Below are positions 1 to 64,000 of a stretch of 64,000 nt of DNA, one piece after another (the first letter of the stretch is position 1; every line of letters begins with the position of its first letter). Source of the stretch: Peterkaempfera bronchialis (GTDB taxonomy: Bacteria > Actinomycetota > Actinomycetes > Streptomycetales > Streptomycetaceae); NCBI RefSeq assembly GCF_003258605.2, contig NZ_CP031264.1:6440232-6504231 (forward strand), written 5' to 3'. The translations under genes were made by a program, and so were the position numbers. The notes beneath the pieces were generated by a model that saw only the letters and a list, made by a program, of their open reading frames with translations, was not told where the DNA came from and ran no database searches.

Positions 1-480
1 CCGGCGTCCCCGGCGTCCCCGGCGTCCTCGGAGCCCCCCATACGCTCGGCGCCCCCGGCACCTCCGGCGTCTTCAACACTCCCGGCATCCCCGGAGCCCC
101 CCGCGTCTCCCGCACTCCCGGAGTCCCCGGCGCCTCCGGCCTGCCCGGCGCTCTCGGCGTTCCCCATACTCTCGGCGTGGCCGGAGCCCCCCGTACTCCC
201 GGCATCCCCGGCGCCTCCGGCCTGCCCGGTGTCCTCGGAGTCCCCCATACTCGCGGCGCGGCCGGCACCTCCGGCGTCCTCGGAGCCCCCCACGCGCCCG
301 AGCTCTCCCACACCTCCGGCCCGCCCGGAGTCCTCCATCCCCTCGGCGTCTCCGGGGCGCGCCGCGTCTCCCGTGCTCCCGGTGTCCCCGGAGCCCCCCA
401 CATTCTCGGCGCCCCCGGCACCTCCGGTGTCTTCAGCACTCCCGGCACCCCCGGAGCCCCCCGCGCGCCCGAGCTGTCCT
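1..480. repeat. 9-bp-periodic GC-rich repeat tract with an 80-bp unit repeated at 360-bp offset
   Basis: The tract is built from variants of a 9-bp motif such as ggcgtcccc or ggcacctcc. A longer unit of about 80 bp starting near base 30 (gagccccccatacgctcggc...) recurs starting near base 390 with only a few substitutions. The offset is 360 bp, a multiple of 3 and 9, so reading frames are kept. Depending on frame it reads Pro-Ala-Ser repeats or collagen-like Gly-X-Y triplets. Confidence 0.8.
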
Positions 481-543
481 GCGTCCCCGGCCCGCTCCGG
501 CGGCGGTGGCCGGGCCAGCCGGATGGGCAGGGCAGACCGATGA
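1..543 (+). CDS. 3' end of an upstream reading frame, Pro/Ala/Ser-rich tail (partial)
   Basis: The frame beginning at base 1 is open to a TGA at 541-543 and encodes about 180 residues made almost only of Pro, Ala, Ser, Glu and Leu, ending in a Gly/Arg-rich stretch. The stop overlaps the ATG of the next gene at 540 as ATGA, the coupling used throughout this operon, which is the main reason to believe this frame is translated. The 5' end is outside the window and no recognisable domain is present. All three forward frames are open here because the DNA is a GC-only repeat, so the assignment is inference. A competing reading is the frame starting at base 3, which gives collagen-like Gly-X-Y triplets and runs without a stop into the following glycosyltransferase. 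Confidence 0.35.
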   Translation, partial: PASPASPASSEPPIRSAPPAPPASSTLPASPEPPASPALPESPAPPACPALSAFPILSAWPEPPVLPASPAPPACPVSSESPILAARPAPPASSEPPTRPSSPTPPARPESSIPSASPGRAASPVLPVSPEPPTFSAPPAPPVSSALPAPPEPPARPSCPASPARSGGGGRASRMGRADR

Positions 544-1583
544 GGTCGCTCGTCGTGCGCCTCGACAGCGCCGGAGATGTGCTGCTGGCAGGCCCGGCGG
601 TACGGGCCACCGCCGCCGGGTCCGACCGGACCGCCGTCCTGTGCGGCCCGCGCGGCGCCTGGGCGGCGCGGATGCTGCCCGGGGTGGACGAGGTGCTGGT
701 CCACGATGCGCCCTGGGTTGGGGTGCCCCCGCAGCCGGTACGGCCGGAGCGCATCCGGGGACTGGTCGCCGACCTCGCCGCGCGCCGCTTCGACCGCGCC
801 CTGGTCCTGGCCTCCCATCACCAGAGCCCGCTGCCCACCGCGCTGGTGCTGCGGCTCGCCGGAATCCCCTGGATAGGCGCCGACAGCGAGCACTACCCCG
901 GCTCGCTGCTCGACCTGCGCCACCGCCGCGCCCCCGGCCGCCATGAGGCCGAGGCCGCCGTCGACCTGGCCACCGCCGCCGGACTGCCGCTGCCGGCCGG
1001 CGACGACGGCAGGCTGCGGGTCACCCCGCCCCCCGACACCTCGGCCCTGACCGGCACCGACCCGTACCTGGTCCTGCACCCCGGCGCCGCAGTGCCCGCC
1101 CGCGCCTGGAGCCCCCGCCGCGCCGCCGCAGCGCTGCGCGCCCTCGCCCGCGCCGGCCACCGGATGGTGGTCACCGGCGGCCCCGACGAGACCGCGCTCA
1201 CCGCCGAGGTCGCCGCCGCCGGACCCGCCCTCGACCTCGGCGGCCGGACCGAACCCGCCCAGCTGGCCGGAGTCCTCGCCCACGCCGACGCCGTGGTGGT
1301 CGGCAACACCGGACCGGCCCATCTCGCGGCGGCCCTGGGCACCCCCGTGGTGAGCCTCTTCGCACCGGTCGTCCCCGCCGAGCGCTGGGCCCCGTACAAG
1401 GTCCCGCATGTGCTGCTCGGCAGCCCCGACGCACCCTGCGCCGGTACGGGGGCCCGTGAGTGCCCCGTCAGCGGCCACCCCTGCCTGGACTCGGTCAGCG
1501 ACGCCGAACTGCTGGACGCGGTCACCACGCTCACCGGGGGGCCCGCAGACCCGGCCCCGGCCTGCCGCGAGGTGCCCGCGTGA
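540..1583 (+). CDS. Glycosyltransferase family 9 (ADP-heptose:LPS heptosyltransferase-like)
   Basis: A 347-residue GT-B protein of family GT9, which transfers heptose from a nucleotide donor. The N-terminus has the R-x-D-S-x-GDVLL loop near residues 7-15, the centre has HPGA near 180, and the C-terminal half carries GNTGPAHLAAALGTP near 255-270, the GT9 donor-site signature. A Cys-containing tail near 305-325 is also usual for the family. I start at ATG 540 because it gives the family N-terminus and an ATGA overlap with the upstream frame; the longer in-frame reading adds only repeat-coded Gly-X-Y residues. It overlaps the next gene by GTGA. Acting on heptose is inferred from gmhA- and hldE-like genes downstream; the acceptor is unknown. 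Confidence 0.85.
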   Translation: MRSLVVRLDSAGDVLLAGPAVRATAAGSDRTAVLCGPRGAWAARMLPGVDEVLVHDAPWVGVPPQPVRPERIRGLVADLAARRFDRALVLASHHQSPLPTALVLRLAGIPWIGADSEHYPGSLLDLRHRRAPGRHEAEAAVDLATAAGLPLPAGDDGRLRVTPPPDTSALTGTDPYLVLHPGAAVPARAWSPRRAAAALRALARAGHRMVVTGGPDETALTAEVAAAGPALDLGGRTEPAQLAGVLAHADAVVVGNTGPAHLAAALGTPVVSLFAPVVPAERWAPYKVPHVLLGSPDAPCAGTGARECPVSGHPCLDSVSDAELLDAVTTLTGGPADPAPACREVPA

Positions 1584-2542
1584 ACATCCTGCTCTGGCAC
1601 GTCCACGGCTCCTGGACCACCTCCTTCGTCCAGGGCCCGCACACCTATGTCGTGCCGGTCACTCCCGGCCGGGGCCCCGACGGCCGGGGCCGCGCCCGCA
1701 CCTGGGACTGGCCGGCCACCGTGGTCGAACTGCCCCCCGAACGGCTGCGCGCCGCCGATCTCGACCTGGTGGTCCTCCAGCGCCCGCACGAGGAGGAACT
1801 GGCCACCGCCTGGCTGGGCCGCCGCCCCGGCCGCGACCTGCCCGCCGTCTACCTGGAGCACAACGCCCCCGACGGCCGGGTCCCCGACACCCGGCACCCC
1901 GTCGCCGACCGCGCCGACCTGCGGCTGGTCCACGTCACCCACTTCAACCGGCTCTTCTGGGACGCAGGGGCCACCCACACCACCGTCATCGAACACGGCA
2001 TCGTCGACCCCGGCCACCGCTACACCGGCCGACTGCCGCGCGCCGCCGTCGTCGTCAACGAACCCGTCCGGCGCGGCCGCACCACCGGCACCGACCTGCT
2101 CCCCGCCCTCGCCGAGGCCGCACCGCTGGACGTCTTCGGCATGGGCACCGAAGGTCTCGCCGCGCACCTCGCGCTGCCCCCCGACCGCTGCCGCACCCAG
2201 GACCTGCCGCAGTCCCTGCTGCACCGCGAGATGGCCGACCGCCGGGTCTATCTGCACCCCGTGCGCTGGACCTCGCTCGGCCTCTCCCTGCTGGAGGCCA
2301 TGCACCTCGGCATGCCGGTGGTCGCCCTCGCCACCACCGAAGCCGCCCGTGCCGTCCCACCCGGCGCCGGCGTGGTCTCCACCCGCCCCGAGGTGCTCGC
2401 CGAAGCCGTCCGGCACTACCTGGCCGACCCCGCCGCCGCCGTCACCGACGGCTTCCGCGCCCGCCAGGCCGCGCTGGACCGCTATGGGCTGAAGCGCTTC
2501 CTGACCGACTGGAACCACGTCATCGAAGAGGTGTGCGCGTGA
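1580..2542 (+). CDS. Glycosyltransferase, GT-B fold
   Basis: This 320-residue protein begins MNILLWHVHGSW and ends in a GT4-like donor-binding region. Near residues 235-260 it has a segment with SLLEAMHLGMPVVALATTEA, the E-x7-E-type motif that binds the nucleotide sugar in retaining GT-B enzymes. The N-terminal half is divergent. The GTG start at 1580 overlaps the previous stop as GTGA and the end overlaps the next gene the same way, so it is translated within the operon. The product is presumably cytoplasmic and extends the same glycan as its neighbours. The sugar and acceptor cannot be read from sequence. Confidence 0.75.
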   Translation: MNILLWHVHGSWTTSFVQGPHTYVVPVTPGRGPDGRGRARTWDWPATVVELPPERLRAADLDLVVLQRPHEEELATAWLGRRPGRDLPAVYLEHNAPDGRVPDTRHPVADRADLRLVHVTHFNRLFWDAGATHTTVIEHGIVDPGHRYTGRLPRAAVVVNEPVRRGRTTGTDLLPALAEAAPLDVFGMGTEGLAAHLALPPDRCRTQDLPQSLLHREMADRRVYLHPVRWTSLGLSLLEAMHLGMPVVALATTEAARAVPPGAGVVSTRPEVLAEAVRHYLADPAAAVTDGFRARQAALDRYGLKRFLTDWNHVIEEVCA

Positions 2543-3777
2543 GGCCGCTGAAGATCTCCCTGGTCTCCGAGCACGCCAGCCCGCTGGCCGTGCTCGGCGG
2601 CGTCGACGCGGGCGGTCAGAACGTCCATGTGGCCGCCCTCGCCGCCGCACTCGCCGACCTCGGCCACCAGGTCACCGTGCACACCCGCCGGGACACCCCC
2701 GACCTCCCCGCCGATGTGCCTCTCCGGCCCGGAGTGACGGTCCACCACGTCCCCGCCGGCCCCGCCCACGCCGTCCCCAAGGACCTGCTGCTGCCCCATA
2801 TGCACGCCTTCGGCGACCACCTCGCCCGCATCTGGGCCGCCGACCGGCCCGACCTGGTGCACGCCCACTTCTGGATGTCCGGCCTCGCCGCCCTGCGCGG
2901 CACCCGCGAGCTCGCCGTCCCGGTCGTCCAGACCTACCACGCCCTCGGCACCGTCAAGCGGCGCCACCAAGGCACCGCCGACACCAGCCCCATCCGCCGC
3001 ATCCCGCTGGAGCAGGCCATCGGCCGGATGTGCCGCCGCATCATCGCCACCTGCCGCAGCGAGGCCGACGAACTCGCCGCCATGGGACTGCCACGCCACC
3101 GCACCACCGTGGTGCCCTGCGGTGTCGACCCGGCCCGCTTCACCCCGGACGGACCCGCCGCCGCCCGCTCCGGACGACCCCGGCTGCTCCAGATCGGCCG
3201 CCTGGTACCCCGCAAGGGCGCCGCCACCGCCATCGCCGCCCTCGCCCGCATCGCCGGCGCCGAACTGCTGATCGCCGGCGGGCCGCCCGCCCACCGCCTC
3301 GACGCCGACCCCGAGGCGCGGCGGCTGCGCGCCCTCGCCACGGAGACCGGCGTCGCCGACCGGCTGCGACTGCTCGGCGGCGTACCGCCCGAGCAGATGC
3401 CCGCGCTGCTGCGCAGCGCCGACCTGGTGCTCTGCCCCCCGGACTACGAGCCGTTCGGCATCGTGCCCCTGGAGGCCATGGGGTGCGGCATCCCGGTGGT
3501 CGCCAGCGCCGTCGGCGGCCACCTCGACACCGTCGCCGACCGGGCCACCGGCCGCCTCGTCCCGCCCGGCGACCCCGGAGCGCTGGCCTCGGCCGCCGTG
3601 GAACTGCTCGCCTCCCCGGGCACCCGCGCCGCCTACGGCCGGGCCGGCCGCCGCCGGGTACTCGCCCGCTACAGCTGGGAGACCGTCGCCGCCGCCACCG
3701 AGGAGGTGTACCGGGACGTCCTCACCGGCTCGCGCCGCACCGCCAAGGCCACCGCCACCGCGACAGGAGCAGCCTGA
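2539..3777 (+). CDS. Glycosyltransferase family 4
   Basis: A 412-residue GT4 enzyme. The N-terminal domain starts MRPLKISLVSEHASPLAVLGG and continues with GGQNVHVAALAAALADLGH, the glycine-rich acceptor-side loop seen in MshA- and sucrose-synthase-like enzymes. The C-terminal domain has LLQIGRLVPRKGAATAIAAL and EPFGIVPLEAMGCGIPVVAS, the donor-binding E-x7-E motif. GTG 2539 is chosen because it overlaps the preceding stop as GTGA; the open frame to its 5' side is out-of-frame reading of the previous gene. MshA (D-inositol-3-phosphate glycosyltransferase) is the closest well-known relative by motif, but the context with heptose-type genes argues for a surface or secondary-metabolite glycan. Confidence 0.8.
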   Translation: MRPLKISLVSEHASPLAVLGGVDAGGQNVHVAALAAALADLGHQVTVHTRRDTPDLPADVPLRPGVTVHHVPAGPAHAVPKDLLLPHMHAFGDHLARIWAADRPDLVHAHFWMSGLAALRGTRELAVPVVQTYHALGTVKRRHQGTADTSPIRRIPLEQAIGRMCRRIIATCRSEADELAAMGLPRHRTTVVPCGVDPARFTPDGPAAARSGRPRLLQIGRLVPRKGAATAIAALARIAGAELLIAGGPPAHRLDADPEARRLRALATETGVADRLRLLGGVPPEQMPALLRSADLVLCPPDYEPFGIVPLEAMGCGIPVVASAVGGHLDTVADRATGRLVPPGDPGALASAAVELLASPGTRAAYGRAGRRRVLARYSWETVAAATEEVYRDVLTGSRRTAKATATATGAA

Positions 3778-4457
3778 TGCATCCTCCGCACCCCGCAGCC
3801 GCCTCCGTCCGCCCCGCCCCCGAGGCCGCCGACACCGCCGAATCCGCCGAAGCGGCCGAGGCCGCCGCCCGGCACTGCCGCGCCCTCCAGGACAGCCTGG
3901 CCCGCTTCCACCGCCACGGCCTGGACCGGGTCACCGCCTGGGGCCGGACGCTCGCCGCCGTCCTCCCCGCTGGGGGACGCCTCCTCGCCGCAGGCAACGG
4001 CGGCAGCGCCGCCCAGGCCCAGCACCTCACCGCCGAACTCGTCGGCCGCTACAGCCAGGACCGCCCCGGCTTCTCCGCGATAGCCCTGCACGCCGACACC
4101 TCCACCGTCACCGCGGTCGGCAACGACTACGGCTTCGAATCCCTCTACGCCCGCCAGATCGCCGCCCATGGCCGCCCCGGCGACGTCCTGATCCTGATGT
4201 CCACCTCCGGCCGCAGCCCCAACCTGCTCGCCGCCGCCCGCGCCGGACGCAAGGCCGGGCTCGCCGTCTGGGCCATGACCGGCAGCCGCCCCAACCCGCT
4301 CTCCGGCGCCGCCGACGAGACCCTCGCCATCGACGCCCCCGCCCCCGCCACCGTCCAGGAGATGCACCTCGTCGCCCTCCATCTGCTCTGTGAGGCGTTC
4401 GACACCGCACTCGCCCGCCACCCCGGCCGCCGTCCCAACGCCCGGAAGGCCGTATGA
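3777..4457 (+). CDS. gmhA: SIS-domain phosphoheptose isomerase (GmhA-like)
   Basis: A 226-residue SIS-fold isomerase expected to convert sedoheptulose 7-phosphate to D-glycero-D-manno-heptose 7-phosphate. The body matches GmhA: AAGNGGSAAQAQHL near 80-93, the phosphate-binding MSTSGRSPNLL near 141-151, and QEMHLVALHLLCEAFD near 195-210 with the conserved Glu/His pair. The first 35 residues form an Ala/Glu-rich extension absent from typical GmhA (about 190 aa). The ATG overlaps the previous stop by one base (TGATG) with GGAG upstream, and the end overlaps hldE as ATGA. GmhA, HldE, GmhB and HldD together make nucleotide-activated heptose; the last two are not in the window. Confidence 0.85.
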   Translation: MHPPHPAAASVRPAPEAADTAESAEAAEAAARHCRALQDSLARFHRHGLDRVTAWGRTLAAVLPAGGRLLAAGNGGSAAQAQHLTAELVGRYSQDRPGFSAIALHADTSTVTAVGNDYGFESLYARQIAAHGRPGDVLILMSTSGRSPNLLAAARAGRKAGLAVWAMTGSRPNPLSGAADETLAIDAPAPATVQEMHLVALHLLCEAFDTALARHPGRRPNARKAV

Positions 4458-5836
4458 CCGCCGCCGGCCGTGCCCTGGTCGTCGTCGGCGACACCCTGCT
4501 GGACCGCGACATCGACGGCGAGGCGACCCGGCTCGCCCCCGATGCCCCCGCACCCGTCGTGGACATCGCCGCCGAGCGGAGCCGCCCCGGCGGCGCCGGT
4601 CTGGCCGCCGCACTCGCCGCCGCCCAGGACGGCCGCGAGGTCATCCTGGTCACCCCGCTCGGCAGCGACGACGCCGCCCGGACCGTACGGGCCACCCTGA
4701 CCGCACACGGTGTCCACCTCGCCGAACTGCCGCTGCACGGCACACTCCCCGTGAAGACCCGGGTCCGGGCCGCCGGACGCCCGCTGGTCCGCCTCGACCA
4801 CGGCGGCGGCACCCCCGGCGAGCCCGACGCCGCCGTATGCCGCGCCCTCGGCGGCGCCGCCGCCGTCCTGGTCTCCGACTACGGGCGCGGCACCGCCGCC
4901 GTACTCCGACCGCTGCTCGCCGCCGCAGCCCGCCGCGTCCCGCTGCTCTGGGACCCCCATCCGCGCGGCGCCGCCCCCGTACCCGGCACCCGCCTCGCCA
5001 CCCCCAACGCCGCCGAGGCCCGCACCCTCGCCGCCGCCCTGCCCGACGACCCGGACCGGCCCCGCCCGGACGACACCTCCCTGCGCGCCGACACCGCCCG
5101 CGCCGCCCTGCTGGCCCGCCACTGGCACGCCGCCGCCGTCGCCGTCACCCTCGGCGAGCGGGGCGTCCTGCTCGCCCGGGGCGGCAGCCCCATGCTGATC
5201 CCGCCCCCGCACACCGCCGTCGGCGACCCCTGCGGCGCCGGGGACTGCCTCGCCGCCACCGCCGCCCTCGCCCTGGCCGACGGCGCCCTCCCGGAGGAGG
5301 CGCTTCAGCGGGCCGTCGCCGCAGCCGCCGCGTTCGTCGCCGACGGCGGAGCGGGCCACCCAGCCCCCTCCGGTGCGCCCACCGACCCCGCCGCGCTTGC
5401 CGCCGCCGTACGCGCCCGAGGCGGAACCGTGGTCGCCACCGGAGGCTGCTTCGACCTGCTGCACGCCGGCCACGTCGGCCTGCTGGAGAGCGCCCGCCGC
5501 ATCGGCGACTGCCTGGTGGTCTGCCTGAACTCCGACACCTCCGTACGGCGCCTCAAAGGCCCGGGCCGCCCCCTCAACCCCGCTGCGGACCGGGCCACCG
5601 TCCTGGCCGGACTGGGCTGCGTCGACGCCGTCGCCGTCTTCGAGGAGGACACTCCCGAGACCCTGCTGCGGACCCTGCGGCCCCACGTCTGGGTGAAGGG
5701 CGGCGACTACACCCCGGACGACCTGCCGGAGGCGGCGGCGCTCGCCGAATGGGGCGGCCAGGCCGTCGTCCTCCCCTATCTCGACGGCCGCTCCACCACC
5801 GCACTCACCCGCCGCGCCGCCGACGTCCCCCAATGA
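4454..5836 (+). CDS. hldE: Bifunctional heptose 7-phosphate kinase / heptose 1-phosphate nucleotidyltransferase (HldE/RfaE-like)
   Basis: The 460-residue protein has two domains. Residues 1 to about 300 are a PfkB/ribokinase fold: VVVGDTLLDRDIDGEATRLA at the N-terminus, GGAG near 50, and the C-terminal anion-hole motif DPCGAGDCLA near 258. Residues from about 325 are a cytidylyltransferase-like domain with TGGCFDLLHAGHVGLLESAR, including the HAGH form of the HxGH catalytic motif, then WVKGGDYTPDDLPE and GRSTT near the end. The expected reactions are phosphorylation of heptose 7-phosphate at O1 and, after GmhB removes the 7-phosphate, nucleotidyl transfer. It is coupled to gmhA by an ATGA overlap. 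A gene of this type in a Gram-positive suggests a heptosylated surface polymer or natural product. Confidence 0.87.
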   Translation: MTAAGRALVVVGDTLLDRDIDGEATRLAPDAPAPVVDIAAERSRPGGAGLAAALAAAQDGREVILVTPLGSDDAARTVRATLTAHGVHLAELPLHGTLPVKTRVRAAGRPLVRLDHGGGTPGEPDAAVCRALGGAAAVLVSDYGRGTAAVLRPLLAAAARRVPLLWDPHPRGAAPVPGTRLATPNAAEARTLAAALPDDPDRPRPDDTSLRADTARAALLARHWHAAAVAVTLGERGVLLARGGSPMLIPPPHTAVGDPCGAGDCLAATAALALADGALPEEALQRAVAAAAAFVADGGAGHPAPSGAPTDPAALAAAVRARGGTVVATGGCFDLLHAGHVGLLESARRIGDCLVVCLNSDTSVRRLKGPGRPLNPAADRATVLAGLGCVDAVAVFEEDTPETLLRTLRPHVWVKGGDYTPDDLPEAAALAEWGGQAVVLPYLDGRSTTALTRRAADVPQ

Positions 5837-6263
5837 CCGCCCCACCTCACCTGCACCCGCCCCGCCCGCCTGACGGGGTGGCGACACCGGCTCACCGCAC
5901 CCCGGCGGGCACTCCGATGACCGCGCCGCCGCAGGGCACCCCTGCGTTCCCGGTGGGGTTGGGGTGGCGTGCCGCCCGTGGCCCCCGGATGAGGCACCCG
6001 TCGTCCGGGCCCAGCCGGTCCGAGGCGCGTCCCCTCCGCCGTGCCTCCGAGGGCGAGCGCCCGACGGCGGAACCGGGTGCCGGGTGGCGACACCGGGTCA
6101 CCGCACCCCGGCGGGTACTCCGATGACCGCGCCGCCCCACGACACCCCCGCGTGCGCCGCCACTGCGCGTGCCCGCCGGGCGGGGCACCCGGTGCCGGCC
6201 ATGCCGGGTGGCAGGGCCGGGCCGCGCCGGAGGGGTGGGCGGGCTGCGAGGGTGGCCTGGTGA
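5833..6263 (+). pseudogene. Possible small gene split by a frame-breaking duplication
   Basis: An ATG at 5833 overlaps the hldE stop as ATGA, and a TGA at 6261-6263 overlaps the GTG of the next gene as GTGA, but the two are in different frames. Between them lie two copies of a 54-bp sequence 206 bp apart. Removing one 206-bp repeat period leaves 225 bp, an uninterrupted 74-codon frame starting MTAPP and ending RVAW, bounded by 4-base overlaps on both sides. The present frame from 5833 stops at 6126. The predicted peptide is Pro/Arg-rich without a known domain, so this may instead be a non-coding spacer. Confidence 0.25.
5877..6136. repeat. Pair of 54-bp direct repeats, 206 bp apart
   Basis: Copies at 5877-5930 and 6083-6136 both read ggtggcgacaccgg...ccgatgaccgcgccgcc and differ at two positions. 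Weaker similarity continues about 15 bp past each copy. The period of 206 bp is not a multiple of three. Confidence 0.9.
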
Positions 6264-7306
6264 CGGCGGGGGGTGGGCGGGTGTTGGTGCTGCGCGCTCT
6301 CGGCCTGGGTGACCTGCTGACCGCAGTGCCCGCGCTGCGCGCGCTGCGCCGGGCCCACCCCGGACGGGAGATCGTGCTGGCCGCGCCCGCCCGGCTGGCG
6401 GAGGCCGCCGCCGCGACCGGGGCGGTCGACCGGGTCCTCCCCGCCGAAGCCCCCGGGCGGGGAGTCCCCGAACGGCTCCACTGGACCGGCCCCCCGCCCG
6501 AGACCGCCGTCGACCTGCACGGCAACGGTCCGCCCAGCCGCCAGCTGCTGCAACGCCTGCAACCCGGCCGCCTGCTCGCCTTCGCCCACCCGGACACGCA
6601 GGACACCCCGGACACCCCGGACACTCCAGCCGGCCGGGCGCCGCAGTGGCGGGACGACGAGCATGAACGCTTCCGCTGGTGCCGCCTCCTCACCTGGTAC
6701 GGCATCCCCGCCGACCCGGACGACCTGCGGATCACCGCCCCCGGACCCGCCTCACCGGCCCCGGACGCCATCGTGCTGCACCCCGGCGCCGACGCCGGAG
6801 CCCGTCGCTGGCCGGCCGCACGCTTCGCCGAGGTCGCGGCCGCCCTCACCGCGCGGGGCCGCCGGGTCGTCGTCACCGCCGGGCCGGGCGAGGCGCAGCT
6901 GGCCCGGCAGGTCGCGGACCTCGCCGGGCTGCCCGCCGCGCAGGTCCTCGGCGCCCCCGGCGGCCTCACCTTCGGCGGTCTGGCAGCCGTCCTGGCCCAG
7001 GCCCGGGCCCTGGTCGTCGGCGACACCGGCCCCGCCCACCTCGCCACCGCACTGGGCACCCCCTCCGTCGTCCTCTTCGGCCCGGTCGCCCCCCGCCTCT
7101 GGGGCCCGCCCGCCCTGACCCGCCACCGAGCCCTCTGGCACCCCGACCCCGGCTCCCCGCTGCGCCCGGGCGACGCCCATGGCCGCCGCCCCGACCGCCG
7201 CCTGCTCCGCATCACGCCCGCCGAGGTCCTGGACGCGCTGGACGCCCTCCCCGCCCCCGCAGCAGCATGGCGCCCCCGTCCGGGGCCGCCCGGCGGCGGC
7301 GTTTGA
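6260..7306 (+). CDS. Glycosyltransferase family 9, second paralogue
   Basis: A 348-residue GT9 protein, similar in layout to the first gene of the operon. It has RVLVLRALGLGDLLTAVPAL at the N-terminus (the GDLL loop), HPGADAGARRWPAARFAEVA near residue 175, VVGDTGPAHLATALGTPSVV near 255 and FGPVAPRLWGPP near 275. The segment DTQDTPDTPDTP near 113-124 is a short Asp-Thr-Pro repeat within the linker. GTG 6260 is preferred because it overlaps the preceding stop as GTGA; GTG 6281 is an alternative. No strong Shine-Dalgarno site precedes it, consistent with coupling. It probably adds a second heptose or related sugar to the same acceptor. Confidence 0.83.
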   Translation: MTAGGGRVLVLRALGLGDLLTAVPALRALRRAHPGREIVLAAPARLAEAAAATGAVDRVLPAEAPGRGVPERLHWTGPPPETAVDLHGNGPPSRQLLQRLQPGRLLAFAHPDTQDTPDTPDTPAGRAPQWRDDEHERFRWCRLLTWYGIPADPDDLRITAPGPASPAPDAIVLHPGADAGARRWPAARFAEVAAALTARGRRVVVTAGPGEAQLARQVADLAGLPAAQVLGAPGGLTFGGLAAVLAQARALVVGDTGPAHLATALGTPSVVLFGPVAPRLWGPPALTRHRALWHPDPGSPLRPGDAHGRRPDRRLLRITPAEVLDALDALPAPAAAWRPRPGPPGGGV

Positions 7307-7386
7307 GGCCGGGCCGCACGGGAACCCGGGGGCGGCGTCCGCCCCAGCCGGGACGGACCAGCCGCCGAGCCGAGGAGACATCCCCC

Positions 7387-7947
7387 ATGGGTGAGTCGCA
7401 GGACGTCCTACAGGTGCTGGTGCGGGACCACCGGGAGGTGGAGCGCCTGTTCGCCGCGTTCGACGTCAGCACCGACCCTGTCCAGCAGCGCGAGCTGGTG
7501 GACCACATGATCATCGAACTGGTGAGGCACACGATCGCCGAGGAGGAGTACCTCTACCCGGCCATCCGCAAGGCCCTGCCGTCCGGCGATGCCATCGCCG
7601 ACAAGGAGATCGCCGAGCACGCCGAGGCCGAGCGGACCATGAACGCGCTCGACGGACTGAGCCCAGACCACACCGACTTCCCCCTGCTGGTGGAGCAGTT
7701 GGAGGCGGAGATCCGCGCCCATGTCCGCGAGGAGGAGGACGTGATCTTCCCGCAGCTGGAGGAGGTGCTGCCGCTGGAGGAGCGCAAGGCGCTCGGGCAG
7801 AAGGTGGTGCACGCCAAGGAGCACGCACCCACGCACCCGCACCCGCACGCCCCCGACAAGCCGCCGTTCAACAAGGCGCTGGCTCCCGGCGCCGCACTGG
7901 TCGACCGCATCCGCGACCACCTCACGGGCCGGGGCCGACAGAGCTGA
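7387..7947 (+). CDS. Hemerythrin HHE cation-binding domain protein
   Basis: A 186-residue protein whose first 140 residues form a hemerythrin-like four-helix bundle. Candidate iron ligands are H15 and E19 in RDHREVERLF, the H/E pair in RHTIAEEEYLYP near 48-58, H-E in EIAEHAEAERTM near 75-85, and HVREEEDVIFPQ near 110-120. Such proteins bind a di-iron centre and sense or buffer oxygen, NO or iron. The tail (H-P-H-P repeats, then a basic end) is low complexity. The ATG has GAGGAG about 10 bases upstream. It follows the glycosyltransferase gene by 80 bp and may be cotranscribed, but the function is unrelated. A strong hairpin follows. Confidence 0.85.
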   Translation: MGESQDVLQVLVRDHREVERLFAAFDVSTDPVQQRELVDHMIIELVRHTIAEEEYLYPAIRKALPSGDAIADKEIAEHAEAERTMNALDGLSPDHTDFPLLVEQLEAEIRAHVREEEDVIFPQLEEVLPLEERKALGQKVVHAKEHAPTHPHPHAPDKPPFNKALAPGAALVDRIRDHLTGRGRQS

Positions 7948-7954
7948 ACGCATC

Positions 7955-7990
7955 GGGGCGGCGGCCCAGGACCGGCCGGGCCGCCGCCCC
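7955..7990 (+). terminator. Hairpin between convergent genes
   Basis: A perfect 13-bp stem (ggggcggcggccc at 7955-7967, pairing with 7978-7990) and a 10-base loop lie just after the hemerythrin stop and before the end of the minus-strand membrane gene, so it can serve both. Confidence 0.75.
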
Positions 7991-8020
7991 GCGCCCGCGC
8001 CGCCCCGATCGCCTCTTACC

Positions 8021-8539
8021 TCAACCTCGCCGCCTCACCGCACGCCGCGCCCCACACGCCGCCCGCCGCCCCGGCCGCTCGCCGTCGAAGAGCGCGCAGG
8101 CCCCCGCCGTCACCAGCCCGTACACCGCATGCGGGACCACATCGGACAGCCAGTCGGTCGACGACCAGGTACGCGGGTCGGAGATCCCCAGCCCGACCAT
8201 CGGTGCGTTGGTCCCCGCCATGGTGACGGCGGCCACCAGCCCGGCGCCCACCAGCACCGGCGGTCGCAGGCCGGCCCCTCGCAGCGCACCGTACGCGGCC
8301 CCCATCGCGACGCCGGTGGCGATGCCGAGCAGTGCTCCCACCCCCGAGACGCGGCTCTTCCGCTGCTCGCCCTCGCCCGGGATGCCGACGCCCGCCTTCT
8401 CCGCCAGCCGCTCCACCGTCTCGCTGGGCGTGCCGCTTGCGGGTCGGCCGCGCCCGGCCATGTCCAGATAGGTCACCGCGTCGAGGGCGGTGGTGCCGGC
8501 CGCGCCGGCGAGGGCGCCTTTGAGGATGTCGAGAAGCAT
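8021..8539 (-). CDS. Small integral membrane protein of unknown function
   Basis: The 172-residue product begins MLLDILKGALAGAAGTTALD and has about four hydrophobic Ala/Gly-rich segments (near 5-20, 68-90, 98-120 and 138-155) separated by short loops, including a basic-acidic loop near 30-65 (SETVERLAEKAGV). I recognise no enzyme motif. The ATG at 8539 is preferred over the longer frame to 8731 because the extra 64 residues are Pro/Arg-rich and lack membrane character. It is convergent with the hemerythrin gene. Related Ala/Gly-rich membrane proteins are widespread in streptomycetes without an assigned role. Confidence 0.6.
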   Translation of the reverse strand: MLLDILKGALAGAAGTTALDAVTYLDMAGRGRPASGTPSETVERLAEKAGVGIPGEGEQRKSRVSGVGALLGIATGVAMGAAYGALRGAGLRPPVLVGAGLVAAVTMAGTNAPMVGLGISDPRTWSSTDWLSDVVPHAVYGLVTAGACALFDGERPGRRAACGARRAVRRRG

Positions 8540-9052
8540 GCCCGCCGGAGTGCCCCGGCCGGAACATCGCAAACCGGCCGGGCCCCGGCTCGGTGCGCGG
8601 GCCGGATCGACGTGAAGAGGCTCACAGGGATTCGTGGGTGTACGAGGCTTGCTCGTAGACGGCCGGTGGGGTGCCGGTCGCAGAATAAACATCCGATTTC
8701 GGGCATCTGCGTGTTTAAGCCGCACATGCACTGAATCACTGGCAAAGGGGCTGGTGGGGGAGGGGGTGGCGGTCCGGCGCGGTCGGTGCGGGAGGGGCGG
8801 TCGGGGGTCCGGCGGGGGTGGTTTCGCGGGGTCGGGGGGCGGGCGTGGGGGTTCGGTCGGCTACGGGGCGGGGTCGTAGGAGGGGGTTTGTCGGGGTTCG
8901 GGCGGGTCGCTAAGACTGGGCCGGGTCCGACGGCGTCGGCGGGTTCGCAAGAGCCCCGGCGCCTCCTCCGGCACACCGAACCGAAACGGGTGCCACGGGC
9001 GCCAGGAGCCGTGAGGCCCGGCTGCCCAGTGAACCGATTGAGGTCCCAGACT
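8540..9052. other. Intergenic region with AT-richer island and G-rich strand
   Basis: No convincing gene. Bases 8685-8735 are AT-richer than the surroundings (ataaacatccgatttc, gtgtttaag) and could hold the promoter of the minus-strand membrane gene. Bases 8745-8910 are strongly G-skewed on the plus strand with more than ten runs of three or more G, compatible with G-quadruplex formation. Bases 8910-9050 are the leader of the transglycosylase gene; I could not match it to a known riboswitch. Confidence 0.5.
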
Positions 9053-9613
9053 GTGAAGCGCATCCCCATGTCCCGCCTGCATAAGTCCGCCGCCCTGCTG
9101 GCCGCCACCGCGGGGTTCGCCTCGCTGGCCGCCGTGGCCGCTCCGGCGGCGTCGGCCGCGACCGCCTCGCAGGCCCGGATGAGCGCGCACCAGCTGCACG
9201 TCCACCACGTCAACCACCTGAACCACACCGCTGGCGGTGACCGCGCCCAGGGCGCGACCGGCGCCGCCTCCGCTGCTTCGGCTGCGGTGCGGCACGGCGG
9301 GCTGGCCGTCTCGGCCCCGGTGTCGGCGGGCGGGGCGCGCGGGGCGGCCCAGGCGATGGTCCCGGCCGGCCAGTGGGCCGCGTTCGACGCGATCATCAGC
9401 CATGAGAGCGGCTGGAACCCGCAGGCGGTCAACGCCTCCTCCGGCGCCTACGGCCTGGCCCAGGCGCTGCCCGGCTCCAAGATGGCCTCCGTCGGCTCCG
9501 ACTGGAAGACCAACGCCGGCACCCAGATCAAGTGGGCCCTGTCCTACATGAACGACCGCTACGGCAGCCCGAACGCCGCCTGGTCCTTCTGGCAGACCCA
9601 CCACTGGTACTGA
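9053..9613 (+). CDS. Secreted lytic transglycosylase (SLT-like domain)
   Basis: A 186-residue exported protein expected to cleave the glycan strands of peptidoglycan. The N-terminus (basic residues, then a long Ala-rich stretch ending in APAASAA) is a Sec signal peptide. A low-complexity His/Ala linker follows, and the C-terminal 75 residues form the catalytic domain: FDAIISHESGWNPQAVNASS with the predicted catalytic Glu in SHESGW, then GAYGLAQALPGSKMAS and the terminal Trp-rich FWQTHHWY. Small transglycosylases of this Rpf/SLT type are common in actinobacteria and act in wall turnover and germination. GTG 9053 has GAGG nine bases upstream; ATG 9068 is alternative. A terminator follows. Confidence 0.85.
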   Translation: MKRIPMSRLHKSAALLAATAGFASLAAVAAPAASAATASQARMSAHQLHVHHVNHLNHTAGGDRAQGATGAASAASAAVRHGGLAVSAPVSAGGARGAAQAMVPAGQWAAFDAIISHESGWNPQAVNASSGAYGLAQALPGSKMASVGSDWKTNAGTQIKWALSYMNDRYGSPNAAWSFWQTHHWY

Positions 9614-9626
9614 TCCCACCCGGCAC

Positions 9627-9654
9627 GAGGCCCCAGGCACCCGCCTGGGGCCTC
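9627..9654 (+). terminator. Terminator of the transglycosylase gene
   Basis: A perfect 12-bp stem (gaggccccaggc / gcctggggcctc) with loop accc, 13 bases after the stop codon. Confidence 0.8.
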
Positions 9655-9803
9655 ATGCCGTCCGCGCCCGGCACCCTCCGCCGGACTCCGGGCGCACGAT
9701 GGGAGCGTAGAGCGGTTCTCGTCCCCACTACCGGCCACGGCAGGCGCTCGCCGGACCGTCCAGGCCCCGCCAGAAGACCCGCCCCTGGCCATGGGAGGTC
9801 GCA

Positions 9804-10433
9804 ATGGCTGGACACCGATGGGCCGGGTACCTCGCCTGGGTGGTCCTGTTCGGCGCGCTGTTCGCATGGGAGGGCCTCGGCCTCGCCCGACCGGCGACCG
9901 GCCTCCCCACGCTCAGCGACACGCTCCGTGCGGTCATGCGCTATCCGGTCGGCCGATGGGTGCTCTTCGCGTTCTGGCTCTGGTTCGGCTGGCACGCATT
10001 CGTCCGGGGCTGGCACTTCCTGCTCCGGGGTCCCGAGGGCGGCGGCCAACCGGCAGGCCGCAGCAGCCCGCCGGGGATCTCCCCCGCGCTCCTCCGCCAG
10101 GACGTCCTGCCGCTGCTGATCGGCTACCTGCTGCTCATGGCAACCCTCGGCCTCGGCCTGCGCCTGCTGCACCGGCACCTGACCGGACCGCCGCACACCA
10201 CGGCGCGACGCGGCTGGCTCGGCCTCGCCCGGCACACCGTCGGCACCGCCGTCGGCGGCTATCTGCTGCTGATGGCCGTGGTGTTCCTCTACTACTACGG
10301 CGTGGCCCGGCAGAGCGCCCACTTCCTGACCAGCGCGGTCACCGGCGCGGCGATCCTTGTCGCGCTCGCCGTGCCGGTCTTCCTCGCCCTCTCCCGGCTG
10401 CGCGAACGCCGCCGCCCACCAGGGCGTCCCTGA
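9804..10433 (+). CDS. Multi-pass membrane protein of unknown function
   Basis: A 209-residue protein with five likely transmembrane segments (about 9-28, 50-65, 100-122, 148-168 and 175-195). The first 75 residues, with MAGHRWAGYLAWVVLFGALF and a Trp-rich WVLFAFWLWFGWH segment, look like one small two-helix protein. The part from about residue 90 has its own hydrophobic hairpins, so it could be a fusion of two small actinobacterial membrane proteins. No catalytic motif is visible. The ATG follows GGAGGTCGCA. It is transcribed alone as far as I can see. Confidence 0.6.
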   Translation: MAGHRWAGYLAWVVLFGALFAWEGLGLARPATGLPTLSDTLRAVMRYPVGRWVLFAFWLWFGWHAFVRGWHFLLRGPEGGGQPAGRSSPPGISPALLRQDVLPLLIGYLLLMATLGLGLRLLHRHLTGPPHTTARRGWLGLARHTVGTAVGGYLLLMAVVFLYYYGVARQSAHFLTSAVTGAAILVALAVPVFLALSRLRERRRPPGRP

Positions 10434-10466
10434 TCAGCCACGGGCGCCGGGGGCGGCGACGGCATA

Positions 10467-10496
10467 CGTCAGATGACGGACGCCGGGCGATCCGGC
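10467..10496. promoter_or_regulatory. Putative operator of the ABC-transporter operon
   Basis: Bases 10467-10478 are the dyad CGTCA-GA-TGACG, followed at 10482-10496 by a second dyad GCCGG-N5-CCGGC. The first half is the same CGTCA-N2-TGACG element found in the regulator/hyuA intergenic region at 19867-19878, also followed there by CCGG-N4-CCGG. It lies 125 bp upstream of the binding-protein start. Binding by the LuxR-type regulator encoded in this locus is inferred. Confidence 0.6.
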
Positions 10497-10602
10497 CACC
10501 GGTATCACTGTCACTCACCGGTCGAGCGCACTGCCCGCCGGTCGGCGGTTGACACTCAGTCGGCCTCAACTGCTCCCACGTACGGTCCATAGAGGTGGCT
10601 GG

Positions 10603-11907
10603 ATGTCGAAGAGGGTTTCTCGGCGGGATTTCGTCCGTGGCGTCGGTGCCGCGACGGTGGGCGGCGCGATCGTCGGTGGTGCCGGTGGCTTTGTGGTGGC
10701 CCCTGCCACCCGGGAGGACACCTTCCGCAGCTCGGCCGGGCGCGGTGGCACGCTCAGAATCGGCGGCCTGGTCCCGGTGACCGGCGCGTATTCGGCAGAC
10801 GGCCAGGAAATGCGGCGCGGCCAGGAGATGGCGATCGCCGAGATCAACGCCGGGGGCGGCGTACTCGGCAGCAAGCTCGAACTGGTCGTCGCCGATGTCG
10901 CCGACATCGCGCCGGAGAAGTTCATCAATGGCGCGCGCAAACTCGCCCAGGGGGATCGCACGGCAGCGCTCTTCGGCGGTTACACCTCCTCCACCCAGGC
11001 GGAGTTCCCGGCCATCGCCCAGATCGGCACGCCCTTCTTCCATGCGAACACGCTCCAAGCCGATGTCGACGCGGTGAAGAAGGCCGGGTACACCAATATC
11101 TTCGAGACCGACCCGACCGAGCGCTGGTACGGGCCCGGCTTTCTCTCGCTGGCCAAGAACTGGATCGACAGCGGGGTGTGGAAACCGAAGAACCGCACCA
11201 TTGCGGTGATCACCACGACCGACCCGTACAGCACGTCGATCTCGGACAGCGTCCGCAAGTCGGCGAAGGAGCACGGCTGGGACATCTCCCTCTATGAGCA
11301 GGTGACCGCACCGCTCGCCGACTGGGGTCCGACGCTGGCCAAGATCAGGGCGAACCCACCGGGTCTGATCTTCCACGCCGACTACATCACCGGCGACCTC
11401 GCCTCCTTCACCAAGCAGTTCCGTTCCAGCCCGACCCCCTCGCTCCTCTTCGAGCAGTACGGCCCCTCGGTGCCGGAATACCTCGACCTCACCGGCGACG
11501 CCGCCAACGGGGTGCTCTGGTCGACCGTCATCGGCACCATCCCCGACGAGCGCGGCAAGGCGTTCATGAAGCAGTACCGGGAGAAGTACGGCGCCGCGGC
11601 CGGACTCAGCCAGGCGGGCGCGCAGTACGACGCCGTCCACCTGTGGGCCACCGCCGTCCGGCAGGTCAACGACCCCTATGACTTCCGCGCCGTCTCCCAG
11701 GCCGTGCTGGGCATCACCCACCGGGGCGTCAGCGGAGGCTACACCTTTGTCGAGGGCGAGCAGGCCGCGCGGCAGTACCCGGACCAGACCCGTGACGCCG
11801 GCCTCGGCATGGCGCACCAGACCTATCAGATCCAGGACCGGAAACACGTCCTCATCGCCCCCGAACCCTATATCCAGGGCGAGTTCCAGCTGCCGCCATG
11901 GCTCTGA
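10603..11907 (+). CDS. Tat-exported substrate-binding protein of a branched-chain-amide/amino-acid-type ABC transporter
   Basis: A 434-residue solute-binding protein of the Leu/Ile/Val-, urea- and amide-binding (Peripla_BP_6) superfamily. The N-terminus MSKRVSRRDFVRG has twin arginines at 7-8 followed by a Gly/Ala hydrophobic stretch, a Tat signal, with no lipobox Cys. The mature part starts GGTLRIGGLVPVTGAYSADG and continues IAEINAGGGVLGSKLELVVAD, typical of the fold. The ATG follows AGAGGTGG. It heads an eight-gene operon. Its C-terminal 150 residues align clearly with the ligand-binding half of the regulator at 18062-19831 (shared GPSVP, VIWSTV-like, SQAGA-YDAV-like, ITHRGV-like and PPW motifs). 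The ligand is probably an amide or cyclic amide, by context. Confidence 0.88.
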   Translation: MSKRVSRRDFVRGVGAATVGGAIVGGAGGFVVAPATREDTFRSSAGRGGTLRIGGLVPVTGAYSADGQEMRRGQEMAIAEINAGGGVLGSKLELVVADVADIAPEKFINGARKLAQGDRTAALFGGYTSSTQAEFPAIAQIGTPFFHANTLQADVDAVKKAGYTNIFETDPTERWYGPGFLSLAKNWIDSGVWKPKNRTIAVITTTDPYSTSISDSVRKSAKEHGWDISLYEQVTAPLADWGPTLAKIRANPPGLIFHADYITGDLASFTKQFRSSPTPSLLFEQYGPSVPEYLDLTGDAANGVLWSTVIGTIPDERGKAFMKQYREKYGAAAGLSQAGAQYDAVHLWATAVRQVNDPYDFRAVSQAVLGITHRGVSGGYTFVEGEQAARQYPDQTRDAGLGMAHQTYQIQDRKHVLIAPEPYIQGEFQLPPWL

Positions 11908-11924
11908 TCGGAAGTACGCAGACG

Positions 11925-12689
11925 ATGGACACGCTTCTCGAGGTCGACGGGCTCTCCAAGCACTACGGCGGGTTGGCCGCAGTCGACGATGTCACCTTCT
12001 CGGTCACCGAGGGCGAGACCCTGGGGATCGCCGGTCCCAACGGCGCCGGAAAGACCACACTCTTCGATCTCATCTCCGGCCATGTCGGCGCCACCGCCGG
12101 CCGGGTCAGCTTCGCCGGACAGGAGATCCAGCGGCTCCCGATCCACCGGATCTGCCGCCTCGGCCTCTCCCGCACCTTCCAGCTCCCCTCGGTGATCGAC
12201 AGCCAGACGGTCTTCGCCAACGCGGTCGCCGGCAGCCACTTCGGTACGGCCCAGAAGGCGCGGTTCCGCTGGGGCTACACCCCCGAGGTGGCCGAGCGGG
12301 CCCATGAGGCGCTGGACTTCGTCGGCCTCTCCGACAAGGCGTCCACCCCGGCGGGTCCGCTGCCCGTCTTCGACAAGAAGCGGCTCATGATCGGCCAGGC
12401 ACTGGCCGCCCGCCCCCGCCTCCTGATGCTGGACGAGCCGGCCGGCGGCCTGACCCCGCCGGAGGTCGACAGCCTGGTGGAGCTGATCGGCGCGATCCGC
12501 GCCCGGGGCGTCACCGTCATCCTCATCGAGCATGTGATGCGCGCACTCACCGCGGTCGCCGACCGCGTACTGATCATGAACCAGGGCCGTCGCCTCTTCG
12601 AGGGCACCCCGGCGCAGATGATGGCCGACCCCGAGGTGGCCCGGGTCTACCTCGGTACCAGTGCGGGTGGTGACCATGCTCAGAGTTGA
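11925..12689 (+). CDS. ABC transporter ATP-binding protein, LivG type
   Basis: A 254-residue nucleotide-binding subunit. Walker A GPNGAGKTT is at about 37-45 and Walker B LLMLDE near 166-171, followed by PAGGLTPPEV. The ABC signature, normally LSxGQ, reads LPVFDKKR at about 146-153, so Ser and Gly of the signature are missing; LivG proteins often vary here, but this is far from consensus. ATG 11925 gives the family N-terminus MDTLLEVDGLSKHYGG and has GGAAG ten bases upstream. ATG 11898, overlapping the binding-protein gene, would add nine residues. The partner ATPase is encoded next. Energy coupling presumably depends on the LivF-like subunit signature as well. Confidence 0.87.
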   Translation: MDTLLEVDGLSKHYGGLAAVDDVTFSVTEGETLGIAGPNGAGKTTLFDLISGHVGATAGRVSFAGQEIQRLPIHRICRLGLSRTFQLPSVIDSQTVFANAVAGSHFGTAQKARFRWGYTPEVAERAHEALDFVGLSDKASTPAGPLPVFDKKRLMIGQALAARPRLLMLDEPAGGLTPPEVDSLVELIGAIRARGVTVILIEHVMRALTAVADRVLIMNQGRRLFEGTPAQMMADPEVARVYLGTSAGGDHAQS

Positions 12690-13404
12690 GAAGCTGTGCG
12701 CCGGGTACGGCGAGGTCCCCGTCCTGGACGGTGTCGACCTCTCCGTGGACCGGGGCGAGACCGTCGTGGTGGTCGGCCCCAACGGGCACGGCAAGACCAC
12801 CCTGGTCCGGGCGGTCAGCGGACTCGTGGTGCCGACCTCGGGACGGATCACCTTCGAAGGCGCGGACATCACCGGGCGGCGGGCCGAGGTGATCGCCCGG
12901 CTGGGCATCCGGCACATCCCGCAGGGAGACCTGCTCTTCCCGGATATGTCCGTGCTGGAGAACCTGCTGATGGGCGGCTTCCTCTGCCCCTCCCGGCAGG
13001 ACCGCGACCAGCGGCTGGCCAGGGTGTTCGAGATCTTCCCCAAGCTGTACCAGCGCCGGGAGCAGCGGTCCCGCACGCTCTCCGGCGGCGAGCGGCGCAT
13101 GCTCGCGATCGGCCGGGGCCTCATGGCCGAGGCACGGCTGCTCATCATCGACGAGCCCTCGCTCGGACTGGCACCGGTGATCGTGGACGAGGTCTACGCC
13201 CGGATCGGCCGGATCGCCGAGTCGGGGATCGCCATCCTGCTGGTCGAGGAGAACTTCGGCCACATCAAGGACCTCGCCGACCGGGTCTGCCTGGTGGAGA
13301 CCGGCCGGATCATCCGCGAGGGCAGCACCGCCGAGCTGATGTCGGACCAGGCCCTGGTCCGCACCTACCTGGGCGTCGAGACCGGACAGGAGGACGTCCG
13401 CTGA
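12676..13404 (+). CDS. ABC transporter ATP-binding protein, LivF type
   Basis: A 242-residue ATPase starting MLRVEKLCAGYGEVPVLDG. It has Walker A GPNGHGKTT at 34-42, Q-loop HIPQGDLLFP near 78-88, an intact signature LSGGERRMLAIGRGL near 138 and Walker B LLIIDEPSLGLAP. Ala of the usual GPNGAGKTT is replaced by His, which is common in LivF. The ATG at 12676 lies inside the end of the LivG-type gene (14-base overlap), and GTG 12661 is an alternative. It forms the heterodimeric motor with the LivG-type subunit for the two permeases that follow. Confidence 0.9.
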   Translation: MLRVEKLCAGYGEVPVLDGVDLSVDRGETVVVVGPNGHGKTTLVRAVSGLVVPTSGRITFEGADITGRRAEVIARLGIRHIPQGDLLFPDMSVLENLLMGGFLCPSRQDRDQRLARVFEIFPKLYQRREQRSRTLSGGERRMLAIGRGLMAEARLLIIDEPSLGLAPVIVDEVYARIGRIAESGIAILLVEENFGHIKDLADRVCLVETGRIIREGSTAELMSDQALVRTYLGVETGQEDVR

Positions 13405-14291
13405 TGTCCACACTCCTTCAGGCGCTGGTGAGCGCCGTGGTGATGGGCTCGGTCTACGCGCTCATGACGGTCGGCATGACCCTCATCTACGGCTCCCTGC
13501 GGATCCTCAACATGGTGCAGGGCGTCATGACGATGATCGGCGGGTTTGTCGCCTGGTGGGCGCTGGACCGCCTCGGCGTGAACCCATGGCTCGGGCTGGT
13601 GCTCGCCGCACTCCTCACCTTCGGGCTGGGCGTGGCCGTCCAGCAGATCGGCGTACGACCGCTGATCGGCCGGCGCGGCATCGACTTCGAGATGGCCGCG
13701 TTCATCACGACATTCGGCCTCGCCACCATCCTCCAGAATGTCGTCCAGCTCTGGTTCGGCCCCCGGCAGCTGAACTTCCCCGCACTGGTCGACGGTCAGT
13801 TCACCCTGCTCTCCGGGGTGACCGTCACCTGGCAGCAGGTGGTCATGACCGTGGTGGCCGTGGGCCTGCTGCTCGGCCTGCACACCTTCATGGTCCGGTC
13901 GCGCTACGGCATGTCCATCAACGCGGTGGCCCAGAACCTGCACGCCGCCCAGCTGATGGGGGTCCCGGTGCGCCGGGTGCATGTGATCACCATGGGCATC
14001 GCCTCGGCCCTCGCCGGGGTGGCCGGCGTGATGCTCGCGCCGATCTACTTCGTCTCGTCGAACGCGGGGGACCAGCCGCTGCTGCTCGCCATGATCGTGG
14101 CCATCCTCGGCGGGCTCGGCAGTGTGCGCGGCACCATCTGGGCCGCCTATGTCATCGGCCTCATCCAGTCGGTGGTCTCGGTCTACTGGAGCGTCACCTG
14201 GTCGCTGCCGATGCTCTTCGCCGTCATCGTCGTCGTGCTCGTCGTCCGGCCGTTCGGCCTGGACGGCAAGCCGCAGGAGGCACGTCTGTGA
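13404..14291 (+). CDS. Branched-chain amino acid-type ABC permease, LivH type
   Basis: A 295-residue inner-membrane permease with about eight hydrophobic segments. It has the LivH N-terminal pattern (VVMGSVYALMTVGMTLIYG, then LNMVQGVMTMIGGFVAW) and the coupling-region motif near 175-190 (RSRYGMSINAVAQNLHAAQL). AILGGLGSVRGTIWAAYVIG near 235 is the usual late motif. The ATG overlaps the previous stop as TGATG with AGGAGG upstream, and the end overlaps livM as GTGA. It pairs with the LivM-type protein to form the channel. Confidence 0.9.
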   Translation: MSTLLQALVSAVVMGSVYALMTVGMTLIYGSLRILNMVQGVMTMIGGFVAWWALDRLGVNPWLGLVLAALLTFGLGVAVQQIGVRPLIGRRGIDFEMAAFITTFGLATILQNVVQLWFGPRQLNFPALVDGQFTLLSGVTVTWQQVVMTVVAVGLLLGLHTFMVRSRYGMSINAVAQNLHAAQLMGVPVRRVHVITMGIASALAGVAGVMLAPIYFVSSNAGDQPLLLAMIVAILGGLGSVRGTIWAAYVIGLIQSVVSVYWSVTWSLPMLFAVIVVVLVVRPFGLDGKPQEARL

Positions 14292-15331
14292 ACGCCATAC
14301 TCGGCCGGCCGCGTCTGCGGCCGGCGCTCATCACCGCTCTTGCGCTGATCGCCCTGATGACACCCTGGGTGATCAAGAGCTCATACCTCCTCGGTGTGCT
14401 CATCCTCGGGCTCATCTGGCTGACGCTCAACCAGAGCTGGAACCTCGTCCTCGGCGTGAGCGGGGTGTGGAACTTCGGGCACCTGGCGCTCTATGCGGTC
14501 GGCGGATACGCCGGCGGGCTCTTCTCGCTGCACACCGGCCTCTCGTCATGGATCGGGCTGCTCGTCGGCGGCCTGGCCGCGGGCGCCGGCGGCGTGCTGC
14601 TGGCCATTCCGTCGCTGCGGCTGCGCGGCATCTACGCCGCGCTGCTCACCTTCTCGTTCGCGTATGTCATCCAGCTGGTCATCACCTCCGACCGCAGCGG
14701 CCTCACCGGCGGGTCGTTCGGGCTCACCGGCTACCACGGTCTGGCCTTCGGTACGACGGACGCCACGGCGGTCGCGCACGGCTACTACTGGACGGCGCTG
14801 GCCGTCACCCTGGTCACCGCCGCCGCCATGCTGCTGGTGACGCGTTCGCCGATGGGGCTGGCATTCGTCGCACTGCGCGAGAACGCCCCGCTGGCCGCCG
14901 CGCGAGGCATCAGCCCGATCACGTACCAGGTGCTGTCCTTCGGCATCTCCGGCTTCTTCGCCGGTCTGGCCGGGGCGCTCTACGCCTACTACTTCGGGGT
15001 GATCACGCCCACCGTCATGGGCCTGGGCCCGATGACGATCTTTGTGACCATGATGGTGGTGGGCGGTCTCGGCACCCTGAGTGGTCCATTCGTCGGCACG
15101 GCGCTGATCCTCGCCGTGCAGACCGCCCTTGAGGGCTACCCGCAGGCCCGGCTGATCGTCCTCGGGGCCGTGCTGGTGGCCATGGTCGTCATCATGCCGC
15201 GCGGCATCGTCGACGCCGTCGGGGCGATCAACCGGCGGATCGAACGCTGGGTGGCCGAGGGCGAAGAGGCCGAGGACGAAGCGGACGACCGGGCCGGCGA
15301 GCCGGTCCAGACGATGGCAGGTCGGGCATGA
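14288..15331 (+). CDS. Branched-chain amino acid-type ABC permease, LivM type
   Basis: A 347-residue permease with about ten hydrophobic segments. LivM hallmarks are LTLNQSWNLVLGVSGVWNFG near 42-62, the coupling helix around MGLAFVALRENAPLAAARGI near 195-212, and VGGLGTLSGPFVGTALIL near 258-275. The C-terminal 30 residues are a charged acidic cytoplasmic tail (EGEEAEDEADD), unusual but not disruptive. GTG 14288 overlaps livH as GTGA; the end overlaps the deacetylase-like gene as ATGA, which ties the hydrolase genes to the transporter at translation. Confidence 0.9.
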   Translation: MNAILGRPRLRPALITALALIALMTPWVIKSSYLLGVLILGLIWLTLNQSWNLVLGVSGVWNFGHLALYAVGGYAGGLFSLHTGLSSWIGLLVGGLAAGAGGVLLAIPSLRLRGIYAALLTFSFAYVIQLVITSDRSGLTGGSFGLTGYHGLAFGTTDATAVAHGYYWTALAVTLVTAAAMLLVTRSPMGLAFVALRENAPLAAARGISPITYQVLSFGISGFFAGLAGALYAYYFGVITPTVMGLGPMTIFVTMMVVGGLGTLSGPFVGTALILAVQTALEGYPQARLIVLGAVLVAMVVIMPRGIVDAVGAINRRIERWVAEGEEAEDEADDRAGEPVQTMAGRA

Positions 15332-16215
15332 ACAGCATCAGTACGCGGCAGCTCTCGGTCTGCCTCACCTTCGACTTCGACGCACTCTCGGTCTGGCTCT
15401 CGGGCGGCTCGGTCAACCCGGCCGAGATCTCCCGGGGGGAGTTCTGCGCGGTGGCCGTGCCCCGCATCCTGCGGTTGCTCGCCAAGCACGACATCCCGGC
15501 GACCTTCTTCGTCCCCGGACACACCGCGCTCGCCTACCCCGAGCTGGTCCGCGACATCGCGGAGGCCGGGCATGAGATCGGCCACCACGGCTGGGTGCAC
15601 GAGAACCCGGCGCACTTCGACCGCGACGGCGAGCGCGCCAACTTCGCGCGGGCGCTTGAGGCGCTCGACCGGGTCGCGGGGGTGCGCCCGGTCGGCTTCC
15701 GCTCACCCGCAGTCGATCTGAGCGTCCATTCGATCGACATCCTGCTGGAGAACGGCATGCGCTACGACAGCTCCTGCCAGGGCTCGGACTTCACGCCGTA
15801 CTACCTGCGGCAGGGCGACCGCTGGTCGACCAGCGGGCCCTATGAGTTCGGCGACTCCAGCGAGATCGTCGAAGTGCCGTTCAGCTGGCTGCTCGACGAC
15901 TTCCCGCAGTTCGAGTTCGAGCAGGGCTTCAGCTACACGCTGGGTTCGCCGAGCAAGGTGCGCGAGATCTGGCAGGGCGAGTTCGACTACGCCTATGAGA
16001 ACGTCCCGGGCGGTGTCTTCGACCTGTGCATGCATCCGCAGGTCATCGGTCGCGGCCATCGGATCACCATGCTGGACGGCCTGATCGAGCATATGAAGTC
16101 CCGCAGCGGCGTGGTCTTCACCCGGATGGGAGAGTACGCCGAGCAGTGGCGGGCCGCCCACCCGCTGGAGGCGTGGAAGGCCACCCGGCCGGTGCACGCC
16201 CGGCGGGACGCATGA
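15328..16215 (+). CDS. Polysaccharide deacetylase-family (NodB/PuuE-like) amidohydrolase
   Basis: A 295-residue NodB-fold metal-dependent hydrolase. Motif 1 is TFDFDA at 14-19 (metal/base Asp), motif 2 is H87-GWV-H91, motif 3 FRSPAVDLS near 129 and a late DLCMHPQVIGR near 236 with the catalytic His. There is no signal peptide, so it is cytoplasmic and unlikely to act on cell-wall polysaccharide. Cytoplasmic members include PuuE allantoinase and cyclic imide hydrolase, which open cyclic amides or imides. Co-translation with the transporter (ATGA) and the presence of hydantoinase genes in the same locus favour a ring-opening or deformylating role here (inference). Confidence 0.8.
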   Translation: MNSISTRQLSVCLTFDFDALSVWLSGGSVNPAEISRGEFCAVAVPRILRLLAKHDIPATFFVPGHTALAYPELVRDIAEAGHEIGHHGWVHENPAHFDRDGERANFARALEALDRVAGVRPVGFRSPAVDLSVHSIDILLENGMRYDSSCQGSDFTPYYLRQGDRWSTSGPYEFGDSSEIVEVPFSWLLDDFPQFEFEQGFSYTLGSPSKVREIWQGEFDYAYENVPGGVFDLCMHPQVIGRGHRITMLDGLIEHMKSRSGVVFTRMGEYAEQWRAAHPLEAWKATRPVHARRDA

Positions 16216-16952
16216 GTACCGCCCCCGCCGCCGGGGTCCGCATCGCCGGAGCCCGCGCCGTCGTCACCGGCGCGGCCTCCGGAATCGGGCGGGCCGTCGC
16301 CGAGCGCCTGCGCGCGGAGGGGGCGGCGGTCGTCGGCCTGGACCTGCGCGCCGACCCGGAGACCGTGGCCGTCGACGTACGCGACGAGGGATCGGTCCGG
16401 GCAGGCTTCGCCGAGGCGGTGTCCCGACTCGGCGGCGCCCCCACCATCCTGGTGCAGTCGGCCGGGGTCTTCCCGGTCCGCCCGCTGGACGAGGTCAGCG
16501 TCGCCGAGTGGCGCGACACCTTTGACGTCAATGTCCTCGGCACGATGCTCTGCGCGCGTACGGCGGTCGGGCTCGCCCGCGCCGCCGGCCACGGCCTCTC
16601 CATCGTCAACCTCTCCTCGATCGCCGCCGAGAGCAGCGACTGGGAGGAGCCGTGCGCGGCCTATGCCGCCACCAAGGCAGGGGTGGGCGCGCTGACCCGC
16701 GCCATGGCGGGGGAGTGGGCGCCCTACGGGGTCCGGGTGAATGCCGTCGCCCCCGGGATGATCGACACCCCCATGCTCCGGGTGATGGACGACCCTGCCG
16801 CCGGCGCCGAGACGATCCGCAGCAGCGTGCCGCTGGCCAGGCTCGGCCGCGCCGAGGAGATCGCCTCGGTGGTCTGCTTCCTCGCCTCCGAGGGCGCGTC
16901 GTATGTCACGGGGACGACGGTGACCGCCGACGGCGGCTACCGGATCAGGTAG
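16212..16952 (+). CDS. Short-chain dehydrogenase/reductase
   Basis: A 246-residue classical SDR. The NAD(P)-binding TGAASGIGRAV is near 19-29, the Asp of GLDLRAD near 41-47 suggests NAD preference, and the active site has Ser in NLSSIAAES near 137-145 and Y-x3-K in YAATKAG near 155-161. The C-terminal VTGTTVTADGGYRIR is typical of the family. It overlaps the deacetylase-like gene by ATGA and is the seventh gene of the transporter operon. It probably oxidises or reduces an alcohol/ketone on the imported compound or its hydrolysis product; the substrate cannot be inferred. Confidence 0.88.
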   Translation: MSTAPAAGVRIAGARAVVTGAASGIGRAVAERLRAEGAAVVGLDLRADPETVAVDVRDEGSVRAGFAEAVSRLGGAPTILVQSAGVFPVRPLDEVSVAEWRDTFDVNVLGTMLCARTAVGLARAAGHGLSIVNLSSIAAESSDWEEPCAAYAATKAGVGALTRAMAGEWAPYGVRVNAVAPGMIDTPMLRVMDDPAAGAETIRSSVPLARLGRAEEIASVVCFLASEGASYVTGTTVTADGGYRIR

Positions 16953-16980
16953 CAGGTAGTAGGTAGCAGTTAGCAGGTAG
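16948..16980 (+). repeat. TAG-rich short tandem repeat between SDR and amidase genes
   Basis: Imperfect copies of ggtagcag / ggtagtag fill the 33 bases from the SDR stop to the ribosome-binding site (aaggag) of the next gene, giving several TAG stops. The whole gap is 39 bp. Confidence 0.7.
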
Positions 16981-16991
16981 AAGGAGAACCA

Positions 16992-18065
16992 GTGAAGCGC
17001 ACCTTCACCTCGTCGGTCGCCGCACCCCGTGCGCGCGGCCGGGAGTTCGGCCTGGCCCACGCCGCCGAGATCGGCCGGACCATCGCCTCCTATCGCGCGC
17101 TCTTCGCCCGCACCGCCGGTCATGACCTCGACCTGGACGGGCCCGGCGCCGAGGCGCTGGCGGCCATCCGCGGCTGGGCTCCCGACCTCGCCGAGGAGAT
17201 CGAGGGCATCGCCGAGGGAGCGGGCCTGCCGGTCGAGCAGGTCGCCGCGATCAACGCCCGTACCGAGATCCTGGCGACCCTGACCCCGGCGGCCAAGGGC
17301 GAGTGCTCGGCGGTCGTCCTGCTGGCCGACGACGGCAGCGCGCCGGTCGCCGTCCAGACCTGGGACTGGTACTCCGGCATGGCCCCCAACTGGCTGGTCT
17401 GGACGATCCCCCACGGAGACGGCCGGGTGACCCGGACGGTCACGGAGTACGGCGTCGTCGGCAAGATCGGCGCGAACGGCGCGGGCATCGGCGTGCTCTT
17501 CACGATCCTGCACCATGAGCGCGACGGCCGGGGGATCGGTGTGCCCGTGCATGTGGTGGCCCGCCGGGTGCTCGATGACGCGGCCGACATCAACGACGCG
17601 CTCACGATGATCGCCTCGGCGGCGGTCTCGGCCTCCACATCGCTCACCGTGGTCGCCTCATCGGACGACGGCAGCGCCGCGATCACCGCCGAGCTGCACC
17701 CCGGCGGCCCGGCCTGGGTGCGGCCCGACGCCGACGGCGTGCTGATCCACACCAACCACTTCCTCACCCAGCCCGCCGCGCTCGGCGACACCGAGCCCAG
17801 GGCCTTCCCCGACACCCTGGTCCGCTACGACATCATCCAGCGCGGGCTCCGCCGCCGCACCGCCGGGCCCGCAGCAGCCAAGCCCGCAACGGAGCAGGTC
17901 CTCGCGGTGATGGCGAACCACCTGGGCGGCGGCGGCGCGGTCTGCTGCCACCCGGACCCGAGGGCGAGCGACCGCGACGCCGAGTACGCCACCCTGGCCA
18001 CGGTCGTCCTGGACACGGCGACCGGCGGAGTCACCGCGATCCCCGGCGGCCCCTGTACGCGTTAG
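16992..18065 (+). CDS. C45-family acyltransferase/amidohydrolase (Ntn hydrolase)
   Basis: A 357-residue protein of the peptidase C45 / acyl-CoA:6-aminopenicillanate acyltransferase family. The N-terminal helical part ends NARTEIL near 88-94, the family motif before the nucleophile. G103-E104-C105 then matches the region where these proenzymes cut themselves to expose an N-terminal Cys nucleophile. The segment TWDWYSG near 122 and the Asn in TNHFL near 253 fit the active site. Members hydrolyse or transfer acyl groups on amides. GTG 16992 has AAGGAG five bases upstream. It ends the operon and its stop overlaps the convergent regulator gene by four bases. No signal peptide is visible, so the product is probably intracellular. 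Confidence 0.8.
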   Translation: MKRTFTSSVAAPRARGREFGLAHAAEIGRTIASYRALFARTAGHDLDLDGPGAEALAAIRGWAPDLAEEIEGIAEGAGLPVEQVAAINARTEILATLTPAAKGECSAVVLLADDGSAPVAVQTWDWYSGMAPNWLVWTIPHGDGRVTRTVTEYGVVGKIGANGAGIGVLFTILHHERDGRGIGVPVHVVARRVLDDAADINDALTMIASAAVSASTSLTVVASSDDGSAAITAELHPGGPAWVRPDADGVLIHTNHFLTQPAALGDTEPRAFPDTLVRYDIIQRGLRRRTAGPAAAKPATEQVLAVMANHLGGGGAVCCHPDPRASDRDAEYATLATVVLDTATGGVTAIPGGPCTR

Positions 18066-19831
18066 CCGCCCTGGGCGGTGCGCCACGGCGGTTCGCGGAA
18101 CGCCGACACAGTGCCGAACGGCGCCGGGCCGAGCACCCGGTGCTGCCCGCCCTGGATCTGGTACACCAGGTGCGCCTGGCCGATCGAGGGGTCGGACGTC
18201 ACATCGGGGTAGGCCAGCGCGCACTGCCCAGCCGTGCCGAGGTAGTAGACGCCGTTGACGCCCCGGTGGACCAGGTGGCGCAGCGCGGCGGTGACATCGC
18301 GTGGGTCGCTGCCGCCCGTCGCGGTCCAGGCCGAGGCGAGCAGGCCGACCTGGTCGTAGGCCGCACCGGCCTGTGACCACCCGGACTCGGCGGCGTACTC
18401 CCGTCGGTACTCCTCCCGGAACCGCTTGCCGAGCGAGTCGTCGTAGACCCCGGTGACCGTCGACCAGATCACCCCCTCCGCGATGTCGCCCAGGGACTCG
18501 GAGAAGGCGGGCACGGAGGGGCCGTAGACGCAGTAGACCAGGGCGTCGGTGGCGTCCCGGCTGAAGGCGTGCTGGAAGCCGGCGAGCGCGTCGGCGACAA
18601 AGTGGGTGACCATCACGGCGGCCGGACCGATGTCGTGGAGGCGGGCCAGCACCGAGGTCCAGTCGTCGGGGAAGAGCGGCACCCGGATGACCTCGGAGAC
18701 CTCCCACCCGGAGCGCTCGGCCCGGTCGAAGAAGAGCTCGTTCGCCGTGTGCGTACTCACCGCGTCGGCTTCGACCAGAAGCAGCCTGCGGCTGGGCGGC
18801 TGCCACCGGCCGCTCCCCGCCAGCTCGTCCAGCAGCCGGACGAACCCGGTGCCGTAGTGCAGCTCGGACGGGCAGGTCTGGAAGACCGTGCCATAGCGGG
18901 TCGGGTCCTCCCGGACGAGCTGCACCTGCTCTTCGAAGGTGGCGGTGTGCAGATAGGGCCGGGCGAAGTCGGCGGCGAGGTCGAGCGCGGCCGGGTTCTC
19001 CGCGCTGGGGTAGCTGGAGATCAGCGCATCGACATCATGGTCGAAGACGGACTCGAACGCGGCCGTGACGCTGTCCGGCTCGAAGAAGTCCGCGCCGACC
19101 ACCACATGCTCGATCGGCCTGCCGCCGATGCCGCCCCGGCGGTTGATCTGCTGGACCGCCAGCCCCGCCCCCCGCAGCATCTCCAGCCCGTCCGAGGCCA
19201 CCGGCCCCGTCATGGGGATCACCGAGCCGAGCAGGAACGGCCTGCGCCGGGGGTAGGCCGGGGCCGTGGCCCGCCACCGCTCGGTCACCGGTGTGCCACC
19301 GGCCCGCTGCTCGATGTCGGCCAGCGTCAGGCCGGACACCCCCTCGGCACCGCCCGGTATCGGCAGCCTGAGCAGGCCGTTGTCCACGGCGACGGCGGCC
19401 AGGCCGCCGCGCCCGGTCTGGCCGAGCTTGGAGAGCAGGCGCTCCACCTGGGTGGAGACCGTGCGGGCGCTCGTCCCGAGGCGGCCCGAGATCTGCGCAT
19501 TGGTCAGCCCCAGGGCCAGCAGGGTGAGCACATCGATCTCGCGGGAGGTGAGCGAGCGCGGCAGTTCGGTGTCGGCCAGGGAGAGCAGCGCGGTGGCCTC
19601 AGACCCGGCAGACCCGGCAGCCCCGGCTCGTCGTTCGAGGCAGACCGCCAGCCAGGCGTCGCGCGGCTGCGCCCAGAGGAAGCGCGCGCTCTCATGCCGG
19701 GTGGCCAGGAATGCCGCCGCATAGCGGAGCAGCCCGGCGGGGACGGTGCGCCTCGGGCCGAGCCCGACCACCTGTCCCGATCGGTCGACGACGACTTCCC
19801 ATGCGGTACCGGCCGCTGCTGTGACTGCCAT
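18062..19831 (-). CDS. One-component regulator: LuxR-type HTH fused to an ABC-type ligand-binding domain
   Basis: A 589-residue protein. Residues 1-90 are an unassigned small domain and 93-155 a LuxR/NarL helix-turn-helix (LTSREIDVLTLLALGLTNAQ, then TVSTQVERLLSKLG). Residues 198-580 form a complete Leu/Ile/Val-binding-type (Peripla_BP_6) domain starting LLGSVIPMTGPVASDG. The last domain is a paralogue of the exported binding protein at 10603-11907: GPSVP, VIWSTVTG, WSQAGAAYD, HRGVNG, QAHLVYQIQ and PPW line up in the same order. There is no signal peptide or membrane segment, so it should sense ligand in the cytoplasm, as AmiC does for AmiR, but on one chain with the DNA-binding domain. It is divergent from hyuA and convergent with the transporter operon. 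Confidence 0.88.
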   Translation of the reverse strand: MAVTAAAGTAWEVVVDRSGQVVGLGPRRTVPAGLLRYAAAFLATRHESARFLWAQPRDAWLAVCLERRAGAAGSAGSEATALLSLADTELPRSLTSREIDVLTLLALGLTNAQISGRLGTSARTVSTQVERLLSKLGQTGRGGLAAVAVDNGLLRLPIPGGAEGVSGLTLADIEQRAGGTPVTERWRATAPAYPRRRPFLLGSVIPMTGPVASDGLEMLRGAGLAVQQINRRGGIGGRPIEHVVVGADFFEPDSVTAAFESVFDHDVDALISSYPSAENPAALDLAADFARPYLHTATFEEQVQLVREDPTRYGTVFQTCPSELHYGTGFVRLLDELAGSGRWQPPSRRLLLVEADAVSTHTANELFFDRAERSGWEVSEVIRVPLFPDDWTSVLARLHDIGPAAVMVTHFVADALAGFQHAFSRDATDALVYCVYGPSVPAFSESLGDIAEGVIWSTVTGVYDDSLGKRFREEYRREYAAESGWSQAGAAYDQVGLLASAWTATGGSDPRDVTAALRHLVHRGVNGVYYLGTAGQCALAYPDVTSDPSIGQAHLVYQIQGGQHRVLGPAPFGTVSAFREPPWRTAQGG

Positions 19832-19866
19832 AGGGACGCCGGCTCCTCACCACGAGTAGGGCTGTC

Positions 19867-19897
19867 CGTCATTTGACGCATGACGCCGGAAATCCGG
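19867..19897. promoter_or_regulatory. Putative operator between regulator and hyuA
   Basis: Bases 19867-19878 are CGTCA-TT-TGACG, and 19886-19897 are CCGG-AAAT-CCGG. The same pair of elements occurs upstream of the transporter operon at 10467-10496. The site lies in the 109-bp gap between the divergent regulator and hyuA starts, so it could control both. Binding is inferred. Confidence 0.6.
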
Positions 19898-19940
19898 TCC
19901 GATCAAATGTTCATGCAGTGTAACCAGGCAGGAGTTGCTT

Positions 19941-21985
19941 ATGGCCCAGGCTCGTGTGGGAATCGACGTCGGCGGCACGTTCACCGACGCCGTCCTCGTC
20001 GACAGTGACAACCGACTGCACATCGGGAAGGTCGCCTCCACCCCGTCGGACATCTCCGTGGGCTTCGTCCGTGGACTCGACGTACTGGAGGAACGCAGCG
20101 GCATCGCCGCCGGGGAACTGACCTACCTCGCCCACGGCACGACCGTGGCGACCAATGCCATCGTGCAGCGCAGGCTCGCCCGCAGCGGCCTGATCACCAA
20201 CGACGGCTTCCGCGACCTGCTGGAGATCGGCACCCAGCAGCGGGCGCACATCTACGACCTCTGGACCCCGGAGCAGCCTGCGGTGATCAGCCGCGAGCAC
20301 TGCCACGGCGTACGCGGTCGCATCGCCCCAGACGGCAGCGAACTCCAACCGCTCTCCGAGGACGACGTCCGGGCGGCGGCTGCGGCGCTGCGCGAGGCCG
20401 GGGCGGAGTCGGTCGCGGTCGTGCTGCTCTTCTCCTTTCTGAACCCCGCCCATGAGCGGCGGGTCCGCCGGATCCTCGCCGCCGAGCTGCCCGGGGTGCC
20501 GGTCACCCTCTCCTGCGAGGTGGCACCGGAGATCCGGGAGTACCTCCGCGCCAGTACGACCGCGCTCAACGCCTCGCTGCTGCCGCTCGTCGGCAGCTAC
20601 CTCGGCCGTCTCGCCGAGGTCGTGGCCGCGCGCGGGGTCGCGGTGCCGGTCCATCTGATGTGCTCCAACGGGGGCCTCGCCGCCGCCCGGGCGGCGGCGG
20701 AGCTGCCGGTGGCCCTCGCCACCTCGGGCCCGGCCGCCGGGGTCATCGGCGCGGCCCGGCTGGGCGCGCTCGCCGGTGAGAGCGACCTGCTCACCTTTGA
20801 CATGGGCGGCACCACCGCCGATGTCGCGGTCGTCATCGACGGCCGGCCCGAGGTCCGGCACAGCGGTGTGCTCAACGGCCACCCGGTCAACCTCTCCCAG
20901 CTCGATGTGCTCTGCGTCGGCGCGGGCGGCGGCTCGCTCGCCCGCGTCGACGAGTTCGGCGCCCTGCTGGTCGGCCCGCAGAGCGCGGGCGCCTCCCCGG
21001 CCCGGCGGCGTACGGGCGCGGCGGCGTCCACCCGACGGTCACCGACGCCCATGCGGTGCTCGGCACGCTCAGCGAGTCGCGGTCGCTCGGCGGCGACCTC
21101 ACCATCGACCCCGAGGCCGCACGCGCCGCCGTGCAGCGCGAGGTCGCCGGACCGCTCGGCCTGTCGGTCGAGGACGCCGCCTGGGCGATCCTGCGGGTGG
21201 CCAACGCCAATATGGCCGCCGCGCTGCGCCTGGTCTCCGTCGCCCGGGGCCATGACCCGCGCCGGATGGCCCTGGTCGCGCTCGGCGGCGCGGGCCCGAT
21301 GCACGGCTGTGCGCTCGCCGAGGAGCTGGACGTACCGCGCCTGCTCGTCCCGCCGTACCCCGGCGTGACGGCGGCGCTCGGCCTGCTGCTCTCCGACATC
21401 CGGTACGACATCGGGCAGAGCTGGGTCCGGGAGACCGGGCGGGTCGGCGAGGCCGCGCTGGAGGAGCAGCTGGCCGCGCTCACCGCGCGGGCCCGCGAAC
21501 TGCTCGCCCAGACCGGGCACGAGGAGGACGGGCAGCTGGAGTTCTCGGCCGACATGCGCTACCTCGGCCAGGCGTACAACCTCACCGTCCCGCTGCCGCC
21601 CCCGCCCGTCACCGCCGGGTCGACGGCGGAGGCCGAGCGGTCCTTTGTGGAGGCGCACCGCAAGGCGTACGACTACGTCCTCCCCGACACCCCGACCGAG
21701 ATCGTGGCGCTCCGGGTACGGGCGGTGGTCCCGGCGGAGCCGGTCGTCTGGGAGGTCGCCGGCGCCGGCCGCGACGATGCCTTCCTCGGCCGGCGGAAGG
21801 TGCATATGAACGGCGAATGGCTTGAGTGCGATGTGCTCGACCGGGCCCGCCTCGGCACCGGCGACCTCGTCCACGGCCCGGCGATCATCGACCAGGAGGA
21901 CACCACCACCGTCGTGCTGCCCGGTTGGCAGGCCGAGACGGTCGCCGCCGGCTCACTGCTGCTCACCCGAAGGGACCACGCCTGA
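19941..21985 (+). pseudogene. hyuA: Hydantoinase/5-oxoprolinase subunit A (HyuA), frameshifted
   Basis: HyuA is the ATP-binding subunit of N-methylhydantoinase/5-oxoprolinase-type enzymes. The first part reads normally: VGIDVGGTFTDAVLVD at the N-terminus, HGTTVATNAIVQRR near 65-80, SGPAAGVIGAARL and TFDMGGTTADVAVV, up to GALLVGPQSAGASP near residue 352. There the frame is lost. The family sequence GPAAYGRGGVHPTVTDAH resumes in the +2 frame, and the rest (ARGHDPRRMALVALGGAGPM...) runs to 21985. One missing base in the C/G run at about 20993-21003 explains this; restoring it gives 681 aa, the normal family length. ATG 19941 has GGAG seven bases upstream. Either a genuine null mutation or a sequencing error in a GC run. 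Confidence 0.85.
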
Positions 21986-23592
21986 TGACGCTCGACCCGG
22001 TGACCCAGGAGATCCTGGCCAGTGCGTTCCACAGCATCGGCGAGGAGATGGCGGTCGTGGAGTACCGCTCGTCCTTCTCCCCGATCATCCGCGAGATGCT
22101 CGACTTCAACTGCGCGCTCTTCGACGCGCAGGGCCGGATGGTCGCGCACTCCGAGCAGATCCCGGCGCAGCTCGGCCTGATGCAGTTCGCCCTGCAAGCC
22201 GCGCTGGTCCGCCACGGCGGAGTGCTCGCCCCGGGCGACGCCGTGCTCACCAACCACCCGTACATGGGCGGTACGCACACCAATGACCTCCAGGTGTTCA
22301 TGCCGATCCACGTGGGCGCCGAACTCGTCGGGTACGCCGGTTCCATCGCACACCACATCGACATCGGCGGCACCTTCCCGGGCACCGAGAGCGCGCAGAC
22401 CACCGAGCTCTTCCACGAGGGAATGATCTTCCCGGCGATCAAGCTGGTGGACGCCGGAGCCGTCAACGAGGTGGTCTACGACCTGATCCGCGCCAATGTC
22501 CGCGACCCGCACTCGACCGTCGGCGACCTCGGCGCCCAACTCGCGGCGTGCAAGCGCGGGGTGGAGCGGGTGCGCGAACTCTGCGGGCGGTTCGGCGCCG
22601 ACACCATCGTCCAGGCGATGGGCAGCCTGCTCGACGACACCTCGGCACGGGCTGGCGCGCTCTTCGCGGAGTGGCCGTCCACCTCGGTCACGGTCGAAGG
22701 ACATCTGGACGACGGCGGCTTCGAGGGCACCGACCCGGTACGCATCCGGCTGACCCTCACCGCCCGCGACGGACGTCTCTCCATCGACTTCACCGGCACC
22801 TCCGAGCAGGTCCCCAGCGGTATGAACGTGCCGCTGGCCAGCGCCCACGCCGGGGTCTACTTCGGGGTGCGCTGCTTCGCCGGCCACTCCGGCATCCGGC
22901 AGAACGACGGCATGACCCGGCTGATCGAGGTGACCGCCCCCGAGGGCACGCTGGTCAACCCGGTCTTCCCGGCGGCGCTCAGCGCACGGCACCTCGCCGT
23001 ACAGCGGATCGCCGATCTGATGATCGAGGCGCTCGGCGAGCTGCTGCCCGACCGGGCGGTCGCGGCGAGCCATGTCTCCTTCCCCGCCTGGGTGTTCCGC
23101 GCCCATGACCCCCGATCGGGCAAGGACACCCTGCTCGCCGACATCCTCGGCGGCGGCGGAGGCGCCCGCGCCGACGCCGACGGCGACCACGCGCTCGACA
23201 CCTACTGCTCCAACTGCGCGATCCTCCCAGCGGAGATCACCGAGCTGGAGTACCCCTGGCGGGTCGAACGCACCGAGCTGGTCGACGGCTCCGGCGGCAC
23301 CGGGCGCTTCCACGGCGGCCTCGCGGTCCGCCGCGACATCACCCTGCTCACCGCCGAGGCGGACGGCATGTACTACGTCGAGCAGACCAACGCCGACTTC
23401 GCCGCCAAGGGCCGCAACGGCGGCGGCAGCGGCACCCCGGGCCACGCCGCCCTGCGCCGCAGCGACTCCACCGACTGGGAACGCCTCCCGGGCAAGGGCT
23501 ACCTCCGCATGCGCAACGGCGACACCGTGTCCTTTGTCAGCGCCGGCGGCGGAGGCTACGGCACCCACCCCGACGGCGTGCCGCACCCATGA
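21985..23592 (+). CDS. hyuB: Hydantoinase/5-oxoprolinase subunit B (HyuB)
   Basis: A 535-residue protein, full length for HyuB. It begins LDPVTQEILASAFHSIGEEM and contains SSFSPIIREMLDFNCALFDA near 30-50, NHPYMGGTHTNDLQVFMPI near 91-110 and GSIAHHIDIGG near 119, with His/Asp residues typical of the metal site. The Gly-rich DILGGGGGARADADGD near 387-402 and a late SAGGGGYGTHPDG follow. HyuA and HyuB together hydrolyse cyclic amides such as N-methylhydantoin or 5-oxoproline with ATP. The ATG overlaps the hyuA stop as TGATG. Since hyuA is frameshifted in this sequence, the complex may be inactive unless the shift is an artefact. Confidence 0.88.
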   Translation: MTLDPVTQEILASAFHSIGEEMAVVEYRSSFSPIIREMLDFNCALFDAQGRMVAHSEQIPAQLGLMQFALQAALVRHGGVLAPGDAVLTNHPYMGGTHTNDLQVFMPIHVGAELVGYAGSIAHHIDIGGTFPGTESAQTTELFHEGMIFPAIKLVDAGAVNEVVYDLIRANVRDPHSTVGDLGAQLAACKRGVERVRELCGRFGADTIVQAMGSLLDDTSARAGALFAEWPSTSVTVEGHLDDGGFEGTDPVRIRLTLTARDGRLSIDFTGTSEQVPSGMNVPLASAHAGVYFGVRCFAGHSGIRQNDGMTRLIEVTAPEGTLVNPVFPAALSARHLAVQRIADLMIEALGELLPDRAVAASHVSFPAWVFRAHDPRSGKDTLLADILGGGGGARADADGDHALDTYCSNCAILPAEITELEYPWRVERTELVDGSGGTGRFHGGLAVRRDITLLTAEADGMYYVEQTNADFAAKGRNGGGSGTPGHAALRRSDSTDWERLPGKGYLRMRNGDTVSFVSAGGGGYGTHPDGVPHP

Positions 23593-23596
23593 CCTT

Positions 23597-23639
23597 CAGG
23601 GCGTTGAAACCCTGGTGAAACCAGGCTGAATGCGCCCTG
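23597..23639. promoter_or_regulatory. Nested 43-bp dyad between hyuB and the DrrA-like gene
   Basis: Outer arms CAGGGCG (23597-23603) and CGCCCTG (23633-23639) and inner arms CCTGGT (23611-23616) and ACCAGG (23620-23625) are perfect inverted repeats sharing the same centre at 23618; seven unpaired bases separate inner and outer arms on each side. The position, 4 bases after the hyuB stop and 16 before the next ATG, fits either a terminator with an internal bulge or an operator for a dimer of dimers. Confidence 0.55.
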
Positions 23640-23655
23640 CCGCAACCTCTGCGGC

Positions 23656-24636
23656 ATGACGCCAACGACATCGCACCCACTCGCCATCGCGGCCAAGGGG
23701 CTGCGCAAGGCATACGGGGACAAGACGGTCCTCGACGGCATCGACCTGGCCGTGCCGACCGGCACCATCTTCTCCCTGCTCGGCCCGAACGGCGCCGGCA
23801 AGACCACCGCCGTCAAGATCCTCTCCACCCTCCTCACCGCCGACGCCGGCGACCTGCGCGTCGGCGGCCACGACCTGGCCGCCGACCCGCAGGCCGTACG
23901 GGCCGCGATCGGCGTCACCGGCCAGTTCTCCGCCGTCGACGGCCTGATCACCGGCGAGGAGAACATGCTCCTGATGGCGGACCTGCACCACCTCTCCCGC
24001 AGCGAGGGCCGCCGCACCGCCGCCGAGCTGCTGGACCGCTTCGAACTGGTGGAGGCCGCGAAGAAGCCCGTCTCCAGCTACTCCGGCGGCATGCGGCGCC
24101 GCCTCGACATCGCCATGACGCTGGTCGGCGACCCGCGGATCCTCTTCCTGGACGAGCCGACCACCGGCCTGGACCCGCGCAGCCGCCACACCATGTGGGG
24201 GATCATCCGCGAGCTGGTCTCCGGCGGCGTCACCGTCTTCCTCACCACCCAGTACCTGGAGGAGGCCGACGAACTCGCCGACCGCATCGCCGTGTTGAGC
24301 GACGGCAGGATCGCCGCCGAGGGGAGCGCCGACGAGCTGAAGCGGCTCATCCCGGGCGGGCAGGTGCGGCTGCGGTTCACCGACCCGGTCGCGTACCGGT
24401 CCGCCGCCGTCGCCCTGCGCGAGGTCACCAGGGACGACGAGGCGCTGTCGCTGCGGATCCCCAGCGACGGCAGCCAGCGCGAGCTGCGCTCCATCCTCGA
24501 CCGACTGGACTCGGCCGGCATCGAGGCGGACGAGCTGACCGTGCACACCCCCGACCTCGACGACGTGTTCTTCGCCCTGACCGGCGGCGCCCATCTGCCC
24601 AACCAGCCCAACCAGCCCAAGGAGACCGTCCGATGA
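23656..24636 (+). CDS. Daunorubicin-resistance-type ABC transporter ATP-binding protein (DrrA-like)
   Basis: A 326-residue ATPase with Walker A GPNGAGKTT at 43-51, VTGQFSAVDGLITGEEN near 94-110 (the segment shared by DrrA proteins), signature YSGGMRRRLDIAMTLV near 142-157 and Walker B LFLDEPTTGLDPRSR. The C-terminal third holds the DrrA-type regulatory region, ending with DLDDVFFALTGG. The last residues are an NQPNQPK repeat. It overlaps its permease by ATGA. The pair should export a hydrophobic compound or antibiotic. The adjacent AfsR-like regulator is the obvious candidate controller. Confidence 0.88.
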   Translation: MTPTTSHPLAIAAKGLRKAYGDKTVLDGIDLAVPTGTIFSLLGPNGAGKTTAVKILSTLLTADAGDLRVGGHDLAADPQAVRAAIGVTGQFSAVDGLITGEENMLLMADLHHLSRSEGRRTAAELLDRFELVEAAKKPVSSYSGGMRRRLDIAMTLVGDPRILFLDEPTTGLDPRSRHTMWGIIRELVSGGVTVFLTTQYLEEADELADRIAVLSDGRIAAEGSADELKRLIPGGQVRLRFTDPVAYRSAAVALREVTRDDEALSLRIPSDGSQRELRSILDRLDSAGIEADELTVHTPDLDDVFFALTGGAHLPNQPNQPKETVR

Positions 24637-25424
24637 GCGCCCTCTCCCTCGCCGTACGCGACTCGAACACCATGCTGCGCCGCAACCTGCTGCATGCGCG
24701 GCGCTACCCGTCCATGACCCTCAACCTGCTGCTCACGCCGATCATGCTGCTGCTGCTCTTCGTCTACATCTTCGGCGATGTGATGAGCGCGGGCATCGGT
24801 GGCGGCAGCGCCGATCGCTCCGAGTACATCGCCTATATCGTCCCGGGCATCCTGATGATGACCATCGGCAGCACCGTGATCGGGGCCGCGGTCTCCGTCT
24901 CCACCGACATGGCCGAGGGGCTCATCGCCCGCTTCCGTACGATGGCGATCCACCGCAGCTCCGTGATCATCGGGCATGTCGTCGGCAGCGTGCTTCAGGT
25001 GCTCGCCAGCCTGGTCCTCGTCGGTGCCGTCGCCGTGGCCATCGGCTTCAGGTCCACGGACGCCACGGCCCTGGAGTGGCTGGCGGCGTTCGGGCTGCTC
25101 GCGCTGTTCGCCCTGGCGCTCACCTGGATCGCGGTCGGGATGGGCATGGCCAGCCCGAATGCCGAGGCCGCAGGCAACATGGCCATGCCGCTGATCCTCC
25201 TCCCGCTCATCTCAAGCGCCTTCATCCCGGCCGACACGATGCCGGGCTGGTTCCAGCCGATCGCCGAGTACCAGCCGTTCACCCCGGCCATCGAGACCCT
25301 GCGCGGCCTGCTGCTCGGCACCGAGATCGGCAACAACGGGTGGATCGCGATCGTCTGGTGCCTCGTCCTGACCGCGCTCGGCTACCGCTGGTCGACGTCG
25401 CTGTTCAACCGCGACCCGAAATGA
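24633..25424 (+). CDS. ABC-2 type permease (DrrB-like)
   Basis: A 263-residue membrane protein with six likely transmembrane segments. It begins with a short cytoplasmic helix containing NTMLRRNLLHARRYPSM, and the ABC-2 motifs follow: LLLTPIMLLLLFVYIFG, YIVPGILMMTIGST, and a late LISSAFIPADTMPGWFQPIAEYQ near 205-230, the proline-rich loop typical of DrrB. The ATG overlaps the ATPase stop. Its last 20 bases overlap the 3' end of the convergent regulator gene, leaving no room for a terminator between them. Confidence 0.87.
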   Translation: MSALSLAVRDSNTMLRRNLLHARRYPSMTLNLLLTPIMLLLLFVYIFGDVMSAGIGGGSADRSEYIAYIVPGILMMTIGSTVIGAAVSVSTDMAEGLIARFRTMAIHRSSVIIGHVVGSVLQVLASLVLVGAVAVAIGFRSTDATALEWLAAFGLLALFALALTWIAVGMGMASPNAEAAGNMAMPLILLPLISSAFIPADTMPGWFQPIAEYQPFTPAIETLRGLLLGTEIGNNGWIAIVWCLVLTALGYRWSTSLFNRDPK

Positions 25425-28400
25425 GCGCGCGGGCTGCCTCCGGCAGCTCGTCCCGCTCCAGGGCGGCGTACTCCGACACCGCGTCGGCGTACGCCGCCCG
25501 ATCGGCGTCCTCCGCCGCCCGCCGGGCGCGGGCCGCCGACATCGTCGGCTGGAACTCGCGCAGCACCCGCAGCCGTTCGGCCAGCGCGACCATCCGTACG
25601 GCACCGGCGTCGCCGGACGCGAGCCCCGCCATGCCAAGGGCGTGCAGCACCGTCCCGACCACCGGGAGCTCCAGAGGCGAGCGGGACGGACCGGAGAGCA
25701 GCGTCCGCAGCCCCCGCCGCAGCCGGTCGACCGGCTCCGCGACCAGCCCCAGACGGCCGGCGTGCGCATGCGCCGTCACCGCCGCCGACTGGATCTGCAA
25801 CGCCCACGGGTCGAGCCAGGGGTCGTCGCTGTACATCGAGCCGGCCGCGAGTATGCCCTCCAGGGCGCCGCGCCACAGGCCGAGCCCGACCTCCGTCAGC
25901 CCCCGGGCGAGCGCGATCTCGGCACGCCCGCCGGGGCCGGGCCGGTAGAAGGCGTCCTGCTGCGGGGCGTTGTCGCTCTCCGCCTGCCACAGCCAGTACT
26001 CGGCCTCGTCAGGGTTGCCGCACTGCAGGCAGGCGAGGACGAGGCCCGTGCGGATGAAGATGTAGTCGTGCCCGTCGGCGAGCCGCGGCACCACCTCAAG
26101 CGCCGCCTTGAGGTGTCGGTACGCCTCCTCGCCCCGCCCCGTCCGCAGGCACAGCTCGCTCAGCCGGGAATGCCCCATGAGCTGCATGGACGGATTGCCG
26201 ACCGGGTCGAGTCCGGCGAGTATCCGGCGAGCCGAGGCGAGCGCGCGGTCGATGTCGTGCTCGTACTCCCAGACATAGGTGGCGATGCACTCGGCGACGC
26301 CGGCGACCAGCGGCTGCTCGCTCTCGCAGAGCCCCCGCAGCACCTGGTAGTCGGGAGGCCGCATCTCGGGGACCGCGCTCAGCACCACCGCGATGGCGCG
26401 CAGCAGCGTGTCCGGCGGGGCCGTGGGCAGCCGCCGGAGGGTGACGAGCTGGCGTACGGCGACCGGGCCGTAGCCCATCAGCAGACCCGCCGTACACAAC
26501 ACGGCGGCGGCGCGGGCGACTTCGACGTATTCGGGCCCGGGGTAGTAGTGCGACAGCGGTGGGCCGGTCTCCGCCGCGAGGGCAACGAGGCGGGGGAAGT
26601 TGGAGTCGCTGGACCACAGAGCGCCGAGCACGGCGGTGAGGGCGGCGATGGTGGGGCCGTCCGTACGGGCCAGGGCGTGCCGCAGGGCCAGTACGAGGTT
26701 GTCCTGCTCGGCCCTGATCAGCCCCCAGGCTGTCCGCGGTTCCGAGCCCAAGGACCAGTCGTGGTGCGCGACCCCGAAGTCCCGCGCCCAGGCGAGGAAC
26801 CGGCCGACGGCCTGGTCCTCCTCGCCCGCCTCCGTACGCCGGGCCGCGCTGAACTCCCGTACGGTCTCCAGCATCCGGAACCGCACGCCGAACGGGGTGT
26901 CGGCGACGGTGAGCAGCGACTGACCGGCCAACTGCTCAAGCAGGATCAGCGCGTCCTCGCCGAGCACCCGCTCCGCCGCTTCGCCCAGGAAGCCGCCGGG
27001 GAAGACGGACAGCGTGCGCAGCGCCGCCCTGGCGTCCTCGGCGAGCAGGTTCCAGCTCCACTCCACGACCGCGTGCAGCGTGCGGTGGCGCTCCGGCATG
27101 TCCCGCGCCCCGCCCCGCAGCAGCGCGAACCGGTCGCCGAGGCGGCGGGCGATCTCCGGCACCGACAGCACCCGCACCCGCGCCGCGGCCAACTCCACGG
27201 CGAGCGGCAGCCCGTCGAGATGGCGGCAGAGCTCGGCCACCGCGTCCGGCGGCAGCCGCACCCCGGGCCGGGCGGCCCGGGCCCGCTGCGTGAACAGCTC
27301 GACCGAGGTGTCGAGACCGAGCTCCGGCAGCGCATACACCGCCTCCGAGGTGAGGCCCAGCGGGGCCCGGCTGGTGGCGAGCACCCGCAGGTCCTTCGAG
27401 GACGAGACCAGGGCCTGGACGAGGTCTGCGGCGCCCCCGATGACCTGCTCGCAGTTGTCCAGCACCAGCAGAGCGGACCCGGAGCCGAGCACACCGAGGA
27501 TGCCGGACACCGGGTCGGCCGAGGCGTGGCCGCTGATGGCGCCGGGCCGCCCCTCGCCCGCGCCGAGCGCGGAGGCCACCTCCGCGGCCACGTCCGCGTC
27601 CGAGGTGACGCCGGCGAGCGGCACGAAATACACCACGCGCTGCCCGGCCCGACGGCTGACGGCATGCGCGAGCCGGGTCTTGCCGAGGCCGCCAGGGCCG
27701 ACCACGGTGACCGCGCGGGAGGCGCGCAGCCGCCGCTCCACCGCCGCAAGGTCCTCGTCCCGGCCGAGCAGCGGGTTGGGCTCATGCGGCACGCCGTGCC
27801 TGGCCGGAGGCGCCTCGCCGCGCAGCAGCTCCTGCTGTACGGCCTTGAGCCCGGCACCCGGATCCATGCCGAGCGCCTCGCGCAGCTCACGGCGGTACGC
27901 CTCGTACCGCATCAGCGCGGCGGACGGGCCCGCCGTCGCCGCCTCGCCGCGCAGCAGCGCGGCGAGCACCTCCTCGTCGCGCGGATGCTCCGAGGCGGCC
28001 ACCGCCAGCGGCCCGGCCGCCTCCGCGTGCCGCCCCAGCCGGGCGAGCGCGAGCGCCTGCGCGCGTATGAGCGCGCTGCGGACGGGGGCGCGCTCGGTGC
28101 GCAACGCGGCCACCGGGTCGTCGGGGTCGCCGGGCCCGTCAGGGGTGCCCTCCCACAGCGCAAGCCCGGCCTCCGCCGCAGCCAGCGCCCCCGCGTGGTC
28201 CCCGGCCCTGGCCCGGTCCGCGCCGGCGGCGGCGTACAGCAGCAGGGCGGAGCTGTCGACCTGATCCTCGGCGAGGGTGAGCCGGTATCCGCTCGGCGTG
28301 CCGGCGAGGACGTCGGCGCCCAGCTGCGCCCGCGCCCTGGAGACCAGGACCTGCACCGCCTTGCCCGGCCGCTCCGGCAACTCCTCCGGCCAGAGCCCCG

Positions 28401-28533
28401 CCACCAGCCGCTCGGTGGTGCAGCCCGTGCGCAGGTCGCCCGCGAGCAGCGCCAGCAGGCTGCGGAGCCGGGGCGCGGTGACCTCCCGTCCGCGATAGGC
28501 GACACGCGGCAGCAGGGTCAGCTCGGTGGTCAT
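25405..28533 (-). CDS. AfsR/SARP-type regulator with BTAD, NB-ARC and TPR-like regions
   Basis: A 1042-residue transcription factor. Residues 1-90 are an OmpR-type winged helix (RLRSLLALLAGDLRTGCTTE), about 95-245 a bacterial transcriptional activation domain ending ALGMDPGAGLKAVQQELL, and from about 255 an NB-ARC ATPase with P-loop GPGGLGKTRLAHAV near 275, LLVLDNCEQV as Walker B, ATSRAPLG as sensor and GLPLAVELAAAR. The last 450 residues are helical repeats. Large SARPs of this form activate secondary-metabolite or exporter genes, and here it faces the DrrAB-like pair, overlapping its end by 20 bp. The ATG at 28533 starts the conserved winged-helix domain without extra residues. Confidence 0.88.
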   Translation of the reverse strand: MTTELTLLPRVAYRGREVTAPRLRSLLALLAGDLRTGCTTERLVAGLWPEELPERPGKAVQVLVSRARAQLGADVLAGTPSGYRLTLAEDQVDSSALLLYAAAGADRARAGDHAGALAAAEAGLALWEGTPDGPGDPDDPVAALRTERAPVRSALIRAQALALARLGRHAEAAGPLAVAASEHPRDEEVLAALLRGEAATAGPSAALMRYEAYRRELREALGMDPGAGLKAVQQELLRGEAPPARHGVPHEPNPLLGRDEDLAAVERRLRASRAVTVVGPGGLGKTRLAHAVSRRAGQRVVYFVPLAGVTSDADVAAEVASALGAGEGRPGAISGHASADPVSGILGVLGSGSALLVLDNCEQVIGGAADLVQALVSSSKDLRVLATSRAPLGLTSEAVYALPELGLDTSVELFTQRARAARPGVRLPPDAVAELCRHLDGLPLAVELAAARVRVLSVPEIARRLGDRFALLRGGARDMPERHRTLHAVVEWSWNLLAEDARAALRTLSVFPGGFLGEAAERVLGEDALILLEQLAGQSLLTVADTPFGVRFRMLETVREFSAARRTEAGEEDQAVGRFLAWARDFGVAHHDWSLGSEPRTAWGLIRAEQDNLVLALRHALARTDGPTIAALTAVLGALWSSDSNFPRLVALAAETGPPLSHYYPGPEYVEVARAAAVLCTAGLLMGYGPVAVRQLVTLRRLPTAPPDTLLRAIAVVLSAVPEMRPPDYQVLRGLCESEQPLVAGVAECIATYVWEYEHDIDRALASARRILAGLDPVGNPSMQLMGHSRLSELCLRTGRGEEAYRHLKAALEVVPRLADGHDYIFIRTGLVLACLQCGNPDEAEYWLWQAESDNAPQQDAFYRPGPGGRAEIALARGLTEVGLGLWRGALEGILAAGSMYSDDPWLDPWALQIQSAAVTAHAHAGRLGLVAEPVDRLRRGLRTLLSGPSRSPLELPVVGTVLHALGMAGLASGDAGAVRMVALAERLRVLREFQPTMSAARARRAAEDADRAAYADAVSEYAALERDELPEAARALISGRG

Positions 28534-28542
28534 CCGTGCAGA

Positions 28543-28700
28543 TTAGCCAAGGCGCTGCCGCAGCCGCGCCGCCGGTGCTTGAGCACCTTGTTGCCCCGGG
28601 ACGATGAAGGCGCAGCCCACCTCGCCCAGCCGTGGGTCGCGGAAGCCCCACTCGTCGTCCCCGCCGACCCCGACAAGCTCCCGAAGGAGCACCCGCTCAA
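28543..28700 (-). pseudogene. Possible remnant of an acyl-CoA ligase C-terminus
   Basis: Read on the minus strand, one frame gives ELVGVGGDDEWGF followed by DPRLGEVGCAFIVPG and, 15 residues on, RLRQRLG. This resembles the C-terminal region of AMP-forming fatty acyl-CoA ligases (VVGVPD..LGEVGCAFVVP...CRERLANYK). The reading frame is otherwise Arg/Gly-rich with no domain, and LANL resumes in another frame immediately before the regulator start, as expected of a decayed fragment. The match is short, so chance similarity is possible. Confidence 0.3.
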
Positions 28701-28970
28701 CGGGCTGAAGGCCCACCCGCCTGGCCTGACGCCCGCCCCGGTCCGCCGTGGAGTGGGCTTTCCCATTCCTGGAGCGGGCCGGGGCCGAACCGGCGGCCGG
28801 CGGCCCGAAGCCGGCCTGAACAGGGCGTGAACACGTCGCCCGACGATGACCCGGAGGCGAACCGCAAGCCACTCGACAAGCAGGCCCCTGCCCGGCCACT
28901 CGGATCCGCCCCCGGGCACCGGCGGAGAGCCACGTCCGCAGCCCGCCTGCTCCCCTCCCCAGGAGATCCC
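28701..28970. other. Intergenic DNA upstream of lemA
   Basis: No convincing gene; forward and reverse frames are Pro/Arg/Gly-rich. The ribosome-binding site aggag of lemA is at 28961-28965. I could not place a promoter with confidence. Confidence 0.4.
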
Positions 28971-29534
28971 ATGACCGCACTCGTCGTCCTCGCCGTGCTG
29001 CTCCTCGTCATCGTGGTGCCTCTCGCCCTCGCCGGCACCGCGCTCTACAACGGTCTCGTCCGCAAGCGCGGCGCCGTGGACAACGCGTGGGCGCAGACCG
29101 ACGTGCAACTCAAGCGGCGTCATGACCTGATACCCAACCTCGTGGAGACGGTGAAGGGGTACGCCACGCATGAGCGGCAGACCCTGGACGCCGTCGTCGC
29201 GGCGCGCTCCCAGGCGCTTACGGCCCAGGGCCCGCAGCAGCAGGCCGCCGCCGAGGGCATGCTGTCCGGCGCGCTGAAGGGCCTGCTCGCGCTGGCCGAG
29301 GCGTACCCGGACCTGAAGGCGAGCCAGAACTTCTCCGAGCTCCAGGCGGAGCTGTCGACCACCGAGAACCGCATCGCCTACTCCCGGCAGTACTACAACG
29401 ACGCGGTCCTCACCTACAACAACGCGATCCAGACGGTCCCCGCCAACCTGGTCGCGGGAGTTGCCGGATTCACGGCGCGTGAGTACTTCCAGGCCCCCGA
29501 CGAGGAGCGCGGCCCCGTTCAGGTGCGGTTCTGA
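28971..29534 (+). CDS. lemA: LemA family protein
   Basis: A 187-residue membrane-anchored helical protein. One N-terminal transmembrane helix (about 2-23) is followed by the conserved LemA core: YNGLVRKRGAVDNAWAQTDV, KRRHDLIPNLVETVKGYATHE near 45-65, then long helices with AYPDLKASQNFSELQAELS near 110-130 and ENRIAYSRQYYNDAV. The function of LemA is not established; it is often paired with a DUF2207-like membrane protein, as here. AGGAG lies six bases before the ATG. The next gene starts one base after its stop. Confidence 0.9.
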   Translation: MTALVVLAVLLLVIVVPLALAGTALYNGLVRKRGAVDNAWAQTDVQLKRRHDLIPNLVETVKGYATHERQTLDAVVAARSQALTAQGPQQQAAAEGMLSGALKGLLALAEAYPDLKASQNFSELQAELSTTENRIAYSRQYYNDAVLTYNNAIQTVPANLVAGVAGFTAREYFQAPDEERGPVQVRF

Positions 29535-29535
29535 C

Positions 29536-30948
29536 ATGGCGTTCTGGGCGGCCGCCGTCGCGGCCCTGCTGCTCTGGCTCCTGCTGCTGCTCGCGATGGC
29601 CCTCGCCACCCGCAACCCGGAGGTGATCGCGGGCCCGCCGGCCGGCGAGCTGGCCGACCAGTCACCGGCCGTCGTCGACCTGATCACCGGTCACTGGCGG
29701 CTCACCGGCGAGGCACCCGCCGCCACGCTGCTCGACCTGGCAGCCAGGGGCGTCGTGCAGATCGAGGAGATCGGCCCCGAGCTCTCCCTGGTACGGCTGC
29801 GCCATGACCCCGGCGACCTCAACCCCTACGAGAAGCTGGTCCTCGAACACCTCCAGGCGCTGGCCGTTGACGGCGTGGTGGCGACCGGTGCGCTCGCCGA
29901 GGGCTCGCGCGACCTGAGCCGCTGGTGGAAGAGCTTCCGTAGGAAGGTCATCGTCGACGCCAGGTCCCAGGGCCTGTCCCAGCCCCGATGGAGCAGGGCC
30001 CAGGCCGCCGTGCTCACGGCCGCGGCGGGTGTCCCGGCCCTGGCCATCGCCGTGGCGGTGACGGTGGACGACAGGAAGCACAGTGCCGGCCCCGGCGCGG
30101 GCATCGTGTCCTGGGTGCTGCTCACGCTGCTGATGGGCAAGCTGAACGGCGAGCGCGGAACCCGGCGCGGCGCAGAGCTGGCGGGCTACTGGCTGGGCGT
30201 GCGCAAGCACTTCGCCGCGAGCGGGCGCTTCCCCCAGCTGCCCGCCGCGTCGGTCACCCTGTGGGGCCGCCACCTGGCGTACGCGGCGGCGCTCGGCGTC
30301 GCGCCGACGGCGGTGACGAGTCTTCCGGTGAGCACCCCTGCCGATGACAGGCGTGCCTGGTCCGACTACGGCGGCATGTGGCATGTGGTCACCGTGCGCT
30401 ATCCCCGGCGCATGCTCTGGGCGCGCGAACCGCGGCCCATGCTGCTCCGCGCCCTGGGCGCGGGCGCTCTGGCGGGGTTCTGGGCCTGGGTGGTCCTGCT
30501 CGTCGCGTCGGCGTTCGGCTGGTGGCCGGACGCGCTGCGGACGCCCTCGGCGTTTGTCGTCGGCGCGCTTGTGGCGGCCGTGCCGCTGGCGTACGCGATC
30601 AGCGATCTGACCCGCAAGGCCGAGATCGAGGGCCAGATCGTGCGGCTCAGGCGTGTCGATGTCGGCTCGGGCGAGAATCGCGGCCACAGCTACGTCCATT
30701 GGTGTGCCATCGACCAGGGCCGGGAACGTGAGGTCAAGGCGTTCGGGATCAGCGGCACGCTGTGGGGCGCCCTCGCCGAGGGCGACCGGGTGCGTGCCAG
30801 GGTCGGTCCCACGCTCGGCTGGATCAGCGAGATCGAGGTCGCCGAGCGCCGGCAGCGCCAGGAGCGCTACGACGACACCGGCGAGTACCGGATCGACGCC
30901 CCGGAGAACCTGGGCGAGGTACGGATCTCCGATCCACGCAAGGAGTGA
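29536..30948 (+). CDS. DUF2207-like membrane protein partnered with LemA
   Basis: A 470-residue protein starting with a transmembrane helix (MAFWAAAVAALLLWLLLLLA). It has a cytoplasmic winged-helix-like segment (DLAARGVVQIEEIGPELSLV, then NPYEKLVLEHLQAL), further hydrophobic pairs near 155-200 and 315-360, and a C-terminal charged domain (GSGENRGHSYVHWCAIDQG ... VGPTLGWISEIEV). The middle resembles the C-terminal half of DUF2207 proteins, but the extracellular N-terminal DUF2207 domain is absent, which makes it shorter than usual (about 550-650 aa). The gene follows lemA by one base, so the two are co-expressed and probably form one membrane complex of unknown role. Confidence 0.75.
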   Translation: MAFWAAAVAALLLWLLLLLAMALATRNPEVIAGPPAGELADQSPAVVDLITGHWRLTGEAPAATLLDLAARGVVQIEEIGPELSLVRLRHDPGDLNPYEKLVLEHLQALAVDGVVATGALAEGSRDLSRWWKSFRRKVIVDARSQGLSQPRWSRAQAAVLTAAAGVPALAIAVAVTVDDRKHSAGPGAGIVSWVLLTLLMGKLNGERGTRRGAELAGYWLGVRKHFAASGRFPQLPAASVTLWGRHLAYAAALGVAPTAVTSLPVSTPADDRRAWSDYGGMWHVVTVRYPRRMLWAREPRPMLLRALGAGALAGFWAWVVLLVASAFGWWPDALRTPSAFVVGALVAAVPLAYAISDLTRKAEIEGQIVRLRRVDVGSGENRGHSYVHWCAIDQGREREVKAFGISGTLWGALAEGDRVRARVGPTLGWISEIEVAERRQRQERYDDTGEYRIDAPENLGEVRISDPRKE

Positions 30949-30980
30949 CGCGGCGGCCATGTTCCCTGCGAGGTTCCCTG

Positions 30981-30992
30981 CGAACGTGTTCG
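30981..30992. promoter_or_regulatory. Dyad upstream of the GH43 gene
   Basis: CGAAC-GT-GTTCG is a perfect 5-2-5 dyad about 60 bp before the xylosidase start, of a type bound by LacI/GntR-class sugar regulators. Upstream of it, gttccctgcga is repeated directly at 30961 and 30973. Which regulator binds is unknown. Confidence 0.35.
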
Positions 30993-31052
30993 ACGCTACG
31001 TTCCTCCCCGGCCACCAGCCGGTGCCAGGAATGCTCGCGAGGGAGAGACCGT

Positions 31053-32660
31053 ATGCGGCCGCAGACCGCGCTGGTGATCCGCAACCCGTTGCTGACCGGC
31101 TCGCATCCTGACCCGTCGATCGTGCGGGTGGGAGGCGACTTCTACCTGGCCACCTCGACATTCGAGTGGTATCCGGGCGTGCGGTTGCACCACTCCCGGG
31201 ACCTGGTGCACTGGCGGCCCCTGGGCGGGGCCTTGGACAGCACCGCGCTGCTCAACCTGGCGGGCTGTCCGGACTCCGGCGGGGTGTGGGCGCCCCACCT
31301 CAGCTGTCCGGACGGCCTGTTCCACCTCGTCTACAGCAACGTGTCCACATACGCGGGCGGTTTCACCGACGCCCCCAACCACCTGGTCACCGCGCCGACC
31401 ATCGACGGCCCCTGGTCCGACCCGGTGCCGCTGCACGCGCGCGGCTTCGACGCCTCCCTCTTCCATGACGGCGAGCACAGCTGGCTGCTGAACCTGGTCC
31501 ACGACTGGAGACCAGGCCACGGCGGCTCGGCCGGCCTGGAGGCCACCCGCTACGACCGCACGGCCCGCCGACTGGTCGGCGAGCCCGTCCCGATCGCGCT
31601 GCCGCCGCAGGCCGGGTGGATCGAGGGCCCCACCCTCTACCGGCACGGGCCCTGGTACTACCTGCTCACAGCGGACGGCGGAACCGGCTACGCACACCAG
31701 GTCACCGTGGCCCGCTCCCGTTCCCTGGCCGGGCCGTACGAGCGCGACCCGCACGGCCCGCTCATCACCGCCCGCGACCACCCGGAGCTGCCGCTACAGA
31801 AGGCCGGACACGGCAGCCTCGTCGAAACCGGGACCGGCCAGTGGTACCTGGCCTACCTCGCCGCCCGGCCCCACGGCCGCCGCGGACCATGTGTGCTCGG
31901 CCGGGAGACCGCGCTGGCCCCCGTCACCTGGACACCCGACGGGTGGCCGCGCACCCCCACCGGCCTGCCCGACCTCGAGATACCCGCGCCCGACCTGCCT
32001 GCGGGCGCACCGTACACACCGGAGGAGGTGGACGGCTTCGACGGGCCCGCCCTCGGGCCCGACTGGTCCACGTTGCGCCGACCCGCCGCACCGGACTGGC
32101 TCTCCCTCACCGAGCGCCCCTCCCATCTGCGGCTGCACGGCGGCCGCTCACCCCAGAGCCTGACCGGCTCCTCCCTGGTGGCACGCCGCGTGACCGCCGC
32201 ACGCTGCGCGTTCGAGGCGACGGTGGAGTACCAGCCGCGGACCTTCCAGCACCTGGCGGGGATCACCGCCTACTACAACACCCGCACCTGGTACTTCCTG
32301 TACGTCACCGCAGACGACCAAGGACAGCCGGTACTCCGCACGGCCTCAAGCGACCGGGGCCTGGTGACCGTGGACGAAGCAGGGCAGGAACCTCTCGGCG
32401 CCGCCGCACGACTCCGCCTCGGCCTCGACCTCGACGGACCCGTCCTCCGCTTCCGCTGCGACACCGGCACCGGCTGGCGCTCCTTCGGCCCGCCGCTCGA
32501 CGCGACCGTGCTCTCCGACGAACACGCCGAGGAGATCGAGGACGGCCGGATCCGGACCATGGGCTTCACAGGGGCCTTCGTCGGCCTGTGGGCCTGGGAC
32601 CTCACCGGAGGCGGCCACCCAGCCGACTTCGACGACGCCGCCTACCGCACCCCGCAGTGA
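31053..32660 (+). CDS. Glycoside hydrolase family 43 beta-xylosidase/arabinofuranosidase
   Basis: A 535-residue cytoplasmic GH43 enzyme. The five-bladed propeller has the family triad: general base D20 in GSHPDPSIVRV, pKa modulator D133 in RGFDASLF and general acid E191 in GWIEGPTLYRHGPWYYLLTADGG. From about residue 330 a beta-sandwich domain (VDGFDGPALGPDWSTLRRP ... QHLAGITAYYNTRTWYFLYV) matches the C-terminal domain of XynB-type xylosidases, which contributes to the active site. No signal peptide, so it acts on imported xylo-oligosaccharides. ATG 31053 has GGGAGAG upstream. It stands alone; no sugar transporter is adjacent. Confidence 0.9.
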   Translation: MRPQTALVIRNPLLTGSHPDPSIVRVGGDFYLATSTFEWYPGVRLHHSRDLVHWRPLGGALDSTALLNLAGCPDSGGVWAPHLSCPDGLFHLVYSNVSTYAGGFTDAPNHLVTAPTIDGPWSDPVPLHARGFDASLFHDGEHSWLLNLVHDWRPGHGGSAGLEATRYDRTARRLVGEPVPIALPPQAGWIEGPTLYRHGPWYYLLTADGGTGYAHQVTVARSRSLAGPYERDPHGPLITARDHPELPLQKAGHGSLVETGTGQWYLAYLAARPHGRRGPCVLGRETALAPVTWTPDGWPRTPTGLPDLEIPAPDLPAGAPYTPEEVDGFDGPALGPDWSTLRRPAAPDWLSLTERPSHLRLHGGRSPQSLTGSSLVARRVTAARCAFEATVEYQPRTFQHLAGITAYYNTRTWYFLYVTADDQGQPVLRTASSDRGLVTVDEAGQEPLGAAARLRLGLDLDGPVLRFRCDTGTGWRSFGPPLDATVLSDEHAEEIEDGRIRTMGFTGAFVGLWAWDLTGGGHPADFDDAAYRTPQ

Positions 32661-32712
32661 ACGGAGGCCAGGCTTGTTGCGGAAGCTGTGACCAGCGGGA
32701 GCCGTAGGTGAT

Positions 32713-32733
32713 GAGGCCCTTCGTGTCGGCCTC
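32713..32733. terminator. Short hairpin between convergent genes
   Basis: GAGGCC (32713-32718) pairs with GGCCTC (32728-32733) across a 9-base loop in the 119-bp gap between the GH43 gene and the convergent decarboxylase gene. It is the only clear dyad there. Confidence 0.35.
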
Positions 32734-32779
32734 TGCCGTCCACCAACTGCCGCTATCGGCTGTGTGCGACGCGCCGTCG

Positions 32780-33790
32780 TCAGACTCGCGCGGTGTGCGC
32801 GGACCTGCCGATCCGCTCCGGCAGGCCGGGGAAGAGGCGCCTGGCATTGGTGTGGCCGATCTTGACTCGGTCGTTGTGGTTGATGGCGGCGTTGTCGAAC
32901 CAGTCGGCCGCCTCGCGCATGGATTCGTAGGGGTAGTCGCTGGAGAACAGCACGCGGTCGACGCCCATCTCGGCCAGAGTCGCGTTGAGCGTCTGGGTGT
33001 GGAAGTTCCCGCTGGTCGTGACGTAGAAGTTGTCGAGCAGGTAATGGGTCAGCGGCTTCTTGAACTTGATCAGGTCGCCCATCGCGGCCGCGCGGTGGTC
33101 GATGCGCCACATGTTGAACGGCAGGGTCTCGCCCAGATGGCCGAGGATGACCGTGAGTCGGGGGAACCGGTCGAACAGGCCGCTGGTCATCAGCCGCAGC
33201 GCGTGGGTGGCGGTTTCGACAGTGAAGCTCCAGACGGCGCCGAACAGTTCCGGATGACCCTCATAGATTCCCTGGTTGCCCAGCAGGGGATCGCGCGGGT
33301 GCAGGTATACCGGCACGCCGAGTGCCTCGACGCGTTCCCAGAACGGCAGGAAGCGTTCGTGGTCGTAGTACCAGCCGGTGTCGGCGTCACCGATGTTGGT
33401 GAAGCCGTTGAGCATCACCCCGTGGAAGCCGAGTTGGGTCACACAGCGCTCCAGCTCGGCCACGGCCGCGGCCGGGTCCTGCATGGGCAGGGTGGCGAAT
33501 CCGCCGTAGCGGGTGGGATGGGCGGCGACGATCGTGGCCAGCTCGTCATTGACCCGCCTGGCGCGGGTGACGGCACGGCGTGGGTCGGTCTCCGCCTGGA
33601 CGCCGGGCGCCGTCAGCGACAGCAGTGAGTAGTCGATGCCGGTGGCGTCCATCTCCCCGAGTCGCTCCGTGCTCACCTCAAGCAGGCGCCGAGAGACCTC
33701 CCTCATCATCTCGGGGTTGACGTATTGCGGGAGTTCGTTGCTGAACTCCGGGAGGTTGAAGTGCTCTTCGAGCGCAATCTTGCCGTTCAT
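32780..33790 (-). CDS. Amidohydrolase-family aromatic decarboxylase (gamma-resorcylate/2,3-dihydroxybenzoate type)
   Basis: A 336-residue ACMSD-family TIM-barrel protein. It begins MNGKIALEEHFNLPE, and the metal ligands of gamma-resorcylate decarboxylases fall at matching places: E8 and H10 (EEH), H164 in PVYLHPRDP, H218 in ILGHLGETLPF and D285 in LFSSDYPYES. Such enzymes reversibly decarboxylate 2,6- or 2,3-dihydroxybenzoates or related aromatic acids in the cytoplasm. Codons appear less extreme in third-position GC than the neighbours (GAA, CAA, AAT-type codons occur), hinting at recent acquisition. It is monocistronic, with its own promoter and operator palindromes. Other family members (hydrolases) cannot be excluded. 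Confidence 0.83.
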   Translation of the reverse strand: MNGKIALEEHFNLPEFSNELPQYVNPEMMREVSRRLLEVSTERLGEMDATGIDYSLLSLTAPGVQAETDPRRAVTRARRVNDELATIVAAHPTRYGGFATLPMQDPAAAVAELERCVTQLGFHGVMLNGFTNIGDADTGWYYDHERFLPFWERVEALGVPVYLHPRDPLLGNQGIYEGHPELFGAVWSFTVETATHALRLMTSGLFDRFPRLTVILGHLGETLPFNMWRIDHRAAAMGDLIKFKKPLTHYLLDNFYVTTSGNFHTQTLNATLAEMGVDRVLFSSDYPYESMREAADWFDNAAINHNDRVKIGHTNARRLFPGLPERIGRSAHTARV

Positions 33791-33821
33791 GTGGCCGCTC
33801 CTTGCATTCGGTCCGGTATTG

Positions 33822-33860
33822 AAGGCGCCTTTAATATAGAAGGCGCCTGCGGTGATTCAA
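33822..33860 (-). promoter_or_regulatory. Promoter with two overlapping operator palindromes for the decarboxylase gene
   Basis: On the minus strand a -35 TTGAAT (33860-33855) and -10 TATATT (33838-33833) are separated by 16 bases. The 10-bp sequence GAAGGCGCCT, containing the 8-bp palindrome AGGCGCCT, occurs at 33821-33830 (downstream of -10) and again at 33839-33848 (in the spacer), 18 bp apart. This is the layout of a repressor-controlled promoter. No regulator gene lies next to it. Confidence 0.7.
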
Positions 33861-34097
33861 GGTGGACACGAACAGCGACGGTGGCCTGGGTGAGTCACCG
33901 GTGATACTCCGGCCGTGGACTGCTCCTGTGCTGGTGGTGCCGACCGCGGACGTGTTCCATAAACACGTCGGGGAGCGAAACGCGGGGCTTTTCCACCCGC
34001 TCCCGGTGATGACGTCGCGATGAGGACGTGGCCGGCGTCCTGCCGGCACTCGTCGATGCGGCCACCGTCGATCAGGGCCGTCCCGGGCCGAACGACA
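33861..34097. other. Intergenic DNA between decarboxylase promoter and tRNA-Leu
   Basis: No supported gene in either strand; the frames are short and of mixed composition. I see no duplicated tRNA end or other attachment-site signature. Confidence 0.4.
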
Positions 34098-34129
34098 ACT
34101 GCGGGTCGAGGTAGACCTCGACCCGCAGT
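34098..34129 (-). terminator. Terminator of tRNA-Leu
   Basis: A perfect 15-bp inverted repeat (actgcgggtcgaggt / acctcgacccgcagt) with a 2-base centre lies 34 bases downstream of the tRNA 3' end on the minus strand. Confidence 0.75.
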
Positions 34130-34163
34130 GGAAGGCTGTGCCATCGCCTCGTGGGGCGATGAG

Positions 34164-34251
34164 TGGTGTCCGAGGGGGGACTTGAACCCCCACGCCCGAT
34201 AAAGGGCACTAGCACCTCAAGCTAGCGCGTCTGCCATTCCGCCACCCGGAC
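34164..34251 (-). tRNA. tRNA-Leu (anticodon GAG)
   Basis: On the minus strand the gene starts GTCCGGG, which pairs with CTCGGAC before the discriminator A and an encoded CCA. The D-arm GGTGGCGGAATGGCAGACGC, an anticodon arm with stem CTAGC/GCTAG and loop TTGAGGT (anticodon GAG), a long class-II variable arm (TGCCCTTTATCGGGCG) and the T-arm GGGTTCAAGTCCC are all present. Length is 88 nt with CCA. It reads CUC and CUU codons. Confidence 0.96.
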
Positions 34252-34300
34252 AGGGTGTGTGCCGTGGGGTTCCTGTGCGGTGCCCGCGGCGACATGAGAA

Positions 34301-34329
34301 ACCATAGCAAAGATCGGTAGGGCTCCCAA
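34301..34329 (-). promoter_or_regulatory. Promoter of tRNA-Leu
   Basis: On the minus strand, TTGGGA (34329-34324) and TATGGT (34306-34301) are spaced by 17 bases, with the -10 ending about 50 bases before the tRNA. The surrounding bases are the most AT-rich of the region. Confidence 0.6.
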
Positions 34330-34497
34330 AACCGCCTCGCAGCCGCGTGCACCGCCCCCACCTGGGGTGATCGCATCCGCGGTGGGCCTTGGGCGGGAGC
34401 GGGCGGCGAGGGAGGATGGGCGGCAGTGTGCCCGCTATCCGAAGGCCCCGGCCCGGCCGGGGCGGACCCCGGCCGGGCCGGGAGAGCAGGAGAGACC

Positions 34498-35820
34498 GTG
34501 AGCGAGTCGAAGCCCGCGCAGGTGACCGCCGAGTCCGAGGTCACCGAGATCTGCCGCGACCTGATCCGGATCGACACCAGCAACTACGGGGACCATTCGG
34601 GGCCCGGCGAGCGGGCGGCGGCCGAGTATGTGGCGGAGCAGCTCGCCGAGTTCGGGGTGGAGCCGCAGATCTTCGAGTCGGCCAAGGGGCGGGCCAGCAC
34701 CGTGGTCCGGATCGAGGGTGAGGACCGGTCGCGCCCCGGGCTGCTGATCCACGGCCACACCGATGTGGTCCCGGCCAACGCCGACGACTGGACGCACCAC
34801 CCCTTCTCCGGCGAGATCGCCGACGGATGCGTCTGGGGCCGTGGCGCCGTCGACATGAAGGACATGGACGCGATGACGCTGGCCGTCGTCCGCGACCGGT
34901 TGCGCACCGGGCGCAAGCCGCCGCGCGACCTGGTGCTGGCCTTTGTCGCGGACGAGGAGGCGGGCGGCGTCTACGGCGCCCGGTACCTGGTGGACAAGCA
35001 CCCCGACCTCTTCGAGGGGGTCACCGAGGGGATCGGCGAGGTCGGCGGCTTCTCCTTCACCGTCAATGAGCAGCTGCGGCTGTACCTGGTGGAGACGGCC
35101 GAGAAGGGGATGCACTGGATGCGGCTGACCGTGGAGGGCACGGCCGGCCACGGGTCCATGACCAACCAGGACAACGCCATCACCGAGCTGTGCGAGGCGG
35201 TCGCCCGGCTGGGTCGGCACACCTTCCCGGTGCGGATCACCAAGACGGTCCGGGCCTTCCTGGACGAGCTGTCGGACGCGCTGGGCGTCGAACTCGACCC
35301 GGAGAACATGGACGAGACGCTGAAGACCCTGGGCGGCATCGCCAAGATGATCGGCACCACGCTGCGCAACACCGCGCAGCCGACCATGCTCGGCGCGGGG
35401 TACAAGGTGAACGTCATCCCGGGGCAGGCCACGGCGCATGTGGACGGCCGGTTCCTGCCGGGGTTCGAGGAGGAGTTCCTGAGCGACCTGGACCGGGTGC
35501 TGGGGCCGCGCGTCAAGCGGGAGTCGCTCCATTCGGACCGGGCGGTGGAGACCGACTTCGACGGGGCCCTGGTGGAGGCGATGCAGTCGGCGCTGCGGGC
35601 GGAGGACCCGATCGCCCGTGCCGTGCCGTACTGCCTCTCCGGTGGCACCGACGCCAAGTCCTTCCAGGACCTGGGCATCCGCTGCTTCGGCTTCGCGCCG
35701 CTGCGGCTCCCGCCGGAGCTGGACTTCGCCGGGATGTTCCACGGCGTCGACGAGCGGGTGCCGGTCGAGGGCCTGCAATTCGGTGCGCGGGTGCTGGACC
35801 GCTTCATCGACGCCTGCTGA
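34498..35820 (+). CDS. M20/M25/M40-family metallopeptidase
   Basis: A 440-residue cytoplasmic di-zinc amidohydrolase of the ArgE/DapE/carboxypeptidase group. The metal-binding pattern is complete: LLIHGHTDVVPA (His and Asp), WGRGAVDMKD (bridging Asp), VADEEAGG (catalytic Glu-Glu) and a late AGMFHGVDERVP (His). The lid domain includes the GTAGHGSM segment (dimerisation His). Start GTG 34498 has CAGGAGAG upstream. The M20 gene next to chaplin genes and a DUF5703 gene is a conserved streptomycete arrangement. Substrate is unknown; a peptidase or N-acyl amino acid deacylase are both possible. Confidence 0.88.
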   Translation: MSESKPAQVTAESEVTEICRDLIRIDTSNYGDHSGPGERAAAEYVAEQLAEFGVEPQIFESAKGRASTVVRIEGEDRSRPGLLIHGHTDVVPANADDWTHHPFSGEIADGCVWGRGAVDMKDMDAMTLAVVRDRLRTGRKPPRDLVLAFVADEEAGGVYGARYLVDKHPDLFEGVTEGIGEVGGFSFTVNEQLRLYLVETAEKGMHWMRLTVEGTAGHGSMTNQDNAITELCEAVARLGRHTFPVRITKTVRAFLDELSDALGVELDPENMDETLKTLGGIAKMIGTTLRNTAQPTMLGAGYKVNVIPGQATAHVDGRFLPGFEEEFLSDLDRVLGPRVKRESLHSDRAVETDFDGALVEAMQSALRAEDPIARAVPYCLSGGTDAKSFQDLGIRCFGFAPLRLPPELDFAGMFHGVDERVPVEGLQFGARVLDRFIDAC

Positions 35821-35829
35821 CCACCTCTC

Positions 35830-35876
35830 GAAGGCCCGTTCTCCAGCGCTTCCGAGCGCCAGGGGAACGGGCCTTC
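35830..35876 (+). terminator. Terminator of the M20 peptidase gene
   Basis: GAAGGCCCGTTC (35830-35841) pairs perfectly with GAACGGGCCTTC (35865-35876); the loop holds a small GCGCT/AGCGC stem, and the 3' side runs into ccccttcttc. Confidence 0.8.
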
Positions 35877-35902
35877 CCCTTCTTCGATCACCGGTACGGA
35901 TG

Positions 35903-35920
35903 TTCACCGTTGAGGGTGAA
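35903..35920. promoter_or_regulatory. TTCACC-N6-GGTGAA dyad before the short chaplin gene
   Basis: A perfect 6-6-6 dyad 93 bp upstream of the chaplin start. The same TCACC-N6-GGTGA spacing recurs before the long chaplin gene at 36342-36357. The spacer contains CGTTGA, the -10 consensus of sigma-BldN promoters, but I see no good -35 for it. Confidence 0.5.
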
Positions 35921-36012
35921 TAGCCGTACTGCGGCGTACCCCGTTTGCCGCAGTGTCGTTCACCCATATGCAGCCCGCCGAACGGGTTGTACTGACGACT
36001 AGGAGGAAACCG

Positions 36013-36258
36013 ATGAAGGTCAAGAAGATTGCCGCTGTTGTCGCTGCCACCGGTGGCCTGGTGCTGGCCGGTGCGGGTGCCGCGAGCGCCGCCGGCCATG
36101 GCGCGCTCGCCGAGGGTGCGGCCGTGGGTTCCCCGGGTGTGCTGTCCGGCAACGTGATCCAGGTTCCGGTGCACGTGCCCGTCAACCTCTGTGGCAACTC
36201 CATCAATGTGATCGGGCTGCTCAACCCGACGTTCGGCAACAACTGCCAGAACTTCTGA
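36013..36258 (+). CDS. Short chaplin (ChpE/ChpH type)
   Basis: An 81-residue secreted surface protein. A Sec signal peptide (KVKKIAAVVAATGGLVLAGA..ASA) ends near residue 27. One chaplin domain occupies about 38-80, with GSPGVLSGNVIQVPVHVPVN and two cysteines, C60 and C78, that form the family disulfide. There is no sortase signal, so it is a short, diffusible chaplin that assembles into amyloid-like films coating aerial hyphae and spores. AGGAGG precedes the ATG. It sits directly upstream of a long chaplin, like the chpH-chpC arrangement. Expected regulation is developmental; the dyad and sigma-BldN-like hexamer upstream are consistent with that. Confidence 0.95.
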   Translation: MKVKKIAAVVAATGGLVLAGAGAASAAGHGALAEGAAVGSPGVLSGNVIQVPVHVPVNLCGNSINVIGLLNPTFGNNCQNF

Positions 36259-36268
36259 CACGATCCGG

Positions 36269-36307
36269 TGCGCCCCCCGGAAGGCGGACCGCCTTCCGGG
36301 GGGCGCA
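36269..36307 (+). terminator. Terminator of the short chaplin gene
   Basis: A 39-bp perfect inverted repeat (19-bp arms tgcgccccccggaaggcgg and its complement around one base) followed by attgcctttc. Confidence 0.9.
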
Positions 36308-36341
36308 TTGCCTTTCGGCCTGCGACCGTTTGGCGCAAGGG

Positions 36342-36400
36342 TCACCCGCGTGGGTGAAAACACTGCGAATGGCCCAACCCGATTGCCTGTCCCTCGTTGA
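36342..36400 (+). promoter_or_regulatory. Dyad and sigma-BldN-like promoter of the long chaplin gene
   Basis: TCACC-N6-GGTGA at 36342-36357 matches the dyad before the short chaplin gene. Downstream, CCCAAC (36373-36378) and CGTTGA (36395-36400) are 16 bases apart, close to the sigma-BldN consensus CGTAAC-N16-CGTTGA (four of six and six of six). Sigma-BldN is known to drive chaplin genes in Streptomyces; its use here is inferred. Confidence 0.55.
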
Positions 36401-36467
36401 CCAGTGCGCGGGTGAAGATTTCGTACGCAACATCAAGCAAACGGATTGAATGAGGTCAGGGGAACCA

Positions 36468-37214
36468 ATGCGACAGGCAGCCAAGAGGGGTCTCCTCACG
36501 GCCATGGCCACCGGTAGCGTGCTGGCATCGACGGCCGGCTACGCCTTTGCGACGGCCGACGCGCACGGTGCCGCCACCGGCTCGCCGGGCGTCGGATCCG
36601 GGAACGCAGTGCAGATCCCGGTGGACGTCCCGGTCAACATCTGCGGCAACACCATCAACGTGGTCGGGCTGCTCAACCCCGCCATCGGCAACACCTGCGT
36701 CAATGCCTCGCCGAGCCACGACGGCCGCGACGGCAACGGTGGCAACGGTGGCGGTGCGAACCGGGGTGGCGGCGCGGACGCCGATGCCGCAGCCACGGGG
36801 TCGCCCGGCGTCCTCAGCGGCAATGTGGTGCAGGTCCCGATCCACGTCCCGGTCAATGCGTGCGGCAACTCGGCCTCCGTGGTCGGGCTGGGCAACGCGG
36901 CGATCGGCAACACCTGCGTGAACGCGGAGACGCCCACGCACCATGTGCCGACCCCGCCGGTGCACCACCCCAGCATCCCGCCCACGCACCACGTGCCCAC
37001 GCCGCCGAGCCACCACTGGACGCCGAAGCCCCCGGCGGAGATCCCGGAGCACCACACCTCCCCCAACGGCGGTACCTCGACGGTCGGCCACCACGCCCAG
37101 GAGGCGCTCGCCTCCACCGGTGCCGGTGATGTCGCGCTCGCCGGTACCGTCGCGGCCGGGATGATCCTCGGCGGCGCGGTGCTCTACCGGCGCGGCCGGG
37201 TGGGCAGCCGCTGA
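36468..37214 (+). CDS. Long chaplin with two chaplin domains and sortase signal (ChpA/B/C type)
   Basis: A 248-residue wall-anchored surface protein. After a signal peptide (to about residue 33) there are two chaplin domains, about 38-79 (C59, C77) and 111-152 (C132, C150). A Gly/Asn-rich linker separates them. A His/Pro-rich spacer with repeated THHVPTPP follows (about 157-195). The C-terminus has the sortase motif LASTG at 214-218, a hydrophobic helix and RRGR. LAxTG is the class E sortase motif used by streptomycetes. ATG 36468 has AGGGGAA upstream; ATG 36450 would add six residues. The protein should anchor the chaplin layer to peptidoglycan of aerial hyphae. Confidence 0.94.
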   Translation: MRQAAKRGLLTAMATGSVLASTAGYAFATADAHGAATGSPGVGSGNAVQIPVDVPVNICGNTINVVGLLNPAIGNTCVNASPSHDGRDGNGGNGGGANRGGGADADAAATGSPGVLSGNVVQVPIHVPVNACGNSASVVGLGNAAIGNTCVNAETPTHHVPTPPVHHPSIPPTHHVPTPPSHHWTPKPPAEIPEHHTSPNGGTSTVGHHAQEALASTGAGDVALAGTVAAGMILGGAVLYRRGRVGSR

Positions 37215-37270
37215 GGCATCGCAGCCCTTCCGGAGCCGGGGAGCCCGGGACGCCGGTGATATGAACAGCT

Positions 37271-37299
37271 GAGCGGGAGCCCGTAGAGGGCTCCCGCTC
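37271..37299 (+). terminator. Terminator between long chaplin and DUF5703 genes
   Basis: GAGCGGGAGCCC (37271-37282) pairs perfectly with GGGCTCCCGCTC (37288-37299) around gtaga; it lies between convergent genes. Confidence 0.85.
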
Positions 37300-37327
37300 G
37301 GTCGTCGGGGTGGGGATGCCGGAGAGG

Positions 37328-37567
37328 TCACCAGGCGCGGACCTGGCGGATGATCCTCCGCTTCAGCACCACGCTGCGGCTTCCGTCGGGGAACAGCCGC
37401 AGCCGGTCGAGCTCCCAGTGGCCGTACTCGGCGTGCTCCGTGAGCAGCCGCCGAGCCGCGTTGCGGGACGTACCTCGGGGGAGCCGCAGCGACTGGTACT
37501 CGTACTCCGGCTGCCGGACCGTCTTCGATGGGATCAAGCTTTCCTCCCGCTGGACACTCTGCGGCAA
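37328..37567 (-). CDS. DUF5703-like small protein
   Basis: A 79-residue basic cytoplasmic protein. The core is YEYQSLRLPRGTSRNAARRL, then LLTEHAEYGHWELDRLRLFP and a terminal RRIIRQVRAW. This matches a small actinobacterial family of unknown function that sits beside chaplin genes in many streptomycetes. The first 15 residues are poorly conserved, so the true start may be a later codon. It is convergent with the long chaplin gene and divergent from the next gene. Confidence 0.75.
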   Translation of the reverse strand: MPQSVQREESLIPSKTVRQPEYEYQSLRLPRGTSRNAARRLLTEHAEYGHWELDRLRLFPDGSRSVVLKRRIIRQVRAW

Positions 37568-37711
37568 GCGTACTGGCGCTCACCGACAGTCGCCGGACTC
37601 CAGGGTCTCACGGTGCACTCGGTGGCAACAGGTGGCCGCACACCGGGGGAAGTTGTGCCGAAATCACGCCTCGGGGCGATAACGGCGGTGCAGTTCACCT
37701 CCCGGTACGGA

Positions 37712-37717
37712 TAGCGT
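37712..37717 (+). promoter_or_regulatory. -10 hexamer of a likely leaderless gene
   Basis: TAGCGT ends seven bases before ATG 37725, and no Shine-Dalgarno sequence is present. Transcription would begin at or next to the start codon. No clear -35. Confidence 0.45.
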
Positions 37718-37724
37718 CTGAACC

Positions 37725-38360
37725 ATGTCTGATGCAGCGCAGCCCACCGTCGCCGAGGTACGCGCCGCCGCCGAGGCGGTCAAGGCAGCGATCGACCGCC
37801 ACTTGGAGGCCGTCGAGAGCCGCTCGGGGGAGAACGACCCGGCGGTGTTCGCCGCCTACGAAGCGCTGGCTGCAGCGGCCGACGCCTATGACGAGATCCT
37901 TTACGACGCCTATGACGAGGTGACGCCCTTCGAGGTGCCCGGTGACGAGAGCGCCGCCGCCTATCTGGGACCCGACGAGCCGGAGGCGGTCAGCGTGCTG
38001 ATCCGCCGTGACTATGTGATCGCCGATCCGGACCGGCTGCGCGCCCAGGCCACCCGGCTGGACAGCGGCCTCGCGGCGCCCGGCGCCCCGGGCACGGCGC
38101 GGCCGGCGGTGGGCAGCCTCAACGCCGCGATCGGGGTGCTCTTCGGGGAGTACGAACCCGACGAGATCGCGTCGCGCTGTGAGGAGTTCGGCCTGGAGGA
38201 GGGCGACTCGACGCTCTGGGTCTCCGCGGCGGAGCCCGGTGAGCCGGGGGAGTGGCTGCCGGAGCCGTTCGACGATGCCGACCCGCAGCTGCTGATCTGC
38301 CGCTTCGACGTCAGCGAGGTCTTCGACGACGAGCTGGAGGCGCTGGACCCGGAGCGCTGA
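37725..38360 (+). CDS. Conserved acidic protein of unknown function
   Basis: A 211-residue strongly acidic cytoplasmic protein. The N-terminal 65 residues are helical (EVRAAAEAVKAAIDRHLEAV, then AAYEALAAAADAYDEILYDA). The C-terminal 150 contain SVLIRRDYVIADPDRLRAQA, VGSLNAAIGVLFGEYEPDEI and STLWVSAAEPGEPG, a pattern I associate with uncharacterised streptomycete proteins near chaplin genes. No catalytic motif is visible. It is probably leaderless (see the -10 site) and ends before a long bidirectional hairpin. Confidence 0.75.
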   Translation: MSDAAQPTVAEVRAAAEAVKAAIDRHLEAVESRSGENDPAVFAAYEALAAAADAYDEILYDAYDEVTPFEVPGDESAAAYLGPDEPEAVSVLIRRDYVIADPDRLRAQATRLDSGLAAPGAPGTARPAVGSLNAAIGVLFGEYEPDEIASRCEEFGLEEGDSTLWVSAAEPGEPGEWLPEPFDDADPQLLICRFDVSEVFDDELEALDPER

Positions 38361-38372
38361 CCCCCGGGCATC

Positions 38373-38416
38373 CGGCCGGGGCGGCCCCCTCCTGCGGGGA
38401 GGGGCCGCCCCGGCCG
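38373..38416. terminator. Bidirectional terminator
   Basis: A perfect 16-bp stem (cggccggggcggcccc at 38373-38388 with 38401-38416) between convergent genes. Confidence 0.85.
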
Positions 38417-38433
38417 TTCGCTGCGGTGGTGGG

Positions 38434-40554
38434 TCAGTCCGGCCGGTCGGCCTGCTCGGCGAGGATGCCGCGCAGCCGGGTGGTACGCGGTCGCGCCGGG
38501 ACGGACGCCACCGCCTGCGCGAGCGCCTGACCGGCGGCGTGCACCACCGAGAGGTGCCGTTCGGCCCGCCCGAAGGCCGTGTAGACCAGCTGCCGGGTGA
38601 GCGCCCCGGCGGCGTCGTCCGGCAGCACCGCGACCACGCCCGGCCAGCGTCGGCCCACGGCCTGGTGCACGGTGAGGGCCCAGCCGTGGCGCACCTGCTG
38701 CACCCGGTCGCGCTCCACGGTGACCGGGCGCCCGCCCAGGTCGAGGTGGAGGCCGGCCGCGTCGGCCGAGACCACGGTGCCCGGGAGGCTGGTGCCCGGC
38801 ACGGGGGAGTGGACCACCCGGTCCCCCGGGTCGAAGCCGCCGAACCGGCCGGGGCCAGGGTTGAGCCGCGCCTTGAGGGCGGCGTTGAGCGCCCGGGTAC
38901 CGGCGCTGCCGCCGTGGCCGGGGGTCACCACGACCACCTGCTCGGCGGGGATGCCCAGCGCCCGGGGGATGGAGTCCAGCACCAGCTGCACCGCCCGGTG
39001 GGCGGCCTCGCCGCCGTCCTTGGCGGGGACGATGACGACCTCCTTGCCGGGCGCCTCCACCTGCTGGAGCTCTCCGATGCCGATGCCGGACACCAGCTCG
39101 CCGAGCGGCCCGAAGTCGGGCGTACGGGAGGCCACGGCGGGGCAGGCGCGGGCCGCCAGCAGGTCGGCGAAGACCCGCCCGGGGCCGGCCGACCAGAGCT
39201 GGCCGGGGTCGCCGCTCAGCACCAGCCGCGTCCCGTCGGCGAGTGACTCCGCCAGGGTCGCGGCGGTCTCCACATCCAGCAGCGGTGCGTCGCAGACCAC
39301 CAGGACGTCCAGGGCCAGTGAGCCGTCGTCCGCCCGTCCGGGGCCCTCGGCCCCGGAGAGCAGGCCGCGCAGGGTCACCGCGAAGCGGTCACCGGGGTCC
39401 GCCGGGGGAGCGGAGTCATCGGCCCGGTCGCCGCCGGGTGCGGTCGCCGCGAGGGCGGCGAGGGCATCGGCCCCCTCGGCGGTCCAGGCGGCGGCCCAGG
39501 CGCGCAGGCCCAGCGCGCGGGCCGCTGCGACCAGCGCGGCGGGTTCGGCGCGCGCCGCTTCGCCGCCGGTGTGCAGGACCAGCCCCGAGGCCGCCGCCGC
39601 GCGGATCAGGGCCGTGGCGGACGAGGAGGGCGCCGCCGCAGCGGCCGCCTCCCAGGCGGCGGGACCGGGGCTGCCCCCGGCCTCGCCGTTGTCCTCGCCG
39701 TTGTCCTCGCCGTCGTCCTCGCCGTCGTCCTCGTCCCCGCTGTCCTCGTCTTCGCGCGGCGCATCCTCGCCCGGCTCAAAGGTGGACATCAGCCGCACCA
39801 GGCCGTCCGCCAGGCTCTCCTCCGCGAGGGCGAGCCGGTCCAGCGAGAGCAGCAGCCGGACCGGGGGCTCCTCGTCCTCGTCGTCCCCGGCCGGGCGTCC
39901 GCCGCCGACGGGCGGCTCCTCGTCCTGGAAGGCCATCACCCGGCCGTCGGTGACCACCCCGCCGAGCGCCTCCTCCGGGTCCGGCACGCCGTGCTTCTCC
40001 AGCCCGGCCCGGACCTCGGACACCTCCAGCGCCGTATGCCCGAGCAGCGCCGCCCGCTCCAGCAGCCAGAGCACCAGCGCCTGTGCGCGGCGCTCGTCAC
40101 CCGGCCCGGCGGCCGGGCCCAGCAGGCCCCGGGCGAAGCCGTCGGCCTGCTCGGGCCGCACTCCGGGCAGCGACAGCACCGCCCAGGGGTCCTCCCGCAG
40201 CGCCTCGGCGGCGCCGTCGCCCAGTGCGTCCAGGGCGGGGGCCGCCAGCTCCGCCGGGGCACCGCCCGCCGCCAGTACCTCCGCCGCCGCCCGCAGGGCC
40301 GCCTCCCGCTGCGCATCGGCCTGGGGCGCACCGGCCGCACCTGCACCGGCCGCACCTGCACCGGCCACACCCGCCCCGGCCGGCTCCTCGCCCGCCGCAG
40401 CGGGACCGCTGCGCCCCATGGCGCGGATCGCCTCGGCGAGCGCGGCGGTGTCCGGCCGCTCCACGACCGCCGCCGGTGCGGGTGCCGCCCCCTCGCCCTC
40501 GGGACCGGTCGGCCCCGGGCGCTCCTGCGGAGCGGAGGTGTCCTCGTCGCTCAC
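38434..40554 (-). CDS. RecD2-like helix-hairpin-helix protein with degenerate helicase motifs
   Basis: A 706-residue relative of the SF1 helicase RecD2. The N-terminal 80 residues are low complexity, then an HhH-like part (EDPWAVLSLPGVRPEQADGF near 122-141) and a winged-helix-like part (HTALEVSEVRAGLEKHGV) as in RecD2. The ATPase core is eroded: where Walker A (GGPGTGKT) belongs the sequence is AAAAAAPSSSATALIRAAAA, Walker B is VVCDAPLL (Asp-Ala for Asp-Glu), while motif III (LVLSGDPGQLWSAGPGRVFAD), motif V (WALTVHQAVGRRWPGVV) and a changed motif VI (TAFGRAERHL) remain. An acidic GED repeat inserts near residue 280. ATP hydrolysis is doubtful; a DNA-binding role is possible. Confidence 0.72.
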   Translation of the reverse strand: MSDEDTSAPQERPGPTGPEGEGAAPAPAAVVERPDTAALAEAIRAMGRSGPAAAGEEPAGAGVAGAGAAGAGAAGAPQADAQREAALRAAAEVLAAGGAPAELAAPALDALGDGAAEALREDPWAVLSLPGVRPEQADGFARGLLGPAAGPGDERRAQALVLWLLERAALLGHTALEVSEVRAGLEKHGVPDPEEALGGVVTDGRVMAFQDEEPPVGGGRPAGDDEDEEPPVRLLLSLDRLALAEESLADGLVRLMSTFEPGEDAPREDEDSGDEDDGEDDGEDNGEDNGEAGGSPGPAAWEAAAAAAPSSSATALIRAAAASGLVLHTGGEAARAEPAALVAAARALGLRAWAAAWTAEGADALAALAATAPGGDRADDSAPPADPGDRFAVTLRGLLSGAEGPGRADDGSLALDVLVVCDAPLLDVETAATLAESLADGTRLVLSGDPGQLWSAGPGRVFADLLAARACPAVASRTPDFGPLGELVSGIGIGELQQVEAPGKEVVIVPAKDGGEAAHRAVQLVLDSIPRALGIPAEQVVVVTPGHGGSAGTRALNAALKARLNPGPGRFGGFDPGDRVVHSPVPGTSLPGTVVSADAAGLHLDLGGRPVTVERDRVQQVRHGWALTVHQAVGRRWPGVVAVLPDDAAGALTRQLVYTAFGRAERHLSVVHAAGQALAQAVASVPARPRTTRLRGILAEQADRPD
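39682..39729. repeat. 12-bp tandem repeat, four copies, within the RecD-like gene
   Basis: Four tandem units of ctcgccgt(t/c)gtc encode the acidic GED-type repeat on the minus strand. In-frame unit length allows copy-number change without frameshift. Confidence 0.85.
40328..40372. repeat. 15-bp tandem repeat, three copies, within the RecD-like gene
   Basis: Three units of gcaccggccgcacct (last one diverged) encode an Ala-Gly-rich repeat near residues 60-75 of the minus-strand protein. Confidence 0.8.
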
Positions 40555-40625
40555 AGCTCACGCTCCCGTTCGTGCTACTGGTTTCTCGGTCTACGGAGGA
40601 GCGGAGGAGCCATGGCCGCCTGCGG

Positions 40626-41606
40626 CTACAGCTCGCTCCAGTCCTGGTCGGGATAGCGGTGCACCGGCGCCGAGATGTCGTCCAGCGCACTGCGGATCTC
40701 CTCGGGAAGCGTAAGGGCCTCCACCGACAGCGCCGCCCGGAGCTGGGTCGCGGTCCGGGCGCCGACGAGTGCGGCGGCCACCCCGGGCCGGTCCCGCGCC
40801 CAGGCCAGCGCGACCTTGAGCGGGCTGCTGGCCAATCCGTCGGCGGCGGTGGCGACGGCGTCCACGATCCGCCGGCCCCGGTCGTCCAGGTAGGGCTGGA
40901 CAAAGCCGGAGAGGTACGGGGAGGCGGCCCGGGAGTCCTGCGGCACCCCGTGCCGGTACTTGCCGGTGAGCACGCCCCGGCCGAGCGGCGACGAGGCCAG
41001 CAGCCCCACCCCGAGGTCCAGGGCGGCGGGCAGTACCTCGCGCTCTATGTTGCGCTGGAGCAGCGAGTACTCCATCTGCGTCGCCGCCAGCGGGGTGCGG
41101 CCCGGTACCGCCCGCTGCCAGGTGGCCGCCTTGGCCAGCTGCCAGCCGCAGAAGTTGGAGACCCCCACATAGCGGGTGCGGCCGGAGGAGACGGCCAGGT
41201 CCAGGGCGTGCAGGGTCTCCTCGGTCGGGGTCGAGGGGTCGTACGCGTGCACCTGCCACAGGTCGACATAGTCGGTGCCCAGCCGCTGGAGCGAGGCGTC
41301 GAGTGCCGCCAGCAGATGGCCACGGGAGGCGTCGAAGCGCCGGTCGGGGTCCGGCACGCTGCCCGCCTTGGTGGCGATCACCAGCTCCGAACGGGGCACC
41401 AGGTCCTCGATGAGCCGGGAGAGCAGATACTCGGCGCCGCCGTCGGCGTACACGTCGGCGGTGTCGACCAGGGTGCCGCCGGCGTCCAGAAACTCCTTGA
41501 GCTGTTCGGCTGCCTCGTGCTCGTCGGTGTCGCGGCCCCATGTCATGGTGCCGAGGCCGAGCCGGGAGACACGCAGCCCGGTACGGCCGAGGTGTCGCTG
41601 TTCCAT
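40626..41606 (-). CDS. Aldo/keto reductase
   Basis: A 326-residue NADPH-dependent AKR. The catalytic tetrad is complete: D48, Y53 (VDTADVYADGGAE), K80 (VIATKAG) and H120 (LWQVHAYD). GVSNFCGWQLAKA near 160 and a late ALVGARTATQLRAAL (NADPH phosphate-binding region) also fit. The ATG at 41606 gives the family start MEQRHLGRTGLRVSRLGLG; the longer frame to 41744 adds Arg/Pro-rich residues only. The gene is divergent from the F420 oxidoreductase gene. It probably reduces aldehydes or ketones; substrate unknown. Confidence 0.9.
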   Translation of the reverse strand: MEQRHLGRTGLRVSRLGLGTMTWGRDTDEHEAAEQLKEFLDAGGTLVDTADVYADGGAEYLLSRLIEDLVPRSELVIATKAGSVPDPDRRFDASRGHLLAALDASLQRLGTDYVDLWQVHAYDPSTPTEETLHALDLAVSSGRTRYVGVSNFCGWQLAKAATWQRAVPGRTPLAATQMEYSLLQRNIEREVLPAALDLGVGLLASSPLGRGVLTGKYRHGVPQDSRAASPYLSGFVQPYLDDRGRRIVDAVATAADGLASSPLKVALAWARDRPGVAAALVGARTATQLRAALSVEALTLPEEIRSALDDISAPVHRYPDQDWSEL

Positions 41607-41866
41607 GTCCGCCGAGCCTAGTGGCCGACCCGCCGGGCGCCGCGCAGACCCGCAGGTCGGCGCCTGCTGCGGCGGACGGCAGGCCGGGCGGCGGACCGGG
41701 CGATGGACCGGGCGGTGGGCCGGTCCGCCGGTGACACAGCCCACAGCTACCCGCCAGTAGCAGAGCCTGCGCGGCCCGGCTACGCTCGCAGGCGGTGGGG
41801 CCGCCCGGCCCGCCGGTGCGTCCGCATCCCGGCACGCACCCGCCGCACCACGGAGGCTGCATCCAT

Positions 41867-42913
41867 ATGCGACTCGGCATCAACCTCGGCTACTGGGGCC
41901 TCGGCAACGACGCGGACAACATCGCCGTCGCCCAGGAGGCCGACCGGCTCGGCTACTCGGTGTGCTGGGCCGCGGAGGCGTACGGCTCCGACGCGGCCAC
42001 CGTGCTCGCCTATGTCGCCGCGAAGACCGAGCGGATCGACGTCGGCTCGGCGATCTTCCAGATCCCGGCCCGCACCCCCACCATGACCGCGATGACCGCG
42101 GCCACCCTGGACACCCTCTCCGGCGGCCGCTTCCGGCTCGGCCTCGGCGTCTCCGGCCCGCAGGTCTCCGAGGGCTGGTACGGCGTGAAGTTCGACAAGC
42201 CGCTGGCCCGCACCCGCGAGTATGTGGAGATCATCCGCAAGGCGATGCTGCGCGAGCGGGTGGTCCACCAGGGCGCCCACTGGACGCTGCCGCTGCCCGG
42301 CGGCCCCGGCAAGCCGCTCAAGCTGACCGTGCACCCGGTCCGTGAGCACATCCCGCTCTACATCGCCGCCATCGGGCCGAAGAACCTGGAGCAGACCGGC
42401 GAGATCGCCGACGGCTGGCTGGGCATCTTCTTCGCCCCCGAGCACGCCGAGGTCTCGCTGGAGCCGCTGCGGGCCGGTCGCGCCAAGGCCGGTCTGACCC
42501 TGGAGGGGTTCGACCTGGCGCCCTCGCTGCCGATCGCCGTCACGGACGACGTGGAGGCCGCCGCCGACGCCTTCCGCCCCTACACGGCGCTCTACGTCGG
42601 CGGCATGGGCAGCAAGGAGCAGAACTTCTACAACCGGCTCGCCCGGCGGATGGGCTACGAGCAGGCCGCCGACCGGATCCAGGAGCGCTACCTGGCCAAG
42701 GACTACGCCGGCGCCGCTGCGGCCGTCCCCTACGAGCTGATCGACTCCACCTCGCTGATCGGCCCCAAGGAGCGCATCGCCGACCGGATGCGGGCCTATG
42801 CGGACGCCGGGGTCACCACCCTCAACCTCACCCCGGGCGGCCTCACCCTGGACGAGCGGGTGGCCACCCTGCGCACCGCCGTGGCCGCCCTGGAGCTGGC
42901 CGGTCTCGCCTGA
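41867..42913 (+). CDS. F420-dependent LLM-class oxidoreductase
   Basis: A 348-residue luciferase-like TIM-barrel protein. It starts MRLGINLGYWGLGNDADNIA and has AEAYGSDAATVLAYVAAKTE near 35-55, GSAIFQIPARTPTMTAMTAA near 62-81, LSGGRFRLGLGVSGPQVSEG near 86-105 and IPLYIAAIGPKNLEQTGEIA near 160-180, the F420-binding pattern of mycobacterial and streptomycete members. Coenzyme F420 is made by these organisms. ATG 41867 is preceded by GGAGGCTGC. A TACGCT hexamer near 41778 could be the -10. The gene is adjacent to aldo/keto reductase and corA genes. Substrate unknown. Confidence 0.88.
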   Translation: MRLGINLGYWGLGNDADNIAVAQEADRLGYSVCWAAEAYGSDAATVLAYVAAKTERIDVGSAIFQIPARTPTMTAMTAATLDTLSGGRFRLGLGVSGPQVSEGWYGVKFDKPLARTREYVEIIRKAMLRERVVHQGAHWTLPLPGGPGKPLKLTVHPVREHIPLYIAAIGPKNLEQTGEIADGWLGIFFAPEHAEVSLEPLRAGRAKAGLTLEGFDLAPSLPIAVTDDVEAAADAFRPYTALYVGGMGSKEQNFYNRLARRMGYEQAADRIQERYLAKDYAGAAAAVPYELIDSTSLIGPKERIADRMRAYADAGVTTLNLTPGGLTLDERVATLRTAVAALELAGLA

Positions 42914-42946
42914 CCCCGGCCGCCGCCGGCGGCGCCCGCGCGGGCG

Positions 42947-43576
42947 CTACCGGCGGCCCTCCGGGACCAGCCGCCCGAGCAGCCGGCCGAAGTCGATCAG
43001 CCGGGCGATCTGGCCCGGCCCGCCGTCGTCCAGCGACTTGGAGAAGCGGAACGCCTCCGGCCGGAAGCGGGCGGTCGCCGAGCCGTCGTCGTCCGCCGGG
43101 ACGGCGGAGAGCTCCTGCACCGTGCCGGTGGCCACCACCAGGTAGACGCCCCGGTTCATCCGGCCGCCGTGCTCGTCCCGGCCGACCAGGGTGCGCATCC
43201 CCACATGGCCGATCGCCCCGAGCGGCAGCACCTGCACCGAGGAGTCCAGCACCGTGCCGCCCGGCGCCTCACGGTCCGTCACCTCCTCGCTGTGCCAGAG
43301 GATCAGCCGCCGCCCGTCGCAGACGGCGGCCTCCTGCCACACCGAGGCGCCGCTGTCGGTGAGGTCCACCACCCGCTCCAGGGTGAAGCCGCGCACCTTG
43401 CGCCGCCCCAGCACCCCGGCCACCGCGTCCAGTGCCACATCCGCGTGCAGGAAGTAGCTGCGGGCGGCGTCCTGGAACCGCGCGTACGGCGCCCAGTCGC
43501 CGCCCGTCTGGCCGGGTGGCGGCCCGCCTTCAGCCTTCGCTCGTGTCCCGCGCCAGGCTCCGCCGCTTCCGAACAT
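42947..43576 (-). CDS. Protein of unknown function
   Basis: A 209-residue soluble protein, MFGSGGAWRG at the start. It has a mixed alpha/beta pattern with SYFLHADVALDAVAGVLG, VRGFTLERVVDLTDSGASVW and RRLILWHSEEVTDREAPG, and near the end FSKSLDDGGPGQIARLIDFG. I do not recognise a family or catalytic motif. The start at 43576 has GAGG about nine bases upstream; GTG 43612 is an alternative. It lies between the F420 oxidoreductase (convergent) and corA (same strand, 112 bp upstream). Confidence 0.65.
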   Translation of the reverse strand: MFGSGGAWRGTRAKAEGGPPPGQTGGDWAPYARFQDAARSYFLHADVALDAVAGVLGRRKVRGFTLERVVDLTDSGASVWQEAAVCDGRRLILWHSEEVTDREAPGGTVLDSSVQVLPLGAIGHVGMRTLVGRDEHGGRMNRGVYLVVATGTVQELSAVPADDDGSATARFRPEAFRFSKSLDDGGPGQIARLIDFGRLLGRLVPEGRR

Positions 43577-43688
43577 GCGCACCGCCTCATCGCCGTCGCC
43601 CGCCGGGACCACCGTCCTGGTCGGCAGCTACCTACCCAGCCGCCAGGCGATCTTCACATCTGCTCCGCAGCATCCCCGCCGCAGCGGC

Positions 43689-44684
43689 TCACAGCCAGCC
43701 GCTGCGTTTGAAGACGCGGTAGAGCAGCACGCAGACGCCGCCCATCAGCAGCAGCGCGGCCGGATAGCCCCAGATCTGCTTGGTCTCCGGCATGTGCTCG
43801 AAGTTCATCCCATAGACGCCGGCGATCATCGTGGGGACGGCGGCCAGCGCCGCCCACGCCGAGATCTTCCGCATGTCGTTGTTCTGCTGGACGCTCACCT
43901 GGGCCAGGTTGGCGCTGAGGATGTCCGTCAGCAGCCGGTCCAGCGCCTCGACCTGCTCATTGGCCCGGGTGAGGTGGTCGCCCACGTCCCGGAAGAACGG
44001 GCGGGTCTCCGCCGAGACAAACGGCACGCCCCCTCCGGTGAGCCGGGCCACCGGGTCCTGGAGCGGCCCGGCCGCCCGGCGGAACTCCACGATCTGCCGC
44101 TTGAAGCCGTAGATCCGCTCCGCCAGGGACCCGCTGCGCCCGGCCCAGAGGGAGGTCTGCGGCGAGAAGACGGCCGACTCCAGCTCCTCCAGGTCCACCT
44201 GGAGCTCCCCGGAGATGTCGATATAGGTGTCCACGACCTCGTCGAAGACCGCGTACAGCACCGCGCTGGACCCGTGCCGCAGCACCTCGGGCTGGTGCTC
44301 CAGCCGCCGCCGCACCTTGGCCAGCGGGCTGCCGGAGCCATGCCGCACGGTCACCACGAAGCAGTCACCGAGGAAGAGCATCAGCTCCCCGGTGTGCACG
44401 GTGTCGTGCTCGTCGTTGTAGTGCACCGTCTTGAGCACCACGAAGAGCGAGTCCTCGTACGCTTCGAGTTTGGGCCGCTGGTGCGCCCTGACGGCGTCCT
44501 CCACCGCCAGCGGATGCAGTCCGAACTCGGCCGTCACCAGCGCGAACTCCTCAGCGGTCGGCTCGTGCAGCCCGACCCAGACAAAGGAGTTCTCCTCCTT
44601 CCGCGCCTCGTCCAGCGCATCGGAGAAGTCCTTGGGGCCCTCGGCCCGGCTGCCATTGCGATAGATGGCGCAGTCCACGATCAC
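43689..44684 (-). CDS. corA: CorA-type magnesium/cobalt transporter
   Basis: A 331-residue CorA-family channel subunit. A large cytoplasmic alpha/beta domain and long stalk helix precede two C-terminal transmembrane helices, with the signature GMN in AGVYGMNFEHMPE at the end of TM1. It assembles as a pentamer in the membrane and conducts Mg2+, Co2+ or Ni2+. The GTG at 44684 gives the start MIVDCAIYRNGSRAEGP; GAGGGG lies upstream. It is divergent from the histidine-phosphatase gene with a 96-bp gap. Confidence 0.9.
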   Translation of the reverse strand: MIVDCAIYRNGSRAEGPKDFSDALDEARKEENSFVWVGLHEPTAEEFALVTAEFGLHPLAVEDAVRAHQRPKLEAYEDSLFVVLKTVHYNDEHDTVHTGELMLFLGDCFVVTVRHGSGSPLAKVRRRLEHQPEVLRHGSSAVLYAVFDEVVDTYIDISGELQVDLEELESAVFSPQTSLWAGRSGSLAERIYGFKRQIVEFRRAAGPLQDPVARLTGGGVPFVSAETRPFFRDVGDHLTRANEQVEALDRLLTDILSANLAQVSVQQNNDMRKISAWAALAAVPTMIAGVYGMNFEHMPETKQIWGYPAALLLMGGVCVLLYRVFKRSGWL

Positions 44685-44767
44685 GTGACGATTCTCGCCC
44701 CTCGCGGCACCGTCAAACGGCGCGGGGGTGACCGGGGCCGCCCAGGCGGGAACAGTCGGACACCGCC

Positions 44768-44773
44768 TAGGCT
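44768..44773 (+). promoter_or_regulatory. -10 hexamer of a likely leaderless gene
   Basis: TAGGCT ends seven bases before ATG 44781; no ribosome-binding site is present. Confidence 0.5.
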
Positions 44774-44780
44774 GAACCGC

Positions 44781-45491
44781 ATGCCCACGCTGCTGCTCGT
44801 CCGCCATGGCCGGTCCACCGCCAACTCCTCCGGCGTCCTGGCCGGCTGGAGCCCCGGAGTCGATCTCGACCAGGAGGGCCGCGAGCAGGCCGCCGCGCTG
44901 GCCGCCCGGCTCGCCGCCGTACCGCTGGCCCGGGTGGTGTGCAGCCCGCTGGACCGGTGCCGGCAGACCGTCCAGCCGCTGCTGGCCACCCGGCCCGAGC
45001 TGGGCCCCGCCGACCTGGACGAGCGGATCGGCGAGTGCCGGTACGGCGACTGGACCGGCCGCCCGCTGAGCGAGCTGGCCAAGGAACCGCTGTGGCGCAC
45101 CGTCCAGGACCACCCCTCGGCCGCCGTCTTCCCCGGCCCGGAGGGCGAGTCGGTGGCCGAGATGAGCCACCGCGCGGTGGAGGCCGTACGCGAGTGGGAC
45201 ACCCGGGTCGCCGAGGAGCACGGGCCCGATGCGGTCTGGCTGGCCTGCGCGCACGGCGACATCATCAAGGCGGTGGTGGCCGACGCCCTGGGCCTGCACC
45301 TCGACCTCTTCCAGCGGATTTCGGCCGAGCCCGCCTCGGTCACCGCGATCCGCTACACCCCGCTGCGGCCCTTCCTGCTGCGGCTCGGGGACACCGGCGA
45401 CCTCTCCTCGCTGGCACCCCCGCCGGCCCCGCCCGGCGACGGCGCCCGGCAGCAGTCGGACGCGGTGGTCGGCGGCTCCACCGGCGCCTGA
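44781..45491 (+). CDS. Histidine phosphatase family protein (MSMEG_4193-like)
   Basis: A 236-residue phosphoglycerate-mutase-fold phosphatase. It begins PTLLLVRHGRSTANSSGVLA with the catalytic RHG (His 9), has a second-shell CSPLDRCRQTVQ near 54-65 and CAHGDIIKAVVADALG near 155-170 with the second catalytic His. The C-terminal 30 residues are Pro/Gly-rich. This subfamily is found next to DUF3090 and the PI-kinase-like gene and mshC in mycothiol-producing actinobacteria, exactly as here, so a link to that conserved module is likely, though the substrate is not known. Confidence 0.88.
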   Translation: MPTLLLVRHGRSTANSSGVLAGWSPGVDLDQEGREQAAALAARLAAVPLARVVCSPLDRCRQTVQPLLATRPELGPADLDERIGECRYGDWTGRPLSELAKEPLWRTVQDHPSAAVFPGPEGESVAEMSHRAVEAVREWDTRVAEEHGPDAVWLACAHGDIIKAVVADALGLHLDLFQRISAEPASVTAIRYTPLRPFLLRLGDTGDLSSLAPPPAPPGDGARQQSDAVVGGSTGA

Positions 45492-45610
45492 ACGGACCGC
45501 CCGCCCGGCGATTCGATCAAGCCGCACCTCCGCTGCGCCCGGCCCCCCGCACCTGGGTAGGGTGAGAGGCGGACCACGACGACAGCAGAGGCGAAGCATC
45601 GGAGCAGCAC

Positions 45611-46189
45611 GTGCCCCGTCAGGTGTTCTTCTACGACCAACCAGAGCGGTTCGTGGCCGGTACGGTCGGCGAGCCCGGTGATCGCACCTTCTTCCTCCAG
45701 GCCAGCGGGGGAGGCCGCACCACCAGCGTGCTCCTGGAGAAGACCCAGGTGGCGGCGCTGGCCGAGCGGGTGGACGAACTGCTGGACGAGGTGCTGCGAC
45801 GCAGCGGCGGCAGCGCCCCGGTGCCGGCCGTGGCCCCCTCCGACCTGATCGACGTGGCGCCGCTGGACCTGCCGTTGGAGGAGGAGTTCCGGGTCGGCAC
45901 CATGGCGCTCGCCTGGGACGGCAGCGAGGAGTGCGTGGTGGTCGAGGCCCAGGCGCTGGTGGAGGTGGACCCCGAGGACGACGAGGCACCGCCGGACGAC
46001 GAGCTGATCGACGACGAGGAGCACGGCCCGCCGCTGCTGCGGGTGCGGATCACCGGGGCGATGGCCCGGGTCTTCGCCAAGCGCGCCCTCGACCTGGTGG
46101 CCGCAGGGCGCCCGCCCTGCCCGTTCTGCAGCCTCCCGCTGGACCCCGAGGGCCACATCTGCCCGCGCGCGAACGGATACCGCCGCTGA
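45611..46189 (+). CDS. DUF3090 family protein
   Basis: A 192-residue soluble protein. It starts MPRQVFFYDQPERFVAGTVG and has DRTFFLQASGGGRTTSVLLE near 24-43, EEFRVGTMALAWDG near 91-104 and a C-terminal zinc-ribbon-like CPFCSLPLDPEGHICPR with C-x2-C and H-x-C. These features match DUF3090, an actinobacterial family of unknown function. GTG 45611 follows GGAGCAGCAC. TAGGGT at 45558-45563 is a possible -10. Its stop overlaps the next gene. Confidence 0.9.
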   Translation: MPRQVFFYDQPERFVAGTVGEPGDRTFFLQASGGGRTTSVLLEKTQVAALAERVDELLDEVLRRSGGSAPVPAVAPSDLIDVAPLDLPLEEEFRVGTMALAWDGSEECVVVEAQALVEVDPEDDEAPPDDELIDDEEHGPPLLRVRITGAMARVFAKRALDLVAAGRPPCPFCSLPLDPEGHICPRANGYRR

Positions 46190-47085
46190 ACACCTCCGAC
46201 CCGCTGCCCACCGCGACCGGCGACGACCCGCCGCCGGCCGGGGCGCCGGCGGCCGCGCCGCCGGAGGCCGACCCGGTCGCCTCCGCCGCCCTGGCCGCCG
46301 ACCCGGAGCGCGCCCTGGCGCTGCTGCGCGGCGGCGCCCTCACGGTGCACGGGCAGCTCGGCGACGCCTCCAACGCCGCGCTGTACTGCACCGCCGCCCT
46401 GGACGGGCTGGAGGCGGTCTGCGTCTACAAGCCGGTGGACGGCGAACGCCCGCTGTGGGACTTCCCCGACGGCACCCTGGCCGGGCGCGAGGTGGCCGCG
46501 TACGAGGTCGCCGCGGCCGCCGGCTGGCCGCTGGTGCCGCCGACGGTGCTGCGCGAGGGCCCGTACGGCGAGGGCATGGTGCAGCTGTGGGTGGAGCCCG
46601 ACCCGCAGGCGCGGCTGCTGGCCCTCCAGGACGCCGAGGAGGCCGAGCCCGGCTGGCTGCCGATCGGCCGCGCCGAGGTCGGCGGCGGCCGTACCGCGCT
46701 GCTGGTGCACGCCGACGATGCACGGCTGCGGCGGCTGGCGGTGCTGGACGCGGTGATCAACAACGCCGACCGCAAGGGCGGCCATCTGCTGCCGGCCGTC
46801 GACGGACGGCTGTACGGCATCGACCACGGGGTCACCTTCGCGGTGCCCGACAAGCTGCGCACCCTGCTCTGGGGGTGGGCGGGGGAGCCGCTGCCGGAGG
46901 AGGCGCCGGAGGTGCTGCGCAAGCTCGGCGCGGACCTGTCCGGTGCGCTGGGCGAGCGGCTGCGGCCGCTGCTGACCGCCGCCGAGATCGCCGCGACCCG
47001 GCAGCGGGTGGCGGGGCTGCTGGCGGCGGGGCGCCACCCGGAGCCCGGCGGGGACTGGCCTGCGGTGCCCTGGCCGCCGATCTGA
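46186..47085 (+). CDS. SCO1664-like protein (PI3/PI4-kinase-like fold)
   Basis: A 299-residue protein of the conserved actinobacterial family beside DUF3090 and mshC. The core is ALTVHGQLGDASNAALYCTA, VCVYKPVDGERPLWDFPDGT, LAGREVAAYEVAAAAGWPLV and the kinase-like VLDAVINNADRKGGHLLPA with a late YGIDHGVTF, analogous to catalytic-loop and metal-binding motifs of PI-kinase-like enzymes. No ATG, GTG or TTG fits the expected N-terminus. CTG 46186 overlaps the DUF3090 stop as CTGA, like the ATGA/GTGA couplings elsewhere, and is my preferred start. Activity is unproven. Confidence 0.75.
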   Translation: MNTSDPLPTATGDDPPPAGAPAAAPPEADPVASAALAADPERALALLRGGALTVHGQLGDASNAALYCTAALDGLEAVCVYKPVDGERPLWDFPDGTLAGREVAAYEVAAAAGWPLVPPTVLREGPYGEGMVQLWVEPDPQARLLALQDAEEAEPGWLPIGRAEVGGGRTALLVHADDARLRRLAVLDAVINNADRKGGHLLPAVDGRLYGIDHGVTFAVPDKLRTLLWGWAGEPLPEEAPEVLRKLGADLSGALGERLRPLLTAAEIAATRQRVAGLLAAGRHPEPGGDWPAVPWPPI

Positions 47086-47182
47086 GCCGCCGCTCCGAGC
47101 CCCCGGTCCGAGCCGCGATCCGGATCCACGGTTTGCGGAGGTCTTTCTGAAACCTCCCAGCCGTGGGAATGATCGCCCGGGT

Positions 47183-47188
47183 TAGAGT
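47183..47188 (+). promoter_or_regulatory. -10 hexamer of mshC, likely leaderless
   Basis: TAGAGT ends seven bases before ATG 47196; no ribosome-binding site is present. Confidence 0.5.
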
Positions 47189-47195
47189 TTTGAGC

Positions 47196-48425
47196 ATGTA
47201 TGCCTGGCCCGCCACAGACGTCCCCGCGCTCCCCGGCCGGGGGAATCCCCTGCGCCTCCACGACACCGCCGCAGGCCGCACCCGGGAGATCATCCCTGCG
47301 GGCCCCACGGCCCGCCTCTACGTGTGCGGCATCACCCCCTACGACGCCACCCACATGGGCCACGCGGCCACCTACACCGCCTTCGACCTGGTCCAGCGGG
47401 TGTGGCGGGACACGGGGCACGATGTGCTCTACGTCCAGAACGTCACCGATGTGGACGACCCGCTGCTGGTCCGCGCCGAGGAGACCGGGGTCGACTGGAC
47501 CGAGCTGGCCGAGCGCGAGACGGCGCTCTTCCGCGAGGACATGACCGCGCTGCGGATGCTGCCGCCCGCCCACTACGTCGGCGCGGTGGAGTCCATCCCG
47601 TGGATCGTTCCGCTGGTACGGCAGTTGCTGGAGACCGGCGCCGCCTATGAACTCGACGGCGACATCTACTTCTCGGTGGAGTCCGACCCGCGCTTCGGCG
47701 AGGTCTCCCGCCTCTCCGAGACGGAGATGGTGCCGCTCTTCGGGGAGCGCGGCGGGGATCCGGACCGCCCGGGCAAGAAGCACCGGCTGGACCCCATGCT
47801 CTGGATGGCGGCCCGCCCCGGTGAGCCCTCCTGGGAGACCGAGCTCGGCCAGGGCCGTCCCGGCTGGCACATCGAGTGCGTCGCCATCGCGCTGGAGTAC
47901 CTGGGCATGTCCTTCGACGTCCAGGGCGGCGGCAGCGACCTCGCCTTCCCGCACCATGAGATGGGCGCCGCGCACGCCCAGGTCGCCACCGGGGAGCACC
48001 CCTACGCCAGGGCGTATGTGCACGCCGGCATGGTGGCGCTGGACGGCGAGAAGATGTCCAAGTCCCGGGGCAACCTGGTCTTCGTCTCCCGGCTGCGCCG
48101 CGACGGGGTCGACCCGGCCGCCATCCGGCTGGCCCTGCTCGCCCACCACTACCGCTCCGACTGGGAGTGGACCGACGCCGTGCTGGCCGAGGCGGTCCAG
48201 CGGCTCGGCCGCTGGCGGGCGGCGGTCTCCCGCCCGGACGGGCCGTCCGCCCATGCGCTGCTGGCGGAGGTCCGCGAGGCGCTGGCCGACGACCTGGACG
48301 CGCCGGGTGCGCTGGCCGCAGTGGACCGCTGGGCCGAGCGGCAGCAGGCCGAGGGCGGAGACGACGCCGGCGCCCCGGGGCTGGTCTCGCGGGCCGTCGA
48401 CGCGCTGCTCGGCGTGGCCCTCTGA
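47196..48425 (+). CDS. mshC: Mycothiol biosynthesis cysteine ligase MshC
   Basis: A 409-residue cysteinyl-tRNA-synthetase paralogue that joins cysteine to GlcN-inositol with ATP, the third-to-last product of mycothiol synthesis. It begins [14 protein letters not shown] and has the class I signature [18 protein letters not shown] (HxGH form), [13 protein letters not shown], a Zn site with [29 protein letters not shown] and the KMSKS loop [10 protein letters not shown]. It lacks the tRNA-binding C-terminal domain of CysS, as expected. ATG 47196 agrees with the family start; the longer frame from 47163 is not needed. It ends the conserved phosphatase-DUF3090-SCO1664-like group. Confidence 0.96.
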
Positions 48426-48472
48426 ACCACTGGTGGCCGGTCGGTGGTGATCACGTGAACGCCATCGCGGCT

Positions 48473-48515
48473 ACTGGTCTAGACCTTGACAGGACCATGC
48501 TTGGTCTAGTCCACT
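48473..48515 (+). promoter_or_regulatory. Promoter-like element flanked by two DasR-type (dre) sites
   Basis: ACTGGTCTAGACC at 48473-48485 is the first 13 bases of the DasR site ACTGGTCTAGACCACT; CTTGGTCTAGTCCACT at 48500-48515 matches it at 14 of 16 positions allowing the known Y and S variants. TTGACA at 48486-48491 lies between them as a -35, with a weak -10 near 48507. DasR, a GntR regulator of chitin/GlcNAc genes, binds such sites at chitinase promoters. No gene follows: 7 bases later a terminator hairpin begins. It may be a relic of a lost chitinase gene or the promoter of a short RNA. Confidence 0.6.
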
Positions 48516-48521
48516 GGTGGT

Positions 48522-48560
48522 GATCGATGACCGGCGGCTGCCCGACGCCGGTCATCGATC
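48522..48560 (+). terminator. Terminator hairpin downstream of mshC
   Basis: A perfect 15-bp stem, gatcgatgaccggcg (48522-48536) with cgccggtcatcgatc (48546-48560), and a 9-base loop. Confidence 0.85.
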
Positions 48561-48581
48561 CCCAAGCCCCAGCCCGTACAC

Positions 48582-48627
48582 GAAGCGGCGGTGGCAGGAG
48601 CCTCCAGGCCCCGGCCACCGCCGCTTC
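48582..48627 (-). terminator. Terminator hairpin downstream of the PAC2 gene
   Basis: A perfect 14-bp stem, gaagcggcggtggc (48582-48595) with gccaccgccgcttc (48614-48627), and an 18-base loop, 48 bases past the stop of the minus-strand PAC2 gene. Confidence 0.8.
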
Positions 48628-48674
48628 ACGTCGCTACCGCTTGTCGTATCCACCGCCCCCGGCGAGGGGAGCGG

Positions 48675-49820
48675 CTACCGTCCCTCGCCCCGGTCGCCCC
48701 GGTCGGCGGGGCCGGGCCGCCGAGGACCGGAGGCGCCTCCGCCGTCCTCCTCCGAGGACCCGTCGGCGTTCTCCGCCCCCTCCGCGTTCTCGCCGCCCTC
48801 CACGCCCTGCTGCCCGGCGTCCCCGCCGGTCGCTCGCTCGGGGCGCTCCGGACGCTCGGAGCCGGGCCGCTCGCCCGGGGGCCGGTCCAGCGACGGCCGC
48901 TCGGACGCCTTGGGCTCCTCCCGCCGGAAGGAGGCCGCCCGCCCCGGGTCATGGCCCTCGCCGGGCTCCGCCGGCCCCACATTGTCCCGCCGCCGCAGAT
49001 ACCGCTCGAACTCGCGGGCGATGGCGTCGCCGGACGCCTCCGGCAGCTCCGCCGTGTCCCGCGCCTCCTCCAGCTGCTGCACATACTCGGCGACCTCGCT
49101 GTCCTCGGCGGCCAGCTGGTCCACCCCGATCTGCCAGGCGCGGGAGTCGTCCGGCAGCTCACCCAGCGGAATCCGCAGGTCCAGCAGGTCCTCGACCTTG
49201 TTCAGCAGCGCCAGGGTGGCCTTGGGGTTGGGCGGCTGCGCCACATAGTGCGGCACCGCCGCCCAGAAGGTCACCGCCGGTACCCCGGCATGCGCACATG
49301 CCTCCTGGAGCACGCCCACGATGCCCGTGGGGCCCTCGTAGCGGCTCTCCTCCAGGTCCAGCGACCGGGCCAGGTCGGGGTCGGAGGTCACGCCGCTCAC
49401 CGGCACCGGGCGGGTGTGCGGGGTGTCCCCCAGCAGCGCCCCGAGGATCACCACCATCTCCACGCCCAGCTCATGGGCGAAGCCCAGCAGTTCATTGCAG
49501 AACGACCGCCAGCGCATGCTCGGCTCGATGCCGCGCACCAGCACCAGGTCCCTGGTCTTGGGCTCGGTGACCCGGACCACCGACAGCCGGGTGGTCGGCC
49601 AGGTGATGCGGCGCACCGCACCGTCCATCCACACCGTGGGCCGGTTGACCTGGAAGTCGTAGTAGTCCTCGGCGTCCAGGGCGGCGAACACCTTCCCGCC
49701 CCACGCCTGGTCCAGATGCCCCACCGCCGCGGAAGCGGCGTCCCCGGCATCGTTCCAGCCCTCGAACGCGGCCACCATGACCGGGTCGATGAGCTCGGGC
49801 ACGTCCTCGAGCTCGATCAC
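48675..49820 (-). CDS. PAC2 family protein
   Basis: A 381-residue protein of the PAC2 family (proteasome-assembly-chaperone-2-like fold). The core is residues 1 to about 280: ELIDPVMVAAFEGWNDAGDA, FAALDAEDYYDFQVNRPTVW, GIEPSMRWRSFCNELLGFAH, VILGALLGDTPHTRPVPVSG and AAVPHYVAQPPNPKATLALL are typical of actinobacterial members. The last 100 residues are an acidic/Arg-rich disordered tail (ERPSLDRPPGERPGSERPER). GTG 49820 has the strong site GGAGGGAGG upstream. Actinobacteria have proteasomes and the arc gene lies in this window, but a role of PAC2 in assembly is not established. Confidence 0.88.
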   Translation of the reverse strand: MIELEDVPELIDPVMVAAFEGWNDAGDAASAAVGHLDQAWGGKVFAALDAEDYYDFQVNRPTVWMDGAVRRITWPTTRLSVVRVTEPKTRDLVLVRGIEPSMRWRSFCNELLGFAHELGVEMVVILGALLGDTPHTRPVPVSGVTSDPDLARSLDLEESRYEGPTGIVGVLQEACAHAGVPAVTFWAAVPHYVAQPPNPKATLALLNKVEDLLDLRIPLGELPDDSRAWQIGVDQLAAEDSEVAEYVQQLEEARDTAELPEASGDAIAREFERYLRRRDNVGPAEPGEGHDPGRAASFRREEPKASERPSLDRPPGERPGSERPERPERATGGDAGQQGVEGGENAEGAENADGSSEEDGGGASGPRRPGPADRGDRGEGR

Positions 49821-49956
49821 CCAGCGCCTCCCTCCGGCCGTTCCCGCCGACCGCCGGACCCGGTCCTCCGAGAGGCCCGGTCGCGGTCGGCCCGGATCGG
49901 CTGCCGACTGTGGACATCCATGGAACAGCGCGTTCCACGGACCGTACTTGCCCAGC

Positions 49957-50397
49957 CTACGGGCAAAGATGCAGGCGCTTCCCGCACCTTGCCGCACCCG
50001 GGCAGCACGGGCGGCGCGGGCGGCGCAGGCACCGAGGGGCGCCTGCTGCCGCGTCGACGTCCACGTACAGGGCCAGCCCGAACCGTTCCCGGCCCAGCCA
50101 CCCCTCGCGCACCGCAGCCGCCACTGCCGCCAGCGCCGGCGCCGCCACCCGGTCGACCCACCGCGCGACCTGCCGGAGGCAGCTCAGCGGCCACCACGGG
50201 GGATGGCCCGCCGCCACCGCGCCCAGCGCCGAGTGCACCGCCAGTGCACCGCCGCCACCGCTGCCAGCCCCGGCCGGGGGCCGTCGCGACCGCTGGTACA
50301 CCCGTTCGCAGCAGCCCCGCCGACTCGGCTCGCCTCCCGTCCCGCCCCCGGCGGTGCGCCCGGTAGGCCGCTGGAAACCGCCCAGGATACGGAACAC
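49957..50397 (-). CDS. Possible small protein of unknown function
   Basis: A 146-codon frame with good GC3 in the gap between the PAC2 and metH genes. The stretch ALAVHSALGAVAAGHPPWWP, then SCLRQVARWVDRVAAPALAA and GWLGRERFGLALYVDV reads like structured protein; the ends are Arg/Cys-rich. The GTG at 50397 lacks a good ribosome-binding site. It would be divergent from metH, whose -10 candidate lies within 30 bases of this start. No family recognised; it may be a chance frame. Confidence 0.4.
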   Translation of the reverse strand: MFRILGGFQRPTGRTAGGGTGGEPSRRGCCERVYQRSRRPPAGAGSGGGGALAVHSALGAVAAGHPPWWPLSCLRQVARWVDRVAAPALAAVAAAVREGWLGRERFGLALYVDVDAAAGAPRCLRRPRRPCCPGAARCGKRLHLCP

Positions 50398-50497
50398 CCT
50401 CGGTCGCTCGGCCCCCGGCCGGATACGCTGGCCGGGTGCGGCCCCGAGCCGACGGGGCCCGCATAGCCGACAGCCGTCGCACTCAGGGAGCATCACC

Positions 50498-53400
50498 ATG
50501 GCCATTGCCGTCCCGTCCGCATCCCACCAGAGCAGGGCGACCGCCCTGCGTGAGGCCCTCGCCACCCGTGTCGTGGTGGCCGACGGGGCGATGGGCACGA
50601 TGCTCCAGGCGCACGATCCGTCGCTGGACGACTTCGAGGGCCACGAGGGCTGCAACGAGATCCTCAGCGTCTCCCGCCCCGACATCGTCCGCTCGGTCCA
50701 CGAGGCGTACTTCGAGGTCGGCGTCGACTGTGTGGAGACCAACACCTTCGGTGCCAACCTCGCCGCCCTCGGCGAGTACGGGATCGCGGACCGGATCTTC
50801 GAGCTCTCGGAGGCGGGCGCGGCGGTGGCCCGCGAGGTCGCCGACCGTTTTGCCACCCCCGACCGGCCGCGGTGGGTGCTGGGCTCGATCGGCCCCGGCA
50901 CCAAGCTGCCGACCCTGGGCCATGCCACCTTCGCCACGCTGCGGGACGGCTTCCGGCAGAACGCCGCCGGTCTGCTCGCCGGTGGCGCCGACGGCCTGCT
51001 GGTGGAGACCAGCCAGGACCTGCTCCAGACCAAGGCGGCGGTGCTGGGCGCCAAGCTGGCGCTGGCCGAGGCGGGCCTGGACGTGCCGGTCTTTGTGCAG
51101 GTCACCGTGGAGACCACCGGCACCATGCTGCTGGGCTCCGAGATCGGCGCGGCGCTGACCGCGCTGGAGCCGCTGGGCATCGACTACATCGGCCTGAACT
51201 GCGCCACCGGCCCCGCCGAGATGAGCGAGCACCTGCGCTACCTGGCCAAGAACGCCCGGATCGGCCTCTCCTGCATGCCCAACGCCGGACTGCCGGTGCT
51301 CGGCCGGGACGGCGCCCACTACCCGCTCACCCCCGGGGAGCTGGCGGACGCCCATGACGTCTTCACCCGCCAGTACGGGCTCTCGCTGGTCGGCGGCTGC
51401 TGCGGTACCACCCCGGAGCACCTGCGGCAGGTGGTGGACCGGGTGCGCGGCCGGGAGGTGGCCGCCCGGGAGCCGCACCCCGAGCCGGCCGCCGCCTCGC
51501 TGTACCAGGCGGTGCCGTTCCGGCAGGACACCTCCTATCTGGCGATCGGCGAGCGCACCAACGCCAATGGGTCGAAGAAGTTCCGCGAGGCCATGCTCGC
51601 CGGCGACTGGCAGGCGTGTGTGGAGATCGCCCGGGAGCAGATCCGCGACGGCTCCCACCTGCTGGACCTCTGCGTGGACTACGTCGGCCGGGACGGCGTG
51701 GCCGACATGCGGGAGGTCGCCGGGCGGCTGGCCACCGCCTCCACGCTGCCGATCGTGCTGGACTCCACCGAGACCGACGTGCTGCGGGCCGGACTGGAGA
51801 TGCTGGGCGGCCGGGCGGTGCTCAACTCGGTCAACTACGAGGACGGCGACGGCCCGGACTCCCGCTTCGCCAAGGTCGCCGGGCTCGCCCGCGAGCACGG
51901 CGCGGCCGTGGTGGCGCTGACCATCGACGAGCAGGGGCAGGCCCGTACCGCCGAGACCAAGGTCGCGGTGGCCGAGCGGCTGATCGCCGAGCTGACCGCC
52001 GGGTACGGGCTGGCCGAGTCCGACATCATCGTGGACTGTCTGACCTTCACCATCGCCACCGGCCAGGAGGAGTCCCGCCGCGACGCGGTGGAGACCATCG
52101 GCGCGATCCGGGAGCTCAAGCGCCGCCACCCGGCGGTGCAGACCACCCTGGGCCTGTCCAATGTCTCCTTCGGCCTCAACCCGGCCGCCCGGATGGTGCT
52201 CAACTCGGTCTTCCTGCACGAGTGCGTGGAGGCGGGGCTGGATTCGGCCATCGTGCATGCCTCCAAGATCCTGCCGATGGCCAGGATCCCCGAGGACCAG
52301 CGCGAGGTGGCACTGGACCTGGTGTACGACCGGCGGCGGGAGGGCTATGACCCGTTGCAGCGGTTCCTGGAGCTCTTCGAGGGCGTGGACGCCAAGTCGG
52401 TCAAGGCCGGGAAGGCCGAGGAGCTGGCCGCGCTGCCGCTGGAGGAGCGGCTGCGGGCCCGGATCGTGGACGGCGAGCGCAACGGCCTGGAGGCCGACCT
52501 GGACGAGGCGCTGGCCTCCCGCCCGGCGCTGGAGATCATCAACAACACGCTGCTGGAGGGCATGAAGACGGTCGGTGAGCTGTTCGGCTCCGGCCAGATG
52601 CAGCTGCCGTTCGTCCTCCAGTCGGCGGAGGTGATGAAGACCGCCGTGGCCCACCTGGAGCCGTACATGGAGAAGGCCGACAGCCAGGGCAAGGGCACCA
52701 TCGTGCTGGCCACGGTCAAGGGCGACGTCCATGACATCGGCAAGAACCTGGTCGACATCATCCTCTCCAACAACGGCTACAACGTGGTCAACCTGGGCAT
52801 CAAGCAGCCCGTCTCGGCCATCCTGGAGGCCGCCGCCGAGCATGACGCCGATGTCATCGGCATGTCCGGCCTGCTGGTGAAGTCCACGGTGGTGATGAAG
52901 GAGAACCTCCAGGAGCTCAACCAGCGCGGCCTGGCCGCCCGCTGGCCGGTCATCCTCGGCGGTGCCGCGCTGACCCGCGCCTATGTCGAGCAGGACCTGC
53001 ACGAGATCTACGACGGCGAGGTCCGCTACGCCCGGGACGCCTTCGAGGGCCTGCGGCTGATGGACGCGCTGATCGCGGTCAAGCGCGGGGTGCCCGGTGC
53101 CGCGCTGCCGGAGCTGCGGCAGCGCCGGGTCGCGGTGCGGCCGCAGGTCCAGGAGCCGGAGGAGGAGCTGGGCTCGGTGCGGTCGGATGTGGCCGTGGAC
53201 AACCCGGTGCCGGTCCCGCCGTTCTGGGGCGACCGGATCATCAAGGGCATCCCGCTGGCCGACTACGCCTCCTGGCTGGACGAGGACGCCCTGTTCAAGG
53301 GCCAGTGGGGCCTGAAGGCGTCGCGCAGCGGCGACGGCCCGTCCTATGAGGAGCTGGTGGAGACCGAGGGCCGGCCCCGGCTGCGGATGTGGCTGGACCG

Positions 53401-54001
53401 GCTGCAGACCGACGGCCTGCTGGAGGCGGCGGTGGTCCACGGCTACTACCCGGCCGTCTCCAAGGGCGACGACCTGGTGGTCCTGGGCGAGGATGGCGCC
53501 GAGCGCACCCGCTTCACCTTCCCCCGCCAGCGCCGTGGCCGCCGGCTCTGCCTGGCCGACTTCTTCCGCCCCGAGGAGTCGGGCGAGCGGGACGTGGTCG
53601 GCTTCCAGGTGGTCACCATGGGCAACCGCATCTCGCAGGCGGCCAACGAGCTCTTCGCGGCCGACGCCTACCGCGACTACCTGGAGCTGCACGGCCTCTC
53701 CGTGCAGCTGGCCGAGGCGCTGGCGGAGTACTGGCACGCCCGGGTCCGCGCCCAGCTGGGCTTCGCCGGGGAGGACCCGGACGACGTCCGCGACATGTTC
53801 GCGCTGAAGTACCGGGGCGCCCGCTTCTCGCTCGGCTACGGCGCCTGCCCCGACCTGGAGGACCGCGCCAAGATCGCGGACCTGCTGCGGCCGGAGCGGA
53901 TCGGCGTCGAGCTCTCCGAGGAGTTCCAGCTCCACCCCGAGCAGTCCACCGACGCCATCGTCATCCACCACCCCGAGGCCAAGTACTTCAACGCACGCTG
54001 A
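50498..54001 (+). CDS. metH: Cobalamin-dependent methionine synthase MetH
   Basis: A 1167-residue four-module enzyme that methylates homocysteine from 5-methyl-THF through methylcobalamin. The homocysteine/Zn domain (about 15-325) has its three zinc cysteines at C235 (GLNCATGP), C301 and C302 (GGCCGTTP). The pterin domain begins with GERTNANGSKKF near 350. The cobalamin module contains TVKGDVHDIGKN with the axial His at 745. The C-terminal AdoMet-activation domain includes GARFSLGYGACPD (RxxxGY motif). ATG 50498 has AGGGAG upstream; TACGCT at 50424-50429 is a probable -10. No cobalamin or SAH riboswitch is apparent in the 100-bp leader. Confidence 0.97.
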   Translation: MAIAVPSASHQSRATALREALATRVVVADGAMGTMLQAHDPSLDDFEGHEGCNEILSVSRPDIVRSVHEAYFEVGVDCVETNTFGANLAALGEYGIADRIFELSEAGAAVAREVADRFATPDRPRWVLGSIGPGTKLPTLGHATFATLRDGFRQNAAGLLAGGADGLLVETSQDLLQTKAAVLGAKLALAEAGLDVPVFVQVTVETTGTMLLGSEIGAALTALEPLGIDYIGLNCATGPAEMSEHLRYLAKNARIGLSCMPNAGLPVLGRDGAHYPLTPGELADAHDVFTRQYGLSLVGGCCGTTPEHLRQVVDRVRGREVAAREPHPEPAAASLYQAVPFRQDTSYLAIGERTNANGSKKFREAMLAGDWQACVEIAREQIRDGSHLLDLCVDYVGRDGVADMREVAGRLATASTLPIVLDSTETDVLRAGLEMLGGRAVLNSVNYEDGDGPDSRFAKVAGLAREHGAAVVALTIDEQGQARTAETKVAVAERLIAELTAGYGLAESDIIVDCLTFTIATGQEESRRDAVETIGAIRELKRRHPAVQTTLGLSNVSFGLNPAARMVLNSVFLHECVEAGLDSAIVHASKILPMARIPEDQREVALDLVYDRRREGYDPLQRFLELFEGVDAKSVKAGKAEELAALPLEERLRARIVDGERNGLEADLDEALASRPALEIINNTLLEGMKTVGELFGSGQMQLPFVLQSAEVMKTAVAHLEPYMEKADSQGKGTIVLATVKGDVHDIGKNLVDIILSNNGYNVVNLGIKQPVSAILEAAAEHDADVIGMSGLLVKSTVVMKENLQELNQRGLAARWPVILGGAALTRAYVEQDLHEIYDGEVRYARDAFEGLRLMDALIAVKRGVPGAALPELRQRRVAVRPQVQEPEEELGSVRSDVAVDNPVPVPPFWGDRIIKGIPLADYASWLDEDALFKGQWGLKASRSGDGPSYEELVETEGRPRLRMWLDRLQTDGLLEAAVVHGYYPAVSKGDDLVVLGEDGAERTRFTFPRQRRGRRLCLADFFRPEESGERDVVGFQVVTMGNRISQAANELFAADAYRDYLELHGLSVQLAEALAEYWHARVRAQLGFAGEDPDDVRDMFALKYRGARFSLGYGACPDLEDRAKIADLLRPERIGVELSEEFQLHPEQSTDAIVIHHPEAKYFNAR

Positions 54002-54070
54002 CACCCGTGCGCGGTGACGCCCGTGCGCGCTGACACCCGTGCGCAGTGACGCCCTTGGGCAGTGATGTCC
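53999..54070. repeat. 16-bp tandem repeat beginning at the metH stop codon
   Basis: Four and a half copies of tgac(a/g)cccgtgcgc(g/a)(g/c) start exactly at the TGA stop of metH (53999, 54015, 54031, 54047, 54063), with increasing divergence. Each unit begins with TGA. Confidence 0.85.
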
Positions 54071-54189
54071 ACGGCGCGTAACCCTTCTGCCACGCCCCGG
54101 CCACCCTCGGCGGCCGGGGCGTGCGTATGCTGGATGGCCCTTTGCTCCTCCTGTCACCACACCATGCCCATCGGAAGGGGCGCCATCCT

Positions 54190-54894
54190 GTGACCACCAC
54201 CTCCGCCGCAGCCACCTCCGCCGCCGAGTCCGGCAGCTCCGGGCTCCAGGCCGTCCTGCTCGACATGGACGGCACCCTGGTGGACACCGAGGAATTCTGG
54301 TGGCAGGCGGAGAGCTCGCTCCTCGCCGAGCTGGGCCACCAGCTGGACGAGGCCGACCGGGCGCGGGTGGTCGGCGGCCCGATGACCCGGGTGGTGGACT
54401 ACCTGATCGACATCACCGGGGTGGCGCTCACCGCAGCGGAGCTCTCCCTGATGATCGGCCAGCGGTTCACCGAGCTGCTGGCCGGCGGGGTGCCGATGAT
54501 GCCCGGGGCCGAGCGGCTGCTCACCGAGCTCTCCGCACACGGCGTGCCCACCGCGCTGGTCTCGGCGTCCCACCGGCACGACATCGACATGGTGATGCGC
54601 ACTCTGGGCAACGAGCACTTCGCCTTCTCGGTGGCCGGTGACGAGGTCACCCGGACCAAGCCGCACCCCGACCCCTACCTGGTCGCCGCAGCCCGGCTGG
54701 GGGCCGAGCCGGCCCGCTGCGTGGTCATCGAGGACTCGCCCACCGGCGTGCGGTCGGCCGAAGCCGCAGGTTGCACGGTGATCGCGGTGCCGACGGTGGC
54801 CCGGATCGAGGCTGCTCCGGGGCGCACCGTGCTGCGCTCGCTGGAGGAGGTCGACCTGGCGCTGCTGCGCCGGCTGGTTCCCGCGCGAGTGTGA
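54190..54894 (+). CDS. HAD-superfamily hydrolase (beta-phosphoglucomutase-like)
   Basis: A 234-residue HAD phosphatase with a CapC1-type helical cap. Motif I is VLLDMDGTLVDTEEFWW near 22-38 (nucleophile and acid/base Asp), motif II TALVSASHRHDID near 117, motif III the Lys in RTKPHPDPYLVAAARLG near 160 and motif IV IEDSPTGVRSAEAAG near 182. Substrate specificity cannot be deduced; phosphosugars are usual. GTG 54190 has AGGGG upstream; TATGCT near 54126 is a probable -10. It follows metH by 188 bp and has no obvious functional tie to it. Confidence 0.9.
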   Translation: MTTTSAAATSAAESGSSGLQAVLLDMDGTLVDTEEFWWQAESSLLAELGHQLDEADRARVVGGPMTRVVDYLIDITGVALTAAELSLMIGQRFTELLAGGVPMMPGAERLLTELSAHGVPTALVSASHRHDIDMVMRTLGNEHFAFSVAGDEVTRTKPHPDPYLVAAARLGAEPARCVVIEDSPTGVRSAEAAGCTVIAVPTVARIEAAPGRTVLRSLEEVDLALLRRLVPARV

Positions 54895-55308
54895 CGCTCG
54901 TTACTCACGCAGAGTCAGCACAGTCCAAAAGACGGACAATCGTCCTCAAGTCGGATCAGCTCCGGAGCCCTTTAAACCTTCTCCCTACGCCCTGGTGGAG
55001 CGAAGGATTCTACGCGCGTGGGATCGTTGTGGCACGCTACACCCGATCGAACTCCCGCGCGGTCCTCGGAAGGCCCCCTCCGCCCATCCTCCGACGGACC
55101 GTCACACCGTACATCGCCCGCTCCGGCGCACCCCGTCGGAACGGGTGCGGAGGCGCCGGAGACGTACAGGGCGGTGCCGCGGACCCGAAGAGGTCCTGCG
55201 GTGCCGCTCCGTGCTTCCCCGCTGCCTCCGAGCCCGCTTCCACACCCCGGGGGCGGGCCGCGGCAACAAGCGGCGCCCTCACCGCCGGTCTGGAGAAGAA
55301 GAGAAGAG
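54895..55308. other. Intergenic region upstream of the peptide-binding lipoprotein gene
   Basis: No supported gene. Bases 54915-54990 are relatively AT-rich (aaaagacggacaatcgtcctc, tttaaacctt) and are the most likely promoter region; the rest is a long GC-rich leader. Confidence 0.4.
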
Positions 55309-56919
55309 ATGTCTGCAGTCAAAAGACTGGCGGTGCTCGGCTGCGCCGGCCTGGTCGCTTCAACGGTTGCCGGATGCGGCTCGTCCGGAGGCAGCGGCTC
55401 CGGCGCGTCCGATGCCGCGGTCACCATGGGTACCACCACGGTGACCGGTACGTACGACCCCGCCGGTGCGTACGACGTGGGCTCCTGGATGCTGCTCTAC
55501 AACACGCACCAGATGCTGCTGAACTTCCCTCCGGGGGCCACCTCCCCGCAGCCTGACGCGGCAAAGTCCTGCGCCTTCACGGGCGCGGACGCCAAGACCT
55601 ACCAGTGCACGCTGAAGAGCGGCCTGAAGTTCTCCAACGGCGACTCGCTGACCGCCGAGGACGTGGTGTTCTCCTTCACCCGGATGAAGAAGATCCACGA
55701 CCCCAACGGCCCCGCCGACGCGCTCTTCGAGACGCTGGAGTCGGTCACGGCCCAGGGCGACGACGGGGTGGTCTTCCACCTCACCGAGCCCGACGCGATC
55801 TTCCCCTCGAAGCTCGCCAGTGCCGCCGGTGCCATCGTCGACCACAAGGTCTACCCGGCCGACGCGCTGCTGCCCAACTCCAAGATGGTCGGCTCCGGCC
55901 CGTACAAGGTCGAGGGCATCGACGAGATGAAGACCTCGGACGGTACCGCTCCCGGCACCGTGCGGCTGGCCGCCAACTCCAGCTACCAGGGCAGCGCCAA
56001 GCTCAACAACAGCAAGTTCACGCTGCGTTACTTCAGCGAGCCGGCCGAGCTGAAGGCGGCGCTGGAGAGCGGCAAGGTCGACTTCACCGACAACAGCCTG
56101 GACCCCAAGGACTCGACCAAGTACAAGCAGGAGGCCCTTTCGGGCACCGGCAAGTTCAAGGTTGTCACCGGTGACAGCGCCGAGACCCGCTACATGGTGT
56201 TCAACGCCAAGGACCCGGTGGTCGGCCAGAAGGCGGTCCGCCAGGCCGTCGCCCAGCTGCTGGACCGCAAGGCGCTCGCCCGGGACGGCTACAACCGCAC
56301 GGTGCAGGCGCTCTACTCGGTCGTCCCGCAGGGCATCCTGGGCAGCAACACGGCCTTCTTCAACCACTACGGCGACCCGAGTGCGAAGAAGGCCCGCGAC
56401 ATCCTGGAGAAGGCCGGCATCGAGACGCCGGTCAGCTTCTCGCTCACCTGGGCCCGCTCCCGGGTGGACGCGGCGGAAGAGAACCAGATCAAGCAGCAGC
56501 TGGAGTCCAGCGGCCTCTTCCGGGTCACCGTGAAGAAGGAAGCCTCCTGGGACACCTTCCGGAAGAACTGGGCCAAGGGCGTCTACCAGGCGTACGCGGT
56601 CGGCTGGTCGCCGGACTACCCGGACGCGGACAACTACATCGTCCCGCTGGCGGTCAAGGGCGGCGCCTACCTCAACAACTGGGACAACCCGGAGATCAGC
56701 GGTCAGCTGGTGCCGCAGAGCCGCAAGGTCACCGACCGGGCCGAGGCCATGGGCAAGTTCGGCACCATGCAGGACATCATCGCCAATGACGCCCCGCTGA
56801 TCCCGCTCTGGCAGAGCAAGAGCTTCTACGTCTCCAGGGACGACATCAGCGGCGTGGAGTCGACCGTGGACACCACGGCCATCGTCCGCTTCTGGGAGAT
56901 CGGCCGCATCGCCGGCTGA
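55309..56919 (+). CDS. Oligopeptide/nickel-type ABC transporter substrate-binding lipoprotein
   Basis: A 536-residue extracellular SBP_bac_5 protein. The signal peptide ends in the lipobox VAGC (Cys near 23), so the protein is lipid-anchored to the membrane. The fold motifs are present: YDPAGAYDVGSWMLLYNTHQ, FSNGDSLTAEDVVFSFTRMK near 110-130, GSGPYKVEGIDE near 200 and GWSPDYPDADNYIVPLAVKG near 435. Ribosome-binding site GAAGAG lies just before ATG 55309. No permease or ATPase genes adjoin it; the next gene is convergent behind a terminator, so it is an orphan receptor that must use a transporter encoded elsewhere. Confidence 0.9.
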   Translation: MSAVKRLAVLGCAGLVASTVAGCGSSGGSGSGASDAAVTMGTTTVTGTYDPAGAYDVGSWMLLYNTHQMLLNFPPGATSPQPDAAKSCAFTGADAKTYQCTLKSGLKFSNGDSLTAEDVVFSFTRMKKIHDPNGPADALFETLESVTAQGDDGVVFHLTEPDAIFPSKLASAAGAIVDHKVYPADALLPNSKMVGSGPYKVEGIDEMKTSDGTAPGTVRLAANSSYQGSAKLNNSKFTLRYFSEPAELKAALESGKVDFTDNSLDPKDSTKYKQEALSGTGKFKVVTGDSAETRYMVFNAKDPVVGQKAVRQAVAQLLDRKALARDGYNRTVQALYSVVPQGILGSNTAFFNHYGDPSAKKARDILEKAGIETPVSFSLTWARSRVDAAEENQIKQQLESSGLFRVTVKKEASWDTFRKNWAKGVYQAYAVGWSPDYPDADNYIVPLAVKGGAYLNNWDNPEISGQLVPQSRKVTDRAEAMGKFGTMQDIIANDAPLIPLWQSKSFYVSRDDISGVESTVDTTAIVRFWEIGRIAG

Positions 56920-56950
56920 GCCCCCGCCGCCCACCTGGGCCCGCAGCGCA

Positions 56951-56986
56951 CGAGGCCGGTCGGAGCATCCGCTCCGACCGGCCTCG
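56951..56986. terminator. Bidirectional terminator
   Basis: A perfect 16-bp stem (cgaggccggtcggagc at 56951-56966 with 56971-56986) and loop atcc between convergent genes. Confidence 0.9.
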
Positions 56987-57016
56987 GCGTCTGTCTCCAC
57001 CGGCCGCTCCAGGGCG

Positions 57017-57688
57017 CTACAGGGCGCCCGGCCGGACCAGCCCGCTCTCGTATGCGTACACCGCCGCCTGCACCCGGTCCCGCAGGCCCAGCTTGGTCAG
57101 CACATGGCCGACATGGGTCTTCACCGTGGTCTCGCTGACGAACAGCTCGGCGGCGATCTCCGCGTTGGACAGGCCCCGCGCCACCAGCTTGAGCACCTCC
57201 ACCTCACGCTCGGTGAGCGAATTCAGCGTGGTCGGCGGCGTCTCGTCGCCCGACGGCAGCCGGGTGGCGTACATGTCCAGCAGCCGGCGGGTCACGCTGG
57301 GCGCCAGCATCGCAGCGCCGTCCGCCACCACCCGGATCGCCTGCACCAGCTCCTCGGCGGGCACGTCCTTCAGCAGAAAGCCGCTCGCCCCGGCGCGCAG
57401 CGCCTCCACCACATACTCGTCCAGGTCGAAGGTGGTGAGCACCAGCACCTTGGCCGGGCCGTCGCGACCCGGCCCGGAGATCCGCCGGGTGGCCTCCACA
57501 CCGTCCATCCGGGGCATCCGGATGTCCATCAGCACCACATCGGGCTGAAGCGCACGCACCTGGTCCAGGGCCTGCTGGCCGTCGCCGGCCTCACCGACCA
57601 CGGCCAGGTCGGGCTCGGCCTCCAGAATCATCCGGAAACCGGTACGCAGCAGCGGCTGGTCGTCGACCAGCAGCACTCGGATCGTCAC
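57017..57688 (-). CDS. NarL/LuxR-family response regulator
   Basis: A 223-residue two-component regulator. The receiver domain has the acidic pair in VLLVDDQPLLRTGF, the phosphorylated Asp in DVVLMDIRMPRMDG near 55, Thr in VLVLTTFDLDEYV and Lys in GFLLKDVPAEEL. The C-terminal HTH is LTEREVEVLKLVARGLSNAE, then SETTVKTHVGHVLTKLGL. GTG 57688 overlaps the stop of the RecB-like gene as GTGA with GAGGAG upstream, so the two are co-translated. No histidine kinase gene is adjacent, which is unusual for this class; the kinase must be elsewhere. Confidence 0.92.
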   Translation of the reverse strand: MTIRVLLVDDQPLLRTGFRMILEAEPDLAVVGEAGDGQQALDQVRALQPDVVLMDIRMPRMDGVEATRRISGPGRDGPAKVLVLTTFDLDEYVVEALRAGASGFLLKDVPAEELVQAIRVVADGAAMLAPSVTRRLLDMYATRLPSGDETPPTTLNSLTEREVEVLKLVARGLSNAEIAAELFVSETTVKTHVGHVLTKLGLRDRVQAAVYAYESGLVRPGAL

Positions 57689-58614
57689 CACGACTCCTCG
57701 GTCGTCCTCGGTGCGGGCAGCACGGCGAGGGGGTAGGGCGGGGGAGTCCCGCCGAAGCTCGGGCAGAGTGCCCGGTGGTCGCACCAGTCGCAGAGCCGGC
57801 TGGGGCGCGGCCGCCACTCCCCGGTGGCCACCGCGCGCTGGATCGCCTCCCAGAGGGCCAGCAGCTTGCGCTCCACGGCCTGCAGATCGCCCGGGTCGGG
57901 GTCGTACGCCACCACGTCGCCGCTGCCCAGGTAGACCAGCTGAAGCCGCCTGGGCACCACGCCGCGCAGCCGCCACAGCATCAGCGCATAGAACTTCATC
58001 TGGAACATGGCCTTGCCCTCGAAGTCCCGCGAGGGCGCCTTGCCGGTCTTGTAGTCGACCAGCCGGATCTCCCCGGTGGGCGCCACATCGACCCGGTCGA
58101 TGTAGCCGCGCAGCAGCAGGCCCGACTCCAGGGCGGTCTCCACATACAGCTCGCGCTCGGCGGGCTCCAGCCGGGTGGGGTCCTCCAGCCGGAAGTACCC
58201 CTCCAGCAGCCGCTCGGCGTCGGCCAGCCAGCCCGCCAGCAGCGCGCCGTCCGCATCGTCAGGGAAGAGCCCGGCCAGCTCCGGGCGCTCGCCCAGCAGC
58301 CGCTCCCACTGCGGGCGCAGCAGCTCCCGGGCGCGCTGCGGGGTGCGCTCGGCCGCCGGGCTGTCGAAGAGGCGCTCCAGCACCGCGTGCACCACGGTGC
58401 CCCGGGTCGCAGCGGGGCTCGGCGGCTCGGGCAGCCGGTCGATCACCCGGAACCGGTACAGCAGCGGGCAGGTCATGAAGTCGCCCGCCCGGGACGGGGA
58501 GAGCCCGCTGGGCGGGGCGGCGGGGCGCTCCCGGAGATCGGCCGGAGCGGCCTCCTCGGCGGGAGGGGGGACGGCCGCTCCCGAGGGGTCGGCTCCGCTG
58601 TCGGTCTGGTACAT
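57685..58614 (-). CDS. RecB-family PD-(D/E)XK exonuclease with Fe-S motif
   Basis: A 309-residue Cas4/AddB-like nuclease. The active site is GYIDRVDVAPTGEIRLVDYKTGKAP near 168-193 (Asp, then D-Y-K), with an upstream His in GTVVHAVLERLF and a downstream Gln/Tyr in FQMKFYALMLW. Four cysteines, C49 (MTCPLLYRF) and C275, C278, C284 (CDWCDHRALCP), match the 4Fe-4S arrangement of this family. The N-terminal 40 residues are Pro/Ala-rich. It overlaps the response-regulator gene by four bases and is divergent from the site-2 protease gene. A role in DNA end processing is likely. Confidence 0.88.
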   Translation of the reverse strand: MYQTDSGADPSGAAVPPPAEEAAPADLRERPAAPPSGLSPSRAGDFMTCPLLYRFRVIDRLPEPPSPAATRGTVVHAVLERLFDSPAAERTPQRARELLRPQWERLLGERPELAGLFPDDADGALLAGWLADAERLLEGYFRLEDPTRLEPAERELYVETALESGLLLRGYIDRVDVAPTGEIRLVDYKTGKAPSRDFEGKAMFQMKFYALMLWRLRGVVPRRLQLVYLGSGDVVAYDPDPGDLQAVERKLLALWEAIQRAVATGEWRPRPSRLCDWCDHRALCPSFGGTPPPYPLAVLPAPRTTEESW

Positions 58615-58837
58615 GCCCCGACCCTATGCCCCGCCGCCGACATCCCACCGGCATCCTGCCGACAGCGACCGGCCGGCGGCTGAGCGGCCATCGCGAGGGG
58701 TATCAGAGCAGCAGGGGCCGCCGGACAGCAGGACGCCCGCGATCGTCCGCCATCCACCCATCACGTAGCGTGGGCGCATACGCGCATCCCGGGCACGCCC
58801 GGCACGGCCGCACCGCATGCGATCTGAAGGGGCCACG

Positions 58838-60058
58838 GTGAGCGAGACCAGGGGGCAGTCGACATCGGACGGGCCCCGCCCCGACGAGCCCCCGCGCGAC
58901 CCGGAGCGGCCCCGCCCCGATCCGCCGCGCGGCGGCATCCTGATGGGGCGCCCGTTCGGAGTCCCGGTCTATGTGACGCCCACCTGGTTCGTCATCGCCG
59001 CGCTGATCACCTGGATCTTCGGCAGTCAGCTGGAGTCGGTCCTGCCCGAGCTGGGCGGCGAACGCTATCTGGTCTCGTTCTTCTTCGCCGTCGCCTTCTA
59101 CGGCTCGGTCTTCATCCACGAGCTCGCCCACACCCTGGTCGCGCTCCGCTACGGCCTGCCGGTGCGCCGCATCCAGCTCCAGTTCTTCGGCGGCGTCTCC
59201 GAGATCGAGAAGGAGGCGGAGACACCCGGCCGGGAGTTCTGGCTGGCCTTCGCCGGGCCGCTGCTCTCGCTGCTGCTGGGCGGCGCCTTCTACCTGGCCA
59301 TGCACCTGGTCACGCCGGGCACGGTGCCCGGGGTGCTGCTGGCCGGCCTGATGGTGAGCAATGTCATCGTGGCCGTCTTCAACCTGCTGCCCGGACTCCC
59401 GCTGGACGGCGGCCGGATGCTGCGCGCCGCCGTGTGGCGCGTCACCGGGCGCCCCATGGCGGGCACCGTCGCCGCCGCCTGGGTCGGGCGCTGCCTGGCG
59501 GTCGCCGTGCTGGTCGGGCTGCCGCTGCTGACCGCGCTGCGCACCGGGCCCGAGGCGTCCACCACGGGCACCCTCACCGACGCGGTCCTCGCCGCCGTGC
59601 TCGCCGCCATCATCTGGAACGGCGCCGGCCAGTCCCTGCGCACCGCCCGGCTCAAGGAGGCACTGCCGAGGCTGCGGGTGCGCGCCCTGACCCGCCGGGC
59701 GGTGGCGGTCACCGCCGACACCCCGCTCGCCGAGGCGCTGCGGCAGGCCCGCGAGGTGGGCGCGCGCGGCATCGTGGTGGTCGACGGGCGCGGTACGCCC
59801 AGCGCGGTGGTCCGGGAGTCCGCGGTGCTCGCCGTGCCCGAGCACCGCCGCCCATGGACCGCCACCGGCGCCCTCTCCCGCGACCTGACGCCGGGCATGC
59901 GGCTCCCCGCCGACAGCGGCGGGGAGGAGCTGCTGGAGGCGCTGCGCCGCTCTCCGGCCAGCGAGTACCTGGTGGTCGAGGCGGACGGACGGATGTACGG
60001 GGTGCTGTCGCTCGCCGACGTGGAGCAGGTCTTCGCCGCCGCCATGGCCGGTCGCTGA
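58838..60058 (+). CDS. Site-2-type zinc metalloprotease (M50) with C-terminal CBS domains
   Basis: A 406-residue integral-membrane protease. After a Pro/Arg-rich cytoplasmic tail there are about six transmembrane segments with the zinc site HELAH at 94-98 (VFIHELAHTLVALRYG) and the third ligand in NLLPGLPLDGGRML near 188-201. Residues from about 285 form paired CBS-like modules (VTADTPLAEALRQAREVGAR; EYLVVEADGRMYGVLSLADV). Members cleave membrane-bound anti-sigma factors or other substrates within the bilayer; CBS domains bind nucleotides. GTG 58838 has AAGGGG at good spacing; ATG 58817 is an alternative. TAGCGT near 58766 is a possible -10. Confidence 0.88.
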   Translation: MSETRGQSTSDGPRPDEPPRDPERPRPDPPRGGILMGRPFGVPVYVTPTWFVIAALITWIFGSQLESVLPELGGERYLVSFFFAVAFYGSVFIHELAHTLVALRYGLPVRRIQLQFFGGVSEIEKEAETPGREFWLAFAGPLLSLLLGGAFYLAMHLVTPGTVPGVLLAGLMVSNVIVAVFNLLPGLPLDGGRMLRAAVWRVTGRPMAGTVAAAWVGRCLAVAVLVGLPLLTALRTGPEASTTGTLTDAVLAAVLAAIIWNGAGQSLRTARLKEALPRLRVRALTRRAVAVTADTPLAEALRQAREVGARGIVVVDGRGTPSAVVRESAVLAVPEHRRPWTATGALSRDLTPGMRLPADSGGEELLEALRRSPASEYLVVEADGRMYGVLSLADVEQVFAAAMAGR

Positions 60059-60133
60059 CCGCCTCCCCGCGCCCTGCTCCGGCGGTCGTACGGGTGGCCG
60101 GTCGCATGGTCGGGGGGACGTCCCGGCTGGCAC

Positions 60134-60139
60134 TAGAAT
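60134..60139 (+). promoter_or_regulatory. -10 hexamer of trmI, likely leaderless
   Basis: TAGAAT ends seven bases before ATG 60147 and no ribosome-binding site is present. Confidence 0.55.
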
Positions 60140-60146
60140 GGGCCGC

Positions 60147-61043
60147 ATGTCCGAACCGACCGGTGCCGCCCGCCGTCGCGGGCCCTTCCAGGTCGGGGAC
60201 CAGGTCCAGCTCACCGACCCCAAGGGACGCCACTACACGTTCACGCTCGAAGCCGGGAAGAACTTCCATACCCACAAGGGTTCCTTCCCGCACGACGAGC
60301 TGATCGGTGCCCCTGAGGGCACTGTCGTGCGTACCACGGGAAACGTCGCCTACCTCGCGCTGCGTCCCCTGCTCCCCGACTACGTCCTGTCCATGCCGCG
60401 CGGTGCCGCGGTGGTCTACCCCAAGGACGCGGGGCAGATCATCTCGATGGCCGACATCTTCCCCGGTGCCCGGGTGGTCGAGGCGGGTGTCGGCTCCGGA
60501 GCGCTCTCCACGTACCTGCTGCGCGCCGTGGGAGACCAGGGTTCGCTCTCCTCCTACGAGCGCCGGGCCGACTTCGCGGACATCGCCCGCAAGAACGTCG
60601 AGCGCTACTTCGGCGGCCCCCACCCGGCCTGGCGGCTCACCGTCGGCGACCTCCAGGACAACCTGGTCGAGAGCGACGTCGACCGCGTCATCCTGGACAT
60701 GCTGGCCCCCTGGGAGTGCCTGGACGCGGTCTCCAAGGCGCTGGTGCCCGGCGGTCTGGTCTGCTGCTACGTGGCCACCACCACGCAGATGTCCCGCACC
60801 GTCGAGGCGCTGCGCGAGCACAAGACCTTCACCGAGCCGCAGGCCTGGGAGACCATGGTCCGCACCTGGCACCTGGAGGGCCTGGCGGTCCGCCCGGACC
60901 ACCGCATGATCGGCCACACCGGCTTCCTGCTCACCGCCCGCCGGCTGGCCGACGGTGTGGAGCCCCCGCTGCGCCGCCGCCGCCCCTCCAAGGGCGCCTA
61001 CGGCGAGGACTACGAGGCTGCGGCGGGCGGCGGCGCGAGCTGA
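60147..61043 (+). CDS. trmI: tRNA (adenine-58-N1)-methyltransferase TrmI
   Basis: A 298-residue class I methyltransferase that makes m1A58 in the T-loop of tRNAs. The N-terminal beta domain has GPFQVGDQVQLTDPKGRHYT and HTHKGSFPHDELIG. The catalytic domain has YPKDAGQIISMADIFPGARV, the AdoMet motif VVEAGVGSGALSTYLLRAVG near 110-130, the Asp of VDRVILDMLAPWEC near 180 and RPDHRMIGHTGFLLTARRL near the end, all typical of actinobacterial TrmI. Its position upstream of arc, with the M50 protease and RecB-like genes before it, is the standard Pup-proteasome neighbourhood. ATG 60147 rather than 60138 fits the leaderless promoter. Confidence 0.94.
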   Translation: MSEPTGAARRRGPFQVGDQVQLTDPKGRHYTFTLEAGKNFHTHKGSFPHDELIGAPEGTVVRTTGNVAYLALRPLLPDYVLSMPRGAAVVYPKDAGQIISMADIFPGARVVEAGVGSGALSTYLLRAVGDQGSLSSYERRADFADIARKNVERYFGGPHPAWRLTVGDLQDNLVESDVDRVILDMLAPWECLDAVSKALVPGGLVCCYVATTTQMSRTVEALREHKTFTEPQAWETMVRTWHLEGLAVRPDHRMIGHTGFLLTARRLADGVEPPLRRRRPSKGAYGEDYEAAAGGGAS

Positions 61044-61051
61044 CGCCCGGC

Positions 61052-61107
61052 GGACGACGGCGGGGCGGTGCGGAGCCGGGATGACCCGGCTCCGCACCGC
61101 CCCGCCG
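61052..61107 (+). terminator. Strong terminator after trmI
   Basis: A perfect 26-bp stem (61052-61077 with 61082-61107) closed by loop atga, starting eight bases after the stop codon. Confidence 0.9.
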
Positions 61108-61266
61108 TCGCCGTCTCCCCACCCCGGTCCCGCGCCACCCCGGTCCGCACCACCCGGTCCGCGCTGCTCAGGACGGTTCGGGGCGGCGGTCCGGGGTGCC
61201 TCCGGGTGCGGGGCTCCCGGTGGGCTGCGGCGGCTTCCGGGTATGGCAAGATCTGCTGCACATGAC

Positions 61267-61971
61267 ATGCCCACCGTGCCGATCGACGGGCACCACGCCG
61301 GTGGAGGGGATCACCAGGTGGACGCAGCAGCCGAGGACGCGGCCGGGGAGCCGGACGCCGCCCCGTCGTCGCCGGGTCTCCCGAGCCGCCCCGAAGGTAC
61401 CGCGCACGCCCGCTCGGGCGCGGTGCACTGGGCCGCCACCGCAGCCGGGATCGGCGCCGTGATCGCCGTCGCCGTGGTCACCGCCCCGGCCCAGGGCGCC
61501 CCGTACGCGGTACGGCCGCCGACCGCCGGTCCGGTCCGGGCGCCCGCCCCGGCCCCGGTTCCGGCCCCCGACCCGGCCAAGGCCCAACTGCCGCTGGACT
61601 GCGGCCCGTTTCCGGTGAAGGCCGCCCGGACGTTCTCCGCCGACCTGGACGCCGACGGCCGCCCCGAGACCGTGGTGGCGGCGCACTGCGACGGCACCAA
61701 CGGCACCCCGCCGGACGGTGTCTATGTACTCGCGGCGGGCGCCGGCGCCCCCCGGGTCGCCGCCACCCTGGTGCGGCCGGAGGAGAACCTCAGCGTGCTG
61801 GAGCTGGAACCCGGCGACGGCGGCACCGTCATCGCGCGGGTGCAGGGCTACTCCACGGTCGATGTGCCGCGCTGCTGTCCGGACGTCAACCTGATCCTCA
61901 GCTGGGCCCGGGCCGGCGACAGCTGGGTCCGGGCGCAGGTCGCCGCCCCGACGGAGCAGGCAGGGGCCTGA
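61267..61971 (+). CDS. Membrane-anchored or secreted protein of unknown function
   Basis: A 234-residue protein with an acidic cytoplasmic N-terminus, one hydrophobic segment at about 53-73 (VHWAATAAGIGAVIAVAVV) followed by a Pro/Ala-rich stretch, and an exported C-terminal domain. That domain has ARTFSADLDADGRPETVVAA near 126-145, an FG-GAP-like D-x-D-x-D-G loop that could bind Ca2+, and three to four Cys (CGPF, AAHC, CC). Such proteins occur between trmI and ferredoxin/arc in streptomycetes without a known role. ATG 61267 is preferred; ATG 61243 would add eight residues. Confidence 0.7.
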   Translation: MPTVPIDGHHAGGGDHQVDAAAEDAAGEPDAAPSSPGLPSRPEGTAHARSGAVHWAATAAGIGAVIAVAVVTAPAQGAPYAVRPPTAGPVRAPAPAPVPAPDPAKAQLPLDCGPFPVKAARTFSADLDADGRPETVVAAHCDGTNGTPPDGVYVLAAGAGAPRVAATLVRPEENLSVLELEPGDGGTVIARVQGYSTVDVPRCCPDVNLILSWARAGDSWVRAQVAAPTEQAGA

Positions 61972-62025
61972 CGGAGCAGACGCCGGCCTGACTGGGGGCG
62001 GCGGGGGAGCGGGCGGCGGCGCGGG

Positions 62026-62310
62026 CTACTCGGCGTCCGGCCCGTAGACCTCGACCCGGTCGCTGACCCGCCGGACGTGGATGCAGTCGCCCGGGCACTC
62101 CTTGGCCGAGTCCACCACGTCCTGAAGGACGGTCAGCGGCACCGGCACGCTCTCGCCGGGCTGCTGACGAAGCTCCTCGTCCGCGCCCTTCACATAGGCC
62201 AGGCCGTCGATGTCGAGCTCGAAGACCTCCGGCGCGTACTGCGCGCAGATCCCGTCGCCGGTGCAGAGATCCTGGTCGATCCACACTTCGAGGGGCTCGG
62301 TCGCCGACAT
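62026..62310 (-). CDS. Single-cluster ferredoxin
   Basis: A 94-residue acidic electron carrier. Cluster ligands are C16 and C22 (DQDLCTGDGICAQYAPEVF) and C72 (AKECPGDCIHV), with C76 also present. Asp replaces the second cysteine of a canonical C-x2-C-x2-C run, which favours a 3Fe-4S or Asp/Cys-ligated cluster as in ferredoxins that serve cytochromes P450. No P450 gene is near. A ferredoxin gene beside arc is a conserved actinobacterial arrangement. The ATG at 62310 is convergent-end to the membrane protein and divergent from arc. Confidence 0.93.
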   Translation of the reverse strand: MSATEPLEVWIDQDLCTGDGICAQYAPEVFELDIDGLAYVKGADEELRQQPGESVPVPLTVLQDVVDSAKECPGDCIHVRRVSDRVEVYGPDAE

Positions 62311-62526
62311 CTCGCCTGCCGTTTCTGTCCTGAGTCGCCCCCAGCAGGGGCATTCCCGCCATTCGTACAACGATCGGACCGGTTGCGGCGGTAGCGATCG
62401 TGATCTGACCTGATCGACGATACATCTGGTCGCTTTCCGCAGGTGTCGGCTGGGTATCTCCCTGGCGAGGGGAAGCGCGCAAGGGTGAAGATCGGACACG
62501 CCCCTTCCGTCTTTCTGATCTAGGGG

Positions 62527-62554
62527 TTTACACGACCCCCGGCACAGGTAGGGT
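62527..62554 (+). promoter_or_regulatory. Promoter of arc
   Basis: TTTACA (62527-62532) and TAGGGT (62549-62554) are 16 bases apart, 38 bases before the GTG start at 62592, which has GGAGGAGGTGAGG upstream. Confidence 0.7.
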
Positions 62555-62591
62555 CTGGAAGCGTCCAGCTCCCCCGGAGGAGGTGAGGACC

Positions 62592-64000
62592 GTGGCAGCC
62601 CACGATGACGACTACAACCGCAGCACCGGCAGGCCGGCTCGGGGTTCCGAGGAGGCCGCGCAGGTCTCGTTCCTTGAGCAGGAGATTGCTGTCCTGCGCC
62701 GTAAGCTCGCCGACTCGCCGCGCCACTCAAGGATCCTTGAGGAGCGCATTGTCGAGCTGCAGACCAACCTGGCCGGCGTAACGGCCCAGAACGAGCGGCT
62801 TGCCGCCACCCTCCGCGAGGCCCGCGACCAGATCGTGGCCCTCAAGGAGGAGGTGGACCGGCTCGCTCAGCCCCCTGCCGGGTTCGGCACCTTCCTCAGC
62901 GCCGTCGAGGACGGCACAGCGGACATCTTCACCGGCGGCCGCAAGCTGCGGGTGAGCGTCTCCCCCGGCATCGACCTCGACGAGCTCCGGCGCGGGCAGG
63001 AGGTCCTGCTCAACGAGGCGATGAATGTCGTGGACGCGCTGGAATTCGAGTCCATCGGCGAGATCGTCACCCTCAAGGAGGTCCTGGAGGACGGCGAGCG
63101 CGCCCTGGTGCTCGGTCACACCGACGAGGAGCGCGTGGTCCGGCTCGCCGAGCCGCTCCGCGACCTCGTCCTGCGGTCCGGTGACGCGCTGCTGCTGGAG
63201 CCCCGCTCCGGCTATGTCTACGAGGTGATCCCCAAGTCCGAGGTCGAGGAGCTCGTGCTGGAGGAGGTCCCCGACATCGACTACCGGCAGATCGGTGGCC
63301 TGGCCAACCAGATCGAGCAGATCCGGGACGCCGTCGAACTGCCCTACCTGCACGCCGAGCTCTTCCAGGAGTACGAGCTGCGCCCGCCCAAGGGCGTGCT
63401 GCTCTACGGGCCGCCCGGATGCGGCAAGACGCTCATCGCCAAGGCGGTGGCCAACTCGCTGGCCAAGAAGGTCGCCGAGGTCACCGGCCGCCCCCAGGGC
63501 AAGAGCTACTTCCTCAACATCAAGGGCCCGGAGCTGCTCAACAAGTACGTCGGCGAGACCGAGCGGCAGATCCGCCTGGTCTTCCAGCGGGCCCGGGAGA
63601 AGGCCGGCGAGGGCACCCCCGTGATCGTCTTCTTCGACGAGATGGAGTCCCTCTTCCGCACCCGGGGGTCCGGCGTCAGCTCCGACGTGGAGAACACCAT
63701 CGTCCCCCAGCTGCTCGCCGAGATCGACGGTGTGGAGGGCCTGGAGAACGTCATCGTCATCGGCGCCTCCAACCGGGAGGACATGATCGACCCGGCGATC
63801 CTGCGGCCGGGCCGGCTGGATGTCAAGATCAAGATCGAGCGCCCGGACGCCGAGGCCGCCAAGGACATCTTCTCGAAGTACCTCAAGGTCACCCTGCCGC
63901 TGCACCCGGACGACCTCAAGGAGCACGGCTCCTCGTCCGAGGCCACCGTCGACGCCATGATCCAGTCCGTGGTGGAGCGGATGTACTCGGAGACCGAGGA
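62592..64000 (+). CDS. arc: Proteasome-associated AAA ATPase ARC/Mpa (partial, 3' end beyond window)
   Basis: The first 469 residues of the hexameric ATPase that recruits pupylated proteins, unfolds them and feeds the 20S proteasome. The N-terminal coiled coil (about 20-80) binds Pup; two OB folds follow ([37 protein letters not shown]). The AAA module has Walker A GPPGCGKT at 273-280, pore-loop [20 protein letters not shown], Walker [13 protein letters not shown], sensor 1 [20 protein letters not shown] with the Arg finger. The frame is open to the last base. GTG 62592 has a strong ribosome-binding site and agrees with family starts. The usual downstream genes (dop, pup, prcBA, pafA) would lie outside. 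Confidence 0.97.

What the first reader, a model, noticed from the sequence alone, without database searches (positions are those of the whole stretch)
18062..19831. Cytoplasmic copy of an ABC receptor fused to a LuxR-type DNA-binding domain
The regulator carries, on one chain, a LuxR/NarL helix-turn-helix (about 93-155) and a whole Peripla_BP_6 binding domain (198-580). That domain is collinear with the exported receptor of the same locus (10603-11907), with matching GPSVP, WSTV, SQAGA, HRGV, Q-x-YQIQ and PPW blocks, yet it has no signal peptide. This suggests duplication of the transporter receptor and its capture as an intracellular sensor of the imported compound. AmiC/AmiR is a two-protein precedent for cytoplasmic sensing by this fold.
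Basis: partly seen in the sequence, partly recalled or inferred. Interest (0 to 1): 0.85.

Follow-up and report, generated by a model that had tools for sequence, protein, structure and literature searches.

The report
Gene switch built on transporter receptor
This actinobacterium carries a gene switch in which a transporter's nutrient-catching domain, kept inside the cell, is joined to a DNA-binding domain; it belongs to a little-noticed family of at least 60 such switches that sit beside genes for breaking down amide-type compounds, and its likely DNA target site can be read directly from the genomes.

Summary
Observation confirmed. The 589-aa protein has a LuxR/NarL HTH (93-147) and a complete Peripla_BP_6 domain (197-585), has no signal peptide, and is 34% identical to the local Tat-exported receptor, its only binding-domain match in the genome. 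AlphaFold pLDDT is 92.

It is not a one-off. All 66 relatives scanned, from Actinomycetota and Alphaproteobacteria, carry both domains. Most sit beside PuuE-like deacetylase, SDR, nitrilase, C45-hydrolase or caprolactamase-like HyuAB genes.

"Copy of its own receptor" needs correction. Regulator and receptor domains form two groups split by one branch (100/99), and pairing the window's two proteins is rejected (p=9e-7). The split is ancient. In at least one lineage with a transporter of another family the regulator keeps the same sensor, so it follows the enzymes.

New here: a candidate operator, TCCGTCA-N2-TGACGGA. Its core occurs only twice in the window, between hyuA and the regulator and upstream of the receptor operon. 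It recurs at matching places in about a dozen other genomes. An enumeration of 9,216 dyads ranks it first.

Most likely a cytoplasmic one-component regulator of uptake and hydrolysis of a cyclic amide; ligand and sign are untested. New variant of a known kind (SgrR, Btr, AmiC, NasS).

The parts
18062..19831 (-). Fusion regulator gene, 589 aa
19568..19804 (-). N-terminal domain, residues 10-88, strand-helix-three-strand (PAS-like by secondary structure only)
   Evidence: predicted structure; similar stretch before the HTH in stand-alone LuxR genes
19391..19555 (-). LuxR/NarL-type HTH, residues 93-147
   Evidence: PF00196 E 1.1e-12
18077..19243 (-). Type-I periplasmic-binding-protein domain, residues 197-585, the presumed sensor
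   Evidence: PF13458 E 3.3e-30; Z 49 to 3h5l
19863..19882 (.). Candidate operator 1 (core 19867-19878, CGTCATTTGACG), between hyuA and the regulator
10463..10482 (.). Candidate operator 2 (core 10467-10478, CGTCAGATGACG), upstream of the receptor operon
10603..11907 (+). Tat-exported receptor (Peripla_BP_6), 434 aa
11898..12689 (+). ABC importer ATPase 1 (ABC_tran, BCA_ABC_TP_C)
12661..13404 (+). ABC importer ATPase 2
13404..14291 (+). ABC importer permease 1 (BPD_transp_2)
14300..15331 (+). ABC importer permease 2 (BPD_transp_2); start approximate
15328..16215 (+). Polysaccharide-deacetylase-fold hydrolase, similar to PuuE allantoinase
   Evidence: PF01522 E 5.8e-21; TIGR03212 E 1.4e-20, below cut-off
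16200..16952 (+). SDR oxidoreductase; start approximate
16992..18065 (+). C45-type autoproteolytic acyltransferase/hydrolase (AAT)
   Evidence: NF040521 229 bits over cut-off 85
19935..21985 (+). hyuA, caprolactamase-alpha-like; reading frame broken near 20975-20999
21982..23592 (+). hyuB, caprolactamase-beta-like; start approximate
   Evidence: PF02538 E 9.5e-157

Best explanation
The protein is a soluble, cytoplasmic one-component transcription factor. Its C-terminal type-I binding-protein domain is the sensor. A cyclic amide or related amide (lactam, imide or hydantoin type; a pathway substrate or early intermediate) binds between the two lobes. The resulting closure changes how the NarL-type HTH dimer meets a 7-2-7 inverted-repeat operator (TCCGTCA-N2-TGACGGA). 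The operator lies upstream of hyuAB and the regulator itself, and upstream of the importer-deacetylase-SDR-C45 operon, so uptake and hydrolysis are switched together. Shown by sequence: the domains, absence of an export signal, the family, the conserved neighbourhood and the conserved dyad at both promoters. Inferred: that this protein binds that dyad, dimerisation, ligand class, and activation rather than repression. Sensor and receptor belong to one binding-protein subfamily but parted long before this locus; in the importer-bearing subclade both genes have since been inherited together.
For: Two domains on one chain in all 66 members scanned; no export signal, against Tat or lipoprotein signals in the receptors; confident fold of a complete two-lobed domain, nearest structures 3h5l, then 8wch with L-pyroglutamate, AmiC Z 36. 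Core dyad only twice in 64 kb, both at promoters of this locus; nine sites in 7.09 Mb, of which these two match the extended consensus best; same dyad at receptor or regulator promoters of other lineages; top of an enumeration of 9,216 dyads. 58 of 63 loci hold a deacetylase-fold gene or hyuA. Regulator and receptor distances correlate in 12 loci that hold both (r 0.80).
Against: No binding, expression or ligand data exist. The dyad is clear only in the importer-bearing subclade and a few others; most other regulator loci show no such site. The dyad could belong to another LuxR protein. Relatedness inflates the motif count. Cleft loops differ in part from the receptors. hyuA of this genome is frame-broken, so the pathway may be partly decayed here.
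Confidence: 0.72

Rival explanations
1. One reading: the local receptor gene was duplicated and captured by the local regulator, so sensor and receptor of this locus are direct paralogues with the same ligand.
For: 34% identity, collinear, and each is the other's only close binding-domain match in the genome. Shared operator and co-inheritance make a common ligand plausible.
Against: AU tests reject pairing the two (p 9e-7) and the wider grouping (p 2.6e-5); one 100/99 branch parts all regulators from all receptors. The same sensor occurs beside a Peripla_BP_4 importer.
Confidence: 0.05
2. The sensor does not read the imported substrate but a breakdown product or intermediate made by the deacetylase, C45, nitrilase or Hyu enzymes (product induction).
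For: The regulator tracks the enzymes more than the importer (52 of 63 loci with the deacetylase, 12 with both importer permeases). Receptor Tyr209 and Gln285 are not kept, and regulators have their own conserved set.
Against: Many cleft-loop positions are shared with receptors; co-inheritance of regulator and receptor.
Confidence: 0.25
3. The binding domain is a decayed or purely structural part; the true input is the N-terminal PAS-like domain or another partner.
For: A further N-terminal domain is present and a similar stretch precedes the HTH in stand-alone LuxR genes.
Against: The N-terminal part is the least conserved, whereas the binding domain is conserved along its full length including cleft loops and is modelled as a complete two-lobed domain.
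Confidence: 0.07

Closest known systems
Btr (YbbB) of Bacillus: AraC-type regulator with FeuA-like substrate-binding domain (PMC3896406)
   Same: One chain: HTH plus an ABC-receptor-like domain, gene next to the exported receptor and importer
   Different: AraC HTH and siderophore-type binding fold, different domain families
SgrR / DsvR (PMC13060122)
   Same: N-terminal HTH with C-terminal ABC solute-binding domain on one cytoplasmic chain
   Different: SBP_bac_5 domain and another HTH family; sugar-related stress response
AmiC-AmiR of Pseudomonas aeruginosa (PDB 1pea, 1qo0)
   Same: Same type-I binding fold (Z 36, 20-21% identity), cytoplasmic, amide sensing
   Different: Two separate proteins; AmiR is an RNA-binding antiterminator, not a LuxR DNA-binder
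NasS-NasT (PMC3795266)
   Same: Signal-less copy of an ABC receptor acting as a cytoplasmic sensor
   Different: Two proteins, nitrate, ANTAR antitermination, NrtA-type fold
3h5l, putative ABC receptor of Silicibacter pomeroyi
   Same: Closest solved relative of both the sensor domain (33%, Z 49.2) and the local receptor (40%, Z 54.0)
   Different: Stand-alone receptor without DNA-binding domain; ligand not established here

Membership tests
LuxR/NarL-type (GerE) DNA-binding regulators | GerE HTH domain | tested here: met
   PF00196 47.8 bits, cut-off 23.5; 66 of 66 relatives
LuxR/NarL-type (GerE) DNA-binding regulators | Binds an inverted-repeat operator | tested here: inconclusive
   Conserved 7-2-7 dyad at the expected promoters, but no binding data
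Two-component response regulators | Phosphoacceptor receiver domain (PF00072) | tested here: not met
   No receiver match in the window protein or any of the 66 scanned members
HAAT/BCAA ABC receptors (Peripla_BP_6) | Peripla_BP_6 fold | tested here: met
   106 bits, cut-off 31.7; Z 49 to 3h5l
HAAT/BCAA ABC receptors (Peripla_BP_6) | Export signal | tested here: not met
   No hydrophobic or Tat-like start in the regulator; present in the receptor
AmiC/AmiR systems | Separate sensor protein partnered with an ANTAR antiterminator | tested here: not met
   Sensor is on the same chain as a LuxR HTH; no ANTAR match
SgrR-type regulators | SBP_bac_5 solute-binding domain | tested here: not met
   Binding domain is Peripla_BP_6; no SBP_bac_5 match
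Btr-type regulators | AraC HTH with siderophore-type receptor domain | tested here: not met
   No AraC HTH or siderophore-receptor-domain match
LacI/GalR regulators | N-terminal LacI HTH followed by a type-I binding fold | tested here: not met
   HTH is GerE; no LacI HTH match
Ligand sensors of lactam/imide catabolism | Direct binding of a lactam, imide or hydantoin | not testable with these tools
   Only indirect: neighbouring enzymes and the 8wch fold match

The most novel reading that the evidence does not exclude
A widespread family of LuxR-type one-component regulators, not described in the papers searched, senses lactams, imides or related natural and man-made amides with an internalised ABC-receptor domain and acts through a readable 7-2-7 operator. 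Regulator and receptor of one locus bind the same compound on opposite sides of the membrane. Members are annotated in public records as 'ABC transporter substrate-binding protein'.
Probability: 0.4. Interest if true: 0.7.

Novelty: new variant of a known kind. Interest (0 to 1): 0.58.

Why it matters
It turns a curious fusion into a testable regulatory system: a family with members in two phyla, a conserved enzyme context, a predicted operator at named coordinates and a predicted ligand class. Two members on plasmids are annotated as transporter receptors in public records, so other such regulators are probably hidden the same way. If the ligand class is right, these proteins are single-chain biosensors for lactams or imides, a chemical class that includes caprolactam and dicarboximide fungicides (general knowledge). 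The locus also gives a natural pair, a cytoplasmic sensor and an exported receptor from one subfamily, in which to study how a transport receptor fold serves as a transcription-factor sensor.

Tried and rejected
Local duplication of the receptor: rejected by tree and AU tests. Response-regulator reading: no receiver domain. Rooting the binding-domain tree with other binding proteins of the same genome: outgroup branches of 6-9 changes per site, unusable, so the direction receptor-to-regulator is not shown. The genome scan with the divergent alignment A1 failed for lack of conserved stretches and was redone with A2. A dyad search with arms of 7 or more found no operator in the window; the core CGTCA-N2-TGACG emerged by comparison with a receptor promoter of L039. 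Sigma-70-type promoter or terminator near hyuA: none found. No paper found describing a GerE/Peripla_BP_6 fusion, but the library is open-access only. DmfR, the LuxR activator of dimethylformamidase (PMC4543880), could not be checked for a binding domain because its plasmid record and paper are not held. The PAS-like reading of the N-terminal domain rests on secondary structure and weak similarity only.

Full report
WHAT IS THERE. The minus-strand gene 18062-19831 encodes 589 residues with an ATG start and no internal stop. Pfam places a LuxR/NarL HTH at 93-147 and Peripla_BP_6 at 201-527, both well over their cut-offs. AlphaFold with 66 family members gives mean pLDDT 91.7. It predicts a small strand-helix-three-strand N-terminal domain (10-88), the HTH, a low-confidence loop at 185-193, and a complete two-lobed binding domain. 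The binding domain matches 3h5l best (Z 49.2, 385 residues), then 8wch with bound L-pyroglutamate (Z 41.3); AmiC scores Z 36.2. The receptor's own model gives the same first two matches (Z 54.0 and 39.7). The receptor has a Tat-like signal; the regulator has no export signal. In the 7.09 Mb genome the sensor domain finds only this receptor, although six further Peripla_BP_6 places exist, one below the cut-off.

A FAMILY. A search of about 1,090 genomes found 8 with such a fusion, in Streptomycetaceae and other families of the class. A scan of one genome each for 84,980 species added more than 50, from Streptomyces, Mycolicibacterium, Leucobacter, Nocardioides, Rhodococcoides, Nonomuraea, Pseudonocardia, Conexibacter, and alphaproteobacteria such as Kaistia, Mesorhizobium, Rhizobium and Acidisoma. 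Two more lie on plasmids (Agrobacterium, Paenarthrobacter), annotated 'ABC transporter substrate-binding protein'. All 66 scanned members carry both GerE and Peripla_BP_6.

HISTORY OF THE SENSOR DOMAIN. In a tree of 53 regulator and 27 receptor domains a single branch (100/99) separates regulators from receptors, and all 200 bootstrap trees agree. Holding the window's regulator and receptor together is rejected (p-AU 9e-7), as is holding together 22 window-type regulators and neighbouring receptors (2.6e-5). The regulator's binding domain is 58-59% identical to its nearest regulators in other lineages but 34% to its own receptor. So it is not a local copy. Both belong to one subfamily and split long ago; which form came first is not shown, since the outgroups were too distant. 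In 12 loci that hold both, regulator and receptor distances correlate (Mantel r 0.80, p 5e-5), as expected for a pair inherited together, though species history contributes.

WHAT THE REGULATOR TRAVELS WITH. Of 63 loci, 52 carry the deacetylase-fold gene, 41 an SDR, 21 a nitrilase-family gene, 20 hyuA, 15 the C45 hydrolase; 58 have deacetylase or hyuA. For scale, the own genome has four matches to the deacetylase in 7.09 Mb. Only 12 have both importer permeases of this type. In L069 (Nocardioides carbamazepini) the neighbouring importer uses a Peripla_BP_4 receptor, and L054 carries a penicillin amidase. The sensor thus stays while the importer changes: it follows the enzymes. HyuA and HyuB score best against caprolactamase subunits (below the cut-offs), the C45 protein is above its cut-off, and the deacetylase resembles PuuE allantoinase (below the cut-off). 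Cyclic or secondary amides are the common denominator; this is inference.

A CANDIDATE OPERATOR. The core CGTCA-N2-TGACG occurs exactly twice in the window: at 19867-19878, between hyuA and the regulator, and at 10467-10478, upstream of the receptor operon. Allowing one mismatch adds no hit. Expected exact matches are 0.14; 2 of 100 shuffles reach two. The genome has nine sites (the backwards control has three); the two of this locus match the extended consensus CATCCGTCANNTGACGGATG best (16 and 15 of 18, others 10-14). The same dyad lies upstream of the receptor in L030, L039-L045, L048-L051 and L104, and upstream of the regulator in L037, L048 and L049; L048 and L049 carry a second site near the start of the deacetylase operon. 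An enumeration of all 5-base half-sites with spacings 0-8 around 69 regulator genes ranks this dyad first (12 loci, 0.83 expected, p about 1e-10 before correction for 9,216 tests). Relatedness inflates the count (several Mycolicibacterium), and the extended consensus was derived partly from these same sites, but the dyad spans several families. The 7-2-7 spacing is that of NarL dyads (general knowledge). L077 and L082 show a related GGTCA-N2-TGACC dyad, which would fit a shift of specificity between clades. Most other clades show no such site.

POCKET. Several cleft-loop positions are shared by regulators and receptors (T298, Y326, W391, Y436, S439 in regulator numbering; Y274 is Tyr or Phe in receptors). 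Others differ: receptor Tyr209 (29/29) is Ser359 here and variable in the family, receptor Gln285 is aliphatic in regulators, and regulators have their own conserved set (R518, N526, Q552). The phmmer alignment places Y274 and S276 over AmiC Tyr83 and Ser85; that these line the AmiC amide pocket is from memory. A working pocket with related but possibly not identical specificity is the fairest reading.

MECHANISM, WITH STATUS OF EACH STEP. Shown by sequence: one chain without export signal, conserved sensor, conserved dyad at both promoters, conserved enzyme context. Inferred: the ligand enters by the importer or arises in the pathway, binds between the lobes, and changes DNA binding of the HTH dimer at the dyads, coordinating hyuAB with the importer-hydrolase operon. 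Whether this activates or represses is unknown; LuxR-type regulators usually activate (general knowledge).

COMPARISON. The idea of an internal ABC receptor as sensor is known: AmiC, NasS (PMC3795266), SgrR/DsvR (PMC13060122) and Btr (PMC3896406). The combination LuxR/NarL HTH plus Peripla_BP_6, as a family spanning two phyla, tied to amide-type catabolism and with a recognisable operator, was not found in the papers searched. Hence 'new variant of a known kind'.

Noticed in passing
window 20975-20999: hyuA reading frame is broken: homology to an intact relative (L039) continues in another frame, 73% then 54% identity. Sequencing error or real frameshift.
   Followed up: partly
L038 6403-10200 (Aminobacter niigataensis DMFA1 plasmid): Beside dimethylformamidase genes, a Peripla_BP_6 protein without a signal peptide follows a NarL-type response regulator and a PAS histidine kinase: possibly the same sensor idea as a separate protein.
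   Followed up: partly
L033 7835-10391 (also L031, L034): Unfused version: a stand-alone LuxR gene next to a receptor of the same subfamily. In L033 the intergenic region holds the same dyad, ATCCGTCATTTGACGGAT; L031, L032 and L034 lack it.
   Followed up: partly
L077 and L082, upstream of the regulator: Related dyad GGTCA-N2-TGACC instead of CGTCA-N2-TGACG; operator specificity may shift between clades.
   Followed up: no
L053 10001-11617 (+) and 18733-20493 (-): Kaistia hirudinis locus with two different fusion regulators about 7 kb apart.
   Followed up: no
L069 6144-9692: Importer with a Peripla_BP_4 receptor beside a Peripla_BP_6-LuxR regulator, so importer and sensor are of different families.
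   Followed up: yes
L036 and L037 (plasmids): Fusion regulators on conjugative plasmids are annotated 'ABC transporter substrate-binding protein'.
   Followed up: yes
window 25405-28533 (-): Large SARP-like regulator (BTAD, AAA and TPR domains, 1042 aa) next to an ABC-2 type exporter pair at 23656-25424.
   Followed up: no
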